Positions 1 through 52,718 of a stretch of DNA of 52,718 bases are shown here, one piece after another. The first letter of the stretch is position 1. Every line of letters starts with the position of its first letter. The stretch comes from Acidobacteriota bacterium (GTDB lineage Bacteria; Acidobacteriota; Terriglobia; Bryobacterales; Bryobacteraceae). Location of the stretch: positions 1 to 52,718 of the forward strand of contig JAPKZB010000038.1 of the NCBI GenBank assembly GCA_026393985.1. Reading direction: 5' to 3'. Below the pieces are notes generated by a model. The model saw only the letters and a list, made by a program, of their open reading frames with translations, ran no database searches and had not been told where the DNA came from. The translations under genes and the position numbers were made by a program.

Positions 1-150
1 GATTTGGGGGGTGGGGCGGGGGGCGTTGTTGCAAGGAAAGGAGATATTTCGATGCAGGGGGCGTGAACGGGGGGTGGTGGCGGCGCGGGGGGACGGGGCT
101 GGGGAACCGGATGGGGCCGTGAGAACAGGGCGCGGCGGACAGTAGGTCGA

Positions 151-690
151 TTACCGGATGGTGACCTCGGCCCAGTGGCGGGCGAGCCAGCAGCGGGCGA
201 ACTGCCAGTCTTCATAGATGGTGCGCGGGGAAACGCCGAGATAGGCGGCGGCTTCCTCGTTCGACAGACCGACGAAGAAACGCAGTTCGACGACCTGGCA
301 GGCGCGGGGGTCGATCTTGCCGAGTTCCTCCAAGGCCAATTCGAGGTGGACGAGGCCGGCGAGGCGGTCGTCCAGATCGAGACCGACGCCCTCGGCGCTG
401 GAGTGTTTGATGCGGGTGCGGAGCCGGCGGCCGGAATCGATGAGGATGCAGCGCATTTCCCGAATGCCGTAGGCGACTAGACGGCGGGAGTCCCAGCCGG
501 CCGTTTCGCGGCGTAGGAGCCGGAGGACGGCTTCATTGGCCAGGGCGGTGGGCTGGAGGGTGTGGGAGGATCGCTCGATGGCCATCAGGGCGCGGGCGAT
601 GCGCCGTAGCTCCGGGTAGATGGAGCAGAGGAGATGGGATCGCTCGGGGGCGAGAGACGGGAGGGCGTCAGGAGAGTCTGCGGCCTGCAT
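151..690 (-). CDS. ECF sigma factor (acidobacterial Sig-70_X6-like)
   Basis: RNA polymerase sigma factor of about 179 residues. It shows the ECF layout: a region-2-like segment with YPELRRIARALMA near the N-terminus, the stretch TLQPTALANEAVLRL typical of the TIGR02999-type acidobacterial/planctomycete ECF group, then a region-4 helix-turn-helix with VVELRFFVGLSNEEAAAYLGVS. The frame is open well upstream, but there are two close ATGs at 694-696 and 688-690. AGGA on the minus strand touches the first and lies about 7 nt from the second, so I chose the second (MQAADSPD). It is divergent from a Ser/Thr kinase across about 127 bp, a common pairing in these phyla that suggests the kinase and sigma factor belong to one signalling unit. 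The target regulon cannot be read here. Confidence 0.9.
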   Translation of the reverse strand: MQAADSPDALPSLAPERSHLLCSIYPELRRIARALMAIERSSHTLQPTALANEAVLRLLRRETAGWDSRRLVAYGIREMRCILIDSGRRLRTRIKHSSAEGVGLDLDDRLAGLVHLELALEELGKIDPRACQVVELRFFVGLSNEEAAAYLGVSPRTIYEDWQFARCWLARHWAEVTIR

Positions 691-817
691 AAACATTTCC
701 TGCGCGTATTTTAGTCCTGGCGCGCTTGATCGAGTATAGTGCGAAGGTACTAACCGTGAAAAGCCCACGGGGCTGAAATCACCGTAATGGGACCAAGCGC
801 GGAAATTGAGTCCAGGC

Positions 818-3483
818 ATGGGGAAGAGCAACCAAGACAAGGACGCGCTGCGACAGATAAAACGGGTGTTGGCGGCGGCGCTGGAGCTACCGGCGGGGGA
901 GCAGGCGGCGTACGTGGCGGGGCAGGGGGCGCTGAGCGAGGAGGTGCGGCAGGAGGTTTTTCGGCTACTGGAGGCGCAATACGCAATGCCGGCGCCGCTC
1001 GAGGCAGGGACGCTGGCCGCGGCGCTACAGGGGGACCGGCGGGAGGAGTGCCCGGAGCCGGGGGAGGTGCTGGGGGAGCGGTATCGCGTCGAGCGGGTGC
1101 TGGCCGAGGGGGGAAGCTCGCAGGTGGTGGAGGCGACGGACATGCGTCTGGCGGCGGCGCGGGTGGCGATTAAGATTCTGCAGGCCGGGACGGCTGGGCG
1201 GGACGCGGTGTTGCGGGAGATTCGGGCGATTGCGCAGGTTTCGCATCCCGGGGTTTGCGGATTGGTGGATGAGGGGGTATGGCGGGAGCGGTACCCCTAT
1301 GTGGTGCAGCAGTTCCGGGCGGGGGAGAATTTACGGCAGCGATTGGCGGGGGGGGCGACTGGCGGAGCGGACGGCGCTGACGATCTTCCGGCAGTTGGCG
1401 GACGTGCTGCAGACGTGTCATGAGGCGGGGGTGCTGCACCTGGATTTGAAGCCGGAGAACATTCTGGTGCACGAGGGGGGGGAGCGCAGAGCCGCGGGTG
1501 ACGGTGGTGGATTTCGGGATTGCGCAGGCGTTTGGGGGCGGGGGGGAGGAGGTTTCGTGGGGGACGGGAGGGTACCGGGCGCCGGAGCAGTTGACGGGGG
1601 CGGCGAGCGTGCGTTCGGACGTCTACGCGCTGGGGCGGGTGGCGGGGGAGTTGCTGCCGGGGGCGCACGGGGCGGTGCGGCGGGTCATGGAGAGGGTGAT
1701 GGCGACGGACCCGGCGGAGCGCCCGGAGTCGGTGCGGCGATTGGGGGAGGAGTTGGAGTGGGCGTTGCGGGGACAGCGCTGGGGGCGGCGGGCGGTGGGG
1801 GTGGGGGTGGCGACGGCGGTGGCGGCGGTTGTTTGGTGGAACGTGGGGAGTGCGCCCCGGAAGCCGGCGGCGTTGCGGGTGCTGACGCAGTTGAAGGGCG
1901 GGGAGTGCAACCCGGTGTTCTCTCCGGATGGGAGGTTGGTGTACTTTTCGCACGGGCCGTCGCAGGGGGGCCGGCAGGGTTTGTCCGTCGTCGACGTGGG
2001 CAGCGGACAGGTGCGGGAGTTGACAACAGGGGACAAGACGGATGAAGGCCCGGCGCTTTCTCCGGATGGGCAGTGGCTCGTGTTCCGCAGGCGGAGAGGG
2101 AAGGAATCGCCCGCGTTGTACCTGATGCCGGCGCAGGGAGGGGCGGAGCGGAGGGTGCATGAGGGGGAGGTGCAGAGCTATGTGTTCAGCGGGGATGGGC
2201 GGCATCTGCTGCTGACGGCGCCGGCGCGGCCGCATGGGCCGAACGTGCTGCAGACGCTATCGCTGGAGACGGGAAGCCGCGAGGCTTTCCCGGCGCTTTC
2301 CGATTTCTTTGACGATGTTGACGTGGCCCTGAGCCGCGATGGGCGGCAGGTGGCGTTTTGCCGGTACCAGACCGCGGAGAAGGCGGATCTTTATGTCATG
2401 CCGGTAAGTCCGCAGGGGAGGCCAACGGGCGAGGCACGGCGGGTGACCCGGATGGAGCAGCGGATGTTTCACCCGAGTTGGTACCCGGATGGTGACGGTT
2501 TGGTTTTCGCGGCGGGAACGTTGACGCGGCGGGGGCTCTGGAAACTGCGGCTGGGGCGAGATCCGGAGCCGGTATCCGAGTTTACCGAGGCGGTGGAAGA
2601 GGGCGTGGTGGGGCCGCGGGGACGCGGGATGGTGGTGGTGCGGAACCGGGAGGATGCTGATTTATGGCGGTTCCGGCGGGTTGAGGACGGGCGGTATGCG
2701 GGGGAGCGAGTGGCGTCTTCGACGGCGATTGACGAGGAGCCGCGGTATTCGGCGGATGGGTCGCAGGTGGCATTTGTTTCGGAGCGATCGGGTGCGGCGC
2801 AGGTGTGGGTTAGCCGGGCGGACGGGTCGGGGGCGGTGCAGGTGAGCCGCTTTGAGCGGGCGGACAAGGTTGGGGTGAGTTGGGGACCGGCGGCGGTGTT
2901 ATCGATCAGCGCGCGGTTGCCGGAGTTGGGGCCCGCGTTGTTCCAGGTTGGCGGGGCGGGCGGCGCGGGATTGCAGTTGAAGCTGCGCGTTCCGCAGGGG
3001 GCTCGCCTGTTGGGCCTGGCGCGGGACGGCGCGGCGGCCTACGTGAGGGTACCGCAGGAGAAGGGCGCGTGGATGGAACGCTGGTGGCTGCGGGAGGATG
3101 GGCGGCGGGAGAGGGTGGGGGCGGTGGAGGCGGCGTCTGTGCGGGAGTCCCCGGATGGAAAATGGATCTATTTCGCGCGGTCGCAGGCGAACCAGGGCCT
3201 GTACCGGGTGCCGAGGGATGGCGGGGCGGTGGAGCAGGTTTTACCTTCGCTGAGCCGGCGGACTTTGTTCGCGCTGCGGAACGGGTGGATTTACTATGCG
3301 AGTCCGCTGCCGCGGCTGGGGGTTTACCGTCAGCGGATGAGCGATGGGAAGAACGAGTTTCTGTTTGCGCTGGAGAAGCCTCCGGCGTGGGGGCTGGATG
3401 TTTCTCCGGATGAGCGGAGTGTTTTGGTTTCGCAGTATGAGTATGAGGACGCGGATCTGGTGATGGCGGAGGGGCTGCCTTGA
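818..3483 (+). CDS. Ser/Thr protein kinase with TolB-like propeller, split by two +1 frameshifts at G8 tracts
   Basis: Membrane Ser/Thr kinase, about 887 residues once two single-G excesses are removed. The N-terminal region reads as the usual acidobacterial leader (LPAGEQAAYVAG) followed by a Pkn2-type kinase: glycine loop LAEGGSSQVVEA, VAIKIL with the ATP lysine, catalytic HLDLKPENIL (HLD in place of HRD), DFG and APEQ. A single membrane helix follows near 1790-1850. The outside part is a TolB/WD40-like propeller with repeated SPDG-type blades (SPDGRLVYFS, SPDGQWLVF, SADGSQVAFVS, SPDGKWIYFA). The frame changes at the G8 runs 1348-1355 and 1475-1482. Taking one G from each restores LAGGRLAERT and HEGGSAEPRVTVVDFG. 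Homopolymer sequencing error is the simplest cause; real slippage cannot be excluded. The ATG at 818 is preferred over an upstream TTG; no strong ribosome site decides it. Confidence 0.82.
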
Positions 3484-3698
3484 GGGGTTCGGTTCGTTAG
3501 GAAGAGTGGCGGACCGGGACGCCGGTGGGCTTGGGGGATTGACCCAGGGAGTAGCGGGGGACGGGGCGTGGCACGTGGACCGGTTGATTGGATTTATGGC
3601 ACCCAACCCTAGGCAGCCGGGGTGGCGAAAACAGGGAGAAGAAGACCGCTGGGATTTGAGGCTGAGGGCAAGTAAGGCACCTCACGCCGAAAACGGCG
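3484..3698. other. non-coding stretch, no gene recognised
   Basis: Between the kinase stop and the insertion-sequence remnant I see no open frame with a recognisable product or coding-like codon use, and no clear terminator. It may be the eroded left part of the element whose right end lies at 3699-3921, but no transposase N-terminus can be read. Confidence 0.5.
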
Positions 3699-3857
3699 GA
3701 GTCGTCCTCAGAGATCTTCCGGTTGCAACCCCGTCACTTCTGGGCGCGCGGTTACTTCGTGTCGACCGTAGGTCGGGACGAGGCGGTGATCCGCGAATAC
3801 ATTCGGAACCAGGAGAAGGAAGATGAACGAATGGACCAGTTGAAACTGGACTATTGA
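3699..3857 (+). pseudogene. tnpA: IS200/IS605-family transposase remnant (C-terminal piece)
   Basis: The frame beginning at 3699 reads ESSSEIFRLQPRHFWARG, then YFVSTVGRDEAVIREYI and RNQEKEDERMDQL, and ends at TGA 3855-3857. HFWARGYFVSTVG and EYIRNQE are the conserved C-terminal motifs of HUH-type IS200 TnpA (Y1 transposase). Only about 52 of roughly 140-150 residues remain. The HUH histidine pair and an ATG are absent, so it cannot be active. The downstream stem-loops fit the right end of such an element. Found by reading the frame directly; no database comparison was made. Confidence 0.8.
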
Positions 3858-3860
3858 ACC

Positions 3861-3921
3861 GCCACCGTAATGGTGGCTAACCTCAAGCGGAGGTCGCGTT
3901 AGCGACCCCGCAAAGCCGCTT
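3861..3921 (+). mobile_element. stem-loops of the IS200/IS605 right end
   Basis: Just after the transposase remnant is a perfect 6-bp stem GCCACC/GGTGGC (3861-3866 and 3872-3877) with a 5-nt loop. Next comes GGTCGC/GCGACC (3892-3897 and 3902-3907) nested inside AAGCGG/CCGCTT (3885-3890 and 3916-3921). IS200/IS605 elements have no terminal inverted repeats and use subterminal hairpins recognised by TnpA, so these are best read as the surviving right end. Confidence 0.55.
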
Positions 3922-4065
3922 CAGGCACTGTCTGATCCGGTGCGGTTGTCTCAGGCTGTTCTTCGGCTTTGCTCGGCTCAGCGCAACTCGCCGTTTGGTG
4001 CAGGAGGCGGGGAAGGCAGGGGGGCCTGGGCGCGGTGGGGGAGGCAGAAAACGCCTGATCCAGAA

Positions 4066-4689
4066 CTAGGGTACGCTCAGCGGAGTGGCTTCGAGAACTC
4101 GCTCCCGGAGATAGCCGCTTAGTGCGCGGCGGATGCGGTCGGCGAGGTCGGGAGATGGATGGGGTTCCGCTTCCACCAACGCTTTGGCGATGGCGATACA
4201 ATCTGCCGCGGCGACGCGTGGCGTGGGCACTCCATAAGTGTCGAAGAGCCGTGCCAATCCGTTCAGGATGCTTTGCCGGGTTGCAAACTGCACCTGCGCC
4301 AGGGTCAGCCGACGCTCCTCATGGTCGATCGCCGCAGCAAACACGGGATCGGCGAACTGCTGCTCGACACAAAATGCAGCTAGCCCCGTAAGAGCTACTT
4401 CGAGGGACTTTCCCTGGACCGCCTGCAGGCGTTTCTCAAAGCTGCTTCTGAGTTGCTGTTGGACGTGCTCGATCAGCGCTGCCATGAGAGCATCCTTGTT
4501 CGGAAAGTACTGGTAAAGCGACCCGATGCTGACGCCGGCGGTAGCCGCTACCCGGTTGGTGTTGAATCCCTCAAGCGAGTACTTCCTCAAAACGCGAGTT
4601 GCCGCCTCCAGAATCGTGGCCACCATACCCTCAGAACGTGCTTGTTTGGGGACTTTTCGAGGGCTTAGCGCCGGTGCGGTTCGAGGCAT
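4066..4689 (-). CDS. TetR-family transcriptional regulator
   Basis: 207-residue repressor-type regulator. The N-terminal helix-turn-helix is clear: ILEAATRVL followed by TNRVAATAGVSIGSLYQYFPNKDALM, the TetR signature. The C-terminal ligand-binding half is unassigned. It is divergent from the darcynin gene with 44 bp between start codons. A palindromic sequence in that gap fits autoregulation and control of the neighbour. The inducer is unknown. Start ATG at 4687-4689. Confidence 0.93.
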   Translation of the reverse strand: MPRTAPALSPRKVPKQARSEGMVATILEAATRVLRKYSLEGFNTNRVAATAGVSIGSLYQYFPNKDALMAALIEHVQQQLRSSFEKRLQAVQGKSLEVALTGLAAFCVEQQFADPVFAAAIDHEERRLTLAQVQFATRQSILNGLARLFDTYGVPTPRVAAADCIAIAKALVEAEPHPSPDLADRIRRALSGYLRERVLEATPLSVP

Positions 4690-4696
4690 GAATGCG

Positions 4697-4725
4697 AGTA
4701 TACTATGCGAGCTTTTGCTTGCATA
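4697..4725. promoter_or_regulatory. probable TetR operator between tetR and the darcynin gene
   Basis: The 44-bp gap contains TATGCGAGC (4704-4712), a TTTT spacer, then GCTTGCATA (4717-4725): a 9-bp inverted repeat with one mismatch. It is preceded by a perfect palindrome AGTATACT (4697-4704) whose TATACT also resembles a -10 box. The position between two divergent start codons is the classic place for a TetR operator. Binding by the adjacent regulator is inferred. Confidence 0.6.
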
Positions 4726-4733
4726 CTATCTTC

Positions 4734-5111
4734 ATGAAAACACAGTCCAACCTGACTATCTTCCTGATCGTAAAGACGACAACTGAGTGGCTTGCTCTCG
4801 CCCCTGCCGTGCGATTTGAATTTGTGCGGAAGGTCTTGGTGCCTCTGCTCGCCAAACATGCCGATATCCAGTTTCGATTCTTTGACGTGGAGGCATTCTC
4901 GGCCCGGGCCAGCGATGTTTTTGTTTTGGAGACCGCAGACCTTTCGTCCTATCAGTCCCTGGTGGAGGCCTTGCGCGAAACCGCATTTTGGGACCGGTAC
5001 TTCTCCGTCCTCGATATTCTTCCAGGTTTTGAGGATGGGTACGCGGATCACTACGGGGTCGAGGCCTTTTCGTCGCCGAAGAAAGAGGTGTCTGCTCCGA
5101 TCTCCGGTTGA
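4734..5111 (+). CDS. darcynin-family protein
   Basis: About 125 residues, starting MKTQSNLTIFLIVKTTTEWL and ending near SAPISG. The pattern ..FLIVKTTTEWLAL..RFFDVEAFSAR..DVFVLETADLSSYQ and ALRETAFWDRYF matches my recollection of the darcynin family, small soluble proteins of unknown biochemical role. I chose the ATG at 4734 because the family starts at this point. An upstream in-frame ATG at 4692 would run through the operator. It is divergent from and probably repressed by the adjacent TetR protein, so it may answer a small-molecule signal. Confidence 0.82.
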   Translation: MKTQSNLTIFLIVKTTTEWLALAPAVRFEFVRKVLVPLLAKHADIQFRFFDVEAFSARASDVFVLETADLSSYQSLVEALRETAFWDRYFSVLDILPGFEDGYADHYGVEAFSSPKKEVSAPISG

Positions 5112-5264
5112 GGAACAGCCCGTTTGCAACCCTCGGTGGGGCAAGGAACTTTTGTCGTTGATCGGACGGCAGCGGCTCTGGTGCCGGCCGAGAGAAGGCA
5201 AGCAGTGGACTTAATTGGCGCCGCCAGGAAACCATTTTGAGAAACAGATTGTCGATCCGGACTT

Positions 5265-6845
5265 ATGAAACGCTATATCTTCTCTGCTGCCGCTCTCATG
5301 CTGGTCCAGTTTCCGGCCAATTCCGCTGGTTTTCCCGTCTTCGCATTCACCATGGGGGCGGGCGGGCGGCGCTGGCTTTCTTACGAGCCCGACTGCCGTG
5401 ACGGACTCAGGCGAATTGAATCCTTGCGGGCATCCATCACGAACGAATCCATGTTGTTTCGGCGGATGGAGCACTCATGCAAGCAAATCTTCAAGCAGTC
5501 GCGGGTGCAAGCGAGTCCCCATTTCCTCGCCCGGATGTTGCACACGCTGGCTGATCTTACCCTTGTGAGGCGGCGAAAGGCCGCACGGGCCATGGAAACG
5601 CTGGCCGAAACCTTGCGCTATATCTTCATGCAACCTTACCGGCACAGGGTACACCACAAGGTATCGGGGCCGGAGGAATTGGGCGGAATCGCCAGTTGGG
5701 ATCCGGCAATTGAGAAGATTCGCCTGGGAGGACGGTTTTGGCTTCGATTGGAGGCGGGTCCGGCCGTCGGCCTGCCTGGCATCCGGGCGCTGGTCCGGAT
5801 GCCGTTCGTTGAAAATGCCATACCGCAGGCCTTGGCGCGAAAGGGCGATGGGCCGTATGGGTTAAGACGGCCGATCGAGTTTGCAGCGACAGGTTGCTGG
5901 AACAGCCCTGATCGGCGGAAGACCGTCTCTGGGGAGGGAAGATGCCTGTCGCAGGACGGAGACGGCGCCATCGCGGCGCTGTCGGGCCAACATTCCGACG
6001 CCGCGCCGGAGGCACCAGGAAGCAGCATGATACGGGCCGTTACCGCAGCATACGAAGCCTCCGCGCGCTCCCGACGCCGCGGGCAACCGCACAGTTCTCG
6101 CCTCGATTCGCGGCTTGTTGGCGAGGCCGAGGATGGACTTTCCGCAATCGAGCAAGGTGTTTGCGGCCAGCCCGCGGTGGTTCTTCTGGATGTTCAGATG
6201 CCGGGACTGAATTGGTTGGAAGTGCTGAGCGCGCTCCCAGCGGAGGCCCGGCGTCCCCTCGCAATCTTCTTGACTTGCTTCGGCGTGACCTGCTTCGACC
6301 AACCCGCGCCGGCTGCATCGGAAGCCGAGGCGGAAGCGTACCTGCTGAAGCCCATGCAGGAGAAGCGGCTGCTCGCCGTCATGAACCGGATTCGCCGGCT
6401 GTTGCTCAATCAGACCGGCCTCGCGCTGGAGGCCGAACGTATCGATCGGGTGTAGCCAACGCAGGTCTCGCCGCTACGATACATCGCCGCTAAACTCCGC
6501 AACCGTATGGTGTTGCTGGCCCCCGCCGGCATCTCGTTTGTCGCCATCCGCGAGGGTCCTGTTCGGGCCGGTACGCCGTCGGCGCAGGGTGTTGTAAGTG
6601 ATCAGCTTGCTGATCTTGAGGCAGTTGTGTCTACTGATCGATTTTGACGCGCCTCGGTGTCCGCACTGGTCAACATTGTCCGCACTACCGCAGTGAAGCC
6701 TGACGGGAAGTGCCCTTCGCTCCTCACCACACAGGACGCGGCGCGGACGGAAAGTCCCGTCGGTGAATGCTGCGCCAAGCTAATGCGCGAACTAATTCCG
6801 GGTCTCTCCTGCCGGACTCACAACGGACTTTTCCCGGTCAGTTAG
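5265..6845 (+). pseudogene. decayed LytS-type histidine kinase plus LytTR response regulator
   Basis: One frame of 527 codons with two internal stops (TAG 6453-6455, TGA 6645-6647) carries remnants of two genes in order. First is a LytS/His_kinase piece: SPHFLARMLHTLADL (phosphoacceptor His kept), LAETLRYIF, then MPFVENAIPQALA in place of the usual LQPLVENA N-box. Next, from an ATG at 6027, is a receiver: the acidic pair is lost (TAAYEA), VVGEAEDG-like LVGEAEDGLSAIE is kept, and so are LLDVQMPG with the phosphoacceptor Asp and the LLKP lysine. After the first stop a LytTR DNA-binding domain can still be read (LRNRMVLLAPAGISFVAIRE, then VVSDQLADLEA); after the second stop come SALVNIVRTTAVKPDGK and KLMRELIPG. 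Missing residues and stops make it non-functional as a pair. The first 396 codons remain open, so a degraded protein could still be made. Confidence 0.8.
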
Positions 6846-6887
6846 GGTCGGTTGGAATTTGTACTGTAATCAAGGAGGTTTATTGTC

Positions 6888-9233
6888 ATGTCTAAGTGTG
6901 ATCAATTGATTTACGTCTTTTGTGGTCTACTCGCTTGTAGCGGGCTGATCGATGCTCAAGACACCGCTGGAGTGGGAGGTTTGAACGGCAGCATCGCCCG
7001 CGCCGTTGTCTCAACTCCTGCCGGTGTTGCGCCGTCAGAGGGTCCACGGCGGCTGGCGGGGGTTCGCGTCTGCATCGTTGAACTTTCAAAATGTGCGACT
7101 TCGGACGAACTCGGCAATTTTCGTCTCAGCGAAATCCGCTCGGGAGTGTATTCGCTGGCCGTGCAGGCCCAAGGTGAGCCGCCGCTGCGACAGCCGGGTA
7201 TCGAGATTCGCGCCGGTCTCGACGCGCGAGTGGAGGTGCTGCTCTCCCTACCGGAAAACTCCCGTCAGGAGGTAATCGTATCGGAATCTATCTTCCTCGC
7301 TCCGGAGGAAGTGAAAGGGTCGAGCTTTCTGGTCCAGCCTCGCGAGATTCTGAAATCAGCAGGCGCCATCCAGGACGTTTCCCGATATGTTCAGACTTTG
7401 CCCGGCGTGGCTATCGGCTCCGATGATTTACGCAATGACCTGATCGTCCGGGGGGGAAGCCCACTCGAAAACCTGTTCGTCATTGACAACATCGATATCC
7501 CCAACATCAATAACTTCGCTAACTTTGGAACTAGCGGGGGACCGGTCTCCACGCTCGACGCCAATTTGATTCGGGACGTCAACTTTCTTACCGGGGCTTT
7601 TCCGGCGCCTTACAGCAATCGCCTTTCGAGTGTTTTGCAAATCGCCCAGCGGGAGGGGGATCGCCAGGGGTTTTCCGGGCGCGCCGATCTTGCTTTCGCC
7701 GGGGCGGGGGTGATTCTCGAAGGACCGGTCGCAAAGGGCAAAGGATCCTGGATTGTCTCCGCCCGCCGTAGCTTTCTCGACGCTTTCACTGATGACATTG
7801 GTCTTGGGGGGGTGCCCGTCAACTACAATCTAAACGCGAAGTTCGTCTACGATGCCTCTCCGCGGGATCGCCTCTGGTTCGTCAACATCACGGGATACGA
7901 CTACATCAATATCAGGCCGAGAGCGAACGAACCCGATGACACCTTGACCGTCAGGGCAGGCGGGTGGCGAAGCGCCTCCGGCTTCAACTGGCAGCGGCTG
8001 TTTGGTAGCCGCGGCGTGGGGTTGCTTGGACTCACGCACTCGGAAGCCGCCGTCCGGGAGACGCAAAGCGACCGTCTGCTAAATCAACAAACGAGCTTTA
8101 CGGACCGCACGAAAGAAGGAGAATCCACACTCAAGTACGACCTGAGTGTGTAAGTGCCGCTGTTCAACAAAGTACAGGCCGGCGGATCGATGAAGCTCTT
8201 CCGGGTGAGACTGAACGCCACGCAGCCCTTCGGCTTTGACAGTCAGTTTTCTCCAACTGCAGGCATTCTGCCGTTCAACATTCGGAATGACTTCAATGTA
8301 ATTCAACCAGGCGGCTACATACAAACCACACAGAATCTGGGGAAGCGCATCAGCCTAACCTGGGGTGGGCGGTATGACAACTACCGATATCTCAGCGCCA
8401 CACGCTGGAGCCCGCGAGCCGGCCTGAGCTACCGCATCACGGACAAGGTTTCCTGGCGCGCCGCCTGGGGAACTTATCATCAGCAGCCAGTGTTTTTTCT
8501 CTCCGGTGCCTTCCCACAGAACCGGCAGTTGCTTCCCATGCGTTCCGATCATTTGTTGACGGGCTTGACCTGGATTGTGAGCAGCAACACACGGGTCACC
8601 CTGGAAGGCTACTACAAACGCTACAAAGACTACCCCGTGAGCCCGCTTTTTCCTCAATTCAGCCTGGCGAACGCGGGTGACAGCTTCGAGCAGAATGAGT
8701 TGTTGCTTCCTTACGTCAGTTTCGGCCGAGGCCGGGTGCGCGGGTTGGAATTATTCGTGGAGAAAAAGTTCGCCCGGAAGTGGTACGGTCAAGCCAACTG
8801 GTCCTGGTCACGGACGCGGCACGCTGGGTTCGATGGAATTCTCCGGCCCGGTTCTTTCGACTATCCGCTGGTCGGTAATGGTGTTATTGGCTACGCACTG
8901 AACCGCAAGTGGGACTTCAGCGTCCGTGGAGCGTACCTGACAGGCCGACCGATCACCCCCTTCAACATGGCTCTGTCCGCTGCTCAGCGCCGGGCCGTGT
9001 TTGACCTGGCCCGCTACAACAGTGTTCGCGCTCCAGACTACTTTCGGCTCGATTTCCGTGTAGATCGCACCTTCACTTTTCGGGAGAAACCGGTTGTGTT
9101 GTTTGTTGGCTTGCAGAATGCCACGAATCGGCAGAACTTTGCCTTTCCCAGTTGGAGTCGCACCAACAACAGGCGAACCATCGAAACGCAACTGGGACTG
9201 TTCCCCATCGTGGGGCTGAACTGGAAGTTCTGA
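6888..9233 (+). pseudogene. TonB-dependent receptor interrupted by one in-frame TAA
   Basis: Outer-membrane receptor, 781 codons, with a strong ribosome site AAGGAGG at 6872-6878 and a signal peptide ending near LIDAQ. Then come a carboxypeptidase-regulatory-like domain (LAGVRVCIVELSKCATSDEL), a plug domain (LPGVAIGSDDLRNDLIVRGG, VIDNIDIPNINNF) and a beta-barrel ending in the expected terminal aromatic (GLNWKF). A TAA at 8151-8153 follows KYDLSV, and the barrel continues in the same frame from VPLFNKVQAGG. No other damage is seen, so the loss is recent or a single-base error. The cut removes about half the barrel, so the product before the stop should not insert. The substrate is unknown. Confidence 0.85.
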
Positions 9234-9239
9234 GGCTCT

Positions 9240-9440
9240 TTGTGCCAACTGGCGTCGGGAGCGGAGCCGAGGCCGTAGGTTTGGGTGACGACCTGGCCGA
9301 TGGGGAGGGTCTGGGATTTCTGGCGGCGCATGCCGTCCCATGTGAAGGTGGCGGTGGCGTTGTTGGCGCCGATGGTTTGGGGGAGGTTGAGCGCGGCGTC
9401 GAAGGTAGGGCCGGCCGAAACGCATATTGTCGCCATGGGA
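9240..9440 (-). pseudogene. fragment of a larger protein, possibly a YD/RHS-type repeat
   Basis: The minus strand reads PTFDAALNLPQTIGANNATA, then TFTWDGMRRQKSQTLPIGQV and VTQTYG, without a start and running antisense into the receptor end. The W/YDGMRR..Q..PIGQVV..TYG rhythm resembles a single YD repeat of an RHS-like protein, but one repeat is weak evidence. It has the GC-rich codon use of local genes. I treat it as a gene fragment of uncertain family, left by rearrangement. Confidence 0.3.
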
Positions 9441-9511
9441 TATCGTAATGGAGAAATGGCGTCATCATGGAAACTATATCGATCATTTCCCAGAAAGGTG
9501 ATTTCGCTACT

Positions 9512-9687
9512 CAGAATTGGTCCACTTTGATCCTCTGATTTGGCCCCCTCCAAGACCCTGCGCGGCCAGATTGGGGTAGGCTGGCAGGGTGCACAGGAGA
9601 GCCACAATGGAGTTGTTCGAAATGATCCGGCACGAATATCCCGCCGGAGAGACCATCAAATCTTTAGCCCGCATTTCTCATAAATGA
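9512..9687 (+). pseudogene. istA: IS21-family remnant: terminal region and istA N-terminus
   Basis: An ATG at 9607 opens a 26-codon frame MELFEMIRHEYPAGETIKSL, then ARISHK and a stop. The MELFE.IR.EY..GETI..LAR pattern is the start of IS21 IstA transposases, where a helix-turn-helix would follow. The 90 bp in front contain GGTCCACTTTGAT, a motif I recall from multiple-repeat ends of IS21 elements. Everything after about codon 23 is lost. No IstB is present. Confidence 0.6.
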
Positions 9688-9903
9688 TCGATTCCCGGCC
9701 AAGTAGTCAGTGAATAACCGTCTTTGACGGGTAATTCTACGTTTCTCAGCAGATCGCGGCTCGATTTGGCGAAGGCGAGCGGGTTCAGTGGGGCGTGGAG
9801 GCCGTGACGGGGCAGTGATAGACCGAAAAAGTCACGCCGGGGGGCCGATTACTGCCCCCTGTCACGCTTCGCCGGATTTTCTTCTTCGCCCTTGCCGCGC
9901 CCG
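9688..9903. other. non-coding stretch between gene fragments
   Basis: No gene is recognised. The sequence between the IS21 remnant and the next fragment looks like joined pieces of eroded elements, with no sustained coding frame. Confidence 0.4.
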
Positions 9904-10176
9904 TCAGCAACGCACCGAAGGAAACCGCTTGGCCCATGTCCTCGTAGATGGCGTTGGCTTGAGGTCTTGCTCGGAACCGGCATGCAGCGTAAGAAATAGT
10001 CGAACGCTTCCCTGCGACGGATTGAGCTGGGCAACTGCTCCCGATCTTCCAGACTTGAATGCTGCCCAGTATTTGGCCTCTTTGTATTCGAGCTCGGGTA
10101 CTTGTTCGTGAAGCCATCGCAACCACAAGCGCGTGGTCTGGCTAGCGCGAACAAGTTTCGCTTCCCTGGGTATCGG
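9904..10176 (-). pseudogene. C-terminal fragment resembling DUF5655-type proteins
   Basis: The minus strand, open from the codon after a TGA at 10177-10179, reads REAKLVRASQTTRLWLRWLH, then EQVPELEYKEAKYWAAFK, then LNPSQGSVRLFLTL, and ends ..STRTWAKRFPSVRC. The pattern of an aromatic-rich strand, a Q-N-P-S-Q turn and a late TWAK.FPSV fits the small DUF5655/'predicted transport protein' fold as I recall it; this is uncertain. There is no start codon, and it is fused in frame behind the stop of the PepSY gene, so it is a relic. It marks the right border of the damaged zone. Confidence 0.35.
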
Positions 10177-10830
10177 TCACCTGAACAATCGCCTTGATTC
10201 TATCGGATCGACCGGGGCCGGCGAAATGGGCGCGCCGGGTGGGGTCACGGCGAGGGCGAGGACCCCGGGCAGGCGTTTGGCGGGGAGGCAGAGCCACAGA
10301 TAGATGCCGGAGAGGACCATGGCGATCAGCCCAAGAGCGACGGCGTCCATGGCGAAAGCCCAGAGCGTGGTGACGAGCCAGTCGCGCTGGTTGCGGGCGT
10401 CGTTGGCACGGACTCCCGTAAACGTATGGAGGAGGCGCAGGACGCCCCAGGCGTTGAAGCGGGTGTGCTCGACGGTGGCGCGGGCGGCGGATTCATCGAG
10501 AGTGACCTGCCAGTGCTGGCCGGGACGGACGAGGCGGAAAGAGAAGGCGGGGGAGCCGGCGCGGGCGGCGGTCCATTCGACTTCGCCGTGGAGGCCGAGT
10601 TGGCGCATGAGATCGTGGGCGCGGACGAGGGGGTCCGGGGAGGCGGGGCGGGCGACGGGGTGGGTGGATTGGGTTACCTGGCGGTTGGGCCAGAATTCGG
10701 CGAAGGCCCAGGAGTGGTTCAGCAGCAGGCCGGTGAAGGCGAACAGCCAGAGGAAGAAGAGGAAGTAGAGACCGAGATAGTAGTGCGCCCGGCGGTTGGC
10801 GGTGCGGAGGGATTCAGACGGTAAGGGCAT
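10177..10830 (-). CDS. PepSY-associated transmembrane protein, C-terminus altered
   Basis: 217-residue inner-membrane protein. An N-terminal helix follows RRAHYYLGLYFLFFLWLFAF, then comes a periplasmic PepSY-like portion (VEWTAARAGSPAFSFRLVRPG) and a second helix ending LSGIYLW. In its neighbour the last segment is a full helix (LALLAAGALTCCGLLYALTV). Here it breaks off after LPGVLALAV and is followed by TPPGAPISPAP, suggesting the last helix was replaced at a rearrangement border. It overlaps the upstream gene by 17 bp, so translation is probably coupled. PepSY_TM proteins often accompany TonB receptors and metal reduction, but no substrate can be assigned. Confidence 0.78.
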   Translation of the reverse strand: MPLPSESLRTANRRAHYYLGLYFLFFLWLFAFTGLLLNHSWAFAEFWPNRQVTQSTHPVARPASPDPLVRAHDLMRQLGLHGEVEWTAARAGSPAFSFRLVRPGQHWQVTLDESAARATVEHTRFNAWGVLRLLHTFTGVRANDARNQRDWLVTTLWAFAMDAVALGLIAMVLSGIYLWLCLPAKRLPGVLALAVTPPGAPISPAPVDPIESRRLFR

Positions 10831-11446
10831 AGAGGAGTCCGCAGCAGGTGAGGGCGCCAGCGGCGAGCAGGGCGAGGCCGAGGCGGCGTTCAGCACGCAG
10901 GACGGCCCAGAGGTAGAGGCCGGAGAGGGAGAGGAAGAGGACGCCGTAGCTGGTGGCGTCGGCGAGGTAGCGCCAGAGGCGCATGTACGGGGAGTTGCCG
11001 CGGAGGGCGACGTTGTGGGGGCCGGGCATTTTGTGCAGATGGACGAGGGCATCGGCGAAGCCGGTGGGGCGGAGGGTGATGGTGGCGGTGCGCGCCACGA
11101 GATCGAGGTCGACGGTGGTTTCGCTACCGGGGAGGAGGACGGGAACGATGAGGCGGTGTTCTTTGGGGAGGCGGCGGATAAAGTTGATTTCGCCGGGAGC
11201 GCCAAGGGTAGCCAGGACGGGGCGGAGGGCGGCGACCTGGTCGGGCGGGCTGAGGGTTTCGAGCGCCAGAGAGACGGGAACGCCGGCGGCGGCGCGGGTT
11301 GGCGGGGCGGGGGCGGGGGCGGGGGCGGAGGGCGGGGCGTGGACGAGGTAGAAGACGCTGACAGCGAACAGGAGGACGAAGGGGCTGAGAAAGAGGCCGG
11401 CGTAGAGCTGCAGGTTGCGGGTGGTGGTGTAAACGGGTTTGGGCAT
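10814..11446 (-). CDS. PepSY-associated transmembrane protein
   Basis: 210 residues. An N-terminal helix (LYAGLFLSPFVLLFAVSVFY) precedes a proline-rich periplasmic linker of repeated AP, a PepSY-like region (INFIRRLPKEHRLIVPV, then VDLDLVARTATITLRP), the motif LVHLHKMPGPHN and two C-terminal helices (SYGVLFLSLSGLYLW and LALLAAGALTCCGLLYALTV). It is the first of two tandem paralogous-type membrane proteins and sits 8 bp after the BNR protein gene, so the three probably share a transcript. The role is inferred as membrane redox or export support for an uptake system; direct evidence is lacking. Confidence 0.82.
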   Translation of the reverse strand: MPKPVYTTTRNLQLYAGLFLSPFVLLFAVSVFYLVHAPPSAPAPAPAPPTRAAAGVPVSLALETLSPPDQVAALRPVLATLGAPGEINFIRRLPKEHRLIVPVLLPGSETTVDLDLVARTATITLRPTGFADALVHLHKMPGPHNVALRGNSPYMRLWRYLADATSYGVLFLSLSGLYLWAVLRAERRLGLALLAAGALTCCGLLYALTV

Positions 11447-11454
11447 GGTGGGGT

Positions 11455-12624
11455 TTACGGGCGGACGCGGACCGGGCGGACGTAGATGGACTTGCGGCCG
11501 CTGGGGGGATTGAACCAGGAGTAGGTGATGAGAAAGCGGTCGGGGCCGAGGGGGACCAGGGAGGTGTAGCCGCAGGAGTCGGCCTGGGGCTTGGCGGGGT
11601 CGGGGACGGGGACGAGGGTTTGGGGGGGAGTCCAGGTTTGGCCGCCGTCGCGGCTGAAGCGGAGGTCGACGCCGGGGCGGCCGGAGGAGAGGACAAGGAT
11701 GCCGTTGGCGAGTTGGAGGAGGCGGGGGAGGACGCCGGTTTCAGTGAAGGGTTCCGGGGGGGACCAGGTTTGGCCGCCGTCGGTGGAGCGGGAGCGGTAG
11801 AGGGGGCCGACGCCGTGGCCGTCGGTGGAGCGAAGGACGGCGAGGAGGGAGCCGTCGGGAAGGAGTTCGAGGGCGGGTTCGGTGAAGCCGTCGCGGCGGC
11901 GGTCGGGTTCGTTGTAGAGGATGTGGCCGATTTTTTGCCAGGTGCGGCCGTCGTCGGTGGAGCGGTAGGAGGCGGCGGAGGTGTAGGGGACGGGGAGCTG
12001 GCTCGCGTGGTAGTAGGGATACGTCAGGGCGATGAGGGAGCCGTTGGGGAGGCGCTTCATATCGCCCCACCAGATTTGGGGGACGAGGCCGCCGGTGGAG
12101 TAGCGGAGGGCTTGGGGGTCGTCGAGGGTTTGGGATTGGGTGCGCCAAGCGCCGTTTTCGAAGCGCTCGAAGAAGATCTGGCGGAGGGCGGGAGGCATTT
12201 GGAGGAGGGGATAGAGCTGAAAGGGGGTGCCGTAGCTTTGGCGTTCGGCGACGGGGGGCGGGAGGGAGACGGAGGCGAGGGGCGTGGCGGCGACGGTGGC
12301 GGTGCGGAGCCACTGGCCGGAGGGGAGGGCGAGGCCGTAGGGGATTTGGGCGGCGCGGGTGGGTTGGAGGGTCCAGGTGCGGCCGTGGTTGCGGGAGAGG
12401 AAGAGCTGGCGGGGTTGGCCGTAGGAGGCGGCGGAGTCGGGGGAGGTGTGGACGGAGAGGAGGAGGAGGCCGCGGGGGCCGGTTTCGAGGGTGGGAAACT
12501 GCCAGCGGCCCCAGCGTTTTTCACCGGGGGGACCCTGGGCGACGAGACGGGCGGGGCCGAGTTCGACGCGGAGGTCGGCGGCGGGGAGGACGGCGACGGC
12601 GAGAATGGCCAGGAGAGGGCGCAT
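11455..12624 (-). CDS. exported sialidase-like (BNR/Asp-box) propeller protein
   Basis: 389 residues. The signal peptide MRPLLAILAVAVLPAADLRV supports the ATG at 12622-12624 over longer readings. At least four Asp-box repeats can be seen: SRNHGRTW, STDDGRTWQ, STDGGQTWS and SRDGGQTWT, each on a blade of a six-bladed sialidase fold. An exo-alpha-sialidase or a related glycan hydrolase is the family name, but many such proteins act on other sugars or only bind, and I did not find a complete arginine triad. It is first in an apparent operon with two PepSY membrane proteins. Confidence 0.85.
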   Translation of the reverse strand: MRPLLAILAVAVLPAADLRVELGPARLVAQGPPGEKRWGRWQFPTLETGPRGLLLLSVHTSPDSAASYGQPRQLFLSRNHGRTWTLQPTRAAQIPYGLALPSGQWLRTATVAATPLASVSLPPPVAERQSYGTPFQLYPLLQMPPALRQIFFERFENGAWRTQSQTLDDPQALRYSTGGLVPQIWWGDMKRLPNGSLIALTYPYYHASQLPVPYTSAASYRSTDDGRTWQKIGHILYNEPDRRRDGFTEPALELLPDGSLLAVLRSTDGHGVGPLYRSRSTDGGQTWSPPEPFTETGVLPRLLQLANGILVLSSGRPGVDLRFSRDGGQTWTPPQTLVPVPDPAKPQADSCGYTSLVPLGPDRFLITYSWFNPPSGRKSIYVRPVRVRP

Positions 12625-12706
12625 GGGATGACAGTGTAGCAGCCGGGGGGGCGATTTTCGGATACACTGGCGGGGAAGTTTCGAGCGCGAACAGGAGAGG
12701 CAGCAG
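12625..12706. promoter_or_regulatory. divergent promoter region with paired TACACT boxes
   Basis: 82 bp between two divergent starts. Two -10-like TACACT boxes face apart: one on the minus strand at 12633-12638, the other on the plus strand at 12663-12668. The minus-strand box lies only 8 nt from the ATG of the sialidase-like gene, so that mRNA could be leaderless. The plus-strand gene instead has a good ribosome site, AGGAGAGG at 12693-12700, 6 nt before its ATG. No convincing -35 boxes were seen. Confidence 0.4.
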
Positions 12707-14263
12707 ATGGCTAACGGGAACAAGCGTGGATTGGGACGCCGGGAGATGATGCGGGGCGCGGCATTGTTCGGCGGGGGCGCGGCGGCGCTACCGGCGGCCG
12801 GGGCGCCCGCGGCGGCGGCGACGCCGGACGTCTACACGAAATTGGGCGTGGAGCCGTTCATCAACGCGACGGCGACGCTGACGATCAACGGGGGGTCGCG
12901 GCTGCTGCCGGAGGTGATTGCGGCGATTGAGCAGGCGTCGCATTTCCACGTGAACATGGACGAGTTGATGGAGAAGGCCTCGGCGCGGCTGGCGGAGCTG
13001 TTGGGGGTGGAGTGGGGGATCGTGACGGCGGGGGCGGCGGCGGCGTTAACCCACGCGACGGCGGCGTGCATTGTGGGCAGCGACCCGGAGAAGATGCAGC
13101 AGCTGCCGGATTTGCGGGGGTTGAAGAACCAGGTGATTTTCCCGAAGGAGTCGCGGAATGTGTACGACCAGGCGACGCGGGCGCTGGGGGTGGAGGTGGT
13201 GGAGGTGAGTTCGGCGGCGGAGCTGGAGGCGGCGATTGGGCCGCGGACAGCGATGATTCAGATTCTGGGCCAGCATTTCGGGAAGGCGAAGTTTGGCTTG
13301 GAGCAGGTGGCGCCGGTGGCGCAGAAGGCGGGGGTGCCGATTCTGGTGGACGCGGCGGCGGATTATCTGATGGCGCCGAATCCTTACTTGGCGCGGGGGG
13401 CGTCGCTGGTGGCGTACAGCGGGGGGAAGATTTTGCGGGGGCCGTCGACGGCGGGGCTGCTGATTGGAAGGAAGGACCTGGTGCGGGCGGCGTGGGCGAA
13501 CTCGGCGCCGCACCATGCGATTGGGCGGGCGATGAAGGTGAGCAAGGAAGAGATTGTGGGGATGGTGACGGCGGTGGAGTCGTTCCTGCAGCGGCGGGAT
13601 TTAAAGGCGGAGTATGCGGAGTGGGAGCGGTGGTACGGGGAGATCAGCGCGGCGGTGACGCAGACGGCGGGGGTGACGACGAAGGTGAATCCGCCGGCGC
13701 AGGGCGGACCGTTTCCAACGCTGACAGTGAGCTGGGATGAGAAGCGGGTTGGGTATACGGCGGGGGAGGTGGGGCGGATGCTGGCGACGGGGAAGCCGCG
13801 GATTATGACGCACGCGGCGGGGGAGGGATCTTCGTTTGTGATCCGGCCGGTGTCGCTGCGGCCGGGGGACCATTTGGCGATTGCGGCGCGGTTATCGGAG
13901 ATATTCCGGGGGGCGCCGGCGGGGAAGGAGAAGCGGGCGGCGGCGGCGCCGGCGGGGGATTTGACGGGGCGTTGGGAGGTGGAGGTGCGGTACCAGACGG
14001 GGTCGGCGCGGCATAAGCTGTTTTTGCAGGCGCGGGGGAATACGGTGACCGGGACGCATATGGGGTGGGCGAACGAGGGGCGGCTGCGGGGCGGGATTGA
14101 CGGGGCGGAGGTTTCGCTGCGGTCGACGCTGGCGGCGGGCGCGCAGGCGCTGCATTACCACTTTTCGGGCAAGCTGGCGGGGAATGAGATGGCGGGGAGT
14201 GTGGACCTGGGCGAGTACGGAAAGGCGACGTGGACGGCGACGCGGGCGGAGGAGAAGGCATGA
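12707..14263 (+). CDS. Tat-exported SelA-like PLP enzyme with C-terminal beta domain
   Basis: 518 residues. A twin-arginine signal (GRREMMRGAALFGGG) leads into a fold-type-I PLP enzyme of the SelA/D-glucosaminate-6-phosphate ammonia-lyase (DgaE) group: FINATATLTINGGS, VDAAADYLMAP (PLP-ring Asp near 215), and SGGKILRGPSTAGLL with the Schiff-base lysine near residue 241. From about residue 435 an extra domain of about 80 residues (DLTGRWEVEVRYQTG ... GTHMGWANEGRLRGG) looks like a small beta sandwich/lipocalin-like add-on. Export through Tat fits an enzyme that folds around its cofactor in the cytosol. It overlaps the next gene by 4 bp (ATGA). An ammonia-lyase or transferase acting in the periplasm is inferred; the substrate is unknown. 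Confidence 0.85.
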   Translation: MANGNKRGLGRREMMRGAALFGGGAAALPAAGAPAAAATPDVYTKLGVEPFINATATLTINGGSRLLPEVIAAIEQASHFHVNMDELMEKASARLAELLGVEWGIVTAGAAAALTHATAACIVGSDPEKMQQLPDLRGLKNQVIFPKESRNVYDQATRALGVEVVEVSSAAELEAAIGPRTAMIQILGQHFGKAKFGLEQVAPVAQKAGVPILVDAAADYLMAPNPYLARGASLVAYSGGKILRGPSTAGLLIGRKDLVRAAWANSAPHHAIGRAMKVSKEEIVGMVTAVESFLQRRDLKAEYAEWERWYGEISAAVTQTAGVTTKVNPPAQGGPFPTLTVSWDEKRVGYTAGEVGRMLATGKPRIMTHAAGEGSSFVIRPVSLRPGDHLAIAARLSEIFRGAPAGKEKRAAAAPAGDLTGRWEVEVRYQTGSARHKLFLQARGNTVTGTHMGWANEGRLRGGIDGAEVSLRSTLAAGAQALHYHFSGKLAGNEMAGSVDLGEYGKATWTATRAEEKA

Positions 14264-15486
14264 GACTAGCGGCGGCGTTAGTCATTTGCACGGGGATGCT
14301 GGGGGCGCAGCCGCGCTACGACCTGCTGATCCGGGGCGGGCATGTGCTGGACCCGGGGAACGGGATTAACGGGGTGATGGATGTGGCCGTGGCCGGCGGG
14401 AAGATTGCGCGGGTGGCGGCGGGGATTGCGCCGGGCGAGGCCAAGAAGGTGATTGAGGCCAAGGGGCTGTACGTGACGCCGGGGTTGATTGACCTGCATG
14501 CGCACGTGTTCGGCTATATGGGCTCGATCCGGCCGGATGATTCGGCGCTGCCGGCGGGGACGACGACGGTGGTGGACGCGGGGGGGGCGGGTTGGCGGAC
14601 GTTTGAGGAGATGCTCGAGCGGGTGATCCAGCCGGCGAAGACGCGGGTGCTGGCGCTGATCAATATTGTGGGGCACGGGATGATTGGTCAGTCCTTTGAA
14701 GACAACGTGGAGGACATGGACCCGGCCAAGACGGCGGCGAAGATTGCCGAACGGCGGCCGTATATTGTGGGCATCAAGACGGCGCACTTTGGGGGTTATG
14801 GCTGGGCGGCGGTGGATGCGGCGGTGGCGGCGGGTAAGTTATCGAATACGCCGGTGATGGTGGATGATAAGATTCTCACGCTGACCGGGCGGACGAGTAA
14901 GGAGAAGTTACTCGAGCGGATGCGGCCGGGAGATATGCATACCCACGTGTTCAATGACCGGCAGCTTGAGATGCTGAACCGGGCGAACGGGAAGCTGCAG
15001 CCGTGGGTGCTGGCGGCGCGGGAGCGGGGCGTGAAGTTTGATTTAGGGCACGGGGCGGGGAGCTTTTTGTGGCCGGTGGCGGCGAAGGCGCTCGAACAGG
15101 GGTTTTATCCGGACACGATTTCGACGGATCTGCATTCGTCGTCGATCATGCTGCCGGAGTCGGATATGCCGAATTGTATTTCGAAGCTGATGAGCTTGGG
15201 GATGCCGCTCGAGGAGGCGATGGTGCGGTCGACGGTGAATCCGGCCAAGGCGATTGGGTTGTATCCGGAGATTGGGACGCTGGGCGAGGGGCGGGTGGCC
15301 GATGTGGCGGTATTTACGCTGCGGGAGGGGTTGTTTGCGTTTAAGGACGCGTGGCATAACAAGCAGATGGGGAGTAAGCGGCTGGAGGCGGTGTTGACGG
15401 TGCGGGCGGGTGAGTTAGTTTATGACCGCGATGGGCGCGGGTTTCCGGAGTGGACAAAGGCCGGGGCTTACGAGGTGATTCCGTGA
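14260..15486 (+). CDS. exported amidohydrolase (dihydroorotase-like)
   Basis: 408 residues starting at the ATG that overlaps the upstream stop. The signal peptide MRLAAALVICTGMLGAQ is clear. All metal ligands of the binuclear amidohydrolase site are present: HxH in LIDLHAHVFG (80, 82), the bridging lysine in YIVGIKTAHFG (173), HTH in GDMHTHVF (227, 229), His in FDLGHGAG (264) and Asp in ISTDLHSSS (290). It matches the group beside SelA-like genes in other bacteria (Enterococcus EF_0837 type), whose partners act on amino-sugar acids or acylated amino acids. A hydrolase of a cyclic amide or N-acyl compound delivered to, or made by, the neighbouring PLP enzyme is inferred. It overlaps the following paralogue by 4 bp. 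Confidence 0.88.
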   Translation: MRLAAALVICTGMLGAQPRYDLLIRGGHVLDPGNGINGVMDVAVAGGKIARVAAGIAPGEAKKVIEAKGLYVTPGLIDLHAHVFGYMGSIRPDDSALPAGTTTVVDAGGAGWRTFEEMLERVIQPAKTRVLALINIVGHGMIGQSFEDNVEDMDPAKTAAKIAERRPYIVGIKTAHFGGYGWAAVDAAVAAGKLSNTPVMVDDKILTLTGRTSKEKLLERMRPGDMHTHVFNDRQLEMLNRANGKLQPWVLAARERGVKFDLGHGAGSFLWPVAAKALEQGFYPDTISTDLHSSSIMLPESDMPNCISKLMSLGMPLEEAMVRSTVNPAKAIGLYPEIGTLGEGRVADVAVFTLREGLFAFKDAWHNKQMGSKRLEAVLTVRAGELVYDRDGRGFPEWTKAGAYEVIP

Positions 15487-16562
15487 AGGTTTGGGGACGG
15501 TTGGCATTGGCGGCGGTGCTGGCGGGATGGCCGGCGGGGGCGCAGGAGGTTTTTGACCTGATCTTGAAGGGCGGGCGGGTGGTGGACCCGAAGAACGGGC
15601 GGGACGGGCGGATGGACATCGGCATCCGGAAGGGGCGGATCGGGAAGATTGCGGCGTCGATTCCGGCGGTACAGGGGCGGAAGGTGGTGGATGTGGGCGA
15701 CTACATCGTGACGCCAGGGCTGATTGATCTGAACGCGAATTTCGATATCCGGAGGGGAGCGAAAGGGGTGAACCCGGACCATAACGAGCTGCGGGCGTGC
15801 GTGACGACGGCGGTGGAGGGGGGGAACGTGGACGCGGCGGCGTTTGCCGAGTTCAAGACGAAGGTGATTGACGACGTGAAGACGCGGGTGCTGGTGTTTT
15901 TGGCGGCGGATGGGAACGGGGAGGCGGTGGCGCGGCAGCATCCGGAGATTGTGGTGGGCTTCCGGGCGGGGGCGAACGGGGCGGAGAGCGCGGTGCGGGC
16001 GGCGGAGTTGACGAAGACGGTGGTGCTGGGTGAAGGGCCGGGGCTGCGGGCGGGGGATATTCAGACGGGGTTTTACCGGAGCGGGAGCCGGCCGGCGGCG
16101 GCGAAGGGGGTGGTGCAGGATTTGGGGCACGGGGCGGCGGGATTCTGGTTCCGGGTGGCGGCGCCGGCGGTGAAGCAGGGGCGGCTGCCGGATACTTTGT
16201 CCACGGGGCTGGACGCGGAGAGCGTGATGCTGCCGCGGGCGACGATGACGAACGTGATGACGAAGATGCTGGCGTTGGGGGCGCCGCTGGACGGGTTGAT
16301 TGCGCGGGCGACGGTGAATCCTGCGCGGGCGCTGCGGCGGCCGGAGTTGGGATCGCTGACCGAGGGCGGGGTGGCGGACGTGGCGGTGCTCGAGACGCGG
16401 GCGGGGTCGTTCGGCCTGCTGGACGCGGGGCACGCGCGGCTGACGGCGACGCGGGAGGTGCGGTGCGTGATGACGGTGCGCGCGGGGGCCGTGGTATGGG
16501 ACTCCGAGGGGCTGAGCGTGCGGCACTGGATGGACGCCGGGCCGTACTCGAACTTCAAGTAA
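15483..16562 (+). CDS. amidohydrolase paralogue lacking its metal ligands (pseudoenzyme)
   Basis: 359 residues, translated from GTG at 15483 within a GTGA overlap; signal peptide MKVWGRLALAAVLAGWPAGA. The fold matches the preceding gene along its length (GLIDLNANFDI, DLGHGAAGFW, NPARALRRPELGSLTEGGVA), but the site is gutted: HxH became NxN (84, 86), the bridging lysine aligns with Arg 161, the HTH pair became QTG (194-196), and STD became STG (242). Only the His of DLGHG (216) remains. The frame is open with normal codon use, so it is probably kept for a non-catalytic job such as binding ligand or pairing with the active paralogue. Recent decay is the alternative, but no indels or stops are seen. 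Confidence 0.85.
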   Translation: MKVWGRLALAAVLAGWPAGAQEVFDLILKGGRVVDPKNGRDGRMDIGIRKGRIGKIAASIPAVQGRKVVDVGDYIVTPGLIDLNANFDIRRGAKGVNPDHNELRACVTTAVEGGNVDAAAFAEFKTKVIDDVKTRVLVFLAADGNGEAVARQHPEIVVGFRAGANGAESAVRAAELTKTVVLGEGPGLRAGDIQTGFYRSGSRPAAAKGVVQDLGHGAAGFWFRVAAPAVKQGRLPDTLSTGLDAESVMLPRATMTNVMTKMLALGAPLDGLIARATVNPARALRRPELGSLTEGGVADVAVLETRAGSFGLLDAGHARLTATREVRCVMTVRAGAVVWDSEGLSVRHWMDAGPYSNFK

Positions 16563-16566
16563 TGAG

Positions 16567-17013
16567 TTAGTCGACGTAGGCGATGCAGTCGATCTGGAGG
16601 AGTTGGCCGGGTCGGCGGAAGCCGGTGGTGCCGAAGTAGGAGCGGGCGGGGCGGTCTTTGAGGAAAAAGGTGTTGTAGACCTCGTTCATGGCGTCCCAGT
16701 TTTTTTCGGGGTCGACGAGGGAGACCTGGACTTTGAGGACGTTTTCGAGGGAGGAGCCGGCTTTGGCGAGGGACTCCTTCATGATGGTGAGGGCGTCGGC
16801 GGTTTGTTCGCGGATATCGCCGGCTTGGGGGCGGCGTTCGGGGTACCAGCCGCCGATGCCGCTGAGGAAGAGGAGGTTGCCGGAGCGGATGGGTCCGCCG
16901 GCGACCTGTTTTTTGGGGGACCAGGAGGATTTGGGTTGGGCGGAGAGGGCGGAGGCGCCGGCGGCGCCGAGGAGGAGAGCGCGGCGGGCTTGGGATTTGC
17001 TTTTGGGTTCCAT
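16567..17013 (-). CDS. Tat-exported RidA-family protein
   Basis: 148 residues. A twin-arginine-like leader (SQARRALLLGAAGASALSAQ) precedes a complete YjgF/RidA domain: GNLLFLSGIGGWYPE, QTADALTIMKESLAKAGSSL, VLKVQVSLVD, and RPARSYFGTTG with the substrate-binding arginine. RidA hydrolyses enamine/imine intermediates, typically those made by PLP-dependent dehydratases. Its stop is 4 bp from the stop of the convergent amidohydrolase paralogue, so it is not in the same transcript, but it shares the compartment of the PLP enzyme nearby. Export of RidA is unusual and supports a link. Confidence 0.87.
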   Translation of the reverse strand: MEPKSKSQARRALLLGAAGASALSAQPKSSWSPKKQVAGGPIRSGNLLFLSGIGGWYPERRPQAGDIREQTADALTIMKESLAKAGSSLENVLKVQVSLVDPEKNWDAMNEVYNTFFLKDRPARSYFGTTGFRRPGQLLQIDCIAYVD

Positions 17014-17046
17014 GGGGAGAGATTACCGCACGGCGGGGGGGAGGTG

Positions 17047-17427
17047 TTAGGCGCGGGCGACCCAGGCGATGAGGAGGAGGAGGGGGAGGTGGAGGAAGAG
17101 GACGGCGGGGCGGAGGAGGCAGGTGAGGAGGAGGCGGGCGGTGACCGGGGCGGGGGTGAGGTCGTAGGAGGGGGTGCCGGAGCGGATGGCAGTGGTGTAG
17201 AGTTCGCGGAAGCGGCGTTCGAGGGCGAGGTAGTAGGCATCGAGGGCCCAGAAGGCGAGGGCGGGGCCGAGGGTGAAGAGGGCGGCGCGGGCGGGGTGGC
17301 CTTCGTGGGCGGCGACGAAGCCGATGACGGCGGTGGTGAGGCCGACGTTCCAGGTCTTCATCTGGGTACTGTTGGCGGCCATGCGGGCGATGATGGCCTG
17401 GAGAAACTCGAGCGGCTTGGCGTCCAT
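17047..17427 (-). CDS. small membrane protein of unknown function
   Basis: 126 residues. I do not recognise a named family. An N-terminal soluble helix (MDAKPLEFLQAIIARMAANS) is followed by three to four hydrophobic segments (VGLTTAVIGFVAAH, AALFTLGPALAFWALDAYYL, LLLTCLLRPAVLFL, LHLPLLLLIAW) and a conserved-looking LDAYYLALERRFRELY between them. That arrangement recalls widespread small membrane proteins, some near defence genes, but this is unverified memory. It lies 97 bp downstream of the TIR-nSTAND1 gene on the same strand, behind a stem-loop, so the two may form a unit. I chose the ATG at 17425-17427; longer readings add a proline-rich, non-membrane extension. Confidence 0.65.
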   Translation of the reverse strand: MDAKPLEFLQAIIARMAANSTQMKTWNVGLTTAVIGFVAAHEGHPARAALFTLGPALAFWALDAYYLALERRFRELYTTAIRSGTPSYDLTPAPVTARLLLTCLLRPAVLFLHLPLLLLIAWVARA

Positions 17428-17465
17428 GCTGGGATTTAGGGTAACAGAGGCGGGCGACGGAGCGG

Positions 17466-17491
17466 CCCAGGGGGGAGGGATCCCCCCTGGG
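17466..17491. repeat. perfect 11-bp intergenic stem-loop without U-tract
   Basis: CCCAGGGGGGA (17466-17476), loop GGGA, TCCCCCCTGGG (17481-17491). It lies between the stop of the TIR-nSTAND1 gene and the small membrane gene. No run of T follows on either strand, so it is not a standard intrinsic terminator; it could stabilise or process the transcript. Confidence 0.6.
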
Positions 17492-17524
17492 AACCCCCCT
17501 CGAAAAACCCAAAACCCGAAACAC

Positions 17525-19880
17525 TCAAGGGAATTCCCCGGCACAGCGGAACCCGATATAGCTGAACCGGAGCGCAGGTACGTTACCGTAACGGCTCGAC
17601 ACGCGGACGAGCGCCGGAATGAGGATCCAGGAGCCGCCCCGCAAGACTTTGTTCTCGCTGTCGAAGTCAGAAGCGGTCCAATCGTAGACGTTACCGAGCA
17701 TGTCGTACAACTGCCAGTTATTCGGATCTTTGCTTTTTACGCGGGCGGGGCCATCCGTTTTGCTAGAGACAGCGATCCGGTCGAGTTCACCGTAAGCCTC
17801 TCCGGTGGTTCCGGCGCGAGCGGCGCGCTCCCACTCCTCTTCGGTGGGGAGCCGCAGACCGCCGAGTTCGCAGAACGTTTTGGCTTCAAACCAGGTGACG
17901 GAGTGCATGGGTTTGTCGTCGCCCGCATACTCCGCCAACGGCTGCGACTTCATAACCGCGCGGAAGGCTTGCTGGGTGACCTCGGTCTGGCCCAGCCAGA
18001 AGCCGGAGGCGAAGCCGTTGGGGATGAAGACGTAGGGCAGGTTGTGTTTGGCGTTTACCCGGACACCGGCCAGCCGGTTGCGGGCGTCGTGGGCCCGATC
18101 CCGCAAGGTGGGTCCCGCGACCAGCAGGAGCAGCGCCAGGAGCGTGGCGGCGACGGCCACGCGGATCATCGTCTCGCGCCGCCCGCTCGCGGCGAGGAAG
18201 CGGTCGACGACAGTTGGCGGCCGCGGTAGAGGCGGTCCCCGGTTGGCTGCGTGTGCCAGCGTTCGGCGTCGCGGTCGATCTCGCGGCCCAGGAGAAGATC
18301 CTCGCGGCCCTTGTCGAGCCAATCCCGCATCCGGGGCCACTCGCGAATGAGCGTTTCGTGGGCGATGGCGGCGGGCTGGTCCGCGCCGGGGGGAGCGTCG
18401 CCGAGGGTGATGAGGCGCTCCTGGGCCAGCACCTGGACCACCGCGGCGGCGCCCGGGCCGAGCGCTTCGAGCTTGCTTTTGGGGACGCGGCGGGCGCTGT
18501 CGGCGCGGTCCTCGCCCAGGGTGGTCAGTTCGACGAAGATGCGGCGGGCGAGGTCGCGCTCGGCGCCGGTTTGCAGTTTTTCCCGCAAGACATCGTCCGC
18601 GTGCTTTTGGACGGCGCCTTTTAGACGGCCAATGGCGTCATAGTCGGCAAAGGTGGGCGGGCGACCCGGGCACTGTTTCCACAGCCGGTAGAGGACGTGT
18701 TCGAGCAGTGCCAAGCCGCCGGGTTCGTCGCCGACCTCTTCGATCATCGTGCCGGCCAGACCGGGATCGATGGCGAGGCCGGCGAGTTGGGCGGGTTTGC
18801 GGATTACCTCGAGAAGCCGTGCGCCGGAGAGGCGGGGGAGGAGGTAGTGTTGGCGGAGCAGATCCCAGATCGGCGGCAGAGGGCGAAGAAGTCGATGCGG
18901 AAGGTGACGACGACCTGCAGCCGGGAGTGCGGGCGCTGGGCGGCGCGGAGGACCACGTTGAGAAAGGGAGTGGGATCGGCGGCGAGGGTGAAGAGTTCTT
19001 CGAACTGGTCGATGAAGAGGAGCTGGCGGGAGCCGGGCGGCAGGGCGAGGGCGGCGAGGGCATCGCAGAGGGCTTCCGGGCCGGGGTGGCCGGAAGGCGG
19101 GGAGAGGAAGCGGTGGCCGGTGGCGATCGCTTCGCCATTTTGAGTGATCGTGGGCTCCGGAAGAAACTGGGGCAGGGCCCGGGCTAGGGCGTCGAGCGGC
19201 TGGTCGCCGGGTTGGAGGGTGGCGATGCGCCATTCGTCGTGGCCGGCGCGGCCGCGGTGGAGCGCGGGGATGAGGCCGGCGCGGACGAAGGAGGATTTGC
19301 CGGCGCCGGAGTCGGCGACGATGGGCAGGAAGCGGTCGCCGCGGCGGAGGCGTTCGAGCACGGCGGCCACGTCCGGGTCGCGCCCGAAGAAGAGATGGGC
19401 GTGTTCGGCTTCGAAAGTGTTCAGCCCGCGGAACGGCGCTTCGTCCGGGGCGAGGACGTTGACGCGCTCGGGCGGGGCGGCGAGGATGGCGGCTGCGATC
19501 TGCTGGATGATGGCGCGGTCGGGGTTGCGCCAGTCGGGCAGGAGCGGCGACTGGTATTGGCGGAGGAAAGGGGGGAGGGCCTGTTCGGTAGCTTCGCCGA
19601 GCAGGAGCGGGATGAGCGCGTACTCTGGCCTATCCGTGTTGCGGACGAGGGCGTAGCGGACTTCGCGCTCCACCCAGCGGCGGACGCCGGAGGGGCCGAC
19701 GAGGACGAGGAAGTGGGTGGAGGCTTCGAGCGCCGCCTCAAGGGCGGGCAGCCACTCCTGGCCGTCGGTCAACTGTTCCAGATCGAGCCAGACGTCCAGA
19801 CCAGTTTGGCGCAGGTGCTGGGCGACGGCACGGGCGGCGGGGCCATCCTGCGAGGCGTGGCTGAGAAAGACGGTGGGCAT
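17525..19880 (-). pseudogene. TIR - nSTAND1 NTPase - TM - FGE/sulfatase-modifying-factor-like fusion, two frameshifts
   Basis: About 785 residues if repaired. TIR domain (1-135: VFLSHASQD, DVWLDLEQL, WVEREV with the candidate NADase glutamate). nSTAND1 P-loop NTPase (from about 148: FRGLNTFEAEHAHLFFGRD, Walker A DSGAGKSS at 190-197, Walker B LLFIDQFEE at 287-295). Membrane helix (VAVAATLLALLLLVAG). C-terminal SUMF1-like C-type-lectin fold (FWLGQTEVTQQAF, LRLPTEEEWERAARAG, DMLGNVYDWT, VLRGGSW, GFRCAGEFP). The FGE active-site cysteines after RGGSW are absent, so formylglycine formation is not expected; ligand sensing is more likely. The frame shifts at about 18871-18886 (after TFRIDFFALCR) and near 18212 (YRGRQL to VVDRFLAASG); each equals loss of one base modulo 3. 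It is either inactivated or carries assembly errors. Confidence 0.78.
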
Positions 19881-19974
19881 GGGCGGCGACCGGATTCCGG
19901 ATCAGCGTAACACGAAGGCGCGACGGAGGGCCGAAGGGAGAAAGAACGAGCGTCCAAACCGATTAGGCGAGGCC

Positions 19975-20003
19975 TTGCACCCCTCGGTTTGTTTGCATAT
20001 AAT
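19975..20003 (+). promoter_or_regulatory. strong sigma70-type promoter of the receptor gene
   Basis: TTGCAC (19975-19980), 17-bp spacer, consensus TATAAT (19998-20003). It is about 60 bp before the start of the TonB receptor, in an otherwise GC-rich gap, implying a 5' UTR of about 50 nt. This is the only near-consensus promoter I noticed in the window, which suggests housekeeping-sigma transcription at a high level. Confidence 0.75.
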
Positions 20004-20063
20004 CGTCGGGCTCGTGTCCTTGAATGGACGCGGGATTTGAGTACGATCTTTGGAGGGAAATCC

Positions 20064-23000
20064 ATGCAATTCTTCGCCAAACTAGGAGTGGCCGCCGCGC
20101 TGTGCAGCGTCGCGGCCTTCGCACAAATTGGCACTTCTACACTGACCGGCCGCGTCACCGATTCGACGGGCGCCCTGGTGCCCAACGTTAGTGTAACCGT
20201 CGTGCAGCCGAGCACGAACTTCACGTCCACGACCACGACCAATGCGGAAGGTATCTTCCGTGTTCTTTCGCTCCAGCCGAGCATTTACCGCGTAACCTTC
20301 GAATTATCCGGATTCAAGAAAGTAATCCGGGAGAGTGTCGAACTCCGCACGGGCGACACGCTGGCGATCGACACCGTCATGCAGGTCGGTCAGGTGACCG
20401 AATCGGTGGAGGTGACCGGCGCGCTGCCGGCCCTCGAAACCGAAACGTCCGCCACCGGCGCTGTGCTGGCCGGCGATGTGCTTTATGATTTGCCGCTCTA
20501 CCAGCGCTTTGTCAATTCGACGATGAATCTGGTGCCGGGTATGACGACGGGCGGCTACGCTTACGGCGGCTCGCTGGGCGCCTACCACCTGGCCGGCCAG
20601 CGCGCCGGCGCCATCGGCATTTTTGAAGACGGCGTGAACGGCAACGACCAGCAGGGCGGCACCGAGACCACCAAGCCGATTCTGAACTCGGTGGCCGAAG
20701 TGAAAGTGATCACGACCCTGCCGCCGGCCGAATATGGCCACTCGGCGGGCGGCGTGATCAACGCAGTGAAGAAGACCGGCACCAACGAACTGCACATGAT
20801 GGGTTCCTGGTACGGACGCACCCGGCGAATGCAGCACCGGTTGTTCTTTGACCGGACAAAGACTTCGCAGGCGACGGCGACGGCGCCGAACGGCGTGCCT
20901 TCGTTCTTCATGATGCCGGACGCGTCGATCTCCGGGCCGGTAGTGATTCCGAAGATCTATAACGGCAAGAACAAGACCTTCTTCTTCTTCGGGTTCCAGC
21001 GCCTGCACGAGAAGAAGGTGGCACAGGTGGACGCCTCGGTCCCCAGCCTCGATATGCGTCGCGGCGATTTCAACTTCCCCGGGGCGAATGCGATCTTCGA
21101 TCCCGCGACGACGCGCCTCGTCAACGGCGTCTGGCAGCGCGACCCATTTGCCGGCGGCGTGATTCCCCAGAGCCGGATCGACCCGGTGGCGCGGAAGGTG
21201 CTGGAATTCGACCCGTGGCAACTGCCCAACCGGGCCGGCAGCTTCATTTCGACCGGAGCGGCAGGCAACTACCTGGCGAACGAACTGGCGCAGGTGTATC
21301 TGAACGACTACAACTACCGCTTCGATCATCAGTTCAGCACGGCGCTCAAGGCCTACTTCTCGTGGACCGACAACAAGTACCTTCCCGGCCTGCTGCGGCC
21401 GTGGAACATCCGCCCGGACCGCGGCGAGTTTGACGGCTCGGCAGGCGGTACGGCGCCTTCGCGGAACCAAAATATGTCGATGGGCAAGACGTGGATCATC
21501 TCGCCGACGGTGGTGAACGACGCGCGCGTCGGTTACAACCGCCGCTGGGCGCAGCGGACTTCGCCCTCGTTCCAGAACGGCTGGGGCCAAAAGCTGGGCA
21601 TTACCAACCTGAACTCCGACCTGATGCCGGCGTTCGGGAGCGGCGACCGGAACAACCCGTCTTCGATGTACGGTCTCACGGGCACGACCCCGACGCAGAC
21701 GGTAAACGAGACGATCTCGTTCCGCAATGACCTGTCGATCATTCGCGGCACGCACGCCTTCAAGACCGGCTACGAGATTCTGCGTTTCCGGTTGAACACG
21801 GCGACGCTGGCCAACCCGGTGCAGTTCAACTTTGCGAACTCGACCGTGGGTCTGCAGGCCAACGGGGCGCCGGTGCCGAACACGGGCAGCCCGTTTGCGG
21901 GCTTTCTGACCGGCTATGTCACCTCGGCGACCTTCCTGACGGAGTTGACGAGCTGGTTGCCGCGGAGCAACATCCACAGCTTCTATTTCCAGGACGACTG
22001 GAAGATTACGCCCACGCTGACCGCCAACATCGGCCTGCGGTATTCGAACGAAAGCGCGTTTCAGACCAAATATGGGCTGATGAGCCAGTTTGATCCGAAC
22101 GCCAACGACCCGCTGACGGGCAACAAGGGGGCGGTGATTCATCCCAAGGGCACGCTGACCAACGGCGACCACAACAACTTCAACCCCCGCCTGGGCCTGG
22201 CGTGGCATCCGCTCGAAAAGTGGGTGTTCCGCGGCGGCTTCGGCTTCTACACGGTAGACGTCAAGTTCCCGTCGGCTCGCGACCAGTACGACGAGTTCGT
22301 GGGAACGGCGGTGCAGGAAGCGCTTCCCGGCAACCCGACGCCGGTTTACCAGATCAGCCGTGGCTCGGCGCCGAGTGCGCCGGTGGTGCTGCCCGATGGT
22401 TCGAGCCCGTTCCGTGGGACGAACTTCAGCGGCCGGAACGTTTCGATGTGGGATCCCAAGCTGCGGAACCCCTACGTGATGAACTGGAACTTCTCGATTC
22501 AAAACGAGATCGCCCGGGACTACACGATCGAACTCAGCTATCAGGGTTCGGGCGGCGTGGGGCTGATTGAACGCTGGGAATTGAACACGTTCCCGGTGGA
22601 TCTGTTTGCTAACGATCCCGTGCAACGGGACCGGGTATTTGCGGCATCGCAGAACTTCCGGCCTTATCCGCACTTCGGCAACATTGCCATGCGTTCGAAC
22701 TTCGGCCACTCGACGTTCCACTCCGGTACGGCGAAGCTTGAAAAGCGCATGTCGCGCGGCTTGTTCTTCTCGACGTTCTACACGTTCTCGAAGACGCTGG
22801 CGAGCGCCGATACCGATAACTCCGGCGGCGGCGTGGCGCCGATTCAGAACCGGAATCTGGAGAAAGCCCGGGCCGGTTACGACCGCAACCATCGCTACAT
22901 TGCGACGGTGGACTACGATCTGCCGTTCGGCAAGGGGCAGCGGTGGATGTCGAGCAGCCGGATGGGCAACGCCATATTCGGCGGATTGACCCTATCGACG

Positions 23001-23489
23001 ATTCAGACGATGGAGACCGGCAACCCGCTGAACTTCACGTTTGCCAACAGCCAGTTCAACTACTATCCGGGATTCGCCGGCAACCGCCGTCCGGACCTGG
23101 TTGGTAAGCCGGACTACGACTTCAGCAAGTGGAACAACGGCGGCGGCGACCGGTTTGTGACCAACAACCGGCCGGCGGTGATTGACATGAATGCGTTTGC
23201 CTATCCGGCGGCGTTCAAGGTCGGCAACGCCGGGCGGAACATTCTGACCGGTCCCAGCATGGCCTGGGCGCAGATCTCGGTGCAGAAGAACTTCATGATC
23301 AAAGAGAAGACGCGGGCGCAGATCCGTTGGGATATGCAGAACGCGTTCAAGACGTACAACTTCACCGGGCCGACGACGACCGTCGACTTCCGGAACCCGC
23401 AAACCTTCGGCAAGCTGACGGACGATCCGCGCACGGCATCGCTCGGCGGTCAGCCATTGATGAACGTAACGATCATGTTGCAGTTCTAG
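20064..23489 (+). CDS. Oar-like TonB-dependent receptor
   Basis: 1141-residue outer-membrane protein. Signal peptide MQFFAKLGVAAALCSVAAFA; ribosome site GGAGGG at 20052-20057 fixes the start. Carboxypeptidase-regulatory-like/CNA-B type domain (TLTGRVTDSTGALVPNVSVT ... NAEGIFRVLSLQPSIYRVTF), then a plug-like region (PLYQRFVNSTMNLVPGMTTG, GIFEDGVNGNDQQGG, VKVITTLPPAEYGHSAGGV), then a very long barrel with the ring-like IYNGKNKTFFFFGFQ motif common to acidobacterial Oar proteins, and the terminal aromatic LQF. The size is usual for this family. A consensus promoter lies upstream and an intrinsic terminator downstream, so it is monocistronic. The substrate (probably oligosaccharide or peptide) is unknown. 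Confidence 0.92.
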   Translation: MQFFAKLGVAAALCSVAAFAQIGTSTLTGRVTDSTGALVPNVSVTVVQPSTNFTSTTTTNAEGIFRVLSLQPSIYRVTFELSGFKKVIRESVELRTGDTLAIDTVMQVGQVTESVEVTGALPALETETSATGAVLAGDVLYDLPLYQRFVNSTMNLVPGMTTGGYAYGGSLGAYHLAGQRAGAIGIFEDGVNGNDQQGGTETTKPILNSVAEVKVITTLPPAEYGHSAGGVINAVKKTGTNELHMMGSWYGRTRRMQHRLFFDRTKTSQATATAPNGVPSFFMMPDASISGPVVIPKIYNGKNKTFFFFGFQRLHEKKVAQVDASVPSLDMRRGDFNFPGANAIFDPATTRLVNGVWQRDPFAGGVIPQSRIDPVARKVLEFDPWQLPNRAGSFISTGAAGNYLANELAQVYLNDYNYRFDHQFSTALKAYFSWTDNKYLPGLLRPWNIRPDRGEFDGSAGGTAPSRNQNMSMGKTWIISPTVVNDARVGYNRRWAQRTSPSFQNGWGQKLGITNLNSDLMPAFGSGDRNNPSSMYGLTGTTPTQTVNETISFRNDLSIIRGTHAFKTGYEILRFRLNTATLANPVQFNFANSTVGLQANGAPVPNTGSPFAGFLTGYVTSATFLTELTSWLPRSNIHSFYFQDDWKITPTLTANIGLRYSNESAFQTKYGLMSQFDPNANDPLTGNKGAVIHPKGTLTNGDHNNFNPRLGLAWHPLEKWVFRGGFGFYTVDVKFPSARDQYDEFVGTAVQEALPGNPTPVYQISRGSAPSAPVVLPDGSSPFRGTNFSGRNVSMWDPKLRNPYVMNWNFSIQNEIARDYTIELSYQGSGGVGLIERWELNTFPVDLFANDPVQRDRVFAASQNFRPYPHFGNIAMRSNFGHSTFHSGTAKLEKRMSRGLFFSTFYTFSKTLASADTDNSGGGVAPIQNRNLEKARAGYDRNHRYIATVDYDLPFGKGQRWMSSSRMGNAIFGGLTLSTIQTMETGNPLNFTFANSQFNYYPGFAGNRRPDLVGKPDYDFSKWNNGGGDRFVTNNRPAVIDMNAFAYPAAFKVGNAGRNILTGPSMAWAQISVQKNFMIKEKTRAQIRWDMQNAFKTYNFTGPTTTVDFRNPQTFGKLTDDPRTASLGGQPLMNVTIMLQF

Positions 23490-23516
23490 TTTTCCTCAAG
23501 CGGAAAACCCCAGGAC

Positions 23517-23555
23517 CCGCGGCTCTTCTCCGGAAGGGCCGCGGAATTCTTTTTT
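23517..23555 (+). terminator. intrinsic terminator after the receptor gene
   Basis: 12-bp stem (23517-23528 with 23533-23544; one T-G pair), tetraloop TCCG, then AATTC and six T (23550-23555). It lies 28 bp after the receptor stop and ends before the ECF sigma gene. Confidence 0.88.
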
Positions 23556-23591
23556 GCCGCGGGACCGCCGGAAGTGGTAGTCTACGGTCCT

Positions 23592-24140
23592 ATGGACGGG
23601 ACGTTAACGATTCTGCTGCGCCGGGCGCAGGGGGGCGACCGCTCCGCCGAGCAGGATGCGTTTGCGCGGATGAATGCCCGGCTGCTGGCGCTGGCGAGCA
23701 CGCTGCTGCGCCGGGAACGGGCCGACCATACGCTCGAAACCAAGTCGCTGCTTTCAGAAGCGTTTCTGAGCAGACTCCGGCGGTTGCAGGCGCCGATCCA
23801 AAGCCGGGAACACTACTACGCAATGGTGGGTCAAGCCATGCGGCAGGTGCTGATCGACCATTCCCGGCGGAAGCGGGCGGCCAAGCGGACGGACGCGGCA
23901 GGGGTGCGCGCGCACCTGGAGTCCCGGGAACTGGATCCGGCGACGAGGCTGGCGGTCCGAGGGGTGCTCGAACGGCTGCGGCAGTTGGACCGGCACGCGG
24001 CGGAGGCGATTACGCTGCGTCACGTGGAGGGTCTGAGCCTGGAGGCGACGGCGCGCCAACTGGGCCGAGCCGTGTGGCGAGTGCGGGCGGATTGTGAGTT
24101 TGGGCTTAGCTGGATGAGTTCGCAGCTCGCAGCAGAGTAA
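23592..24140 (+). CDS. ECF sigma factor (Sig-70_X6-like)
   Basis: 182 residues from the ATG at 23592. Region-2-like segment ARLLALASTLLRRERADHTL and TKSLLSEAFLSRLRRL, then REHYYAMVGQAMRQVLIDHSR, a hallmark of the TIGR02999 ECF group, and region 4 (AITLRHVEGLSLEATARQLG). The 3' end overlaps the 3' end of the convergent receptor kinase by 35 bp. This second sigma/kinase pair in the window resembles the pair at 151-3483, but here the genes converge instead of diverge. Likely part of the same signalling pathway as the kinase; the target is unknown. Confidence 0.88.
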   Translation: MDGTLTILLRRAQGGDRSAEQDAFARMNARLLALASTLLRRERADHTLETKSLLSEAFLSRLRRLQAPIQSREHYYAMVGQAMRQVLIDHSRRKRAAKRTDAAGVRAHLESRELDPATRLAVRGVLERLRQLDRHAAEAITLRHVEGLSLEATARQLGRAVWRVRADCEFGLSWMSSQLAAE

Positions 24141-27100
24141 CGAGACGGTGGAGCCAGGCGGCGAAGTCAGCGGGCCGGCGATCGGGCTGGTGGCGCAGGG
24201 CTTCCATGAGGGCTTCGGCGATGGCGGGATTCATCCACGTGGCCACGGAAGAGGGAAACGCGGGGTCCTGCGGGGCGACGGCGAGTTGGGCGGGACGTTG
24301 ACCGGTGAGGCATTCGAGCAGGACGACGGCGAGGGCGAACAGGTCGCTTGCCGGCGAGTATTGGCCGAGGAGGCGCTCCGGGGCGAGGTAGTGCAGGGAG
24401 CCGGTGATGGTACCGGTGTGTTCGACCTCGCCGACGGCGCCGCGGGAGGTGGCGGCGCCGAAGTCGAGGAGCATGACGTGGTCCGGATCGCGGTAGAGGA
24501 TATTGTCGGGTTTGACATCGCGGTGGATGAGTCCTTTGGCGTGGAAGGCGAGCAGAGCCTGGCCGATCTGTTCGGCCAACAGGGCGACCCGGGCCGGGGC
24601 CAGGGGGCCCTGGAGCCGCAGCAGGTCCCGGAGGGAGGGGCCGGCGTAGAAGGGCAGGACGAGGGCGGGCTCACCGGTTGAGGTGACGAAGGAGTCGAGC
24701 AGCGGCGGAATGTGGGGATGGCTCACCGAGGAGAGCGCGGCGACCTCCTGGGAGAAGCGGCGGCGCAGTTCGTCGTGGTTGGCGTCGGTGCGACTGAGTA
24801 CTTTGAGGACGATGGGTTGGTGGGAGTTCTCGCTGTCGGACGCCCGATAGACGCGGGCGAATCCACCCTGGGCATGCAATTCGCCGACGGAATAGCGGGA
24901 GAGCAGGACCCGGCCAGTGAGTCTCCCCTCGGAGGGCAGAAGTTTGTAGCCGCGCACCTTGGCCAGATAGAGGAGTTTGGAGAGGCGGTAGCGGACCCAC
25001 TCCCGGCGCCGCCATCCCCACCAGAGCAGGGGAAGCGTGGCCGCGGCGGCCCCGGGGAACCACCCGGGCAGCGGGGAGGCGCCGCGGGCGACGCGAAAGG
25101 AGAATTTGGCAACGGGGGGCTGCCCTTCGCCGGTGAAGACTGCTTCGAGGGTATAGCTGCCGGCGGCCGGCTGGTCCAGCACGGCCCGGGCGTCGGGAGC
25201 GGACTGCCAGGGGCCATCGGGCGCCCAGCGGAACCGGATGGGCACGGAGCGGAAGGGGGAGGCGCGGAGGGTGCTCCATTCGAAGGTGATGCGGGAGACG
25301 CCGGCGGGGAACTCCCGGGGCATGGAACCGGCATCGAGCCATTCCCGGCCCGGGATCGCCACCCGCGCCAGGAGAGGCGCAGCGGAGGGCGCCAGAAACC
25401 AGGAAGGATCCGGCTTGATGCGGACGATACCCTCGACGCCGGCCAGCCAGACGAAGCCGGCGGCGTCTTCGTGGAAGCCGCCCAGATTGGCTTCCCCGAC
25501 GGGAACGCCGCTGCGTTTATCGAGCCGGACCCAGTCGTCTGAAGAATCGCGCACAACGGACTCGCTTGGTCCCGGCAGGAGGGGCGAGTTCCTCGCCCGT
25601 TGGTGCCGGGCCGGCGCGGCCTGTGCGCTTTCTGAAGAATCGCGCACAACGGACTCGCTTGGTCCCGGCAGGAGGGGCGAATTTCTCGTCTGCTCGCGCC
25701 GGGCCGAAGCGGCCTGTGCGCTTTGGGGTTGGTCCGGGCCGGTGCGGGAGACCCAGACGGCGCCATCCGACCCCCGCCAGAGCCAGCCGCGCGAATCGCG
25801 GCGCAGGAAGTAGGTATCGCCGGGCTGGTCACTGACTTCGTGCGGGGTAGCGCGCCAGCCGTCGCCGGTTCTCTCGAGGCGGGTGAACGAGCCGGAGCGC
25901 CGGTGGGCCACCCAGAGCACGTCGCGCGAGGTGATGAGCAGTTCGCGGACGAGACCGACCGGGGGGGTGGTGACGACGGGCTGCCATTGCCCTTGCGCAT
26001 CCCGCCGCGCCAGCCCGTCTTCATAGCCCACCCAGAGCTGCTGATCGGGATCTTCGGCGAGGGCGACAGCCTGCAGGTTGTTGCCCGGCAGCGTCTGGGG
26101 GAGGAGACTCCAGGCGCCGGGGCGGCCGCGGAGTTCAAAGAAACAGCCGGGATCTTTGCCGCCAATCCACACGCGGCCGGAGGAGTCGCGAACGAGCAGA
26201 CGGTAGGTATCGAGGGAGTGGCAAGGGTGAAGCTGTTCGAGCGGGGTTCCCCTGGCATCAACCCGGAGAAGGCCCCGCTGCATCGTCGCGAGCCAGTAAC
26301 CGCCGAAGCCGTCATCGAGCATCGCCCGAACGTCGAGAACCGGCAGATTCGGCAGGCGGACCCATTGCCGGGAGGAGGGCGCGAGACGGGAGACGCCGTT
26401 GCGCCCGAAAGCCAGCAGAGGGCGGCCGGCGTGGTTTCCCGGGCGCGGATCGGACCAGAACGCTTTGATGCCCGGGGCGGTGCGATCCGACCAGGACTCC
26501 CAGGCTTCGTCCCGCCGGGAGAGAGCCAAACGGTCATCGGCGCAGATCCAGCGGGAGGACTCGTCCACGAACAGCTCGCAGATGTCGCTGATGGGCTGGG
26601 CGGTCCAGGAGGCGATGCCTGGAGGCGGGAGCTCCGCACGGATCCACCAGGGGCGGCCGGCGGGCGAGAAGAGGAGGTCCGCCAGCACGGTGGTGGGCTG
26701 CTGAATAGAGGTGAGCCGGGCCAACACCTGGCGACTTGCCCCATCGCCGATGGCCATGGACTGCGCCTGGCAGACGAGCGGTCCGCGGCCATCGGCGGGC
26801 ACAGAACAGAGTTGCCGCGCGCGCAGGAACCAGAGCCGGTCCCGCTGCAGGGCGAGGGCAGTGGCCGGAGAGGGCGCCGGATGAACCGCCACGACCTCTC
26901 CGTTGGCGGAGCGCAGGGTGAGCCTATTGTCGCTGGCGGACCAGAATCCGCCCGCGGTGCGCTGCCAGGCGGTAACTGGCTGGCGGTGGATCATCCGCCA
27001 GGCACCGTTCGCGAAGTGCGCCAGACCGGCGGCTCCGCCGGCCCAGACGTGGCCGACCGCGGCAGACACGAAGGTCGCCCGGGCGAAGGGATAAGAGGCA

Positions 27101-27321
27101 AGGCGATGGTACCGCACGCCGTCGAAGCGAAGGATGCCTTGCTCGGCGGCAACCCAGACCACGCCCGGGTCGCCGATGGCAGCATCAGAGATCCGCAGCG
27201 GCTCTGCGGCGGGGAACTCCTGAAACCAGTGCGGACGGGAGGGAGACTGAGCAGGGAGGGAACCCGCCAGGACGAGGCAGACCAGGAGAGCGACCGGGGA
27301 AAGCGAACGGAGCGTCACCAT
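24106..27321 (-). CDS. receptor Ser/Thr kinase with periplasmic propeller sensor
   Basis: 1071 residues. Signal/anchor MVTLRSLSPVALLVCLVLAG supports the ATG at 27319-27321. A long periplasmic part shows two-component-regulator-propeller blades (VWVAAEQGILRFDGVRYHRL, GYWLATMQRGLLRVD, SGRVWIGGKDPG, QLWVGYEDGLARRD, LWVAHRRSGSFTRLE) and then a Y_Y_Y-like Ig segment (SRITFEWSTLRASPF ... YTLEAVFTGEG). A helix near 752-772 (GAAAATLPLLWWGW) leads to a C-terminal kinase (809-1071): HAQGGFARVYRA, VLKVLS lysine, HRDVKPDN, LLDFGAAT, LAPERLL. This sensor layout normally ends in a histidine kinase; here a Ser/Thr kinase replaces it, with the kinase after the sensor. Two tandem copies of a 31-residue insert (about 533-594) lie in the propeller. 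Confidence 0.9.
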   Translation of the reverse strand: MVTLRSLSPVALLVCLVLAGSLPAQSPSRPHWFQEFPAAEPLRISDAAIGDPGVVWVAAEQGILRFDGVRYHRLASYPFARATFVSAAVGHVWAGGAAGLAHFANGAWRMIHRQPVTAWQRTAGGFWSASDNRLTLRSANGEVVAVHPAPSPATALALQRDRLWFLRARQLCSVPADGRGPLVCQAQSMAIGDGASRQVLARLTSIQQPTTVLADLLFSPAGRPWWIRAELPPPGIASWTAQPISDICELFVDESSRWICADDRLALSRRDEAWESWSDRTAPGIKAFWSDPRPGNHAGRPLLAFGRNGVSRLAPSSRQWVRLPNLPVLDVRAMLDDGFGGYWLATMQRGLLRVDARGTPLEQLHPCHSLDTYRLLVRDSSGRVWIGGKDPGCFFELRGRPGAWSLLPQTLPGNNLQAVALAEDPDQQLWVGYEDGLARRDAQGQWQPVVTTPPVGLVRELLITSRDVLWVAHRRSGSFTRLERTGDGWRATPHEVSDQPGDTYFLRRDSRGWLWRGSDGAVWVSRTGPDQPQSAQAASARREQTRNSPLLPGPSESVVRDSSESAQAAPARHQRARNSPLLPGPSESVVRDSSDDWVRLDKRSGVPVGEANLGGFHEDAAGFVWLAGVEGIVRIKPDPSWFLAPSAAPLLARVAIPGREWLDAGSMPREFPAGVSRITFEWSTLRASPFRSVPIRFRWAPDGPWQSAPDARAVLDQPAAGSYTLEAVFTGEGQPPVAKFSFRVARGASPLPGWFPGAAAATLPLLWWGWRRREWVRYRLSKLLYLAKVRGYKLLPSEGRLTGRVLLSRYSVGELHAQGGFARVYRASDSENSHQPIVLKVLSRTDANHDELRRRFSQEVAALSSVSHPHIPPLLDSFVTSTGEPALVLPFYAGPSLRDLLRLQGPLAPARVALLAEQIGQALLAFHAKGLIHRDVKPDNILYRDPDHVMLLDFGAATSRGAVGEVEHTGTITGSLHYLAPERLLGQYSPASDLFALAVVLLECLTGQRPAQLAVAPQDPAFPSSVATWMNPAIAEALMEALRHQPDRRPADFAAWLHRLVTLLRAANSSS
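25538..25723. repeat. two tandem copies of a 93-bp nested palindrome inside a coding sequence
   Basis: Copy 1 is 25538-25630 and copy 2 is 25631-25723. The first 50 bases are identical and 84 of 93 match overall. In copy 1 the unit folds on itself through nested arms: GCGCACA with TGTGCGC, CCCGGCA with TGCCGGG, and GGGCGAG with CTCGCCC around TTC. Copy 2 keeps the outer two arms. As 93 is a multiple of three, the host frame is kept and each copy adds 31 residues to the propeller domain. The structure fits a REP-like or other palindromic mobile unit that entered a gene and duplicated. Confidence 0.8.
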
Positions 27322-27364
27322 GCGGAGTAGCGCAGTCGGCGGATGGAACTGCGAAAGAAGCCGG

Positions 27365-27400
27365 AAAAACCGTATGCCTCCCGCGAAGGAGGCATACGGT
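27365..27400 (-). terminator. intrinsic terminator after the second Oar-like receptor
   Basis: On the minus strand a perfect 13-bp stem (27388-27400 pairing with 27369-27381, loop of 6) is followed by five T (27365-27369). It lies 28 bp beyond the receptor stop and just before the kinase start, so the kinase needs its own promoter. Confidence 0.9.
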
Positions 27401-27427
27401 AAAGCGAGACTGGCGGGCGGGTCGGAA

Positions 27428-30400
27428 TCAGAACTCGAACTTGAGCGCGAGTTGAAGACTCCGATTTTCGCCGACAGTGGAGGTGATGCGGCCGGCGGTG
27501 GGAGAACCGATGGACGCGTTGGGGAACCCGAAGTACGGGGTGTTGAACAGGTTGTAGGCCTCAAAACGGAACTGCGCGTTGAACCGTTCGCTGGGGCCGA
27601 AGCGGTTGTTCTTCACAAACGAAGTGTCGAAGTTTACGTTGCCGGGCGAATAGAGAATGCCGCGGCCGACGTTGCCGTAGGTAAAGGCCGGCGGGGCGGC
27701 GAAGCAGCCCGGATCGAACCAGCGGTCCGGGACCGGGTTATCGAGTTTGCCGGAGCAAGCCAGGCGGTTCGGCCAGCTCGGAGCACCGTTATTGACGCCG
27801 GCGGCGAGGCCGGGGGTGAAGGGACGGCCGGTGGTGAGCGTGGTGATGCCGCTCATCTGCCAGCCACCGATGACGCTGTTCACCACGCGGTTGCCGGCGT
27901 CCATCTTCTTGCCCTTGCCGAACGGCAGGTCGTAGACGTAGCTGAAGACGGCGCGGTGGCGGACGTCGAAGCCTGAAGGGCCGCGGTTACAATCGAGACA
28001 GGTGACCGTCTGCGGGCCACCGGAGGCGCCGCCGCCGCTGCCGACCGAGCCGGTGTAGTCGAGCGACTTGCCCCAGGTGTAAGCGGCCAGGAACTGCAGG
28101 CCGTTTTCATAGCGCTTGGTGGCCTTCAACTGCATGCTGTGGAAGGAGCTGCGGGCGCGCCATTCCACGAAGAACATATTGTTGACGTTGTTCAGCGGCT
28201 GCAGGAGCCGGCGAGGAGCCAGGGCGCCGGGGCCGGGCTGGACTTCGTTCGGGTTGTAGGCCTGCGCGAGGTTCATCCCGGTGGAGCCGGCATAGTCGGC
28301 CTCGATCATGAGCGAGTTGGTCAACTGGCGCTGGAGGTTGGCCGTCCAGGTCTGCATGTAGGGCGTCCGATTCAGGAAAGAATGGCCGTTGATGCGGGGG
28401 GACGGGTTGAGGCCGTTCAGTTCCGCGGTAGTCCGGGGCTTGACGGCCTGAGGCAGGGGGAAGGGGTTATCGATCGTCGCCACGCCCTGCATGCCGACCG
28501 GGAAATCGGGGAAGACGAGCGACTGGGTGAAGAACGTGGGGATGTTGAGGCCGATCTGCCCGTTGGCGGTAACCGGATCGGGGAAGTAGACCAGGCTGTA
28601 ACCGGCGCGGATGATGGTTTTGCCGTTGCCGGTGATGTCGTAGGCCAGGCCGAGGCGGGGGCCGAGGTTTTTCCAGTTGGCCTGCTTGCCGGCGGTGCGC
28701 GAGACGCCGTTTTCCCCAGCGTAGATGACTCGCAGCTGGCCGAGATCAAAGTTGGGCAGACGGTCGTACTTTTCGGTTTCGGGCAGGAAGGCTTCGTGGC
28801 GGACGCCGATGTTGAGGGTCAGGCGGCGGCTGAGCTTGATGTCGTCCTGGAAGTAGAGCGAGTTCTCCCAGATGCGGAGATAGAAGGGTTCGAACAACCC
28901 GGAACGGTTGCCGCTGATCATGAAGCCGGTCAGCAGCGAGGCCGGGCCGAAGCCGGAGGTGGCCGGGCTGGCCGGGTTGGCCGTGAACGCGCGGTTGAAG
29001 TTCATGTTGCCGCGAACCGCTTCGTTGACGAAGGGTTGGGCGTCGCGCCGGACGATGTGCCAGCCGAACTTGAGGGTGTGCCGGCCGACGGTCCAGTTCC
29101 AGGCGCTGTCGAGCTGGTAATGGGTCTGCAGGGGATTGACCGGCAGGAAGGCCGGGCCGCCGGACAGACCGGTGATATCGGCGATGTTAATGGTCGGGAT
29201 ACCAGAAGACTGGCGGTTCAGGTTGATGTTCCGAATCCCCAGCGAGGAGGCGGCGTTAATGCCAATATCCTGCTGCGTGGTAATGGGGTTCGTGCGGGCA
29301 AAGCCGGCACGGAACTCATGGAGCAGGTTGGGCTTGAAGATCCGAGTCCAGTTGAAGGCCGAACCCTGGGTGGTAAGGATGGTGTCCTGGAGGCCGGCGA
29401 CGAACGGTCCGAGGGTGAACCGGGAGGCGGCGTCGGCGGGGGTGGGCAGACAGCAGTTGGACTGGCCCTGGGGGGCCTGCAGGTTGTAGTTATTGTAGGT
29501 GTAGCGGAAGAAGATGTTGTCTTTGGCGCTGACCACGTGGTCGAAACGGCCGGTGTAGACGTTGTCCGCCACGCGGCGGTTCGGCACGCTGGTAAAGTTG
29601 TCGAACAGGCCGTTGACACGGCCGGGGGCGTTGGCCGTCGGATAGATGCTGAGCACGTTGCGGCCCACCGGGTTGATGGCGGAGGCCGGCATGATGTTGC
29701 CGGGGAAGGGGTCCCGCACGGGGGTGTTCGAGCCGGCGACGGAACGGGTGCTGCGGGGGTCGAAGATGGTCAGATTCGGCCCGCCGGCGGCGATCAACTG
29801 GCTGAAGTCGCCGTTGCGCATGGGCGCAGTGGGAACCGTGTTGACCGTGGCAATACCGCGCGCGGTGCGGAGGCCGGCGTAGTCAAAAAAGAAGAAGGTC
29901 TTGTTCTTGCCGTTATAGAGTTTCGGAATAATCACCGGACCGCCAACGGCGACGCCGAACTGATTCTGCCGGAAGACCGGTTTGCGCTGGTTAGCCGGGG
30001 CAAAGACGTTGCGGGCATCGAGGACGTGATTGCGATGGAACTCAAAGACGTTGCCATGGAACTCGTTCGAGCCGGATTGCGTCGAGATGGAGACGACGCC
30101 GGCGCCGCGGCCGAACTCGGCGGAGAAGACGCCGGTCAGGGTTTTGAACTCGCGCACCGATTCCACGGAGGGCGCGACGACGACCGTATTGAAGGTGTAT
30201 TCGTTGTTATCGATACCATCGACGAGCCAGGCGTTGGTGTTGGCGCGGCTGCCGAGCGCGTTGAAGTTAGAGGGGCCGCGCGGGTTGAACGTGGAGGCGC
30301 CGGAGAGATTCTCTCCGGCCTGTCCGGGGGTAACGCCGGGGTTGAGATAGACGAGCTGCGCGAAGTTCCGGCCGTTGAGCGGCAGTTCGCGCACAGCGCG

Positions 30401-30814
30401 GGTGCCGATCACTTCGCCGAGTTCGGCCGATTCGGAGCGGACGAGGGGGGCGGCGGCGGTCACCTCTACGGTTTCCGACACATTGCCGACGGCCAGTTGG
30501 AAGTCAGCGCGAGCCTTCTGGTCAACTTCGAGGGGCAGATTCTGCTGCACGCCCTTCTTGAAGCCGGCCTTTTCGACCGAGATCGTGTAGATGCCGGGCA
30601 CGAGGAACGGCACGTTGAAGGTGCCGGTTTCGTCGGTAACGGTGCGGCTGGTGGTATTCTTATTAACTTCGAGAACGGAGACGCTGGCGCCGGCTACGGC
30701 GGCGCCGGACGAATCGGTGACGGTGCCTAAAATCGTGCCGGTGGTTACCTGGCCATGAGCAGCGACCAAGGCGAAAACCACAAAGAGGAACAGACGCAAA
30801 AGTGAGTGATACAA
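27428..30814 (-). CDS. Oar-like TonB-dependent receptor
   Basis: 1128-residue outer-membrane receptor. Signal peptide MYHSLLRLFLFVVFALVAA; carboxypeptidase-regulatory-like domain (GTILGTVTDSSGAAVAGASV ... GTFNVPFLVPGIYTISVEKA); plug (RAVRELPLNGRNFAQLVYLN, WLVDGIDNNEYTF, EFKTLTGVFSAEFGRGAGVV); the KLYNGKNKTFFFFDYAG motif; long barrel ending LALKFEF. The start is TTG at 30812-30814; AGGAG on the minus strand lies about 8-9 nt away, and the signal peptide begins at once, so the rare codon is well supported. It faces a short amidohydrolase gene across 75 bp. A terminator separates it from the receptor kinase. Substrate unknown. Confidence 0.9.
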   Translation of the reverse strand: MYHSLLRLFLFVVFALVAAHGQVTTGTILGTVTDSSGAAVAGASVSVLEVNKNTTSRTVTDETGTFNVPFLVPGIYTISVEKAGFKKGVQQNLPLEVDQKARADFQLAVGNVSETVEVTAAAPLVRSESAELGEVIGTRAVRELPLNGRNFAQLVYLNPGVTPGQAGENLSGASTFNPRGPSNFNALGSRANTNAWLVDGIDNNEYTFNTVVVAPSVESVREFKTLTGVFSAEFGRGAGVVSISTQSGSNEFHGNVFEFHRNHVLDARNVFAPANQRKPVFRQNQFGVAVGGPVIIPKLYNGKNKTFFFFDYAGLRTARGIATVNTVPTAPMRNGDFSQLIAAGGPNLTIFDPRSTRSVAGSNTPVRDPFPGNIMPASAINPVGRNVLSIYPTANAPGRVNGLFDNFTSVPNRRVADNVYTGRFDHVVSAKDNIFFRYTYNNYNLQAPQGQSNCCLPTPADAASRFTLGPFVAGLQDTILTTQGSAFNWTRIFKPNLLHEFRAGFARTNPITTQQDIGINAASSLGIRNINLNRQSSGIPTINIADITGLSGGPAFLPVNPLQTHYQLDSAWNWTVGRHTLKFGWHIVRRDAQPFVNEAVRGNMNFNRAFTANPASPATSGFGPASLLTGFMISGNRSGLFEPFYLRIWENSLYFQDDIKLSRRLTLNIGVRHEAFLPETEKYDRLPNFDLGQLRVIYAGENGVSRTAGKQANWKNLGPRLGLAYDITGNGKTIIRAGYSLVYFPDPVTANGQIGLNIPTFFTQSLVFPDFPVGMQGVATIDNPFPLPQAVKPRTTAELNGLNPSPRINGHSFLNRTPYMQTWTANLQRQLTNSLMIEADYAGSTGMNLAQAYNPNEVQPGPGALAPRRLLQPLNNVNNMFFVEWRARSSFHSMQLKATKRYENGLQFLAAYTWGKSLDYTGSVGSGGGASGGPQTVTCLDCNRGPSGFDVRHRAVFSYVYDLPFGKGKKMDAGNRVVNSVIGGWQMSGITTLTTGRPFTPGLAAGVNNGAPSWPNRLACSGKLDNPVPDRWFDPGCFAAPPAFTYGNVGRGILYSPGNVNFDTSFVKNNRFGPSERFNAQFRFEAYNLFNTPYFGFPNASIGSPTAGRITSTVGENRSLQLALKFEF

Positions 30815-30889
30815 AAGGAGACTCCTGGAGACTGGAACGTAACCAACTTGTCACCAAGTCTAACATTTTGACAACAGGAGAAAAACCCA

Positions 30890-31471
30890 CTGCGGATTGA
30901 TGCCCAGCATGGATTTCTGCCGCCCGCGCAGGATGCGGCATGGCTTGCCACAATTTTGCGGCGTAACCGGTTTGACGGCAGTATCTACTTAACCGACGAT
31001 TTCCCTGAGGCGGTCCGGATCGCCGCACAGTGGCCTTACATTCGGGCCATCATTCCCCGGGAAGTGGTGCGGCATCCGCTGGTGAAGAGCGTCTATGGGA
31101 TCGCGCCGGAGCAGTTACCGGAAGGATTAGCGCTCGAGTGGCCCGCCGACCGATACGCTGAGGTGAGCCAGGTGCGCAACCGGCGGGTGGCGCTCGACGG
31201 CGTTCCCGATACGGTTGAGGAGTTACCCGGCAATTTCTATCTGAAGCTGACCGGGTTTGCGCTGCCGGTTACGGCGGCCGAAAAGGCCCGCATGGCGCGG
31301 GCGATGCGGATGGCGGGGCCGGAGCGGGTGATGTTCGCTTCCGGTTGGCCGGCCGGAGAGGTGAGTTGGAAGGAGCGTCTTGCCGCGTTTACCCAGAGTC
31401 TGGGCCCGCTGCCGATGGCGGTGCGGGAGCAGATTCTGGGCGGGACGGCGGCCGAGTTTTACGGGTTATAG
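30890..31471 (+). CDS. amidohydrolase_2-type protein with probable CTG start
   Basis: 193 residues if started at CTG 30890. The sequence LRIDAQHGFLPPAQDAAWLA, then ILRRNRFDGSIYLTD, is the usual beginning of amidohydrolase_2/fuconolactonase-like proteins, with DxH as the start of the metal site. AGGAG at 30876-30880 is 9 nt before the CTG. The first conventional start (TTG 30956) would delete this conserved N-terminus, and a stop at 30869-30871 closes the frame behind, so no ATG, GTG or TTG is available. Later motifs: NFYLKLTGFALPV, PERVMFASGWPAGEV, REQILGGTAAEFYG (family C-terminus). It is shorter than full-length homologues as I recall them. The 3' end overlaps the convergent TolC-like gene by 13 bp. 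Confidence 0.72.
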   Translation: MRIDAQHGFLPPAQDAAWLATILRRNRFDGSIYLTDDFPEAVRIAAQWPYIRAIIPREVVRHPLVKSVYGIAPEQLPEGLALEWPADRYAEVSQVRNRRVALDGVPDTVEELPGNFYLKLTGFALPVTAAEKARMARAMRMAGPERVMFASGWPAGEVSWKERLAAFTQSLGPLPMAVREQILGGTAAEFYGL

Positions 31472-32652
31472 GAGACGAGACGGGCATCGAGGACGGCTAC
31501 GGCGGCCCAGCCGGACTGCAGGATTTCGAGATACTCCTCCTGCAGTTGGAAGTAGGTCCGCTGCGTCTGGAGAACATTGGGATAGCTACCTGACATCGCC
31601 TTGTAGTTAGCGCGGTAGAGGGTGAGGGCCTTTTCGGTGGCCGGCAGCATCTCCCGCTGGTAGCGCTGGGCGGCGGTGCGGGCCTGCTCGTAGGCCTGCC
31701 AGACTTCGGCAAAGCGGCTATCGACGGAGCGGCGGACGCGGGCCGGCTCGAGAGCAGCGCGGGCCCGCATCGCCTTGGCCGCGGCGATGGCGCCCTGCTG
31801 GCGGTTGAAGAGCGGAAGCTCGACCGAGAGATCGAAGATGCCTTCCGGACCAATGGCGCCCCGGGTGATCTCGCTCAGCTCGCGGTTATAGCGGACGCCG
31901 CCGCGGGCGAAGAGGTCGGGAATGCGCGCCTGGCGAGCCTGGGCCAGCTGCAGTTCGGAGCGGCGGATGGAGATGCCGGGGAGCGTGAACTCGGGGTTTT
32001 CGGCTTCGATGAGCGACCAGACGGCGGCGCGTTCGAGGGCGGGTAGCGCGAAGAAATCGCCATCGAGCGGTTCGGCGCCAAGTTCCTGCTGGACGAGGGC
32101 CGTGAGCTGCTGCCGGGTGCGTGCGAGGGCGAGCCGGGCTTGCGAAAGGCGGACTTCGGCCCGCTGGGCTTCGACGTCCGCGGCGAGGACATCCGGCTCA
32201 TCGGCGAGGCCGGTGTTGAGCAGCTGCCGGAAGACGCCGGCAGTTTCGGTGGCGGTTTTGGCGAGCTGCTCGCGGACCGCGAGCGATTGTTGTTCGCCAA
32301 GCGCCTGGTAGTAGAGCCGCCGGAGGTGGCCGGTCAGCTCGAAACGGGCCAGATCCCGGCGGGCGCGCGCCTCGTCGACCTCCCGGTCGGCGATGGCCTT
32401 TTCGATGCCGCGCTTGTTGCCGGTGACGATGCGCTGGCTGAGGAAACCGCCGTTGGAGCCCCAGCGCACGGCGGGATTGGGCGAGTTGTGCTCGCTGTTG
32501 AAGCCGATGGAAGGATTGGGATAGAGGCCGGCCTGTTGCCGTTGGCCTTCGGCGATGCGCAGCTGAATGACGGCTTGCTGGTAGGCGGCGTTGTGCGCCA
32601 CGGCTAGCTTTTCCAAGTCGAGCAGGTTGAGCGCGAGCAGCAGGAGCGTCAT
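31459..32652 (-). CDS. TolC-family outer-membrane efflux protein (CzcC-like)
   Basis: 397 residues with two long alpha-helical repeat regions typical of outer-membrane efflux proteins: LEKLAVAHNAAYQQAVIQLR, AGLYPNPSIGFNSEHNSPNP, QRIVTGNKRGIEKAIADREV, then ARQARIPDLFARGGVRYNRE, DLSVELPLFNRQQGAIAAAK and YPNVLQTQRTYFQLQEEYLE. A short hydrophobic start (MTLLLLALNLLDLE) could be a weak signal. Its ATG is 1 bp after the stop of the multicopper oxidase gene, so the pair is cotranscribed. That context suggests copper or other heavy-metal handling. No membrane pump or adaptor gene is beside it, so the inner partner must be elsewhere. Confidence 0.88.
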   Translation of the reverse strand: MTLLLLALNLLDLEKLAVAHNAAYQQAVIQLRIAEGQRQQAGLYPNPSIGFNSEHNSPNPAVRWGSNGGFLSQRIVTGNKRGIEKAIADREVDEARARRDLARFELTGHLRRLYYQALGEQQSLAVREQLAKTATETAGVFRQLLNTGLADEPDVLAADVEAQRAEVRLSQARLALARTRQQLTALVQQELGAEPLDGDFFALPALERAAVWSLIEAENPEFTLPGISIRRSELQLAQARQARIPDLFARGGVRYNRELSEITRGAIGPEGIFDLSVELPLFNRQQGAIAAAKAMRARAALEPARVRRSVDSRFAEVWQAYEQARTAAQRYQREMLPATEKALTLYRANYKAMSGSYPNVLQTQRTYFQLQEEYLEILQSGWAAVAVLDARLVSYNP

Positions 32653-32653
32653 G

Positions 32654-33835
32654 CTACTTCCCCTCCCCGTGCTGATGCTGGTGCGCTTCGCCCTTGGGCA
32701 GGGTTACCTTCGGCGGATTTTTCCGCAAGGCCTCGATCTGGTCGTACCGCTGCGGCGTGACGACGCGGACCATCGTCATCATGCCCATCATGGCGCCGGA
32801 CCAGCCTTTGCGCAGGCCGAAGTTTTCCGGCTTGTCGTTGTAAATCTCGTCATCCGGCATCCACATATCCTGGGGATAGCCGGGGACTTTGCTGTGGACC
32901 GGATGGTGCATGGCCGGGCCGACCATGGGGACCATCTGGTTCATCATGTGATGCGGCAAATGGCAGTGGAGCATCCAGTCGCCGAGGTGTTTGGCGTCAA
33001 ACTCGATATCCCGGGCCTGCGCAACGCCGACGATGATGGTGTTTTCGGCATACCAGGTCGCCTCCGGACGGCGGCCCGCTTCGGTGCCGGTCATAAAGAA
33101 CTGGTTACCGTGCAGGTGGATGGGGTGGTGATCCATGCCCATATTGACGATCCGGATGCGGATGCGTTCGCCTTGGCGGACGATCATGGGCGTGGTGTCG
33201 GGGCCCGCCTTGCCGTTCAGGGTGAGCCAGTTGAACTCCATGGCGAGGGAGTTGGGGACCGGGTTGTTGGGCTTGAGATCCCATTCCTGCAAAACGAAGC
33301 CAAAGTCGCGGTCGACCCGCGGGGTATGGGCTTGCGCCGGATGGAGGACGAACATGCCGATGAGACCCATCATCTCCTGCATCGGGAAGTGCGAATGGTA
33401 GAAGAAAGTGCCATTTTGCCGGGCGGTGAACTCGTAGACGTGGCGGCCGCCAGGGGGAATCGGGTCCATGCCCAGGCCGACGGAGCCATCGACCTCCATG
33501 GGAATTTCAAGGCCGTGCCAGTGGATGCCGGTCATCTCCGGCAACTGGTTTTCGACAATAATCCGGAGGCGGTCCCCTTCGTTGGCCTCAATCAGGGGGC
33601 CGGGAATCGAGCCGTTAAAACCCCAGCCGTCCAGGATGCGGCCTGGGCAGATGGAGGTGCGGATCACTTCGGCGATGAGGGTGAACTCCTTGACGCCATC
33701 GACGAGTTTGTGGGGTAGCTTGGGCAGGTCCGGGGTCTGGACCGGAACCGGGACGGCGGAAGGAGGGGCGGCTACGGCCGGGGCGGTAGCCGACGCGAAA
33801 AGGCGGCCGAGAAAGCCGCGGCGATCGAAAGGCAT
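32654..33835 (-). CDS. Tat-exported multicopper oxidase
   Basis: 393 residues. Leader DRRGFLGRLFASATAPAVA is twin-arginine. All four copper-binding segments are visible: HWHG (105-108), HSH (147-149), HPIHLHG (237-243) and HCHLPHH (290-296), giving a type-1 plus trinuclear site. The C-terminal tail is Met-rich and ends HQHQHGEG, suited to copper binding. It likely oxidises cuprous ion or a phenol-like compound in the periplasm. It sits between a Cys-rich exported peptide and a TolC-like protein. Its ribosome site lies in a 9-bp inverted repeat that reaches back to the previous stop codon. Confidence 0.92.
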   Translation of the reverse strand: MPFDRRGFLGRLFASATAPAVAAPPSAVPVPVQTPDLPKLPHKLVDGVKEFTLIAEVIRTSICPGRILDGWGFNGSIPGPLIEANEGDRLRIIVENQLPEMTGIHWHGLEIPMEVDGSVGLGMDPIPPGGRHVYEFTARQNGTFFYHSHFPMQEMMGLIGMFVLHPAQAHTPRVDRDFGFVLQEWDLKPNNPVPNSLAMEFNWLTLNGKAGPDTTPMIVRQGERIRIRIVNMGMDHHPIHLHGNQFFMTGTEAGRRPEATWYAENTIIVGVAQARDIEFDAKHLGDWMLHCHLPHHMMNQMVPMVGPAMHHPVHSKVPGYPQDMWMPDDEIYNDKPENFGLRKGWSGAMMGMMTMVRVVTPQRYDQIEALRKNPPKVTLPKGEAHQHQHGEGK

Positions 33836-33836
33836 G

Positions 33837-33893
33837 GATTCTCCAATGGGGGTTGCGGGGGAACCGGGTGAGGGCCGCTGGGGGTGGAGAATC
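33837..33893 (-). promoter_or_regulatory. ribosome-site-sequestering inverted repeat before the multicopper oxidase
   Basis: On the minus strand GATTCTCCA (33885-33893), starting with the G of the upstream TGA stop, is complementary over 9 bp to TGGAGAATC (33837-33845). The second copy contains the GGAG ribosome site 5 nt before the ATG. A ribosome finishing the upstream gene would cover the first arm and free the site, so translation would be coupled. The folding is inferred from the sequence only. Confidence 0.5.
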
Positions 33894-34179
33894 AGAGTCG
33901 AAGGGGTGGCCGGGGCGGGTTGGCGCCGTACGGACGGAAGGTCGGCGAGACGAGGATCGGGACAGCAATGGCCAGCGGGGGCTGAGCGTCGAAGTGCACG
34001 GGCCCTAGCGCGGCGTCGGGGACTACCGTGCTGGGATCATCACAAACCTTGGGAGCGTCTTCGTGATGGCAGGTAGCCGCGGTGAGCGCTTGCGCCACAC
34101 AGTCGGCGGCGCACCACGGGGTCGAAACCGCTGCCAGCAGCAGAAAAAACATCGCGAGGATAAGTCTCGCCTTGGCCAC
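33892..34179 (-). CDS. small exported Cys-rich protein of the copper cluster
   Basis: About 95 residues. Hydrophobic leader (ILAMFFLLLAAVSTPWCAA) is followed by DCVAQALTAATCHHEDAPKVCDDPS, with Cys/His pairs able to bind metal, and a proline-rich tail. I do not recognise a named family. It looks like a short periplasmic copper-binding peptide because it leads an apparent transcript with a multicopper oxidase and a TolC-like protein. The GTG start at 34177-34179 has no ribosome site; an ATG at 34150-34152 is the other choice. Confidence 0.6.
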   Translation of the reverse strand: MAKARLILAMFFLLLAAVSTPWCAADCVAQALTAATCHHEDAPKVCDDPSTVVPDAALGPVHFDAQPPLAIAVPILVSPTFRPYGANPPRPPLRL

Positions 34180-34300
34180 TTATTTTAGGATAGCACTCGC
34201 GGTCCATGGAGTTGCAGGCCGGCGGGGTCTGCCGGGTAAGTCGGCAAAGCTAAGGTGGGCGGCGTCACGATATCCCCATCGCTGGAGTAGCCGATTAACC

Positions 34301-34332
34301 CGCGAAGAAGCCAGAACCTGGCGTTCTTCGCG
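34301..34332. repeat. intergenic stem-loop after the FAD oxidoreductase gene
   Basis: CGCGAAGAA (34301-34309) pairs with TTCTTCGCG (34324-34332), extended by GCCAG/CTGGC with one bulged base, around a 3-nt loop. It lies 16 bp beyond the oxidoreductase stop on the minus strand. There is no T-tract, so it is a 3'-end stem-loop rather than a textbook terminator. Confidence 0.65.
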
Positions 34333-34347
34333 GCGGCGGCCCGGGTC

Positions 34348-35940
34348 CTAGCGAATGGCGGTTGGCACCAAGGGCTGCGTCTGTTCGAGCTTGCGCAGCT
34401 CTTCCTCTTCCTGCAGCGCCCCACCCTCGTGATACTCCTCGTCGACGTTCACCCGCCAGAGGTCGTAGCGCGGACCCTGGCCGGTCAGGTCACTCACGAT
34501 GTTCCGGGCAGCCAGCATGGCCGTCAACATCGAGTGATCCTGATTGTTGTACCGATGCATGCCGTTCCGCCCCACTAACTGCAGGTTCGGAACCTCAGCC
34601 AGAAACCGCTGTACCGCGGCGATGCCGCGCTTGTAGACCGCGTCGTAGACCGGATAGGCCTTCGGCATCCGCACCACGCACCCGTCGAGCACGTCTTCGG
34701 CCTTCACCAGACCCAGTTGAGCCACTTCGCGCCGGCCCAGGTCTACCAGTTCGGCATCAGTCAAGCTCCACAATCCGTCACCTTCGAAACAGAAATACTC
34801 GAGTCCGAGGCAGGAGCGGTCCGGTTCCGGAATCATCTCCGGACTCCAGTTTCCGAAGTTCTGAATGCGGCCGACCTTGACGCCGGGTTCGTGAATATAG
34901 ATCCAGTTATCGGGAAACAGGTCCGTGCCCCGGATAATCAGCGCCACGGTCAGGAAGTCCCGGTAGTTGAAATCGTTCGCGGCCGCCAGGAGTTCGGGCG
35001 GAGGAGGAGGGTCAAGCTTGGCGATCAACTCCCGGATGGGGAGCGAACTGATGAAATGCGAACCCTCGTACCTTCGGCCGCCGGCTTCGACGGCCACAAT
35101 GCGGCCCGGTTCCCAGAAGATCCGGTCGACCGAGGCATTCATCACGACTTTCGAGTTGGCCGCTTCAAGAATCTCCCGCGTGCGCTGCCACATCATCCCG
35201 GGGCCCCGCCGCGGGTATTGGAACTCATGGATCAGGGTCTTGATGACCTCGCCCTTGGCCTGGTTCCTGGGCGGGAACAGCGCGTTCTTGACGGCGGTGT
35301 ACAGCGACAGCCCCTTGATCCGCTGGGCCGCCCATTCGGCCTGAATGTTCTGACACTTCATGCCCCACACCTTCTCGGTGTAGGATTCAAAGAAGATTTT
35401 GAATAGTCTCCGGCCAAACCGGTTGGATACCCAGGTGGCGAAATCGTTCTCCGGTTTCTGCGGGAACAGTTGGGCCCAAAGGTAGCTCAAACCGCAGTGC
35501 GCCGCCTCAAGAATGCCGAGGCCGAACAAAGCATTCCGCGGCTCGAGCGGATAACTGAAGAACTTCCGTTTGTAGAAGATTCGCGACAGGCGGGGCCGGG
35601 AGATGAAGTCGCCACCCAATACTTCGAGCCACATCTTCTCGACCAAACTTACCTTGGTAAAGAACCGATGGCCGCCGATGTCAAACAGGTATCCCTTGTA
35701 CTCCGCCGTACGCGAGATCCCACCGACAACCTGATCTTTTTCGAGGATCACGGAGGATATCCCGGCGCGATTCAATTCATAGCCAGCCGTGAGCCCGGCG
35801 GGCCCGGCGCCCAGAATCACGACCGAGGCACTCCCGCCTTCGCCGCCCGCCAGCCCGGACCAGGGACCGGCCAGTAGCAGCGCGGGATCCGCCGCGGAAG
35901 TTTCAACCGACTGGGAGTTCGTTTGGTAGGAGACAGACAT
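34348..35940 (-). CDS. FAD-dependent oxidoreductase (UDP-galactopyranose mutase/amine-oxidase-like)
   Basis: 530 residues. After a variable leader comes the Rossmann motif VVILGAGPAGLTAGYELNRA, then VVGGISRTAEYKGYLFDIGG and HRFFTK, the pattern of protoporphyrinogen-oxidase-like and UDP-galactopyranose-mutase-like flavoproteins. Later features: FFESYTEKVWGMKCQNI, IQAEWAAQRIKGLSLYTAVK, and the C-terminal GRNGMHRYNNQDHSMLTAM that closes over FAD. The exact reaction is not clear; proteins of this kind handle sugar-nucleotide ring contraction or polyprenyl/isoprenoid substrates. It is the last gene of a minus-strand unit. AAGGAT overlapping the upstream stop is its ribosome site, indicating coupling. 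Confidence 0.85.
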   Translation of the reverse strand: MSVSYQTNSQSVETSAADPALLLAGPWSGLAGGEGGSASVVILGAGPAGLTAGYELNRAGISSVILEKDQVVGGISRTAEYKGYLFDIGGHRFFTKVSLVEKMWLEVLGGDFISRPRLSRIFYKRKFFSYPLEPRNALFGLGILEAAHCGLSYLWAQLFPQKPENDFATWVSNRFGRRLFKIFFESYTEKVWGMKCQNIQAEWAAQRIKGLSLYTAVKNALFPPRNQAKGEVIKTLIHEFQYPRRGPGMMWQRTREILEAANSKVVMNASVDRIFWEPGRIVAVEAGGRRYEGSHFISSLPIRELIAKLDPPPPPELLAAANDFNYRDFLTVALIIRGTDLFPDNWIYIHEPGVKVGRIQNFGNWSPEMIPEPDRSCLGLEYFCFEGDGLWSLTDAELVDLGRREVAQLGLVKAEDVLDGCVVRMPKAYPVYDAVYKRGIAAVQRFLAEVPNLQLVGRNGMHRYNNQDHSMLTAMLAARNIVSDLTGQGPRYDLWRVNVDEEYHEGGALQEEEELRKLEQTQPLVPTAIR

Positions 35941-35946
35941 GAAGGG

Positions 35947-36924
35947 TTATCCTTTCTTGGTATTCGCATCCGGGGTAAGCCGGTAAGAGGCGAACTCCGA
36001 AATCAGCTGAAAATCATTGCGTACGGCTTGCGGGTTTTCTCCCCGCTGGTGAATCTGGTTCGCCGCAATCGCTCCCAGATCCGCAGCCTGCTGCAGGTAG
36101 GCGACTTTCGCCGGATCGATCCCCATGATCCGGCAGCAGGTGGCATCGACGGCCCTCAGATCCTGCCCGAAAACGAGCAAACCAACGTCCTTGGCCTGTC
36201 CCTGGATCGGCCCGTTGCCTTCCATTCCCACAATCCCGTCGACGATAGCGAAGGTTTTGCGGAACTGCCGGTTGAGCGCCACAATCGAGTTGTCGATGCC
36301 GATGTAGTGCAGCGTATTCTTGGGCCAGCCATAAACCGCCCCGGGCACCAGCCCGAACAGGTTCTTCATCGACAGGGTCGCCGCCGCCCAGTGATGCGTC
36401 TTCATCTTGGGCATGGAGACGATTAGATCCGCGCCCAAAGCCGTATTGGGGAGGAAAAACTGCTTCTCGTTGGCAAAATTCGCTACCGGGCTGACATCGT
36501 CGCGATTCAGGTCGACAAACTGGTCCTCGAAGCCCCGGATTCCTTTCCAGTACCCCGCTTCGTCGGCCACTCCGAGCGTATCGCGGCGGTGACCGGGACC
36601 TTCGGCAATGGTGACCGAGGCCGCACCGAGCGACCGAAAGGCCCGCAGGGCGGCCGCTACCAGCGCCACATCGGTGTTGATCGCCGTCGAAGCATCAAAC
36701 TCCACCAGATTGGGCTTGAGCAGCACGGTCTTGCCCTTCACGTCCAAACCACATAGCCGGATGCCTTCGAGAATGGTGTCCGTCAGTTCGGTCTGGTAGC
36801 TCTTGGCCCGCAGGACCGCCACCGGCGAAGTACCGTCAAAGATCTTCCGCTCAGTCTTCTGACAGGAGGTCAACCCGGCGGCCAAAGCCGCAGTCAGCGC
36901 GCGTCTCGCCATACAGGGTTTCAC
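35947..36924 (-). CDS. exported DUF362 protein
   Basis: 325 residues. Leader ARRALTAALAAGLTSC suggests Tat and/or a lipobox cysteine. The DUF362 core is clear: VLLKPNLVEFDASTAINTDV, TIAEGPGHRRDT, DLIVSMPKMKTHHWAAATLS and LRAVDATCCRIMGIDPAKVA. DUF362 proteins often carry a ferredoxin-type cluster domain; no CxxCxxC cluster is visible here. The start is GTG in a GTGA overlap with the upstream gene, with GAGGGG at 8 nt. Function is unknown; it may be a redox or maturation partner of the flavoprotein 6 bp downstream. Confidence 0.88.
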   Translation of the reverse strand: MKPCMARRALTAALAAGLTSCQKTERKIFDGTSPVAVLRAKSYQTELTDTILEGIRLCGLDVKGKTVLLKPNLVEFDASTAINTDVALVAAALRAFRSLGAASVTIAEGPGHRRDTLGVADEAGYWKGIRGFEDQFVDLNRDDVSPVANFANEKQFFLPNTALGADLIVSMPKMKTHHWAAATLSMKNLFGLVPGAVYGWPKNTLHYIGIDNSIVALNRQFRKTFAIVDGIVGMEGNGPIQGQAKDVGLLVFGQDLRAVDATCCRIMGIDPAKVAYLQQAADLGAIAANQIHQRGENPQAVRNDFQLISEFASYRLTPDANTKKG

Positions 36925-37814
36925 GAGGGTTTCCCCTCGGGCCGGAAGTGGCGGAAACCGCCATCAGCCGCGGCCAGAACCTCCAAAGCATTCAGAATCA
37001 GGTCTTTCGCTACCGGTTGGTCGGTGGGTTCGTTCGGTAAATCGGTACCCAGGAGCCGCAGGCTGATTGCCAGCCACGCCCGCGACCAGCGGGAACGGCT
37101 ACTCTGCCAGAGTTGCGAGGCGTGGCGTACCGCGTCGGACAGGTCCGCCTCGCGGCTCCCCTGTAAGCCAAGCAGCGCCAGAGCCGTCGTTTCCGGATAA
37201 GACGGCAGGTCGATGCCCAGCGCGGCGCGCGACCCGTAGTTCCAACCACCGTCGCTGCAACGGCGACGCAGAATCATTCCTTCGCCGAGCGCTACCCGCC
37301 GCGACAGCGCCGCGTTCCGCACCTGCGGAGCGGCCCGTTTGAGCGCCACCAGCGTATGCGCCGTCGGCTCGATCCAAGCCGTGGTATCCGGCCGCCACGG
37401 CCAGCCCCGATACTTTGGATCGTTCCCTAACTTGGACAGCCCGACCATTGTCATCATGCGAACCAGCAGGCTCGACTCGGCCCCGGAACACTCCAACAGC
37501 CATGCCACGCCCCGTTGAAACGAATCGTCATAAACCCGCTGCGAACAGTGCAGAGTCACGGCCAGCGCCGTAGACCAGTGCGGCTCGGCGACCTGCCCAT
37601 TCGCCTGCCAGGCCCCATCCGGGCGCTGCCACGACCGCAGCAGACGCCAACCCTTCTGCCACGCCTCCGATTCCGCCTCCCGGTGCAGGGCAAGCAGCGC
37701 ATACGCTGTCGGCTCCAGCCAGGAGCGCTTCCCAGGGAAATACGCCCAGCCGCCATCCGGGTTCTGATTGTTGCGCAGCACCTCGAGCCGAGGTCGGAGA
37801 TAATCCTGGACCAT
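36921..37814 (-). CDS. prenyltransferase/terpenoid-cyclase-like toroid protein
   Basis: 297 residues made of repeated alpha-alpha pairs with QW-like motifs: NPDGGWAYFPGKRSWLEPTA, QRPDGAWQANGQVAEPHWST, CSDGGWNYGS and YPETTALALLGLQG. This is the fold of squalene-hopene cyclase and prenyltransferase beta subunits, at half the size of a cyclase. The acidic DXDD cyclase motif is not visible, so a binding or helper role may be more apt than cyclisation. It is cotranslated with DUF362 through the GTGA overlap. A similar toroid occurs in the ankyrin-haem fusion at 46928-48733. Confidence 0.8.
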   Translation of the reverse strand: MVQDYLRPRLEVLRNNQNPDGGWAYFPGKRSWLEPTAYALLALHREAESEAWQKGWRLLRSWQRPDGAWQANGQVAEPHWSTALAVTLHCSQRVYDDSFQRGVAWLLECSGAESSLLVRMMTMVGLSKLGNDPKYRGWPWRPDTTAWIEPTAHTLVALKRAAPQVRNAALSRRVALGEGMILRRRCSDGGWNYGSRAALGIDLPSYPETTALALLGLQGSREADLSDAVRHASQLWQSSRSRWSRAWLAISLRLLGTDLPNEPTDQPVAKDLILNALEVLAAADGGFRHFRPEGKPS

Positions 37815-37871
37815 GGGCAGGATATCGGACGAAACGGAGAAAAGCTTTAGGCGACCCGGGCGAATCTAGGC

Positions 37872-39065
37872 CTAAGACCTTAGCAGGCCCATCGACCTTC
37901 CCGTCCGCGCGAGAATCTCCAGGGCGCGGTCCAGATGTGCCCGCGTGTGGGTCGCCGTAACAATCGTCCGGATGCGCGCCTTGCCCTCGGGCACGGTTGG
38001 AAACCCGATGCCCGTCGCCAACAGTCCGTTCTCAAACAGCGCCGCCGAAAACGCGTGCGCCGTCCGGGCGTCGCCGACCAGAATCGGCGTAATCGGCGTT
38101 TCCGTGCGACCGGTATCGAATCCCAACCGGTTCAGTTCCGCCTGAAAGTAGCGCGTATGCTCCCAGAGCGCCGCAATCCGCTCCGGCTCCCGCTCGAGCA
38201 GGTCGAACGCCGCCAGGCACGCCGCCGTAACAGCCGGCGGATGGGAGGTCGAAAACAGAAACGGCCGTGCGCGATGGTGCAGGTAGTCAATCAGGTCCCG
38301 GCTCCCGCAGACATAACCACCGAGCACCCCGATCGACTTCGACAACGTGCCCACCTGAATGTCCACGCGGCCATGCAGCCCGAAGTGGTCCACCGTCCCG
38401 CGGCCGTTGCGCCCCAGCACCCCGGAGGCGTGCGCGTCATCCACCATCATGATGGCCCCATGGCGGCCGGCCAACTCGACCAGCGCCGGCAGCGGGCCGA
38501 TGTCGCCATCCATCGAGAACACCCCGTCGGTGATCAGCAGCTTGCGGCCGGGCACGCCGTCGAGTGCCGCCAGTTTGGTCTCCGCGTCGCCGGCATCGGC
38601 GTGGCGGAAGACGTGAATCTTTGCCCGCGACAGGCGACAGCCGTCAATAATGCTTGCGTGGTTCAACTCGTCAGAGATGATGTGGTCTTCCTTGGCAAGA
38701 ACCGCCGATACCGTACCCGCGTTCGCCGTGAAGCCGGACTGGAAGACCACGCACGCCTCCACGTTCTTGAACGCCGCAATCCGCCGCTCCAACTCCAGAT
38801 GCATCGCCATGGTGCCCGAGATGGTCCGCACTGCCCCGGACCCTACTCCGAATTGGCGCGTAGCAGCAATCGCCGCCTCCTTCAACCTGGGATGATTCGC
38901 CAATCCGAGGTAGTTGTTCGAGGCGAGATTGATCACCTCCCGCCCGTCATACCGGCTAATGGGTTCGCACGGGCCCTCCAGTTCCCGCAGGCGCTGAAAG
39001 GCTCCCGCCGCCCGAACCTCGTCGAGTTGTGCGCTGAGATAGGCTAACGGAGCAGGCTGGGACAT
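37872..39065 (-). CDS. kbl: alpha-oxoamine synthase (glycine C-acetyltransferase-like)
   Basis: 397 residues, PLP fold-type I. Motifs: INLASNNYLGLANHPRLKEA, GSGAVRTISGTMAMHLELE, DELNHASIIDG, VDDAHASGVLGRNGRG, and TLSKSIGVLGG with the Schiff-base lysine near 243. Best fit is Kbl-type glycine C-acetyltransferase (glycine plus acetyl-CoA to 2-amino-3-oxobutyrate). 8-amino-7-oxononanoate synthase or a serine palmitoyltransferase-like enzyme are alternatives, and no threonine dehydrogenase gene is next to it. It is 3 bp from the DUF1080 gene and 57 bp ahead of the toroid gene. Its grouping with toroid and flavoprotein genes hints at lipid or envelope use rather than threonine breakdown. Confidence 0.85.
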   Translation of the reverse strand: MSQPAPLAYLSAQLDEVRAAGAFQRLRELEGPCEPISRYDGREVINLASNNYLGLANHPRLKEAAIAATRQFGVGSGAVRTISGTMAMHLELERRIAAFKNVEACVVFQSGFTANAGTVSAVLAKEDHIISDELNHASIIDGCRLSRAKIHVFRHADAGDAETKLAALDGVPGRKLLITDGVFSMDGDIGPLPALVELAGRHGAIMMVDDAHASGVLGRNGRGTVDHFGLHGRVDIQVGTLSKSIGVLGGYVCGSRDLIDYLHHRARPFLFSTSHPPAVTAACLAAFDLLEREPERIAALWEHTRYFQAELNRLGFDTGRTETPITPILVGDARTAHAFSAALFENGLLATGIGFPTVPEGKARIRTIVTATHTRAHLDRALEILARTGRSMGLLRS

Positions 39066-39068
39066 GGC

Positions 39069-40187
39069 CTAAATCTCCCGGATGCGAAGCTGCTTGTACT
39101 CAATCCAACTGGCACTCTGATGGGCCTGCAGCAGCACATGGCCCGCTTCGAGCCGATCCAACTTAGCGTAGTCCACTACGTTTTCTCCGTTGATACGGAT
39201 GACGCAGTGCGGCCCCTTCACAAACACCTGGAACAGAAACCACTGCTCGGGCACAAGCCGCGGATACTTCGCCCGCTGGATGCCATAGAGCGATCCCGTC
39301 GGATACACCGCGCCCTCAACGTCGTGGATCTGGATCTCATAGTGCGGCTTCTGCCCCGATCCCTCTGAGCGGAAGAAGATGCCGCCGTTTGAATGCTTAC
39401 GCGCCCGGACGTAGGTCTCGAGCACAAAGTCTTTGTACTTGACCTTGGTCGCCAGATGGCCGTTGTAGTCGGTCCGAAAGATCGGGCCGAGCGGCAGCCA
39501 TTTCGCCTTGCCCTCTTCGACAAACCAGTTCTTTTCAAAATCGGCCGGCTCCCTGTAGAGCGACTGCCACGCAATAGCGCCGGGTAACTCCTTGACGCGG
39601 AGATTGCGAAACCGGATGGGATAGCTGAGCGACTGCAAACCGATACGGCCTGAGGTCAAACGGTAGCGCAGATCGGGGTGCTCGCTGAGGTTCAGGTCCT
39701 GCACCATGGCGCCATTGGTCCAGACCTGCAAGCGGGAGCCCTCGAGCAGAATCCGCATCGAGTTCCACTCCCCTTTGCTCTTCACGTTCACCAGACGCGG
39801 GGCCACGTGCGGAAACACCGAGCCCATCGACTCCGGCTTCGGCGGATTCTCCTCTTTGTGGAAGATCTTGATGCACAGGCCACAGTCGATGGCCGGACCG
39901 TGCTCGGGCGCCCGTAGATAGATGCCGGAGTCGATCCAGCCTTTGACAAAGAACTCGAGCCGGAGATCGAAGTTCTCGTAGGTCTTCGTGGTGGCCAGCC
40001 ACGTGGGCGAGTTGGCGGCCTCGGTGACCAGAATGGCTCCTTCCTCAACGGCAAAGGCGGACTCGGGGCCTTCCTTGACCTCCCAGCCCTGAAGCGTGCG
40101 CCCGTCGAAAAGCGCGTGGAAACCGGACTCGTCCTGACCCAGCAAGGGCGTGGCGGCGAGAGCAAGAAGATGGCGGCGGGTGAACAT
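39069..40187 (-). CDS. exported DUF1080 (3-keto-disaccharide hydrolase) protein, two domains
   Basis: About 372 residues with leader MFTRRHLLALAATPLLG. Two concanavalin-like DUF1080 domains are seen: FHALFDGRTLQGWEVKEG ... GIYLRAPEHGPAIDCGLCIK ... WNSMRILLEGSRLQVWTNGA, then GHLATKVKYKDFVLETYVRA ... GGIFFRSEGSGQKPHYEIQI ... VFVKGPHCVIRINGENVV. DUF1080 members hydrolyse 3-keto-glycosides in other bacteria; this specific substrate is unknown. I chose the ATG at 40185-40187 because the RR leader follows at once; ATG 40197-40199 is an alternative and would place its ribosome site in a stem-loop. It is first in the five-gene minus-strand unit. Confidence 0.83.
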   Translation of the reverse strand: MFTRRHLLALAATPLLGQDESGFHALFDGRTLQGWEVKEGPESAFAVEEGAILVTEAANSPTWLATTKTYENFDLRLEFFVKGWIDSGIYLRAPEHGPAIDCGLCIKIFHKEENPPKPESMGSVFPHVAPRLVNVKSKGEWNSMRILLEGSRLQVWTNGAMVQDLNLSEHPDLRYRLTSGRIGLQSLSYPIRFRNLRVKELPGAIAWQSLYREPADFEKNWFVEEGKAKWLPLGPIFRTDYNGHLATKVKYKDFVLETYVRARKHSNGGIFFRSEGSGQKPHYEIQIHDVEGAVYPTGSLYGIQRAKYPRLVPEQWFLFQVFVKGPHCVIRINGENVVDYAKLDRLEAGHVLLQAHQSASWIEYKQLRIREI

Positions 40188-40202
40188 GTCACTTCGCATT
40201 AT

Positions 40203-40233
40203 CCGCCAACCCGGCACCGCGCCGGGTTGGCGG
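40203..40233. repeat. perfect 13-bp intergenic stem-loop
   Basis: CCGCCAACCCGGC (40203-40215), 5-nt loop, GCCGGGTTGGCGG (40221-40233). It lies between the Spy-like stop and the DUF1080 start on the minus strand. There is no T-tract. If the ATG at 40199 is used, the GGCGG of the stem would be near the ribosome site and could be sequestered. Confidence 0.75.
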
Positions 40234-40244
40234 AGAGCGCCTGC

Positions 40245-40769
40245 TTACTGGCCGCGATGGTGGCCGAAATGGCCGCCGCCCATCGGACCGCCCATCCGGC
40301 CGCGCATGCCGGGGCCGCCCGGGCCGCCGGGTCCCTCGGGCCCTTCCGGCGCGCCACCAATCAGATTCAACCGCTGCGCCGCACGGATCTCGCCCTGCAG
40401 TTGCATGGCCTCTTCGAGCGTCTTCAGCTTCGTCTTCTGCTCGGCCGACAGCAGCGTCAACACGGTTTGCCGCGCCTTGGCCCGGCCCTCGGCGATCTGC
40501 TTGGCGTAGCTCTGCCCTTCGATGACCAGGCGCCCCACCGCCGCAGAGTCCGGGTTGGCCTGGCTCGACAGGCTCCGCAGGTTCTGTCGGTTAGTCCGCA
40601 GCTTATCGGCCAGATCGCGAGTGGCCTGCAGGGCCGAACGGTTGGCGTCCTGAATCGAAGCCACCTGGGCATCGGTCAGGTTTAGAAATGACTTCAGTTC
40701 GTTAACGGGCGGCTGCGCCAGAGCGACCGCCGCCGTAAATACAGGAAGTAACAGGGAACGTAGTTTCAT
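40245..40769 (-). CDS. Spy/CpxP-like periplasmic protein with Gly-Pro-rich tail
   Basis: 174 residues. Signal peptide MKLRSLLLPVFTAAVALAQ; GAGAGGA before the ATG at 40767-40769 supports the start. The middle is helical with LTDAQVASIQ ... LLSAEQKTKLKTLEEAM, the LT.AQ..k and Ls.eQ..kl pattern of LTXXQ-motif/Spy-type proteins, which act as periplasmic chaperones or metal-stress sensors. The tail is low-complexity (GPEGPGGPGGPGMRGRMGG, then a His-rich HFGHHRGQ), which may bind metal. It lies 100 bp after the receptor gene. Confidence 0.82.
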   Translation of the reverse strand: MKLRSLLLPVFTAAVALAQPPVNELKSFLNLTDAQVASIQDANRSALQATRDLADKLRTNRQNLRSLSSQANPDSAAVGRLVIEGQSYAKQIAEGRAKARQTVLTLLSAEQKTKLKTLEEAMQLQGEIRAAQRLNLIGGAPEGPEGPGGPGGPGMRGRMGGPMGGGHFGHHRGQ

Positions 40770-40869
40770 GAGAAATCCTCTCCATGGGATCGGTTGGTAA
40801 CCGCCTCTGTAGGGATAAACGCGAACGGCCAAGAGAAGTTCTTTAAAGATTGTTAAGGAGCCGATCCGC

Positions 40870-43800
40870 CTAGAATTCAAAGCGCATACTGAGCTGTATC
40901 TGGCGCCCGGTGCCGCGCGTCGACGTGATCCGCCCGAAGTCGCCCCGGCCCCGCACCGCGGCCGGGACGGTGAAGTTCGGCCGGTTCGGCAGGTTGTAGA
41001 AGTCGCTCCGGAACAGCAACCCGTACCGCTCCCGGATCGCCCACCGCTTATTCACCGACAGGTCCACGTTCACCTGACCCGGTCCGAAACCCAGCGCCCG
41101 CGCCGCGTTGCCGAAAGCGCCTACCGCCGGGCCCGCGAAACACGCGGTATTGAACCACTGATTCAACGCCTCCCCCCGCGTCCTTCCCCCGGCCAACCGG
41201 GGCTCGCACGTCAGGTTCGGCCGCGGACTGCCGGCAAAGGTGTTGGTCAGGTTCGTCTGCTCAATCGCCCCCCACGGCGCCCCCGAGAAGAATTCGGCGA
41301 TTGTTCCAAGGGACCAGCCGCCAACGATAGCGTTCCAGACAGGATGGCCCGGATCCACCGGCTTCCCCTTGCCAATCGGCAGTTCGTACACGCTCGAGCC
41401 GATGAACCGGTGCCGGATGTCGTTGCCCGAGTAAGAACGATCCAGGCTACGCAGTTCGGGGTGCGTATATCCATTCCCCTCGCCGCCCGCGAACTCGTTG
41501 CCGCCTTCGATGTTATCGAGAAACTTAGACCAGGTGTAGTTGGCGAGCAGATTGAATCCGTTCGCGTAGCGCCGTTCCACCTTCAGGTTCATCGCGTGGT
41601 AAGTGGAACTGCCCCAGTTCGGCGTCAACCGGTTCACCGCGTTGAATTGCGGGAACAGCCGCGCCGTCTGGCTCTGCACGGCCGGCCCGCGCCCGTTGAC
41701 CAGGGGAATCACGTTGATGTTCACCGCCGCGCCGCCGAGTTTGCGGCCCAGATTACCCAGATAGGCCGCCTCAAACAGCATGTTACCGGCCAGTTCCCGT
41801 TGCATCGTCAGGTTAACCTGCTGCGAGTAGCCGTTAACGTGGTTCTGCGCAATAAAGTCCGGCGCCGACCGCGGCGCCTGTCCGATACGAACAGCGCCCC
41901 AGCCCGGCCCGATCGGCTCCCGGGTAGCGGCCGGTAAACCGGACCGGAACAGAAAGGCCGGCGTCAGGCCGCCGTCCGGCGAAGTGAACGACGAGTTGAC
42001 CCCGAAACCCTGCGAAAGCGTGTTGACGACGGCGCCGAAGTAACTGCCGAGATAGTTGATCCCGTAGCCGCCGCGCACCACCGTCCGCGCCGCCGGCTTC
42101 CAGGCAAAGCCGAACCGCGGGGCCAGATTGTTGCGGTCGAACGGATGCGCATACTTACCAAGCCCGTCCCGGCCGGAAAAGGTAACCACCCCGGGCGTGC
42201 CCGACACCGGGTTCATCGCTGTCCCGTTGAACCCGCTCTGGCGGTTGTCGATCCGCTCCCAGCGCGGGGTATCGATCTCCCACCGCAGTCCCAGGTTGAA
42301 GGTCAGATTCTTAGTGACTTTCCAATCGTCCTGCACATAGACACCGTAGTAATCGGTGCGGGCCTCCAGCAGGTCCGGCTTGCTTTGCGCGGCGCTCGAG
42401 GTCCAGCCGAGGAGGAAGGCGGCCATGCCGCTGCGGGTGGCCCGGTCGTTAAACGTGAAGCTGCCGCCGCCTGACTGCGAAAACTCATCTTTGTTCAGCG
42501 AGTACCGCATTTCAAAGCCGGTCTTGAGGGTATGCTTCCCCCGAATCCAGGTGAGGTTATCCACCAGGTGATGCGTCAAAATCGGCGTTTGGATGCGCTC
42601 GTTCGGCGAAACGCTGAAGCCGGACTGGCCCGTCACGGCGATGATCGGGAACGCGGATTCGTCGACGCCCCGCAGTCCGATCTTTCCGTTGAAGCCGGAC
42701 CCGGCGCCGGCCGCCCGGTTGATGGCGAGACGCGTCGAATAGGCATACCGGACCTCATTGAGCAGCACCGGGGTGAAGTTATGCATCCACGAGCCGAGCG
42801 CCGCCTGCACTTGATTCTCGCGGATGCCCGCCCGCGTGTCGGCAATCCGGTCCGGGTAGGCGTTGGCGATGTCCTGCGGCGCCCGGATGAAGTTGTAGCG
42901 GCCGAAAATGCGGTCGTTATTGCCGAGGGCGTGGTCGATACGGGTGGTCAGCGAATCCTGCGTCAGCTTATCGGAAAGGTTCACGGTGTAATTGGCGCTG
43001 GGTGCCCGCGTCAGATCGGAGGCGACGTTAGCGGCCGGATACAGCGCGGTAAGTTGGCGCGCGATCGGATCAATGCGGCTCGCCGGAATTACGTTGCCAG
43101 GAAAGGGCTGCGCGCTGACCGGGTCGAGCACGGCCACGTCCCGGCGGTTTGAAAAATCCCCGTTGCGTTCGGGAGCGTGCGGCATAATGAGCCCCGAAAC
43201 GGTCACGCCGTCCCGCCGGCGCGCCCCTTCATAGTTGGCAAAGAAGAACATGCGGTCCTTGCGGATAGGCCCGCCGAAGGAGCCACCGAAGATGTTGTAG
43301 CGCAACGGCGCTTTCCGCGGGGCGAAAAAGGTCCGGGTATCGAGCACCTGGTTGCGCAGAAACTCATACGCCGCGCCGTGGTACTGATTGGTTCCGGACC
43401 GCGTCGTCATGAGGATGAGCCCACCGCCGGCCCGGCCAAACTCGGCGGAGAAGTTACTCATCTCCGCCTTGAACTCCTGCAGCGACTCGGCCGGCGGGTT
43501 CAGTTGTAACTGTGCCACACCCAGCGACATATTCTGCACGACGGCGCCATCGAGCTGCCACATCTGGTTCTGGCTCCGTCCGCCGGCCATTGAGAACATC
43601 GGCACCTGTTCGCCGCCCGTCTCGGAAGTAAACGTCACCGCGCCCAGCAGGCGCACCAGGCCCGCCGTCCGCCGGCTCTCGAGCGGCATGTTCAGCACCG
43701 TGGTTCTCTCAATCAACTGGCCCACCGAGGAGGTTTCCGATTCGAGCAGCGCCGCCTGCGCCTTGACCTCGACGGTCTCGGAGACGGCGCCGACGCTAAG

Positions 43801-44109
43801 CCGCAAATCTACGGTGCGCGTGATGCCTGTCTCGAGCGTGATGCCGGCCTGCACCGCGCGCTTGAAGCCGGCCTTTTCGACCGAGACCTCATAGCCACCG
43901 GGCAGCAGCGCCGGGAACAGATAGTTGCCCGCGTCGCCGGTAGTCGCCGCGGTCGTCACTCCAGTCTGAACATTCCTTGCCGTCACCCGCGCGCCGACGA
44001 CAACGGCACCGCTGTCGTCGCTCACCAGTCCCGCCAACCGGGACTGGGTCTGGGCGACCAGCAAGCCGGAGAACACACTGCCTACTACAAAAATCCATCG
44101 ACCGTTCAT
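40870..44109 (-). CDS. Oar-like TonB-dependent receptor
   Basis: 1079 residues. Leader MNGRWIFVVGSVFSGLLVAQ; carboxypeptidase-regulatory-like domain (LAGLVSDDSGAVVVGARVTA ... AGNYLFPALLPGGYEVSVEK); plug (TTVLNMPLESRRTAGLVRLL, WQLDGAVVQNMSLGV, EFKAEMSNFSAEFGRAGGGL); barrel ending LSMRFEF. In the plug, ELPLNGRN is replaced by NMPLESRRT. A Spy-like gene follows 100 bp downstream on the same strand and may be cotranscribed. It is the fourth receptor in the window, suggesting several substrates. The role of such receptors is uptake or anchoring of large ligands; the ligand here is unknown. Confidence 0.9.
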   Translation of the reverse strand: MNGRWIFVVGSVFSGLLVAQTQSRLAGLVSDDSGAVVVGARVTARNVQTGVTTAATTGDAGNYLFPALLPGGYEVSVEKAGFKRAVQAGITLETGITRTVDLRLSVGAVSETVEVKAQAALLESETSSVGQLIERTTVLNMPLESRRTAGLVRLLGAVTFTSETGGEQVPMFSMAGGRSQNQMWQLDGAVVQNMSLGVAQLQLNPPAESLQEFKAEMSNFSAEFGRAGGGLILMTTRSGTNQYHGAAYEFLRNQVLDTRTFFAPRKAPLRYNIFGGSFGGPIRKDRMFFFANYEGARRRDGVTVSGLIMPHAPERNGDFSNRRDVAVLDPVSAQPFPGNVIPASRIDPIARQLTALYPAANVASDLTRAPSANYTVNLSDKLTQDSLTTRIDHALGNNDRIFGRYNFIRAPQDIANAYPDRIADTRAGIRENQVQAALGSWMHNFTPVLLNEVRYAYSTRLAINRAAGAGSGFNGKIGLRGVDESAFPIIAVTGQSGFSVSPNERIQTPILTHHLVDNLTWIRGKHTLKTGFEMRYSLNKDEFSQSGGGSFTFNDRATRSGMAAFLLGWTSSAAQSKPDLLEARTDYYGVYVQDDWKVTKNLTFNLGLRWEIDTPRWERIDNRQSGFNGTAMNPVSGTPGVVTFSGRDGLGKYAHPFDRNNLAPRFGFAWKPAARTVVRGGYGINYLGSYFGAVVNTLSQGFGVNSSFTSPDGGLTPAFLFRSGLPAATREPIGPGWGAVRIGQAPRSAPDFIAQNHVNGYSQQVNLTMQRELAGNMLFEAAYLGNLGRKLGGAAVNINVIPLVNGRGPAVQSQTARLFPQFNAVNRLTPNWGSSTYHAMNLKVERRYANGFNLLANYTWSKFLDNIEGGNEFAGGEGNGYTHPELRSLDRSYSGNDIRHRFIGSSVYELPIGKGKPVDPGHPVWNAIVGGWSLGTIAEFFSGAPWGAIEQTNLTNTFAGSPRPNLTCEPRLAGGRTRGEALNQWFNTACFAGPAVGAFGNAARALGFGPGQVNVDLSVNKRWAIRERYGLLFRSDFYNLPNRPNFTVPAAVRGRGDFGRITSTRGTGRQIQLSMRFEF

Positions 44110-44255
44110 CGCGATACACTACCACACTCCGGATGCCGCCCGGGGCCGCTTGTCCAGGCGGTGACAGGCCATCACAAAAAATAACTCCTTTTTTTTGAAC
44201 ACCATAAAGAAACAGAGAAAACGATTACCCCACCCCGGCCAGCCAGACTCAGGGC

Positions 44256-45047
44256 ATGAGAATGACTCTTGGTCTGGTTCTGATCTCCACTCTGGGAACG
44301 CAGACGGCCGGAGCGCAAAAGGCAGATCGCGCGCAACTGGTCAAGGCCAACGCACAAGCGCTCAGTGCGCAGCGGGCCGGCGAGTTCGACGTGGCAGAGA
44401 GCCGGTGGCGTTTCGCCCTGCGCCTGGCGGCGCAGTTGCGGCCAGAGGAGCGAGATCCGGCGGACGAGGCCGTGTTGCATGGGAACATGGCCGCGCTGTA
44501 TGCGGAACAACAGGAGTTTTCTCAAGCCTGGGTGGAATGCGAGCGGGCACTCGCATTCCACCGGACGGCAGACTTGCTGAACGGAGCGGGCATTATTCTG
44601 CAAGGGCTCGACCGGTTACCGGAGGCCGAAGCGGCCTACGAAGAAGCGCTGCGCCAAATCCGGCCGGGGACGTTTGCAGCTGCCCGTACGCGGTTCAATC
44701 TCGCCACGCTGTGGGCGAGGCAGGGTCGCCACGCCGAGGCGCTCTCGGAGATGGAGGCCCATCTGCCGCTGCTTGAGGCCGACCCATTTGCGCACGCGAC
44801 GGCGCTTTGGCATGCTTCCATGCTCACGAGGCCGGAGCGAGCGCGGGGGATGCTGCTCCGGGCGCAGGAACGAATCGAACAGGCCGGAGCGGGCAACGTA
44901 TCCTTGCGGCGAATGATTCTCGAGGCGCGCGCGGAGCGGGAGACGGAAAAACGAATGGCGAGAAAACTGCGGGCGGAAGCCAACCGTCTACGGACACCGC
45001 CGAAGGCCGGGGTGTCCGTAGAACGGCTGCGGCGCGAACGTTACTGA
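44256..45047 (+). CDS. exported TPR-like protein
   Basis: 263 residues. Leader MRMTLGLVLISTLGTQTAGA, then TPR-like helical pairs: ALSAQRAGEFDVAESRWRFA, ADEAVLHGNMAALYAEQQEF SQA, DRLPEAEAAYEEALR, ARTRFNLATLWARQGRHAEA. The tail is highly charged (ERETEKRMARKLRAEANRLR) and probably a helix. TPR proteins act as scaffolds; no partner is clear. Divergent from the receptor gene, convergent with the Dabb-protein gene with a 7-bp overlap. The ribosome site is weak. Confidence 0.8.
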   Translation: MRMTLGLVLISTLGTQTAGAQKADRAQLVKANAQALSAQRAGEFDVAESRWRFALRLAAQLRPEERDPADEAVLHGNMAALYAEQQEFSQAWVECERALAFHRTADLLNGAGIILQGLDRLPEAEAAYEEALRQIRPGTFAAARTRFNLATLWARQGRHAEALSEMEAHLPLLEADPFAHATALWHASMLTRPERARGMLLRAQERIEQAGAGNVSLRRMILEARAERETEKRMARKLRAEANRLRTPPKAGVSVERLRRERY

Positions 45048-45481
45048 GGCAGGATGTCGTAGGTGGTGGTGCCGGCGACGCGAACCTTCTCGTAAGCGGC
45101 CATCCAGACCTTGTGATAGGGGTTGGCGGTGTAGGTCTTCAGCGACTCGGCTCCGCCTTCCATGGCGAAGCAGGCGCCGTAGGCGCGAACGACGCGGTTG
45201 GCCTTCGCCATCACGTCCTTCTCCCCACCGGTCAGCTTCTTGCGGGACTCGGCGTCGACGGTGAACTGCGCCAGGGGCGCGCGCAGCTTGCCGGCCCACA
45301 CCATCTTGATGACGGGAATGTTCTTGGGCAGCGCGTCGGTGGCGGCGTAGAACGCCTTCCAGTCGGCTTCGCTGGCCGTTTCAATCGGCGTGAACGCAAA
45401 GCAATGCATCATCGTCTTCTCGGCGGCCGCGGCGAGACCGGCGGTCATCGTCAGTGCGGCAAACAAGGTAAACAGTTTCAT
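45041..45481 (-). CDS. exported Dabb-family (stress-responsive A/B barrel) protein
   Basis: 146 residues. Signal peptide MKLFTLFAALTMTAGLAAA; GAGGAG at 9 nt supports the ATG at 45479-45481. The body reads HCFAFTPIETASEADWKAFY ... NIPVIKMVWAGKL ... CFAMEGGAESLKTYTANPYH KVW, the dimeric alpha/beta barrel Dabb pattern. Function in this family is uncertain; a sensing or small-molecule binding role is usual. Presence of a signal peptide is unusual but seen in acidobacterial homologues as I recall. Confidence 0.83.
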   Translation of the reverse strand: MKLFTLFAALTMTAGLAAAAEKTMMHCFAFTPIETASEADWKAFYAATDALPKNIPVIKMVWAGKLRAPLAQFTVDAESRKKLTGGEKDVMAKANRVVRAYGACFAMEGGAESLKTYTANPYHKVWMAAYEKVRVAGTTTYDILPQ

Positions 45482-45525
45482 AGGCGGATTCTCCTCGGGA
45501 TATCGTAGCAAGTTCCCGCGCCCGG

Positions 45526-46902
45526 CTAACGGGCTTTCGGAATCGCTTCGGCATTGGTGGCGGGCAGCCAACGCGCGAGCTTCTCTTTCACGGCCGACAG
45601 CTTGGGATCGGCCGCGAGGTTTTTCCATTCGAGCGGATCCTGCTGGTGGTCGTAGAGCTCCTCTTTGCCGTCCTCATAGCGGATGTAGCGCCACTCCTCG
45701 CTCCGCACCGAATGGTTGTTCCGGAAATAGGTGGTCACCGCCGGACGCTCCCACTTGGCTTTGGCGTCGGTAAGCAGCGGCCGCAGCGAGACGCCTTCCA
45801 ACTCCTGCCGCGCGGGCAAGCCGCACAGATCCACGAGTGTGGGGTAGACGTCCATCAGGCTGACGGTGCGAGCGCACCGGCTGCCCGGCTTGGTCACCCC
45901 CGGCGCGACGACCATCAGCACGTTGTGCGTGGCCTCCTCCCACAGGGAGAACTTGCGCCAGTGCAGCTTTTCACCGAGGTGCCAGCCGTGGTCGCTCCAG
46001 AGCACGATTACCGAGTTCTGCCGGAACGGGCTCTTTTCGTAGGCATCGAGAAGGCGACCCAACTGCGCATCGGCAAAGGCGATGCACGCCAGATAGGCCT
46101 GCACGGCCTGCTTCCACTGTCCGGCGCCGGTGATGAGCTTGTGGTCGCCGTCCGGCTTGGCGTACTTCCGGCCGATGGGCGGGACGTCGTCGAGATCGTC
46201 GCCGTTGATCTTTGGCAGCACGATCGAATCGAGCGGGAACAGATCGAAGTATTTCTGGGGCACGTACCAGGGCAGGTGCGGTTTATAGAGGCCACAGGCG
46301 AGAAAGAGCGGCTGGTCGCGCGGGGTGTTCATCTGCCCGATCACCCAATCGACCACCTGAAAATCGCCCATCGCTTCGTCCCGCTGAGCGAGCGGCGCCC
46401 AATCGAGATTGGCCGCGTTGAGCCCGTTCATCGATTCGCGCGGCGGCAGCGGGTCGACCGGCTTCTGCTTGGCCTTCGACGGATAGTAGTCGGCCCAACT
46501 GGCCGCATCGGGAAAGGAGTCGTGGTAAATTTTTCCCGAGCCCACCGCGCGGTAGCCATGAGCCGTGAAGTGTTGCGGCAGGGTAACGGCCTTGGCCAGC
46601 GCGGGCGAGTTCCGCCACGGCTGGTTATTGTCATAAACGCCGGAGGTGGACGGGCGCACCCCGGTCATGAGCGCGGCGCGGGAAGGGTTGCACAGCGGCG
46701 CGGCGCAGTGGGCGTTGGTGAAGAGCGTCCCCATGGCGGCGAGCCGGTCGAAGTTGGGCGTTCTGGCTTGGGGGTGGCCGCCCAGGCAGCCGATCCAATC
46801 GTTGAGGTCGTCGACGGCGATAAAGAGCACGTTGGGCTTGGCGGGAGCGGCGGCGGCCAGCGCGGCGGCGCCCAGGGAGGCAAGGAAGGCTCGTCTTTGC
46901 AT
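45526..46902 (-). CDS. exported sulfatase (cysteine-type)
   Basis: 458 residues. Leader MQRRAFLASLGAAALAAAAP. Alkaline-phosphatase-like fold: NVLFIAVDDLNDW with metal Asp pair (31, 32), CNPSRAALMTG with the catalytic cysteine 71 to be changed to formylglycine (C-x-P-S-R), KIYHDSFPDAASWADYYP, and VIVLWSDHGWHLGEK with the metal Asp and His. The layout resembles iduronate-2-sulfatase-like enzymes. Activation needs a formylglycine-generating enzyme; the FGE-like domain at 17525-19880 lacks the needed cysteines, so the maturase must lie elsewhere. Divergent from the ankyrin fusion with only 25 bp between starts. Confidence 0.9.
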   Translation of the reverse strand: MQRRAFLASLGAAALAAAAPAKPNVLFIAVDDLNDWIGCLGGHPQARTPNFDRLAAMGTLFTNAHCAAPLCNPSRAALMTGVRPSTSGVYDNNQPWRNSPALAKAVTLPQHFTAHGYRAVGSGKIYHDSFPDAASWADYYPSKAKQKPVDPLPPRESMNGLNAANLDWAPLAQRDEAMGDFQVVDWVIGQMNTPRDQPLFLACGLYKPHLPWYVPQKYFDLFPLDSIVLPKINGDDLDDVPPIGRKYAKPDGDHKLITGAGQWKQAVQAYLACIAFADAQLGRLLDAYEKSPFRQNSVIVLWSDHGWHLGEKLHWRKFSLWEEATHNVLMVVAPGVTKPGSRCARTVSLMDVYPTLVDLCGLPARQELEGVSLRPLLTDAKAKWERPAVTTYFRNNHSVRSEEWRYIRYEDGKEELYDHQQDPLEWKNLAADPKLSAVKEKLARWLPATNAEAIPKAR

Positions 46903-46927
46903 TGCAGCCCTGATAGGATAGCGCAGC
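46903..46927. promoter_or_regulatory. 25-bp gap between divergent starts, possible leaderless promoter
   Basis: Only 25 bp separate the two start codons. On the plus strand TAGGAT (46914-46919) could be a -10 box, putting the transcript start at or next to the ATG at 46928, which has no ribosome site (GCGCAGC precedes it). The sulfatase has AGGG at 5 nt. At least one promoter must extend into the neighbouring coding sequence. Confidence 0.4.
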
Positions 46928-48733
46928 ATGAGAACCCTTCTCGCCCTGTTCGCGCTGCCGCTCTTCGCCATCGATCCGTTCCTGCTCCTGCGCGAGGGCG
47001 ACGCGGCCACGATTGACGCCCGCGCCGCGAAAGCCGACGGGACGACGGCTCTGATGTACGCCGTGCTGACGGCCGACGCCGCGGCCGTGCGCAACCTGCT
47101 CGAACGCAACGCGGACGTCAACGCGGCCAACCGCGAAGGCTACACCGCGCTGCACTTCGCCGTCTTTGACGAGACCAAGACGGCGCTGCTGCTGGCCAAG
47201 GGCGCCAACGCCGGCGTGGCCGCCGTCAATGGCGTGACCCCGCTGCTCGTCGCCGCCGGCCGGCCCGGCGCCGCGGCTATCGTCCAGCAGCTGCTCGCCG
47301 CCGGCGCCGAACCCAACGCGGCCAACCGCGCGGGCATCACCCCGCTCGACCGGGCCGCGCAGGCCGGCGACGTAGCGACGCTCGAAGCGCTCTTCGCCGC
47401 CGGGGCCAAAGTCGCGCCCGGCAGCGCCGCGCTCTACCGCACCGTCAAGGTCAGCTGCCTGCCCTGCGCCGAACTGCTGCTGGCCAAAGGAGCCGCCGTC
47501 GACCAGCGCGGTGACCGCGGGGAGACCGCGCTGCACAACGCCGCCATCCGGCACCACGTCCCGCTACTGCAGCTGCTGCTCCGCCGCGGCGCCGAAGTGG
47601 ACCTGCGCGACAACCGCGGCTACACGGCGCTGGCGCGCGCGGCGATCTCGTTTGACCGCGACCCCGCCGCCGTCGCCCTGCTGCTGAAGGCCGGGGCCAA
47701 GGTGAACCAGGTGGAGGAGGACGGCCTCACACCGCTGACTCTCGCGCTGCGCTTTGACAACGGCCCCATCGCCGCAGCGCTGCGCGCGGCGGGCGGCAGC
47801 GGCGAGGCCGAAAAGCTCCCGGCGCCTTCCACGGCGCCGGCCAAGTCCGTCCGCGAGGCGCTCGACCGCGCCATCCCGCTGCTGCAGACCACCGGCCCGG
47901 CCGTCTGGAAGACGCGCGGCTGCACAAGCTGCCACAGCAACCATCAGCCGGCCGGCGCCATCGCCATCGCCAAAGAACATGGTATCGGCTTTGATGAAGC
48001 GGCGGCGCGACGGGAGCTGCGCGTGCTGGTGGCGATGGAAACCATTCGTACCGCGGCGATGCGTACGGGCTTCGTGGTCCCGGATATCACCGCCTACGTC
48101 CTCGACAGTCTCGCCAAGCAGCAGTATCCGGCCGACAAGCTCACCGATAGCGAGGTGCAGAACCTCGCGTTTCTCCAGGCGCCGGACGGTTCGCTCCGCA
48201 CCAACAACTACCGCATTCCGCAGCAGTACAGCAACATTGGCCTCACCGCCTACGCGGTCCGCGCCTTTACCGTCTACGCCATCCCGGGGCGCGCCGAAGA
48301 GTTCGCCAGCCGCGCCGGCCGCGCGCGCCGCTGGCTTGAGCGGCAGAAGCCCGTGGGCGTCGAGGAGCAGGCGCTGCGGCTGCTGGGCCTGCGCTGGGGG
48401 CAGGCACCTCCGGCGGTGATTCGCGCGGCGGCCGCTGATTTGCGCCAGGCGCAGCGCGAGGACGGCGGCTGGGCGCAGATGCCGTATCTGCCCACCGACG
48501 CCTACGCCACCGGCATCGCCCTGCAGGCTCTTGACGAAACGAACCCAAAGGCCATCGCCTATCTGCTACGAACCCAGTACCCGGACGGCTCCTGGTTCGT
48601 GCAGACGCGGGCGCACCCGCTGCAGCCGAAGATGGACAGCGGCTACCCGTTCGGTTACAACCAGTGGATCTCGGCGGCCGGCGCCAGTTGGGCCGTCGAA
48701 GCGCTGGCTAAAGCTGTTTCGCCGCAAAAATGA
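46928..48733 (+). CDS. ankyrin - c-type haem motif - terpenoid-cyclase-like toroid fusion
   Basis: 601 residues with a short leader (MRTLLALFALPLFAID). Residues 25-290 are ankyrin repeats (DGTTALMYAVLTADAAAV, REGYTALHFAVFDETKTALL, NGVTPLLVAAGR, RAGITPLDRAAQAGDV, DRGETALHNAAIRHHV, NRGYTALARAAISF, DGLTPLTLALRFDNG). A single haem-binding CTSCH (332-336) follows, then a toroid part to the end (FLQAPDGSLRTNNYRIPQQY, DLRQAQREDGGWAQMPYLP, YLLRTQYPDGSWFVQTRAHP), the fold of prenyltransferase/hopene cyclase proteins. The parts together suggest a periplasmic protein that binds haem and a partner or ligand; no reaction is apparent. The 3' end overlaps the convergent DinB gene by 26 bp. Confidence 0.87.
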   Translation: MRTLLALFALPLFAIDPFLLLREGDAATIDARAAKADGTTALMYAVLTADAAAVRNLLERNADVNAANREGYTALHFAVFDETKTALLLAKGANAGVAAVNGVTPLLVAAGRPGAAAIVQQLLAAGAEPNAANRAGITPLDRAAQAGDVATLEALFAAGAKVAPGSAALYRTVKVSCLPCAELLLAKGAAVDQRGDRGETALHNAAIRHHVPLLQLLLRRGAEVDLRDNRGYTALARAAISFDRDPAAVALLLKAGAKVNQVEEDGLTPLTLALRFDNGPIAAALRAAGGSGEAEKLPAPSTAPAKSVREALDRAIPLLQTTGPAVWKTRGCTSCHSNHQPAGAIAIAKEHGIGFDEAAARRELRVLVAMETIRTAAMRTGFVVPDITAYVLDSLAKQQYPADKLTDSEVQNLAFLQAPDGSLRTNNYRIPQQYSNIGLTAYAVRAFTVYAIPGRAEEFASRAGRARRWLERQKPVGVEEQALRLLGLRWGQAPPAVIRAAAADLRQAQREDGGWAQMPYLPTDAYATGIALQALDETNPKAIAYLLRTQYPDGSWFVQTRAHPLQPKMDSGYPFGYNQWISAAGASWAVEALAKAVSPQK

Positions 48734-49166
48734 TCTGGCCGGTGTGCTGCTGGAAGTGGCCGACAATCTGGTAGATGAGTTCGAGCACGGTGGTGACTCC
48801 GGCGGGCACGGTAAGTCCCGCCGGGGCCGCCTCGGTGAGGCGCGCGGGCGGCAGCGCGGCCAGAATGGCCACGGCCTCGCCAACGGTCGAACGGAGCAGG
48901 CCAGCGAGGTCGTCATGGCCGCGCGAGGAGAACTCGGCCGCGCGGTCGCGGACGTTGGGCTGGCCGCCGAGGCCATGGCCGATGTAGTAGCGCACGTTGC
49001 CGCACAAGTGGAGCACCAGGTTGCCCACCGAGTTAGCTTCCGCCCCGCTCTTGTGCCAGAGGCTGTCCGGAGCGAACAGCGGGAGCCGGTCCTGAATCAT
49101 CCGCTCCATCTGTTCGAGCTTGCGGACGGAATGGCCCAGGAAGAGTGCTTCCACCGATTGGGTCAT
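48708..49166 (-). CDS. DinB-family protein (DUF1572-like)
   Basis: 152 residues, a four-helix DinB fold: FLGHSVRKLEQMERMIQDRL, SVGNLVLHLCGNVRYYIGHG, and LIYQIVGHFQQHTGQIIFAA, with histidines at positions of the family metal triad (H53 in LVLHL, H137 in VGHF and H141 in QQHTG). Such proteins act as thiol-dependent transferases or damage-linked enzymes, often unassigned. Its ATG overlaps the stop of the DUF1501 gene (ATGA), so it is part of that transcript. Confidence 0.85.
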   Translation of the reverse strand: MTQSVEALFLGHSVRKLEQMERMIQDRLPLFAPDSLWHKSGAEANSVGNLVLHLCGNVRYYIGHGLGGQPNVRDRAAEFSSRGHDDLAGLLRSTVGEAVAILAALPPARLTEAAPAGLTVPAGVTTVLELIYQIVGHFQQHTGQIIFAAKQL

Positions 49167-50530
49167 GCCAGAATCCCCTTGACCACTTCGCCGCTGATGC
49201 CCGTGAGCCGCACGTCGAGGCCCTGATACTTCACCGTCAGCCGCAGGTGGTTGATGCCGAGCAGATGGAGCATCGTCGCGTGGAGATCGTGCACGCTGAC
49301 CGGGTTGTCGACCGCTGCGTAGCCGAGTTCGTCGGTCGCGCCGTAGACCGTTCCCGGCTTGATGCCGCCGCCGGCCAGGAGATACGAGAAGCCTTTGATG
49401 TGATGATCGCGGCCGTCGCCGCCCTGCGACATCGGGGTGCGGCCGAACTCCCCGCCCCAGATGACGAGTGTATCGTCGAGCATGCCCCGCTGCTTGAGAT
49501 CCTTGATCAGCGCCGCGGTGGGACGGTCGACTTCGTCGGTCTTGTGGCCGACGCCTTCTTTGATCTTGTTGTGATGGTCCCAATCACGGTGATAGAGCTG
49601 AATAAAGCGCACGCCGCGTTCGGCCAGGCGCCGGGCGAGCAGGCAGTTCGAGGCGAACGAGCCGTCACCGGGCTTGGCGCCGTAGGCTTCCAGCACGCTG
49701 GCGGGCTCCGAGCCGAAGTCCATCAGACCGGGGACGCTTGACTGCATGCGGAACGCCATTTCGTATTGGGCGATGCGGGTCTGCACCTCGGGATCGCCGA
49801 GCGACTGCTGCTCGAGGCGCTGCAGGGCCGTGATCGCTTCGACGGAGTGCTGCTGCAGCCTGGCGTTCATCCCGGGCGGATTGTCGATGTAGAGCACCGG
49901 GTCGCCGACCGACTGGAACTTGACGCCCTGGAACTTCGAAGGCAGCATGCCGGCCGACCACTGCCGCGCGGCGATGGGCTGGGCCTGGCCGCCGCGGCCG
50001 TTCGAGACAAGCACGACGTAGCCCGGCAGGTCCTTGGCCTCCGTGCCGAGACCGTAGACCGCCCAGGAGCCCATCGACGGGCGGCCGGCGAGAATGGAGC
50101 CCGTGTTCATGAGCGTGTGGGCCGGATCGTGGTTGATCTGTTCGGTCCACAGGGAGCGGACCAGGCACAGATCGTCGATGATGCCGCCGATGTGCGGCAG
50201 CCGGGCGGAGATCTCAACCCCGGACTGCCCGTAGCGCTGGAAAGGGTGCTGCGGGCCGAAGCAGAGCAGCGGCTTGCCCTGGAGCTGAGCGATCTGCTGG
50301 CCCTTGGTGAAGCTTTCGGGCATGCCCTGGCCGTGCATGGCGGCGAGTTTGGGCTTGGGGTCGAAGAGTTCGAGGTGGGAGGGCCCGCCGGCCTGATAGA
50401 GAAAGATGACGCGTTTGGCGCGGGCCGGATGGTGCAGGCCAGGGCCGGCGCCCAGCATCGATTGCAGCGCGGTGAGTCCGAAGCCGGCGGAGGTGCGCCC
50501 GAGAAAGGCGCGGCGGTGTAAAGGGGTCAT
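49163..50530 (-). CDS. Tat-exported DUF1501 protein
   Basis: 455 residues. Leader HRRAFLGRTSAGFGLTALQS is twin-arginine. The DUF1501 alkaline-phosphatase-like core includes RVIFLYQAGGPSHLELFDPK, PAHTLMNTGSILAGRPSMG, WGGEFGRTPMSQGGDGRDHH and GATDELGYAAVDNPVSVHDL. In planctomycetes and acidobacteria this family is paired with DUF1549/DUF1553 cytochromes, as here: the stop of the upstream partner and this start are 3 bp apart. Polysaccharide or sulfated-glycan use has been suggested, but the reaction is not known. Confidence 0.92.
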   Translation of the reverse strand: MTPLHRRAFLGRTSAGFGLTALQSMLGAGPGLHHPARAKRVIFLYQAGGPSHLELFDPKPKLAAMHGQGMPESFTKGQQIAQLQGKPLLCFGPQHPFQRYGQSGVEISARLPHIGGIIDDLCLVRSLWTEQINHDPAHTLMNTGSILAGRPSMGSWAVYGLGTEAKDLPGYVVLVSNGRGGQAQPIAARQWSAGMLPSKFQGVKFQSVGDPVLYIDNPPGMNARLQQHSVEAITALQRLEQQSLGDPEVQTRIAQYEMAFRMQSSVPGLMDFGSEPASVLEAYGAKPGDGSFASNCLLARRLAERGVRFIQLYHRDWDHHNKIKEGVGHKTDEVDRPTAALIKDLKQRGMLDDTLVIWGGEFGRTPMSQGGDGRDHHIKGFSYLLAGGGIKPGTVYGATDELGYAAVDNPVSVHDLHATMLHLLGINHLRLTVKYQGLDVRLTGISGEVVKGILA

Positions 50531-50533
50531 GGA

Positions 50534-52718
50534 TCAGTTCCTCGTCACAACGCCGTGCAGATTCAGAACGGCGCGGGCGACCGTCAGCAGCGCGGCGACT
50601 TCGACATCGTGTTTGGGGGCCAGGCGGGGCGCCTCGCCCACGCGGAGCAGTTCGGCGGCGGAGGCCGGGGTGAGTTCGGCTTTGGCCTGGGCGTGGAGGC
50701 CGCGGAGGACTTCGATTTCCGCGGCGGTGGCCGGGCGGTTGAGGGCGGTCTGGTAGGCGAGTTGGACGCGGGCGTCGAACGTTTTGGCCTGCGTGAATAG
50801 GCGCTGCGCGAAGGCGCGAGCGGCTTCGACGAAGACCGGGTCGTTGAGCAGGACAAGCGCCTGCAGCGGCGTATTGGAGCTGGTCCGGTTCACGGTGCAC
50901 TCTTCGCGGGACGGGGCGTCGAAGGTCATGAGGGCGGGGTGGAGGAATGTACGCTGCCAGTGTACATAGAGTCCGCGCCGATACTGGTCCGGGCCTTTGG
51001 TGGCCGAGTAGTCGCGGATGGGATAGTTGAGCGCGGCGAGGTAGCCGTCGGGTTGCGGGGGCCGGATGCTGGGGCCGCCGAGCCGTTCGGTGAGCAGGCC
51101 GGAGGCGGCGAGGGCGATGTCGCGGACCGCTTCGGCTTCGACGCGGAAGCGGCTCTGGCGGGCGTAGAGGCGGTTGTCCGGATCGCGTTCGAGCATCTCG
51201 GGGGTGGGCGCGGAGGAGCGCTGGTAGGCCTCGCTCAGAACAATGGTGCGGATCAGCTTTTTGATGTCCCAGTCGCGCTGGAAGTTGGCCGCCAGGTGAT
51301 CGAGCAGTTCGGGATGCGTCGGCCATTCGCCCTGCGAGCCGAGGTCGTCGAGGACCTTCGACAGGCCGGTAGAGAAGAACTGGCGCCAGGTGCGGTTGAC
51401 GAAGACGCGGGCGGTGAGCGGGTTGTCCGGCGAGACGATCCAGTTGGCGAGATCGAGGCGGGAGGCGCGCCCGCTGGTCGAAAGTTTGCCGAGGAACCGG
51501 GGGATGGCGGGTTCGACGACAGCGCCCGAATCGTCCATCCAGTTGCCGCGGGGGAGAATGCGGGTGACCTCCGGCTTGCCGCTTTCAGTGACGACGACCT
51601 TGGGCAGGGTGGCGCGTAACAGATCGTATTCGAGCTGGGCCTGGGCGCGGGCGAGGTCGCCCGTGTGGAAGGCGGCTTCGCGGTCGGTTACTTCGGCGGC
51701 GAGGGTAGGCTTTTTGGCGTCGAAGGGGGCGGGCCAGGCGACGGCCTCTTTCGACAGCGCGAGGCGGAAGCGGCCGGTGGTAGAGCGGCGGAAGGCAGAG
51801 TCGTGATGGAGCCGGACGGTGAGGCGGCCGCCGCGGAAGGGCTTCGAGAAGCGGAGGGAGAGCACGGCGGCGCGGGGGTCGCCGTAGGTATTGATGCCCC
51901 AGCCGGTGCCGGGTTGGCCGTCGAGCACGGCCATAGCCGGCAGGTCTTTGGTGGAGAAGGTGGTGTTGGTGGCGGCGAGCGAAAGGGGGACGCTGGCGGT
52001 GACTTCGGTGATAACGAGGCGGTCGGCGCCGCGGGCCATGTTGGCGCCGGGCAGGCTTTCGTCGGACTGGACTTCGAGGGCGAGGTGGGTCCAGGGGCCG
52101 GGGGCCGCGTCGAGGGTGACGGTGTAAGTGGAGTTATCGGGATTGGGGCCGGAAGCGATGAGCAAGTTGTCTTTCGCGAGTTTGAGGACGGCGCCGTTTG
52201 AGGCTTCAAACCGGGCCGGCGTCTGGACGACCCAGCCGAAGGTTTCGGCCTTGGGCACGGAGACGGGCCCGAGGCGGGCGGCGAGTTCGGCGAGGCGTTT
52301 TTCCTGGGCGGGGGTGGGCAGGAGAAGCTGCTTGCCCCAGGAGTCCTTGCCGCGGTCGGGGACGAGGCCAGTCTCCTGGATGTCGGCAAAGAAGGCCTTC
52401 ATGGCGTAGAAGTCTTTAGCGAGGTAGGGGTCGAACTTATGGTCGTGGCACTCGGCGCAGCCGAGGGTGGCGCCGAGCCAGACGGAGGAGACGGTGCGGA
52501 CGCGGTCGGCGGCGTACTTGGCGAGGTACTCCTTGGGCTGGATGCCGCCTTCGGCCGAGGTGCGGGTGAGGCGGTGGAGGGCGGTGGCGGTGCGTTGTTC
52601 GCGGGTGGGGTTGGGGAGCAGGTCGCCGGCGAGCTGCTCGCGGGTGAAGGCGTCGAAGGGTTTGTTGGCCAGGAAGGAGCGCAGGACGTAGTCGCGGTAG
52701 GGCCAGGCGGGGAAGGCG
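50534..52718 (-). CDS. DUF1549/DUF1553 (PSD1) cytochrome-type protein, partial at window end
   Basis: The frame is open to the right edge (728 residues visible, N-terminus missing). Going in protein order: AFPAWPYRDYVLRSFLANKP, the DUF1549 segment EQLAGDLLPN..TREQRTATA and HRLTRTSAEGG, haem motif GCAECHDHKFDPY (CxxCH), a galactose-binding-like insert with weak repeats (APGPWTHLALEVQSDESLPG), then DUF1553: RASRLDLANWIVSPDNPLTA, RVFVNRTWRQFFSTGL, PTHPELLDHLAANFQRDWDI, RDIALAASGLLTERLGGPSI, QRTFLHPALMTFDAPSREEC. An internal ATG at 52400 is not the start, since conserved sequence precedes it. Forms a conserved pair with the DUF1501 gene. Proposed as a periplasmic redox protein in glycan degradation. 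Confidence 0.9.
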   Translation of the reverse strand, partial: AFPAWPYRDYVLRSFLANKPFDAFTREQLAGDLLPNPTREQRTATALHRLTRTSAEGGIQPKEYLAKYAADRVRTVSSVWLGATLGCAECHDHKFDPYLAKDFYAMKAFFADIQETGLVPDRGKDSWGKQLLLPTPAQEKRLAELAARLGPVSVPKAETFGWVVQTPARFEASNGAVLKLAKDNLLIASGPNPDNSTYTVTLDAAPGPWTHLALEVQSDESLPGANMARGADRLVITEVTASVPLSLAATNTTFSTKDLPAMAVLDGQPGTGWGINTYGDPRAAVLSLRFSKPFRGGRLTVRLHHDSAFRRSTTGRFRLALSKEAVAWPAPFDAKKPTLAAEVTDREAAFHTGDLARAQAQLEYDLLRATLPKVVVTESGKPEVTRILPRGNWMDDSGAVVEPAIPRFLGKLSTSGRASRLDLANWIVSPDNPLTARVFVNRTWRQFFSTGLSKVLDDLGSQGEWPTHPELLDHLAANFQRDWDIKKLIRTIVLSEAYQRSSAPTPEMLERDPDNRLYARQSRFRVEAEAVRDIALAASGLLTERLGGPSIRPPQPDGYLAALNYPIRDYSATKGPDQYRRGLYVHWQRTFLHPALMTFDAPSREECTVNRTSSNTPLQALVLLNDPVFVEAARAFAQRLFTQAKTFDARVQLAYQTALNRPATAAEIEVLRGLHAQAKAELTPASAAELLRVGEAPRLAPKHDVEVAALLTVARAVLNLHGVVTRN

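Follow-up and report, generated by a model that had tools for sequence, protein, structure and literature searches.

The four genes at positions 12,707–17,013 of the window (the whole stretch analysed, 52,718 nucleotides of contig JAPKZB010000038.1 from an Acidobacteriota bacterium of the Bryobacteraceae) may encode an exported degradation module, in which an amidohydrolase (B) would work as a pair with its dead paralogue (C), a PLP-dependent enzyme (A) would release an enamine, and a RidA protein (R) would be exported along with them. We favour this proposal as a whole with modest confidence; its core, the putative exported A/B/R trio, is well supported by linkage, and B and C are probably a catalytic/structural pair.

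Structure and conservation of the block

The features of the block, with the evidence for each, are as follows.

12707..14263, plus strand: A, SelA/DgaE-like PLP-dependent enzyme, 518 aa (open frame, PDB and profile matches)
12707..12823, plus strand: twin-arginine type leader of A, GRREMM... (sequence)
13274..13276, plus strand: codon of H190 of A, opposite DgaE His-162 (alignment)
13427..13429, plus strand: codon of the PLP lysine K241 of A, in SGGK (alignment with DgaE)
13937..14248, plus strand: T, the C-terminal domain of A, about 100 aa (sequence comparison)
14260..14263, plus strand: A–B stop/start overlap ATGA, 4 bp (sequence)
14260..15486, plus strand: B, COG3964-type amidohydrolase/deacetylase with an export-type leader (NF006689, PDB matches, ligands HHKHHD)
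15483..15486, plus strand: B–C stop/start overlap GTGA, 4 bp (sequence)
15483..16562, plus strand: C, pseudo-amidohydrolase with a GTG start and an export-type leader (tree, selection, model)
16539..16559, plus strand: C-terminal GPYSNFK tail of C (restricted to the B'/C lineage)
16567..17013, minus strand: R, convergent RidA-family protein with a twin-arginine type leader (PF01042, 29-orthologue alignment, profile)

The arrangement given in the preliminary description is confirmed: all four frames are open, A, B and C lie on the plus strand with two overlaps of 4 bp, and R follows convergently. A was found in ten of the nineteen genus genomes (orthologues at 68–100%) and A-B-C in nine, while R lies convergently behind A-B-C in seven of the eight genus genomes whose contig reaches past C. 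Conservation disfavours a chance observation, ω being 0.068 for C (nine sequences) and 0.016 for R; in the simple MG codon model used, these are the highest and the lowest values among the four genes, R being the best conserved.

All four genes had been described as starting with export signals, two of them twin-arginine, and this is borne out when the leaders are judged by eye. The twin-arginine type leaders read 'GRREMMRGAALFGGGAAAL' in A and 'ARRALLLGAAGASALSA' in R, and those of B and C are of the Sec type by appearance. An RR pair is found in the leaders of all genus orthologues of A whose leader was read, and an arginine-pair leader in 20 of 20 orthologues of R read from other genera; by the same by-eye reading, the leaders are conserved across genera. 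They suggest that A, B, C and R are all exported.

The PLP-dependent enzyme

The score of A with the SelA family (PF03841) is 24.5 bits, above the gathering threshold of 22.8, and that with Aminotran_5 is slightly under the cut-off. Both DgaE models score below their cut-offs (165 vs 600 and 178 vs 385 bits), and the PDB relatives are 7lc0 (DgaE, 2e-35) and 8t7j. Some genomes occur twice, as a genome and as a contig, and removal of near-copies reduced the 34 rows of the alignment with DgaE to 23 distinct A-type sequences. The PLP lysine and Arg-226 are retained in all 23 (34 of 34 rows with near-copies included), whereas each of the phosphate-cluster arginines 301, 332 and 346 is found in none of the 23; 8t7j has all three. 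Given these missing arginines and the low DgaE scores, A is not a true DgaE.

The DgaE residue His-163 falls in a gapped loop and corresponds to a gap in 23 of 23 A-type sequences, and the neighbouring His-162 column contains H in 11, G in five, A in four and Y in three. In the available part of the DGL/DgaE study, the H163A mutant, with the proton donor lost, releases the enamine, whose absorbance was followed at 293 nm (PMC9529869). Since the histidine protonating the enamine in DgaE seems to be missing from A, the latter likely releases its enamine as well, and the lack of a clear counterpart of the proton donor might explain why a RidA protein is dedicated to it. On the other hand, the position of His-163 lies in a gapped loop, and H190 could take over the proton-donor role. 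The T domain has no match in Pfam; T-like matches elsewhere also occur as short separate frames.

The RidA gene and its neighbours

R belongs to the Rid family by PF01042 (66.2 bits, cut-off 27.3), its score with TIGR00004 being under the cut-off (51 vs 106 bits). The arginine of the PARS motif, which we take to be the substrate-binding residue, is present in at least 90% of 29 aligned orthologues.

In 121 genomes forming an even draw from the larger family, R and B are both present in 22, B without R in three, R without B in none, and neither in 96, with the cut-off for B (E below 1e-140 and at least 55% identity) chosen after seeing the gap in the match lists. Fisher values take no account of the shared ancestry of genomes, and the fairer table is therefore that for 76 genera: both in 15, R without B in none, B without R in three, neither in 58. 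This table and the R–A and R2–A2 adjacency counts below rest, for most genomes, on scores of no more than the 12 to 15 top candidates of a first look. Hence the pattern named beforehand as speaking against a link, R being as common in unrelated contexts, was not seen. The earlier interpretation, a chemistry moved to the periplasm with RidA clearing enamines there, is partly supported, by linkage and profile. The suggested tie of RidA to the PLP/amidohydrolase block stands at the level of genomes, where R never occurs without B, but less so at the level of loci: of the 22 genomes with R, only 9 have it in one locus with A or B within the stretches read, and in the other 13 it is beside neither. 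In G015, for instance, R is separate from A-B-C. In five genomes R adjoins A on the same strand, with a gap of 27–55 bases by match coordinates.

The window's genome has a second RidA gene, R2, also with a twin-arginine leader. Its orthologues are present in 85 of the 121 family genomes irrespective of B; as R2 is a RidA of the same kind as R, this speaks against a tight reading of the tie, and a putative exported RidA is not unique to the A-B-C-R block. In ten genomes R2 adjoins a second tailed PLP paralogue, A2.

Neighbouring genes were mapped with a simple codon-usage gene caller. In G015 and in contigs of G011, G004 and G002, R lies beside genes resembling, as we presume, a DUF1549/DUF1501 pair. 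The genes near R in other genera encode a PIG-L deacetylase, whose nearest PDB relatives include diacetylchitobiose deacetylases, a CBM9-cytochrome c protein and a quinoprotein; the window contains neither the PIG-L nor the quinoprotein gene. The PIG-L and CBM9-cytochrome c genes co-occur with R across the 121 genomes, the PIG-L cut-off of 70% identity having been chosen after seeing the gap in the match lists; the CBM9 protein is absent from three R genomes, in a count that takes in partial matches.

The amidohydrolase and its dead paralogue

With NF006689 (cut-off 371 bits), B scores 383 and C only 223. The PDB relatives of B are 8je0, 2ogj, 2ics and 8wzy. At the six positions that we assume to be the metal ligands, B retains all residues (HHKHHD), while C reads NNRGHG: HxH is replaced by NxN, K by R, the β5 H by G, and D by G. 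C had been called a ligand-free paralogue; five of the six ligands are indeed altered, but the β6 H is still present. The preliminary description gave no explanation for C, the most unusual part of the block.

In the tree, C and B', a mostly intact paralogue located right behind B in most loci read, form one supported clade separate from B. C is not a recent duplicate of the adjacent B, as it groups with the B' clade; judging by the tree, it is a descendant of B'. The low ω, with 0.09–0.15 in close pairs, indicates purifying selection, and the AlphaFold2 model is a compact barrel (pLDDT 82.5, pTM 0.84). With ω at about 0.07 in the nine sequences and a model that is folded, we reject the reading of C as a decaying pseudogene.

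The loci of B were collected by scanning with patterns that require intact metal-site motifs, and the set was limited to the best 80 of 528 relatives; the observation that B is always intact is thus partly built in. Among the 64 B matches in these loci, 51 have B'/C immediately downstream or fused; five are at a contig edge, one has a split copy of itself behind it, and seven have none. Against the pairing, four B matches stand without a B'. In ten loci from this set B' is reduced to its β-sandwich parts and fused to B. The barrel is mostly or wholly lost from these fusions, and a GPYSNFK-like tail is retained in all ten. It is absent from B (0 of 54, from the best 80 of 528 relatives) and from other amidohydrolases (0 of 14), but is present in 33 of 39 B' rows, the remaining six being two sequences cut by contig ends and four single genes from other phyla, and in eight of ten C sequences, the other two being cut off. 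On a quick tree of B, the fused state needs six changes, only three of them forced by well supported branches; on the ligand-loss tree, likewise a quick one, three changes are needed, two of them forced, with long branches meeting. In the predicted model of a fusion the tail is unplaced (pLDDT below 50), and the PDB search with this model yielded only amidohydrolase-superfamily proteins among the matches listed.

Proposed mechanism and alternatives

We suggest that the block is an exported module degrading amino-acid-type compounds. The gene anatomy, motifs, co-occurrence, fusions and selection are observed; export, catalysis, the order of the steps and the B:C complex are what we infer. B would be a metal-dependent deacylase paired with C, a former enzyme without catalytic activity that is retained for its β-sandwich and C-terminal tail, either to help B assemble or to complete its active site. 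A, presumably exported by Tat in the folded state together with its cofactor, would β-eliminate water from a D-configured, unphosphorylated 2-amino-3-hydroxy acid and likely release the enamine, which the co-exported R would hydrolyse to a 2-keto acid and ammonia.

As a tentative guess, the substrates are 2-(acylamino)-2-deoxy-aldonates derived from oxidised amino sugars. A still more speculative extension, doubtful as it stands, is a periplasmic oxidative amino-sugar-acid pathway of the Bryobacterales. In it, the quinoprotein/CBM9-cytochrome pair would oxidise the sugar end, PIG-L and B would deacylate, and A would dehydrate the free 2-amino-aldonate, leaking the enamine by design to the Tat-exported RidA. 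Only the β-sandwich and GPYSNFK tail of the worn-down partner of B would be indispensable, this partner having been reduced more than once from a complete enzyme, first to a pseudoenzyme and then to a fused tail.

The same exported enzymes might act instead on N-acyl D-amino acids or D-peptide fragments (e.g. N-acyl-D-serine or -threonine, cell-wall debris), with B deacylating, A eliminating and R hydrolysing the aminoacrylate. We consider this rather improbable, although the COG3964 amidohydrolases are, as we assume, deacylases, which counts in its favour, and no carbohydrate gene was recognised immediately beside the block in the window. Further, OngC of the ong trio also uses D-serine and D-threonine, according to the part of its description available (PMC9537276). 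The neighbours of R elsewhere, however, are carbohydrate-linked (CBM9-cytochrome c, PIG-L) and track R in the 121 genomes.

It is unlikely that C is an independent protein, such as a small-molecule binder, merely located downstream of B and forming no complex with it. The compact barrel modelled for C in the window and its ω, the highest of the four, are consistent with such a role, but in most loci read B is followed by B'/C, and in ten the eroded B' is fused to B, so that the two stay in contact. Since the fusions keep no full barrel, a role of the barrel pocket cannot be the common function. That R mainly serves another exported system, DUF1549/DUF1501-like or CBM9-quinoprotein, its company with A-B-C being incidental, is less probable still: the CBM9-quinoprotein pair adjoins R in G026, G095, G128, G132 and G157 and shares one locus with it in L188, and DUF1549/DUF1501-like genes flank R in four genus genomes, yet R never occurs without B while the CBM9 protein is missing from three R genomes, and the same-strand R–A adjacency in five genomes is paralleled by ten R2–A2 pairs.

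RidA proteins are understood to guard against PLP-enzyme enamines inside cells. If our proposal of an exported module is true, a Tat-type RidA tied to exported amidohydrolase and PLP enzymes would extend RidA biology to the periplasm, and the system offers a clean question, whether an enzyme without a proton donor needs its own RidA. The B/B'/C series, which includes pairs of intact enzymes, pairs with a pseudoenzyme and fusions into one chain, is a natural experiment that may reveal the essential parts and residues of a stripped partner subunit.

Comparison with known systems

A shares with DgaE/DGL the SelA-like family, the PLP lysine and the carboxylate-binding Arg-226, and in DGL β-elimination proceeds via an enamine; unlike DgaE, A has an export leader and the T domain, no phosphate-cluster arginines (23 of 23) and nothing opposite His-163. 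R has the signature of the Rid family (PF01042, TIGR00004) and its PARS arginine, but differs by the Tat-type leader and the private motifs GIGGWYPERR and TGFRR.GQLLQ.DCIAY. B has the fold of the COG3964 amidohydrolases (2ogj, 2ics, 8je0, 8wzy) and their complete metal site; unlike them it carries a leader of the export type and is usually accompanied by a second copy, in tandem or fused to it and sometimes dead. Some COG3964 amidohydrolases, we believe, have SelA-like gene neighbours.

In searches mostly confined to open-access literature, with subscription journals largely outside their scope, this system was not found among reports on exported RidA and COG3964, and nothing relevant was found on pseudoenzyme amidohydrolase heterodimers, on PvdN and periplasmic PLP enzymes, or on Acidobacteria with RidA and twin-arginine export.

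The gene types of the block are parallel to those of the ong cluster of Pseudoalteromonas, which, in the available part of its description, combines an amidohydrolase-type deacetylase (OngB), an ammonia-eliminating PLP deaminase (OngC) and a RidA protein (OngD) needed in vivo, the pathway acting on GlcNAc1A (PMC9537276). The same part states that in vitro OngC by itself suffices to form the keto acid and ammonia, and it leaves the role of the RidA protein undefined (PMC9537276). There the ong cluster is predicted to be cytoplasmic, OngC belongs to fold type III and is unlike SelA, OngB falls into the D-aminoacylase group, and a dead paralogue is not mentioned. A precedent for C is the pDHO of Pseudomonas aspartate transcarbamoylase, in the excerpted account an inactive amidohydrolase-superfamily chain required by the catalytic chain (PMC7053772). 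However, pDHO serves an unrelated catalytic chain, whereas the partner of C would be an active paralogue of C itself, and the C lineage seems to have been eroded or fused more than once. Set against these precedents, the cytoplasmic ong pathway and the Pseudomonas pseudo-DHOase, what is new here, judging by the sequence evidence, is that C is kept and is not junk.

Structure and conservation of the four-gene block

The gene layout agrees with the preliminary description in coordinates, strands and overlaps:

Genes of the block in the window
12707–14263, plus strand: A, SelA-like PLP enzyme; DgaE-type enzymes are its nearest solved relatives
14260–15486, plus strand: B, amidohydrolase that passes the NF006689 cut-off; its closest structures are of the COG3964 type
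15483–16562, plus strand: C, pseudo-amidohydrolase, below the cut-offs of the families matched
16567–17013, minus strand: R, RidA-family protein

A, B and C are joined by two 4-bp overlaps, and R is convergent to them, with 4 bases between its end and that of C. Judged by eye, all four genes have the export-type leaders claimed for them, with an arginine pair in A and R. At the six metal-ligand positions, presumably the set of the amidohydrolase superfamily, B has HHKHHD and C has NNRGHG. Thus the metal site of C, described earlier as ligand-free, is indeed lost, but one ligand histidine is kept.

Orthologs of A (68–100% identity) are present in ten of 19 genomes of the genus. A, B and C are all read in nine of them; the tenth, G002, has a contig that stops within B. 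R orthologs (82–100%) occur in nine of the ten A-bearing genomes and in none of the other nine; in the A-bearing genome without R, G016, the contig ends inside C. Where the contig continues, R is convergent behind C in seven genomes out of eight (the window, G010, G007, G014, G011, G004, G003). The exception is G015, where R is away from A-B-C and adjoins genes similar to those at 49163 and 50534 of the window, which we assume to be a DUF1549/DUF1501 pair. Genes of this kind flank R in G011 and G004 as well, and a single one does so on the G002 contig.

The codon model gives omega values of 0.047 (A), 0.050 (B), 0.068 (C) and 0.016 (R). Since omega in pairs of C genes is 0.09–0.15 for close pairs and up to 0.40 for wider ones, C is under purifying selection despite the lost metal site.

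Several other genes of the window were noted. A BNR-repeat gene with an export-type leader (11455–12621, minus strand) is divergent from A and has the same position in G010 and G016. The region 17525–19880 (minus strand), read from sequence as a TIR-like/ATPase-like frame followed by more frames, one of them with similarity to a domain of the formylglycine-generating type, appears to be a multi-domain gene that is broken or split. Three long proteins (20064–23489, 27428–30799, 40870–44109) are mutually similar, as judged by common matches, and presumably resemble carboxypeptidase-regulatory/TonB-type outer membrane proteins.

Origin of C and the fate of the second amidohydrolase

The C sequences make up a single clade (support 100) in a tree of 61 amidohydrolases. 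Together with ten intact sequences of B′, a B paralog, they form a larger clade (100) separate from the B clade (100), which rules out C as a copy of the neighbouring B. In other families of the order, B′ is situated directly behind B, e.g. in A-A-B-B′ or B-B′-B rows. The tree and this arrangement together identify C as a degenerate B′. The AlphaFold2 model of C from the window is well folded (pLDDT 82.5, pTM 0.84).

A scan of named genomes, taking the best 80 of 528 relatives, yielded 79 loci, mostly from the Acidobacteriota, with some other phyla among the weaker matches. The scan patterns require intact metal-site motifs, hence the intactness of B is in part a consequence of the search, while B′ and C were mostly picked up as neighbours. 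Among the 64 B hits from these best 80 relatives, 31 are directly followed by B′ and ten by a C-type gene, ten are fused, five lie at a contig edge, one has its own split copy next to it, and seven have no partner. Three of these seven (in L226, L227, L229) are the final gene of a B-B′-B row, and four (L193, L220, L221, L222) stand alone, L221 with just 716 bases behind it.

Of the rows labelled B′, 34 have HHKHHD, among them L239–L242, single genes of other phyla. L189, L195, L225, L212 and L216, all outside the genus clade, have also lost ligands. In L215 (2490–3620), a broken B′ is split over three frames behind an intact B, with R still behind it.

In the ten fusions (L204, L205, L217, L218, L219, L224, L228, L234, L235, L236), one frame contains a complete B and, after it, a B′ remnant. 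The remnant retains the N-terminal beta-sandwich strands and, in most cases, the C-terminal ones, while the barrel is mostly or wholly gone. The fusions differ in the stage of erosion; in L224, the N-terminal strands and the tail are nearly all that is left of B′. A quickly built B tree calls for six changes to explain the fused state, three of them forced by well supported branches. A GPYSNFK-like tail ends all ten fusions, 33 of 39 B′ rows (the rest being L239–L242 from other phyla and two rows truncated at a contig end) and eight of ten C (two are cut); it is found in none of 54 B and none of 14 other amidohydrolases. In the model of the L236 fusion (pLDDT 72.9, pTM 0.72) the remnant scores 80–90 and the tail below 50. 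Our reading is that B and B′ may form a heteromer in which B′ would matter via its sandwich and tail, and therefore its active site could be lost.

Association of R with the module

Among 121 family genomes, drawn from a larger group, R orthologs are present in 22 and B orthologs in 25. The proposed co-occurrence of RidA with the module holds at the genome level, as B is present in all 22 R genomes and R in none of the 96 genomes lacking B (genus-level table of R versus B, 15/0/3/58). It is weaker at the locus level: judging by the stretches read, R lies in one locus with A or B in just nine of the 22 genomes and apart from them in 13. An arginine-pair leader is present in each of the 20 R genes obtained from other genera. 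By match coordinates, R adjoins A on the same strand at 27–55 bases in G062, G083, G084, G093 and G138.

As a control we used R2, another RidA with a twin-arginine leader from the window's genome. It is present in 85 of the 121 genomes, hence exported RidA is not special to B. Comparison of two match lists places R2 within 120 bases of another tailed SelA-like enzyme, that is, one with a C-terminal domain like that of A, on the same strand in ten genomes (G131, G103, G101, G094, G142, G125, G089, G035, G086, G106). Thus, two separate RidA lineages are neighbours of tailed SelA-like PLP enzymes.

The window's genome has RidA genes with twin-arginine leaders at C54:122179–122628 (L024, R2 itself) and C55:80376–80804 (L023), and a tailed SelA-like paralog at C17:164851–166377 (L174). 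Such paralogs are expanded in the family, with one or more matches at E up to 1e-110 in 70 of the 121 genomes and six in G157.

Active site of A

In the DGL/DgaE enzyme, according to PMC9529869, the enamine receives a proton from His-163 and is set free by the H163A mutant; a docked model has Arg-226 near the carboxylate and Arg-301, Arg-332 and Arg-346 near the phosphate. That paper numbers the PLP lysine 217, while the chain index used here puts the SGAK lysine at 213. The A-type alignment has 34 rows, representing 23 distinct sequences, all of which retain the lysine and Arg-226. The three phosphate arginines are absent from every one of them. None of the 23 has a residue in the His-163 column, and the His-162 column contains H in 11 (including H190 of the window's A), G in five, A in four and Y in three. 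The HH pair is seen in seven rows, all of them paralogs without the tail domain. From these residues, A is predicted to act on an unphosphorylated substrate, consistent with an exported enzyme, and to release an enamine, consistent with a co-exported RidA. Since the loop is gapped, the missing His-163 counterpart is only suggestive of a need for RidA.

Candidate substrates and relation to known systems

In other genera, the recurrent neighbours of R, A or B encode a PIG-L deacetylase (eight loci, six distinct), a CBM9-cytochrome c protein (six loci, plus three with a shorter CBM9 form, two distinct) and quinoproteins (ten loci). In another Bryobacterales genome (L188:5835–16597), eight genes in about 11 kb encode a quinoprotein, B, B′, R, PIG-L, CBM9-cytochrome c, a quinoprotein and A. 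For one quinoprotein the score exceeds the cut-off of the PQQ alcohol dehydrogenase model (492 vs 480), but its highest score, against the acido-empty-quinoprotein model, stays below the cut-off (564 vs 650), which leaves the cofactor of this protein uncertain. Among the 121 genomes, PIG-L orthologs at 70% or more are present in 21 of 22 R genomes versus five of 99 others, and the CBM9 protein in 19 of 22 versus eight of 99. Both also occur in the window's genome, on different contigs from the window. Diacetylchitobiose deacetylases are among the PDB entries most closely related to PIG-L.

Given these neighbours, the PIG-L relatives and the parallel with the ong pathway described below, we tentatively favour 2-amino-aldonates as the substrate; the main alternative is N-acyl D-amino acids.

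Every family in the block is already known. A pseudo-amidohydrolase partner has a precedent in pDHO of Pseudomonas (PMC7053772). A text search of the Rid family survey (PMC4433059) found neither the periplasm nor signal peptides mentioned, and partial coverage of the literature yielded neither an exported RidA nor a comparable system. The surprising parts are the eroded, fused partner of B and the Tat-type RidA.

The 2-amino-aldonate reading has its parallel in the Pseudoalteromonas ong cluster (PMC9537276). Its RidA protein is essential in vivo, in a role that is unknown, and in vitro its deaminase forms the keto acid without that protein. To process N-acetylglucosaminate derived from oxidised chitin, the ong pathway, which is predicted to be cytoplasmic, likewise uses a deacetylase together with a PLP deaminase and a RidA protein.
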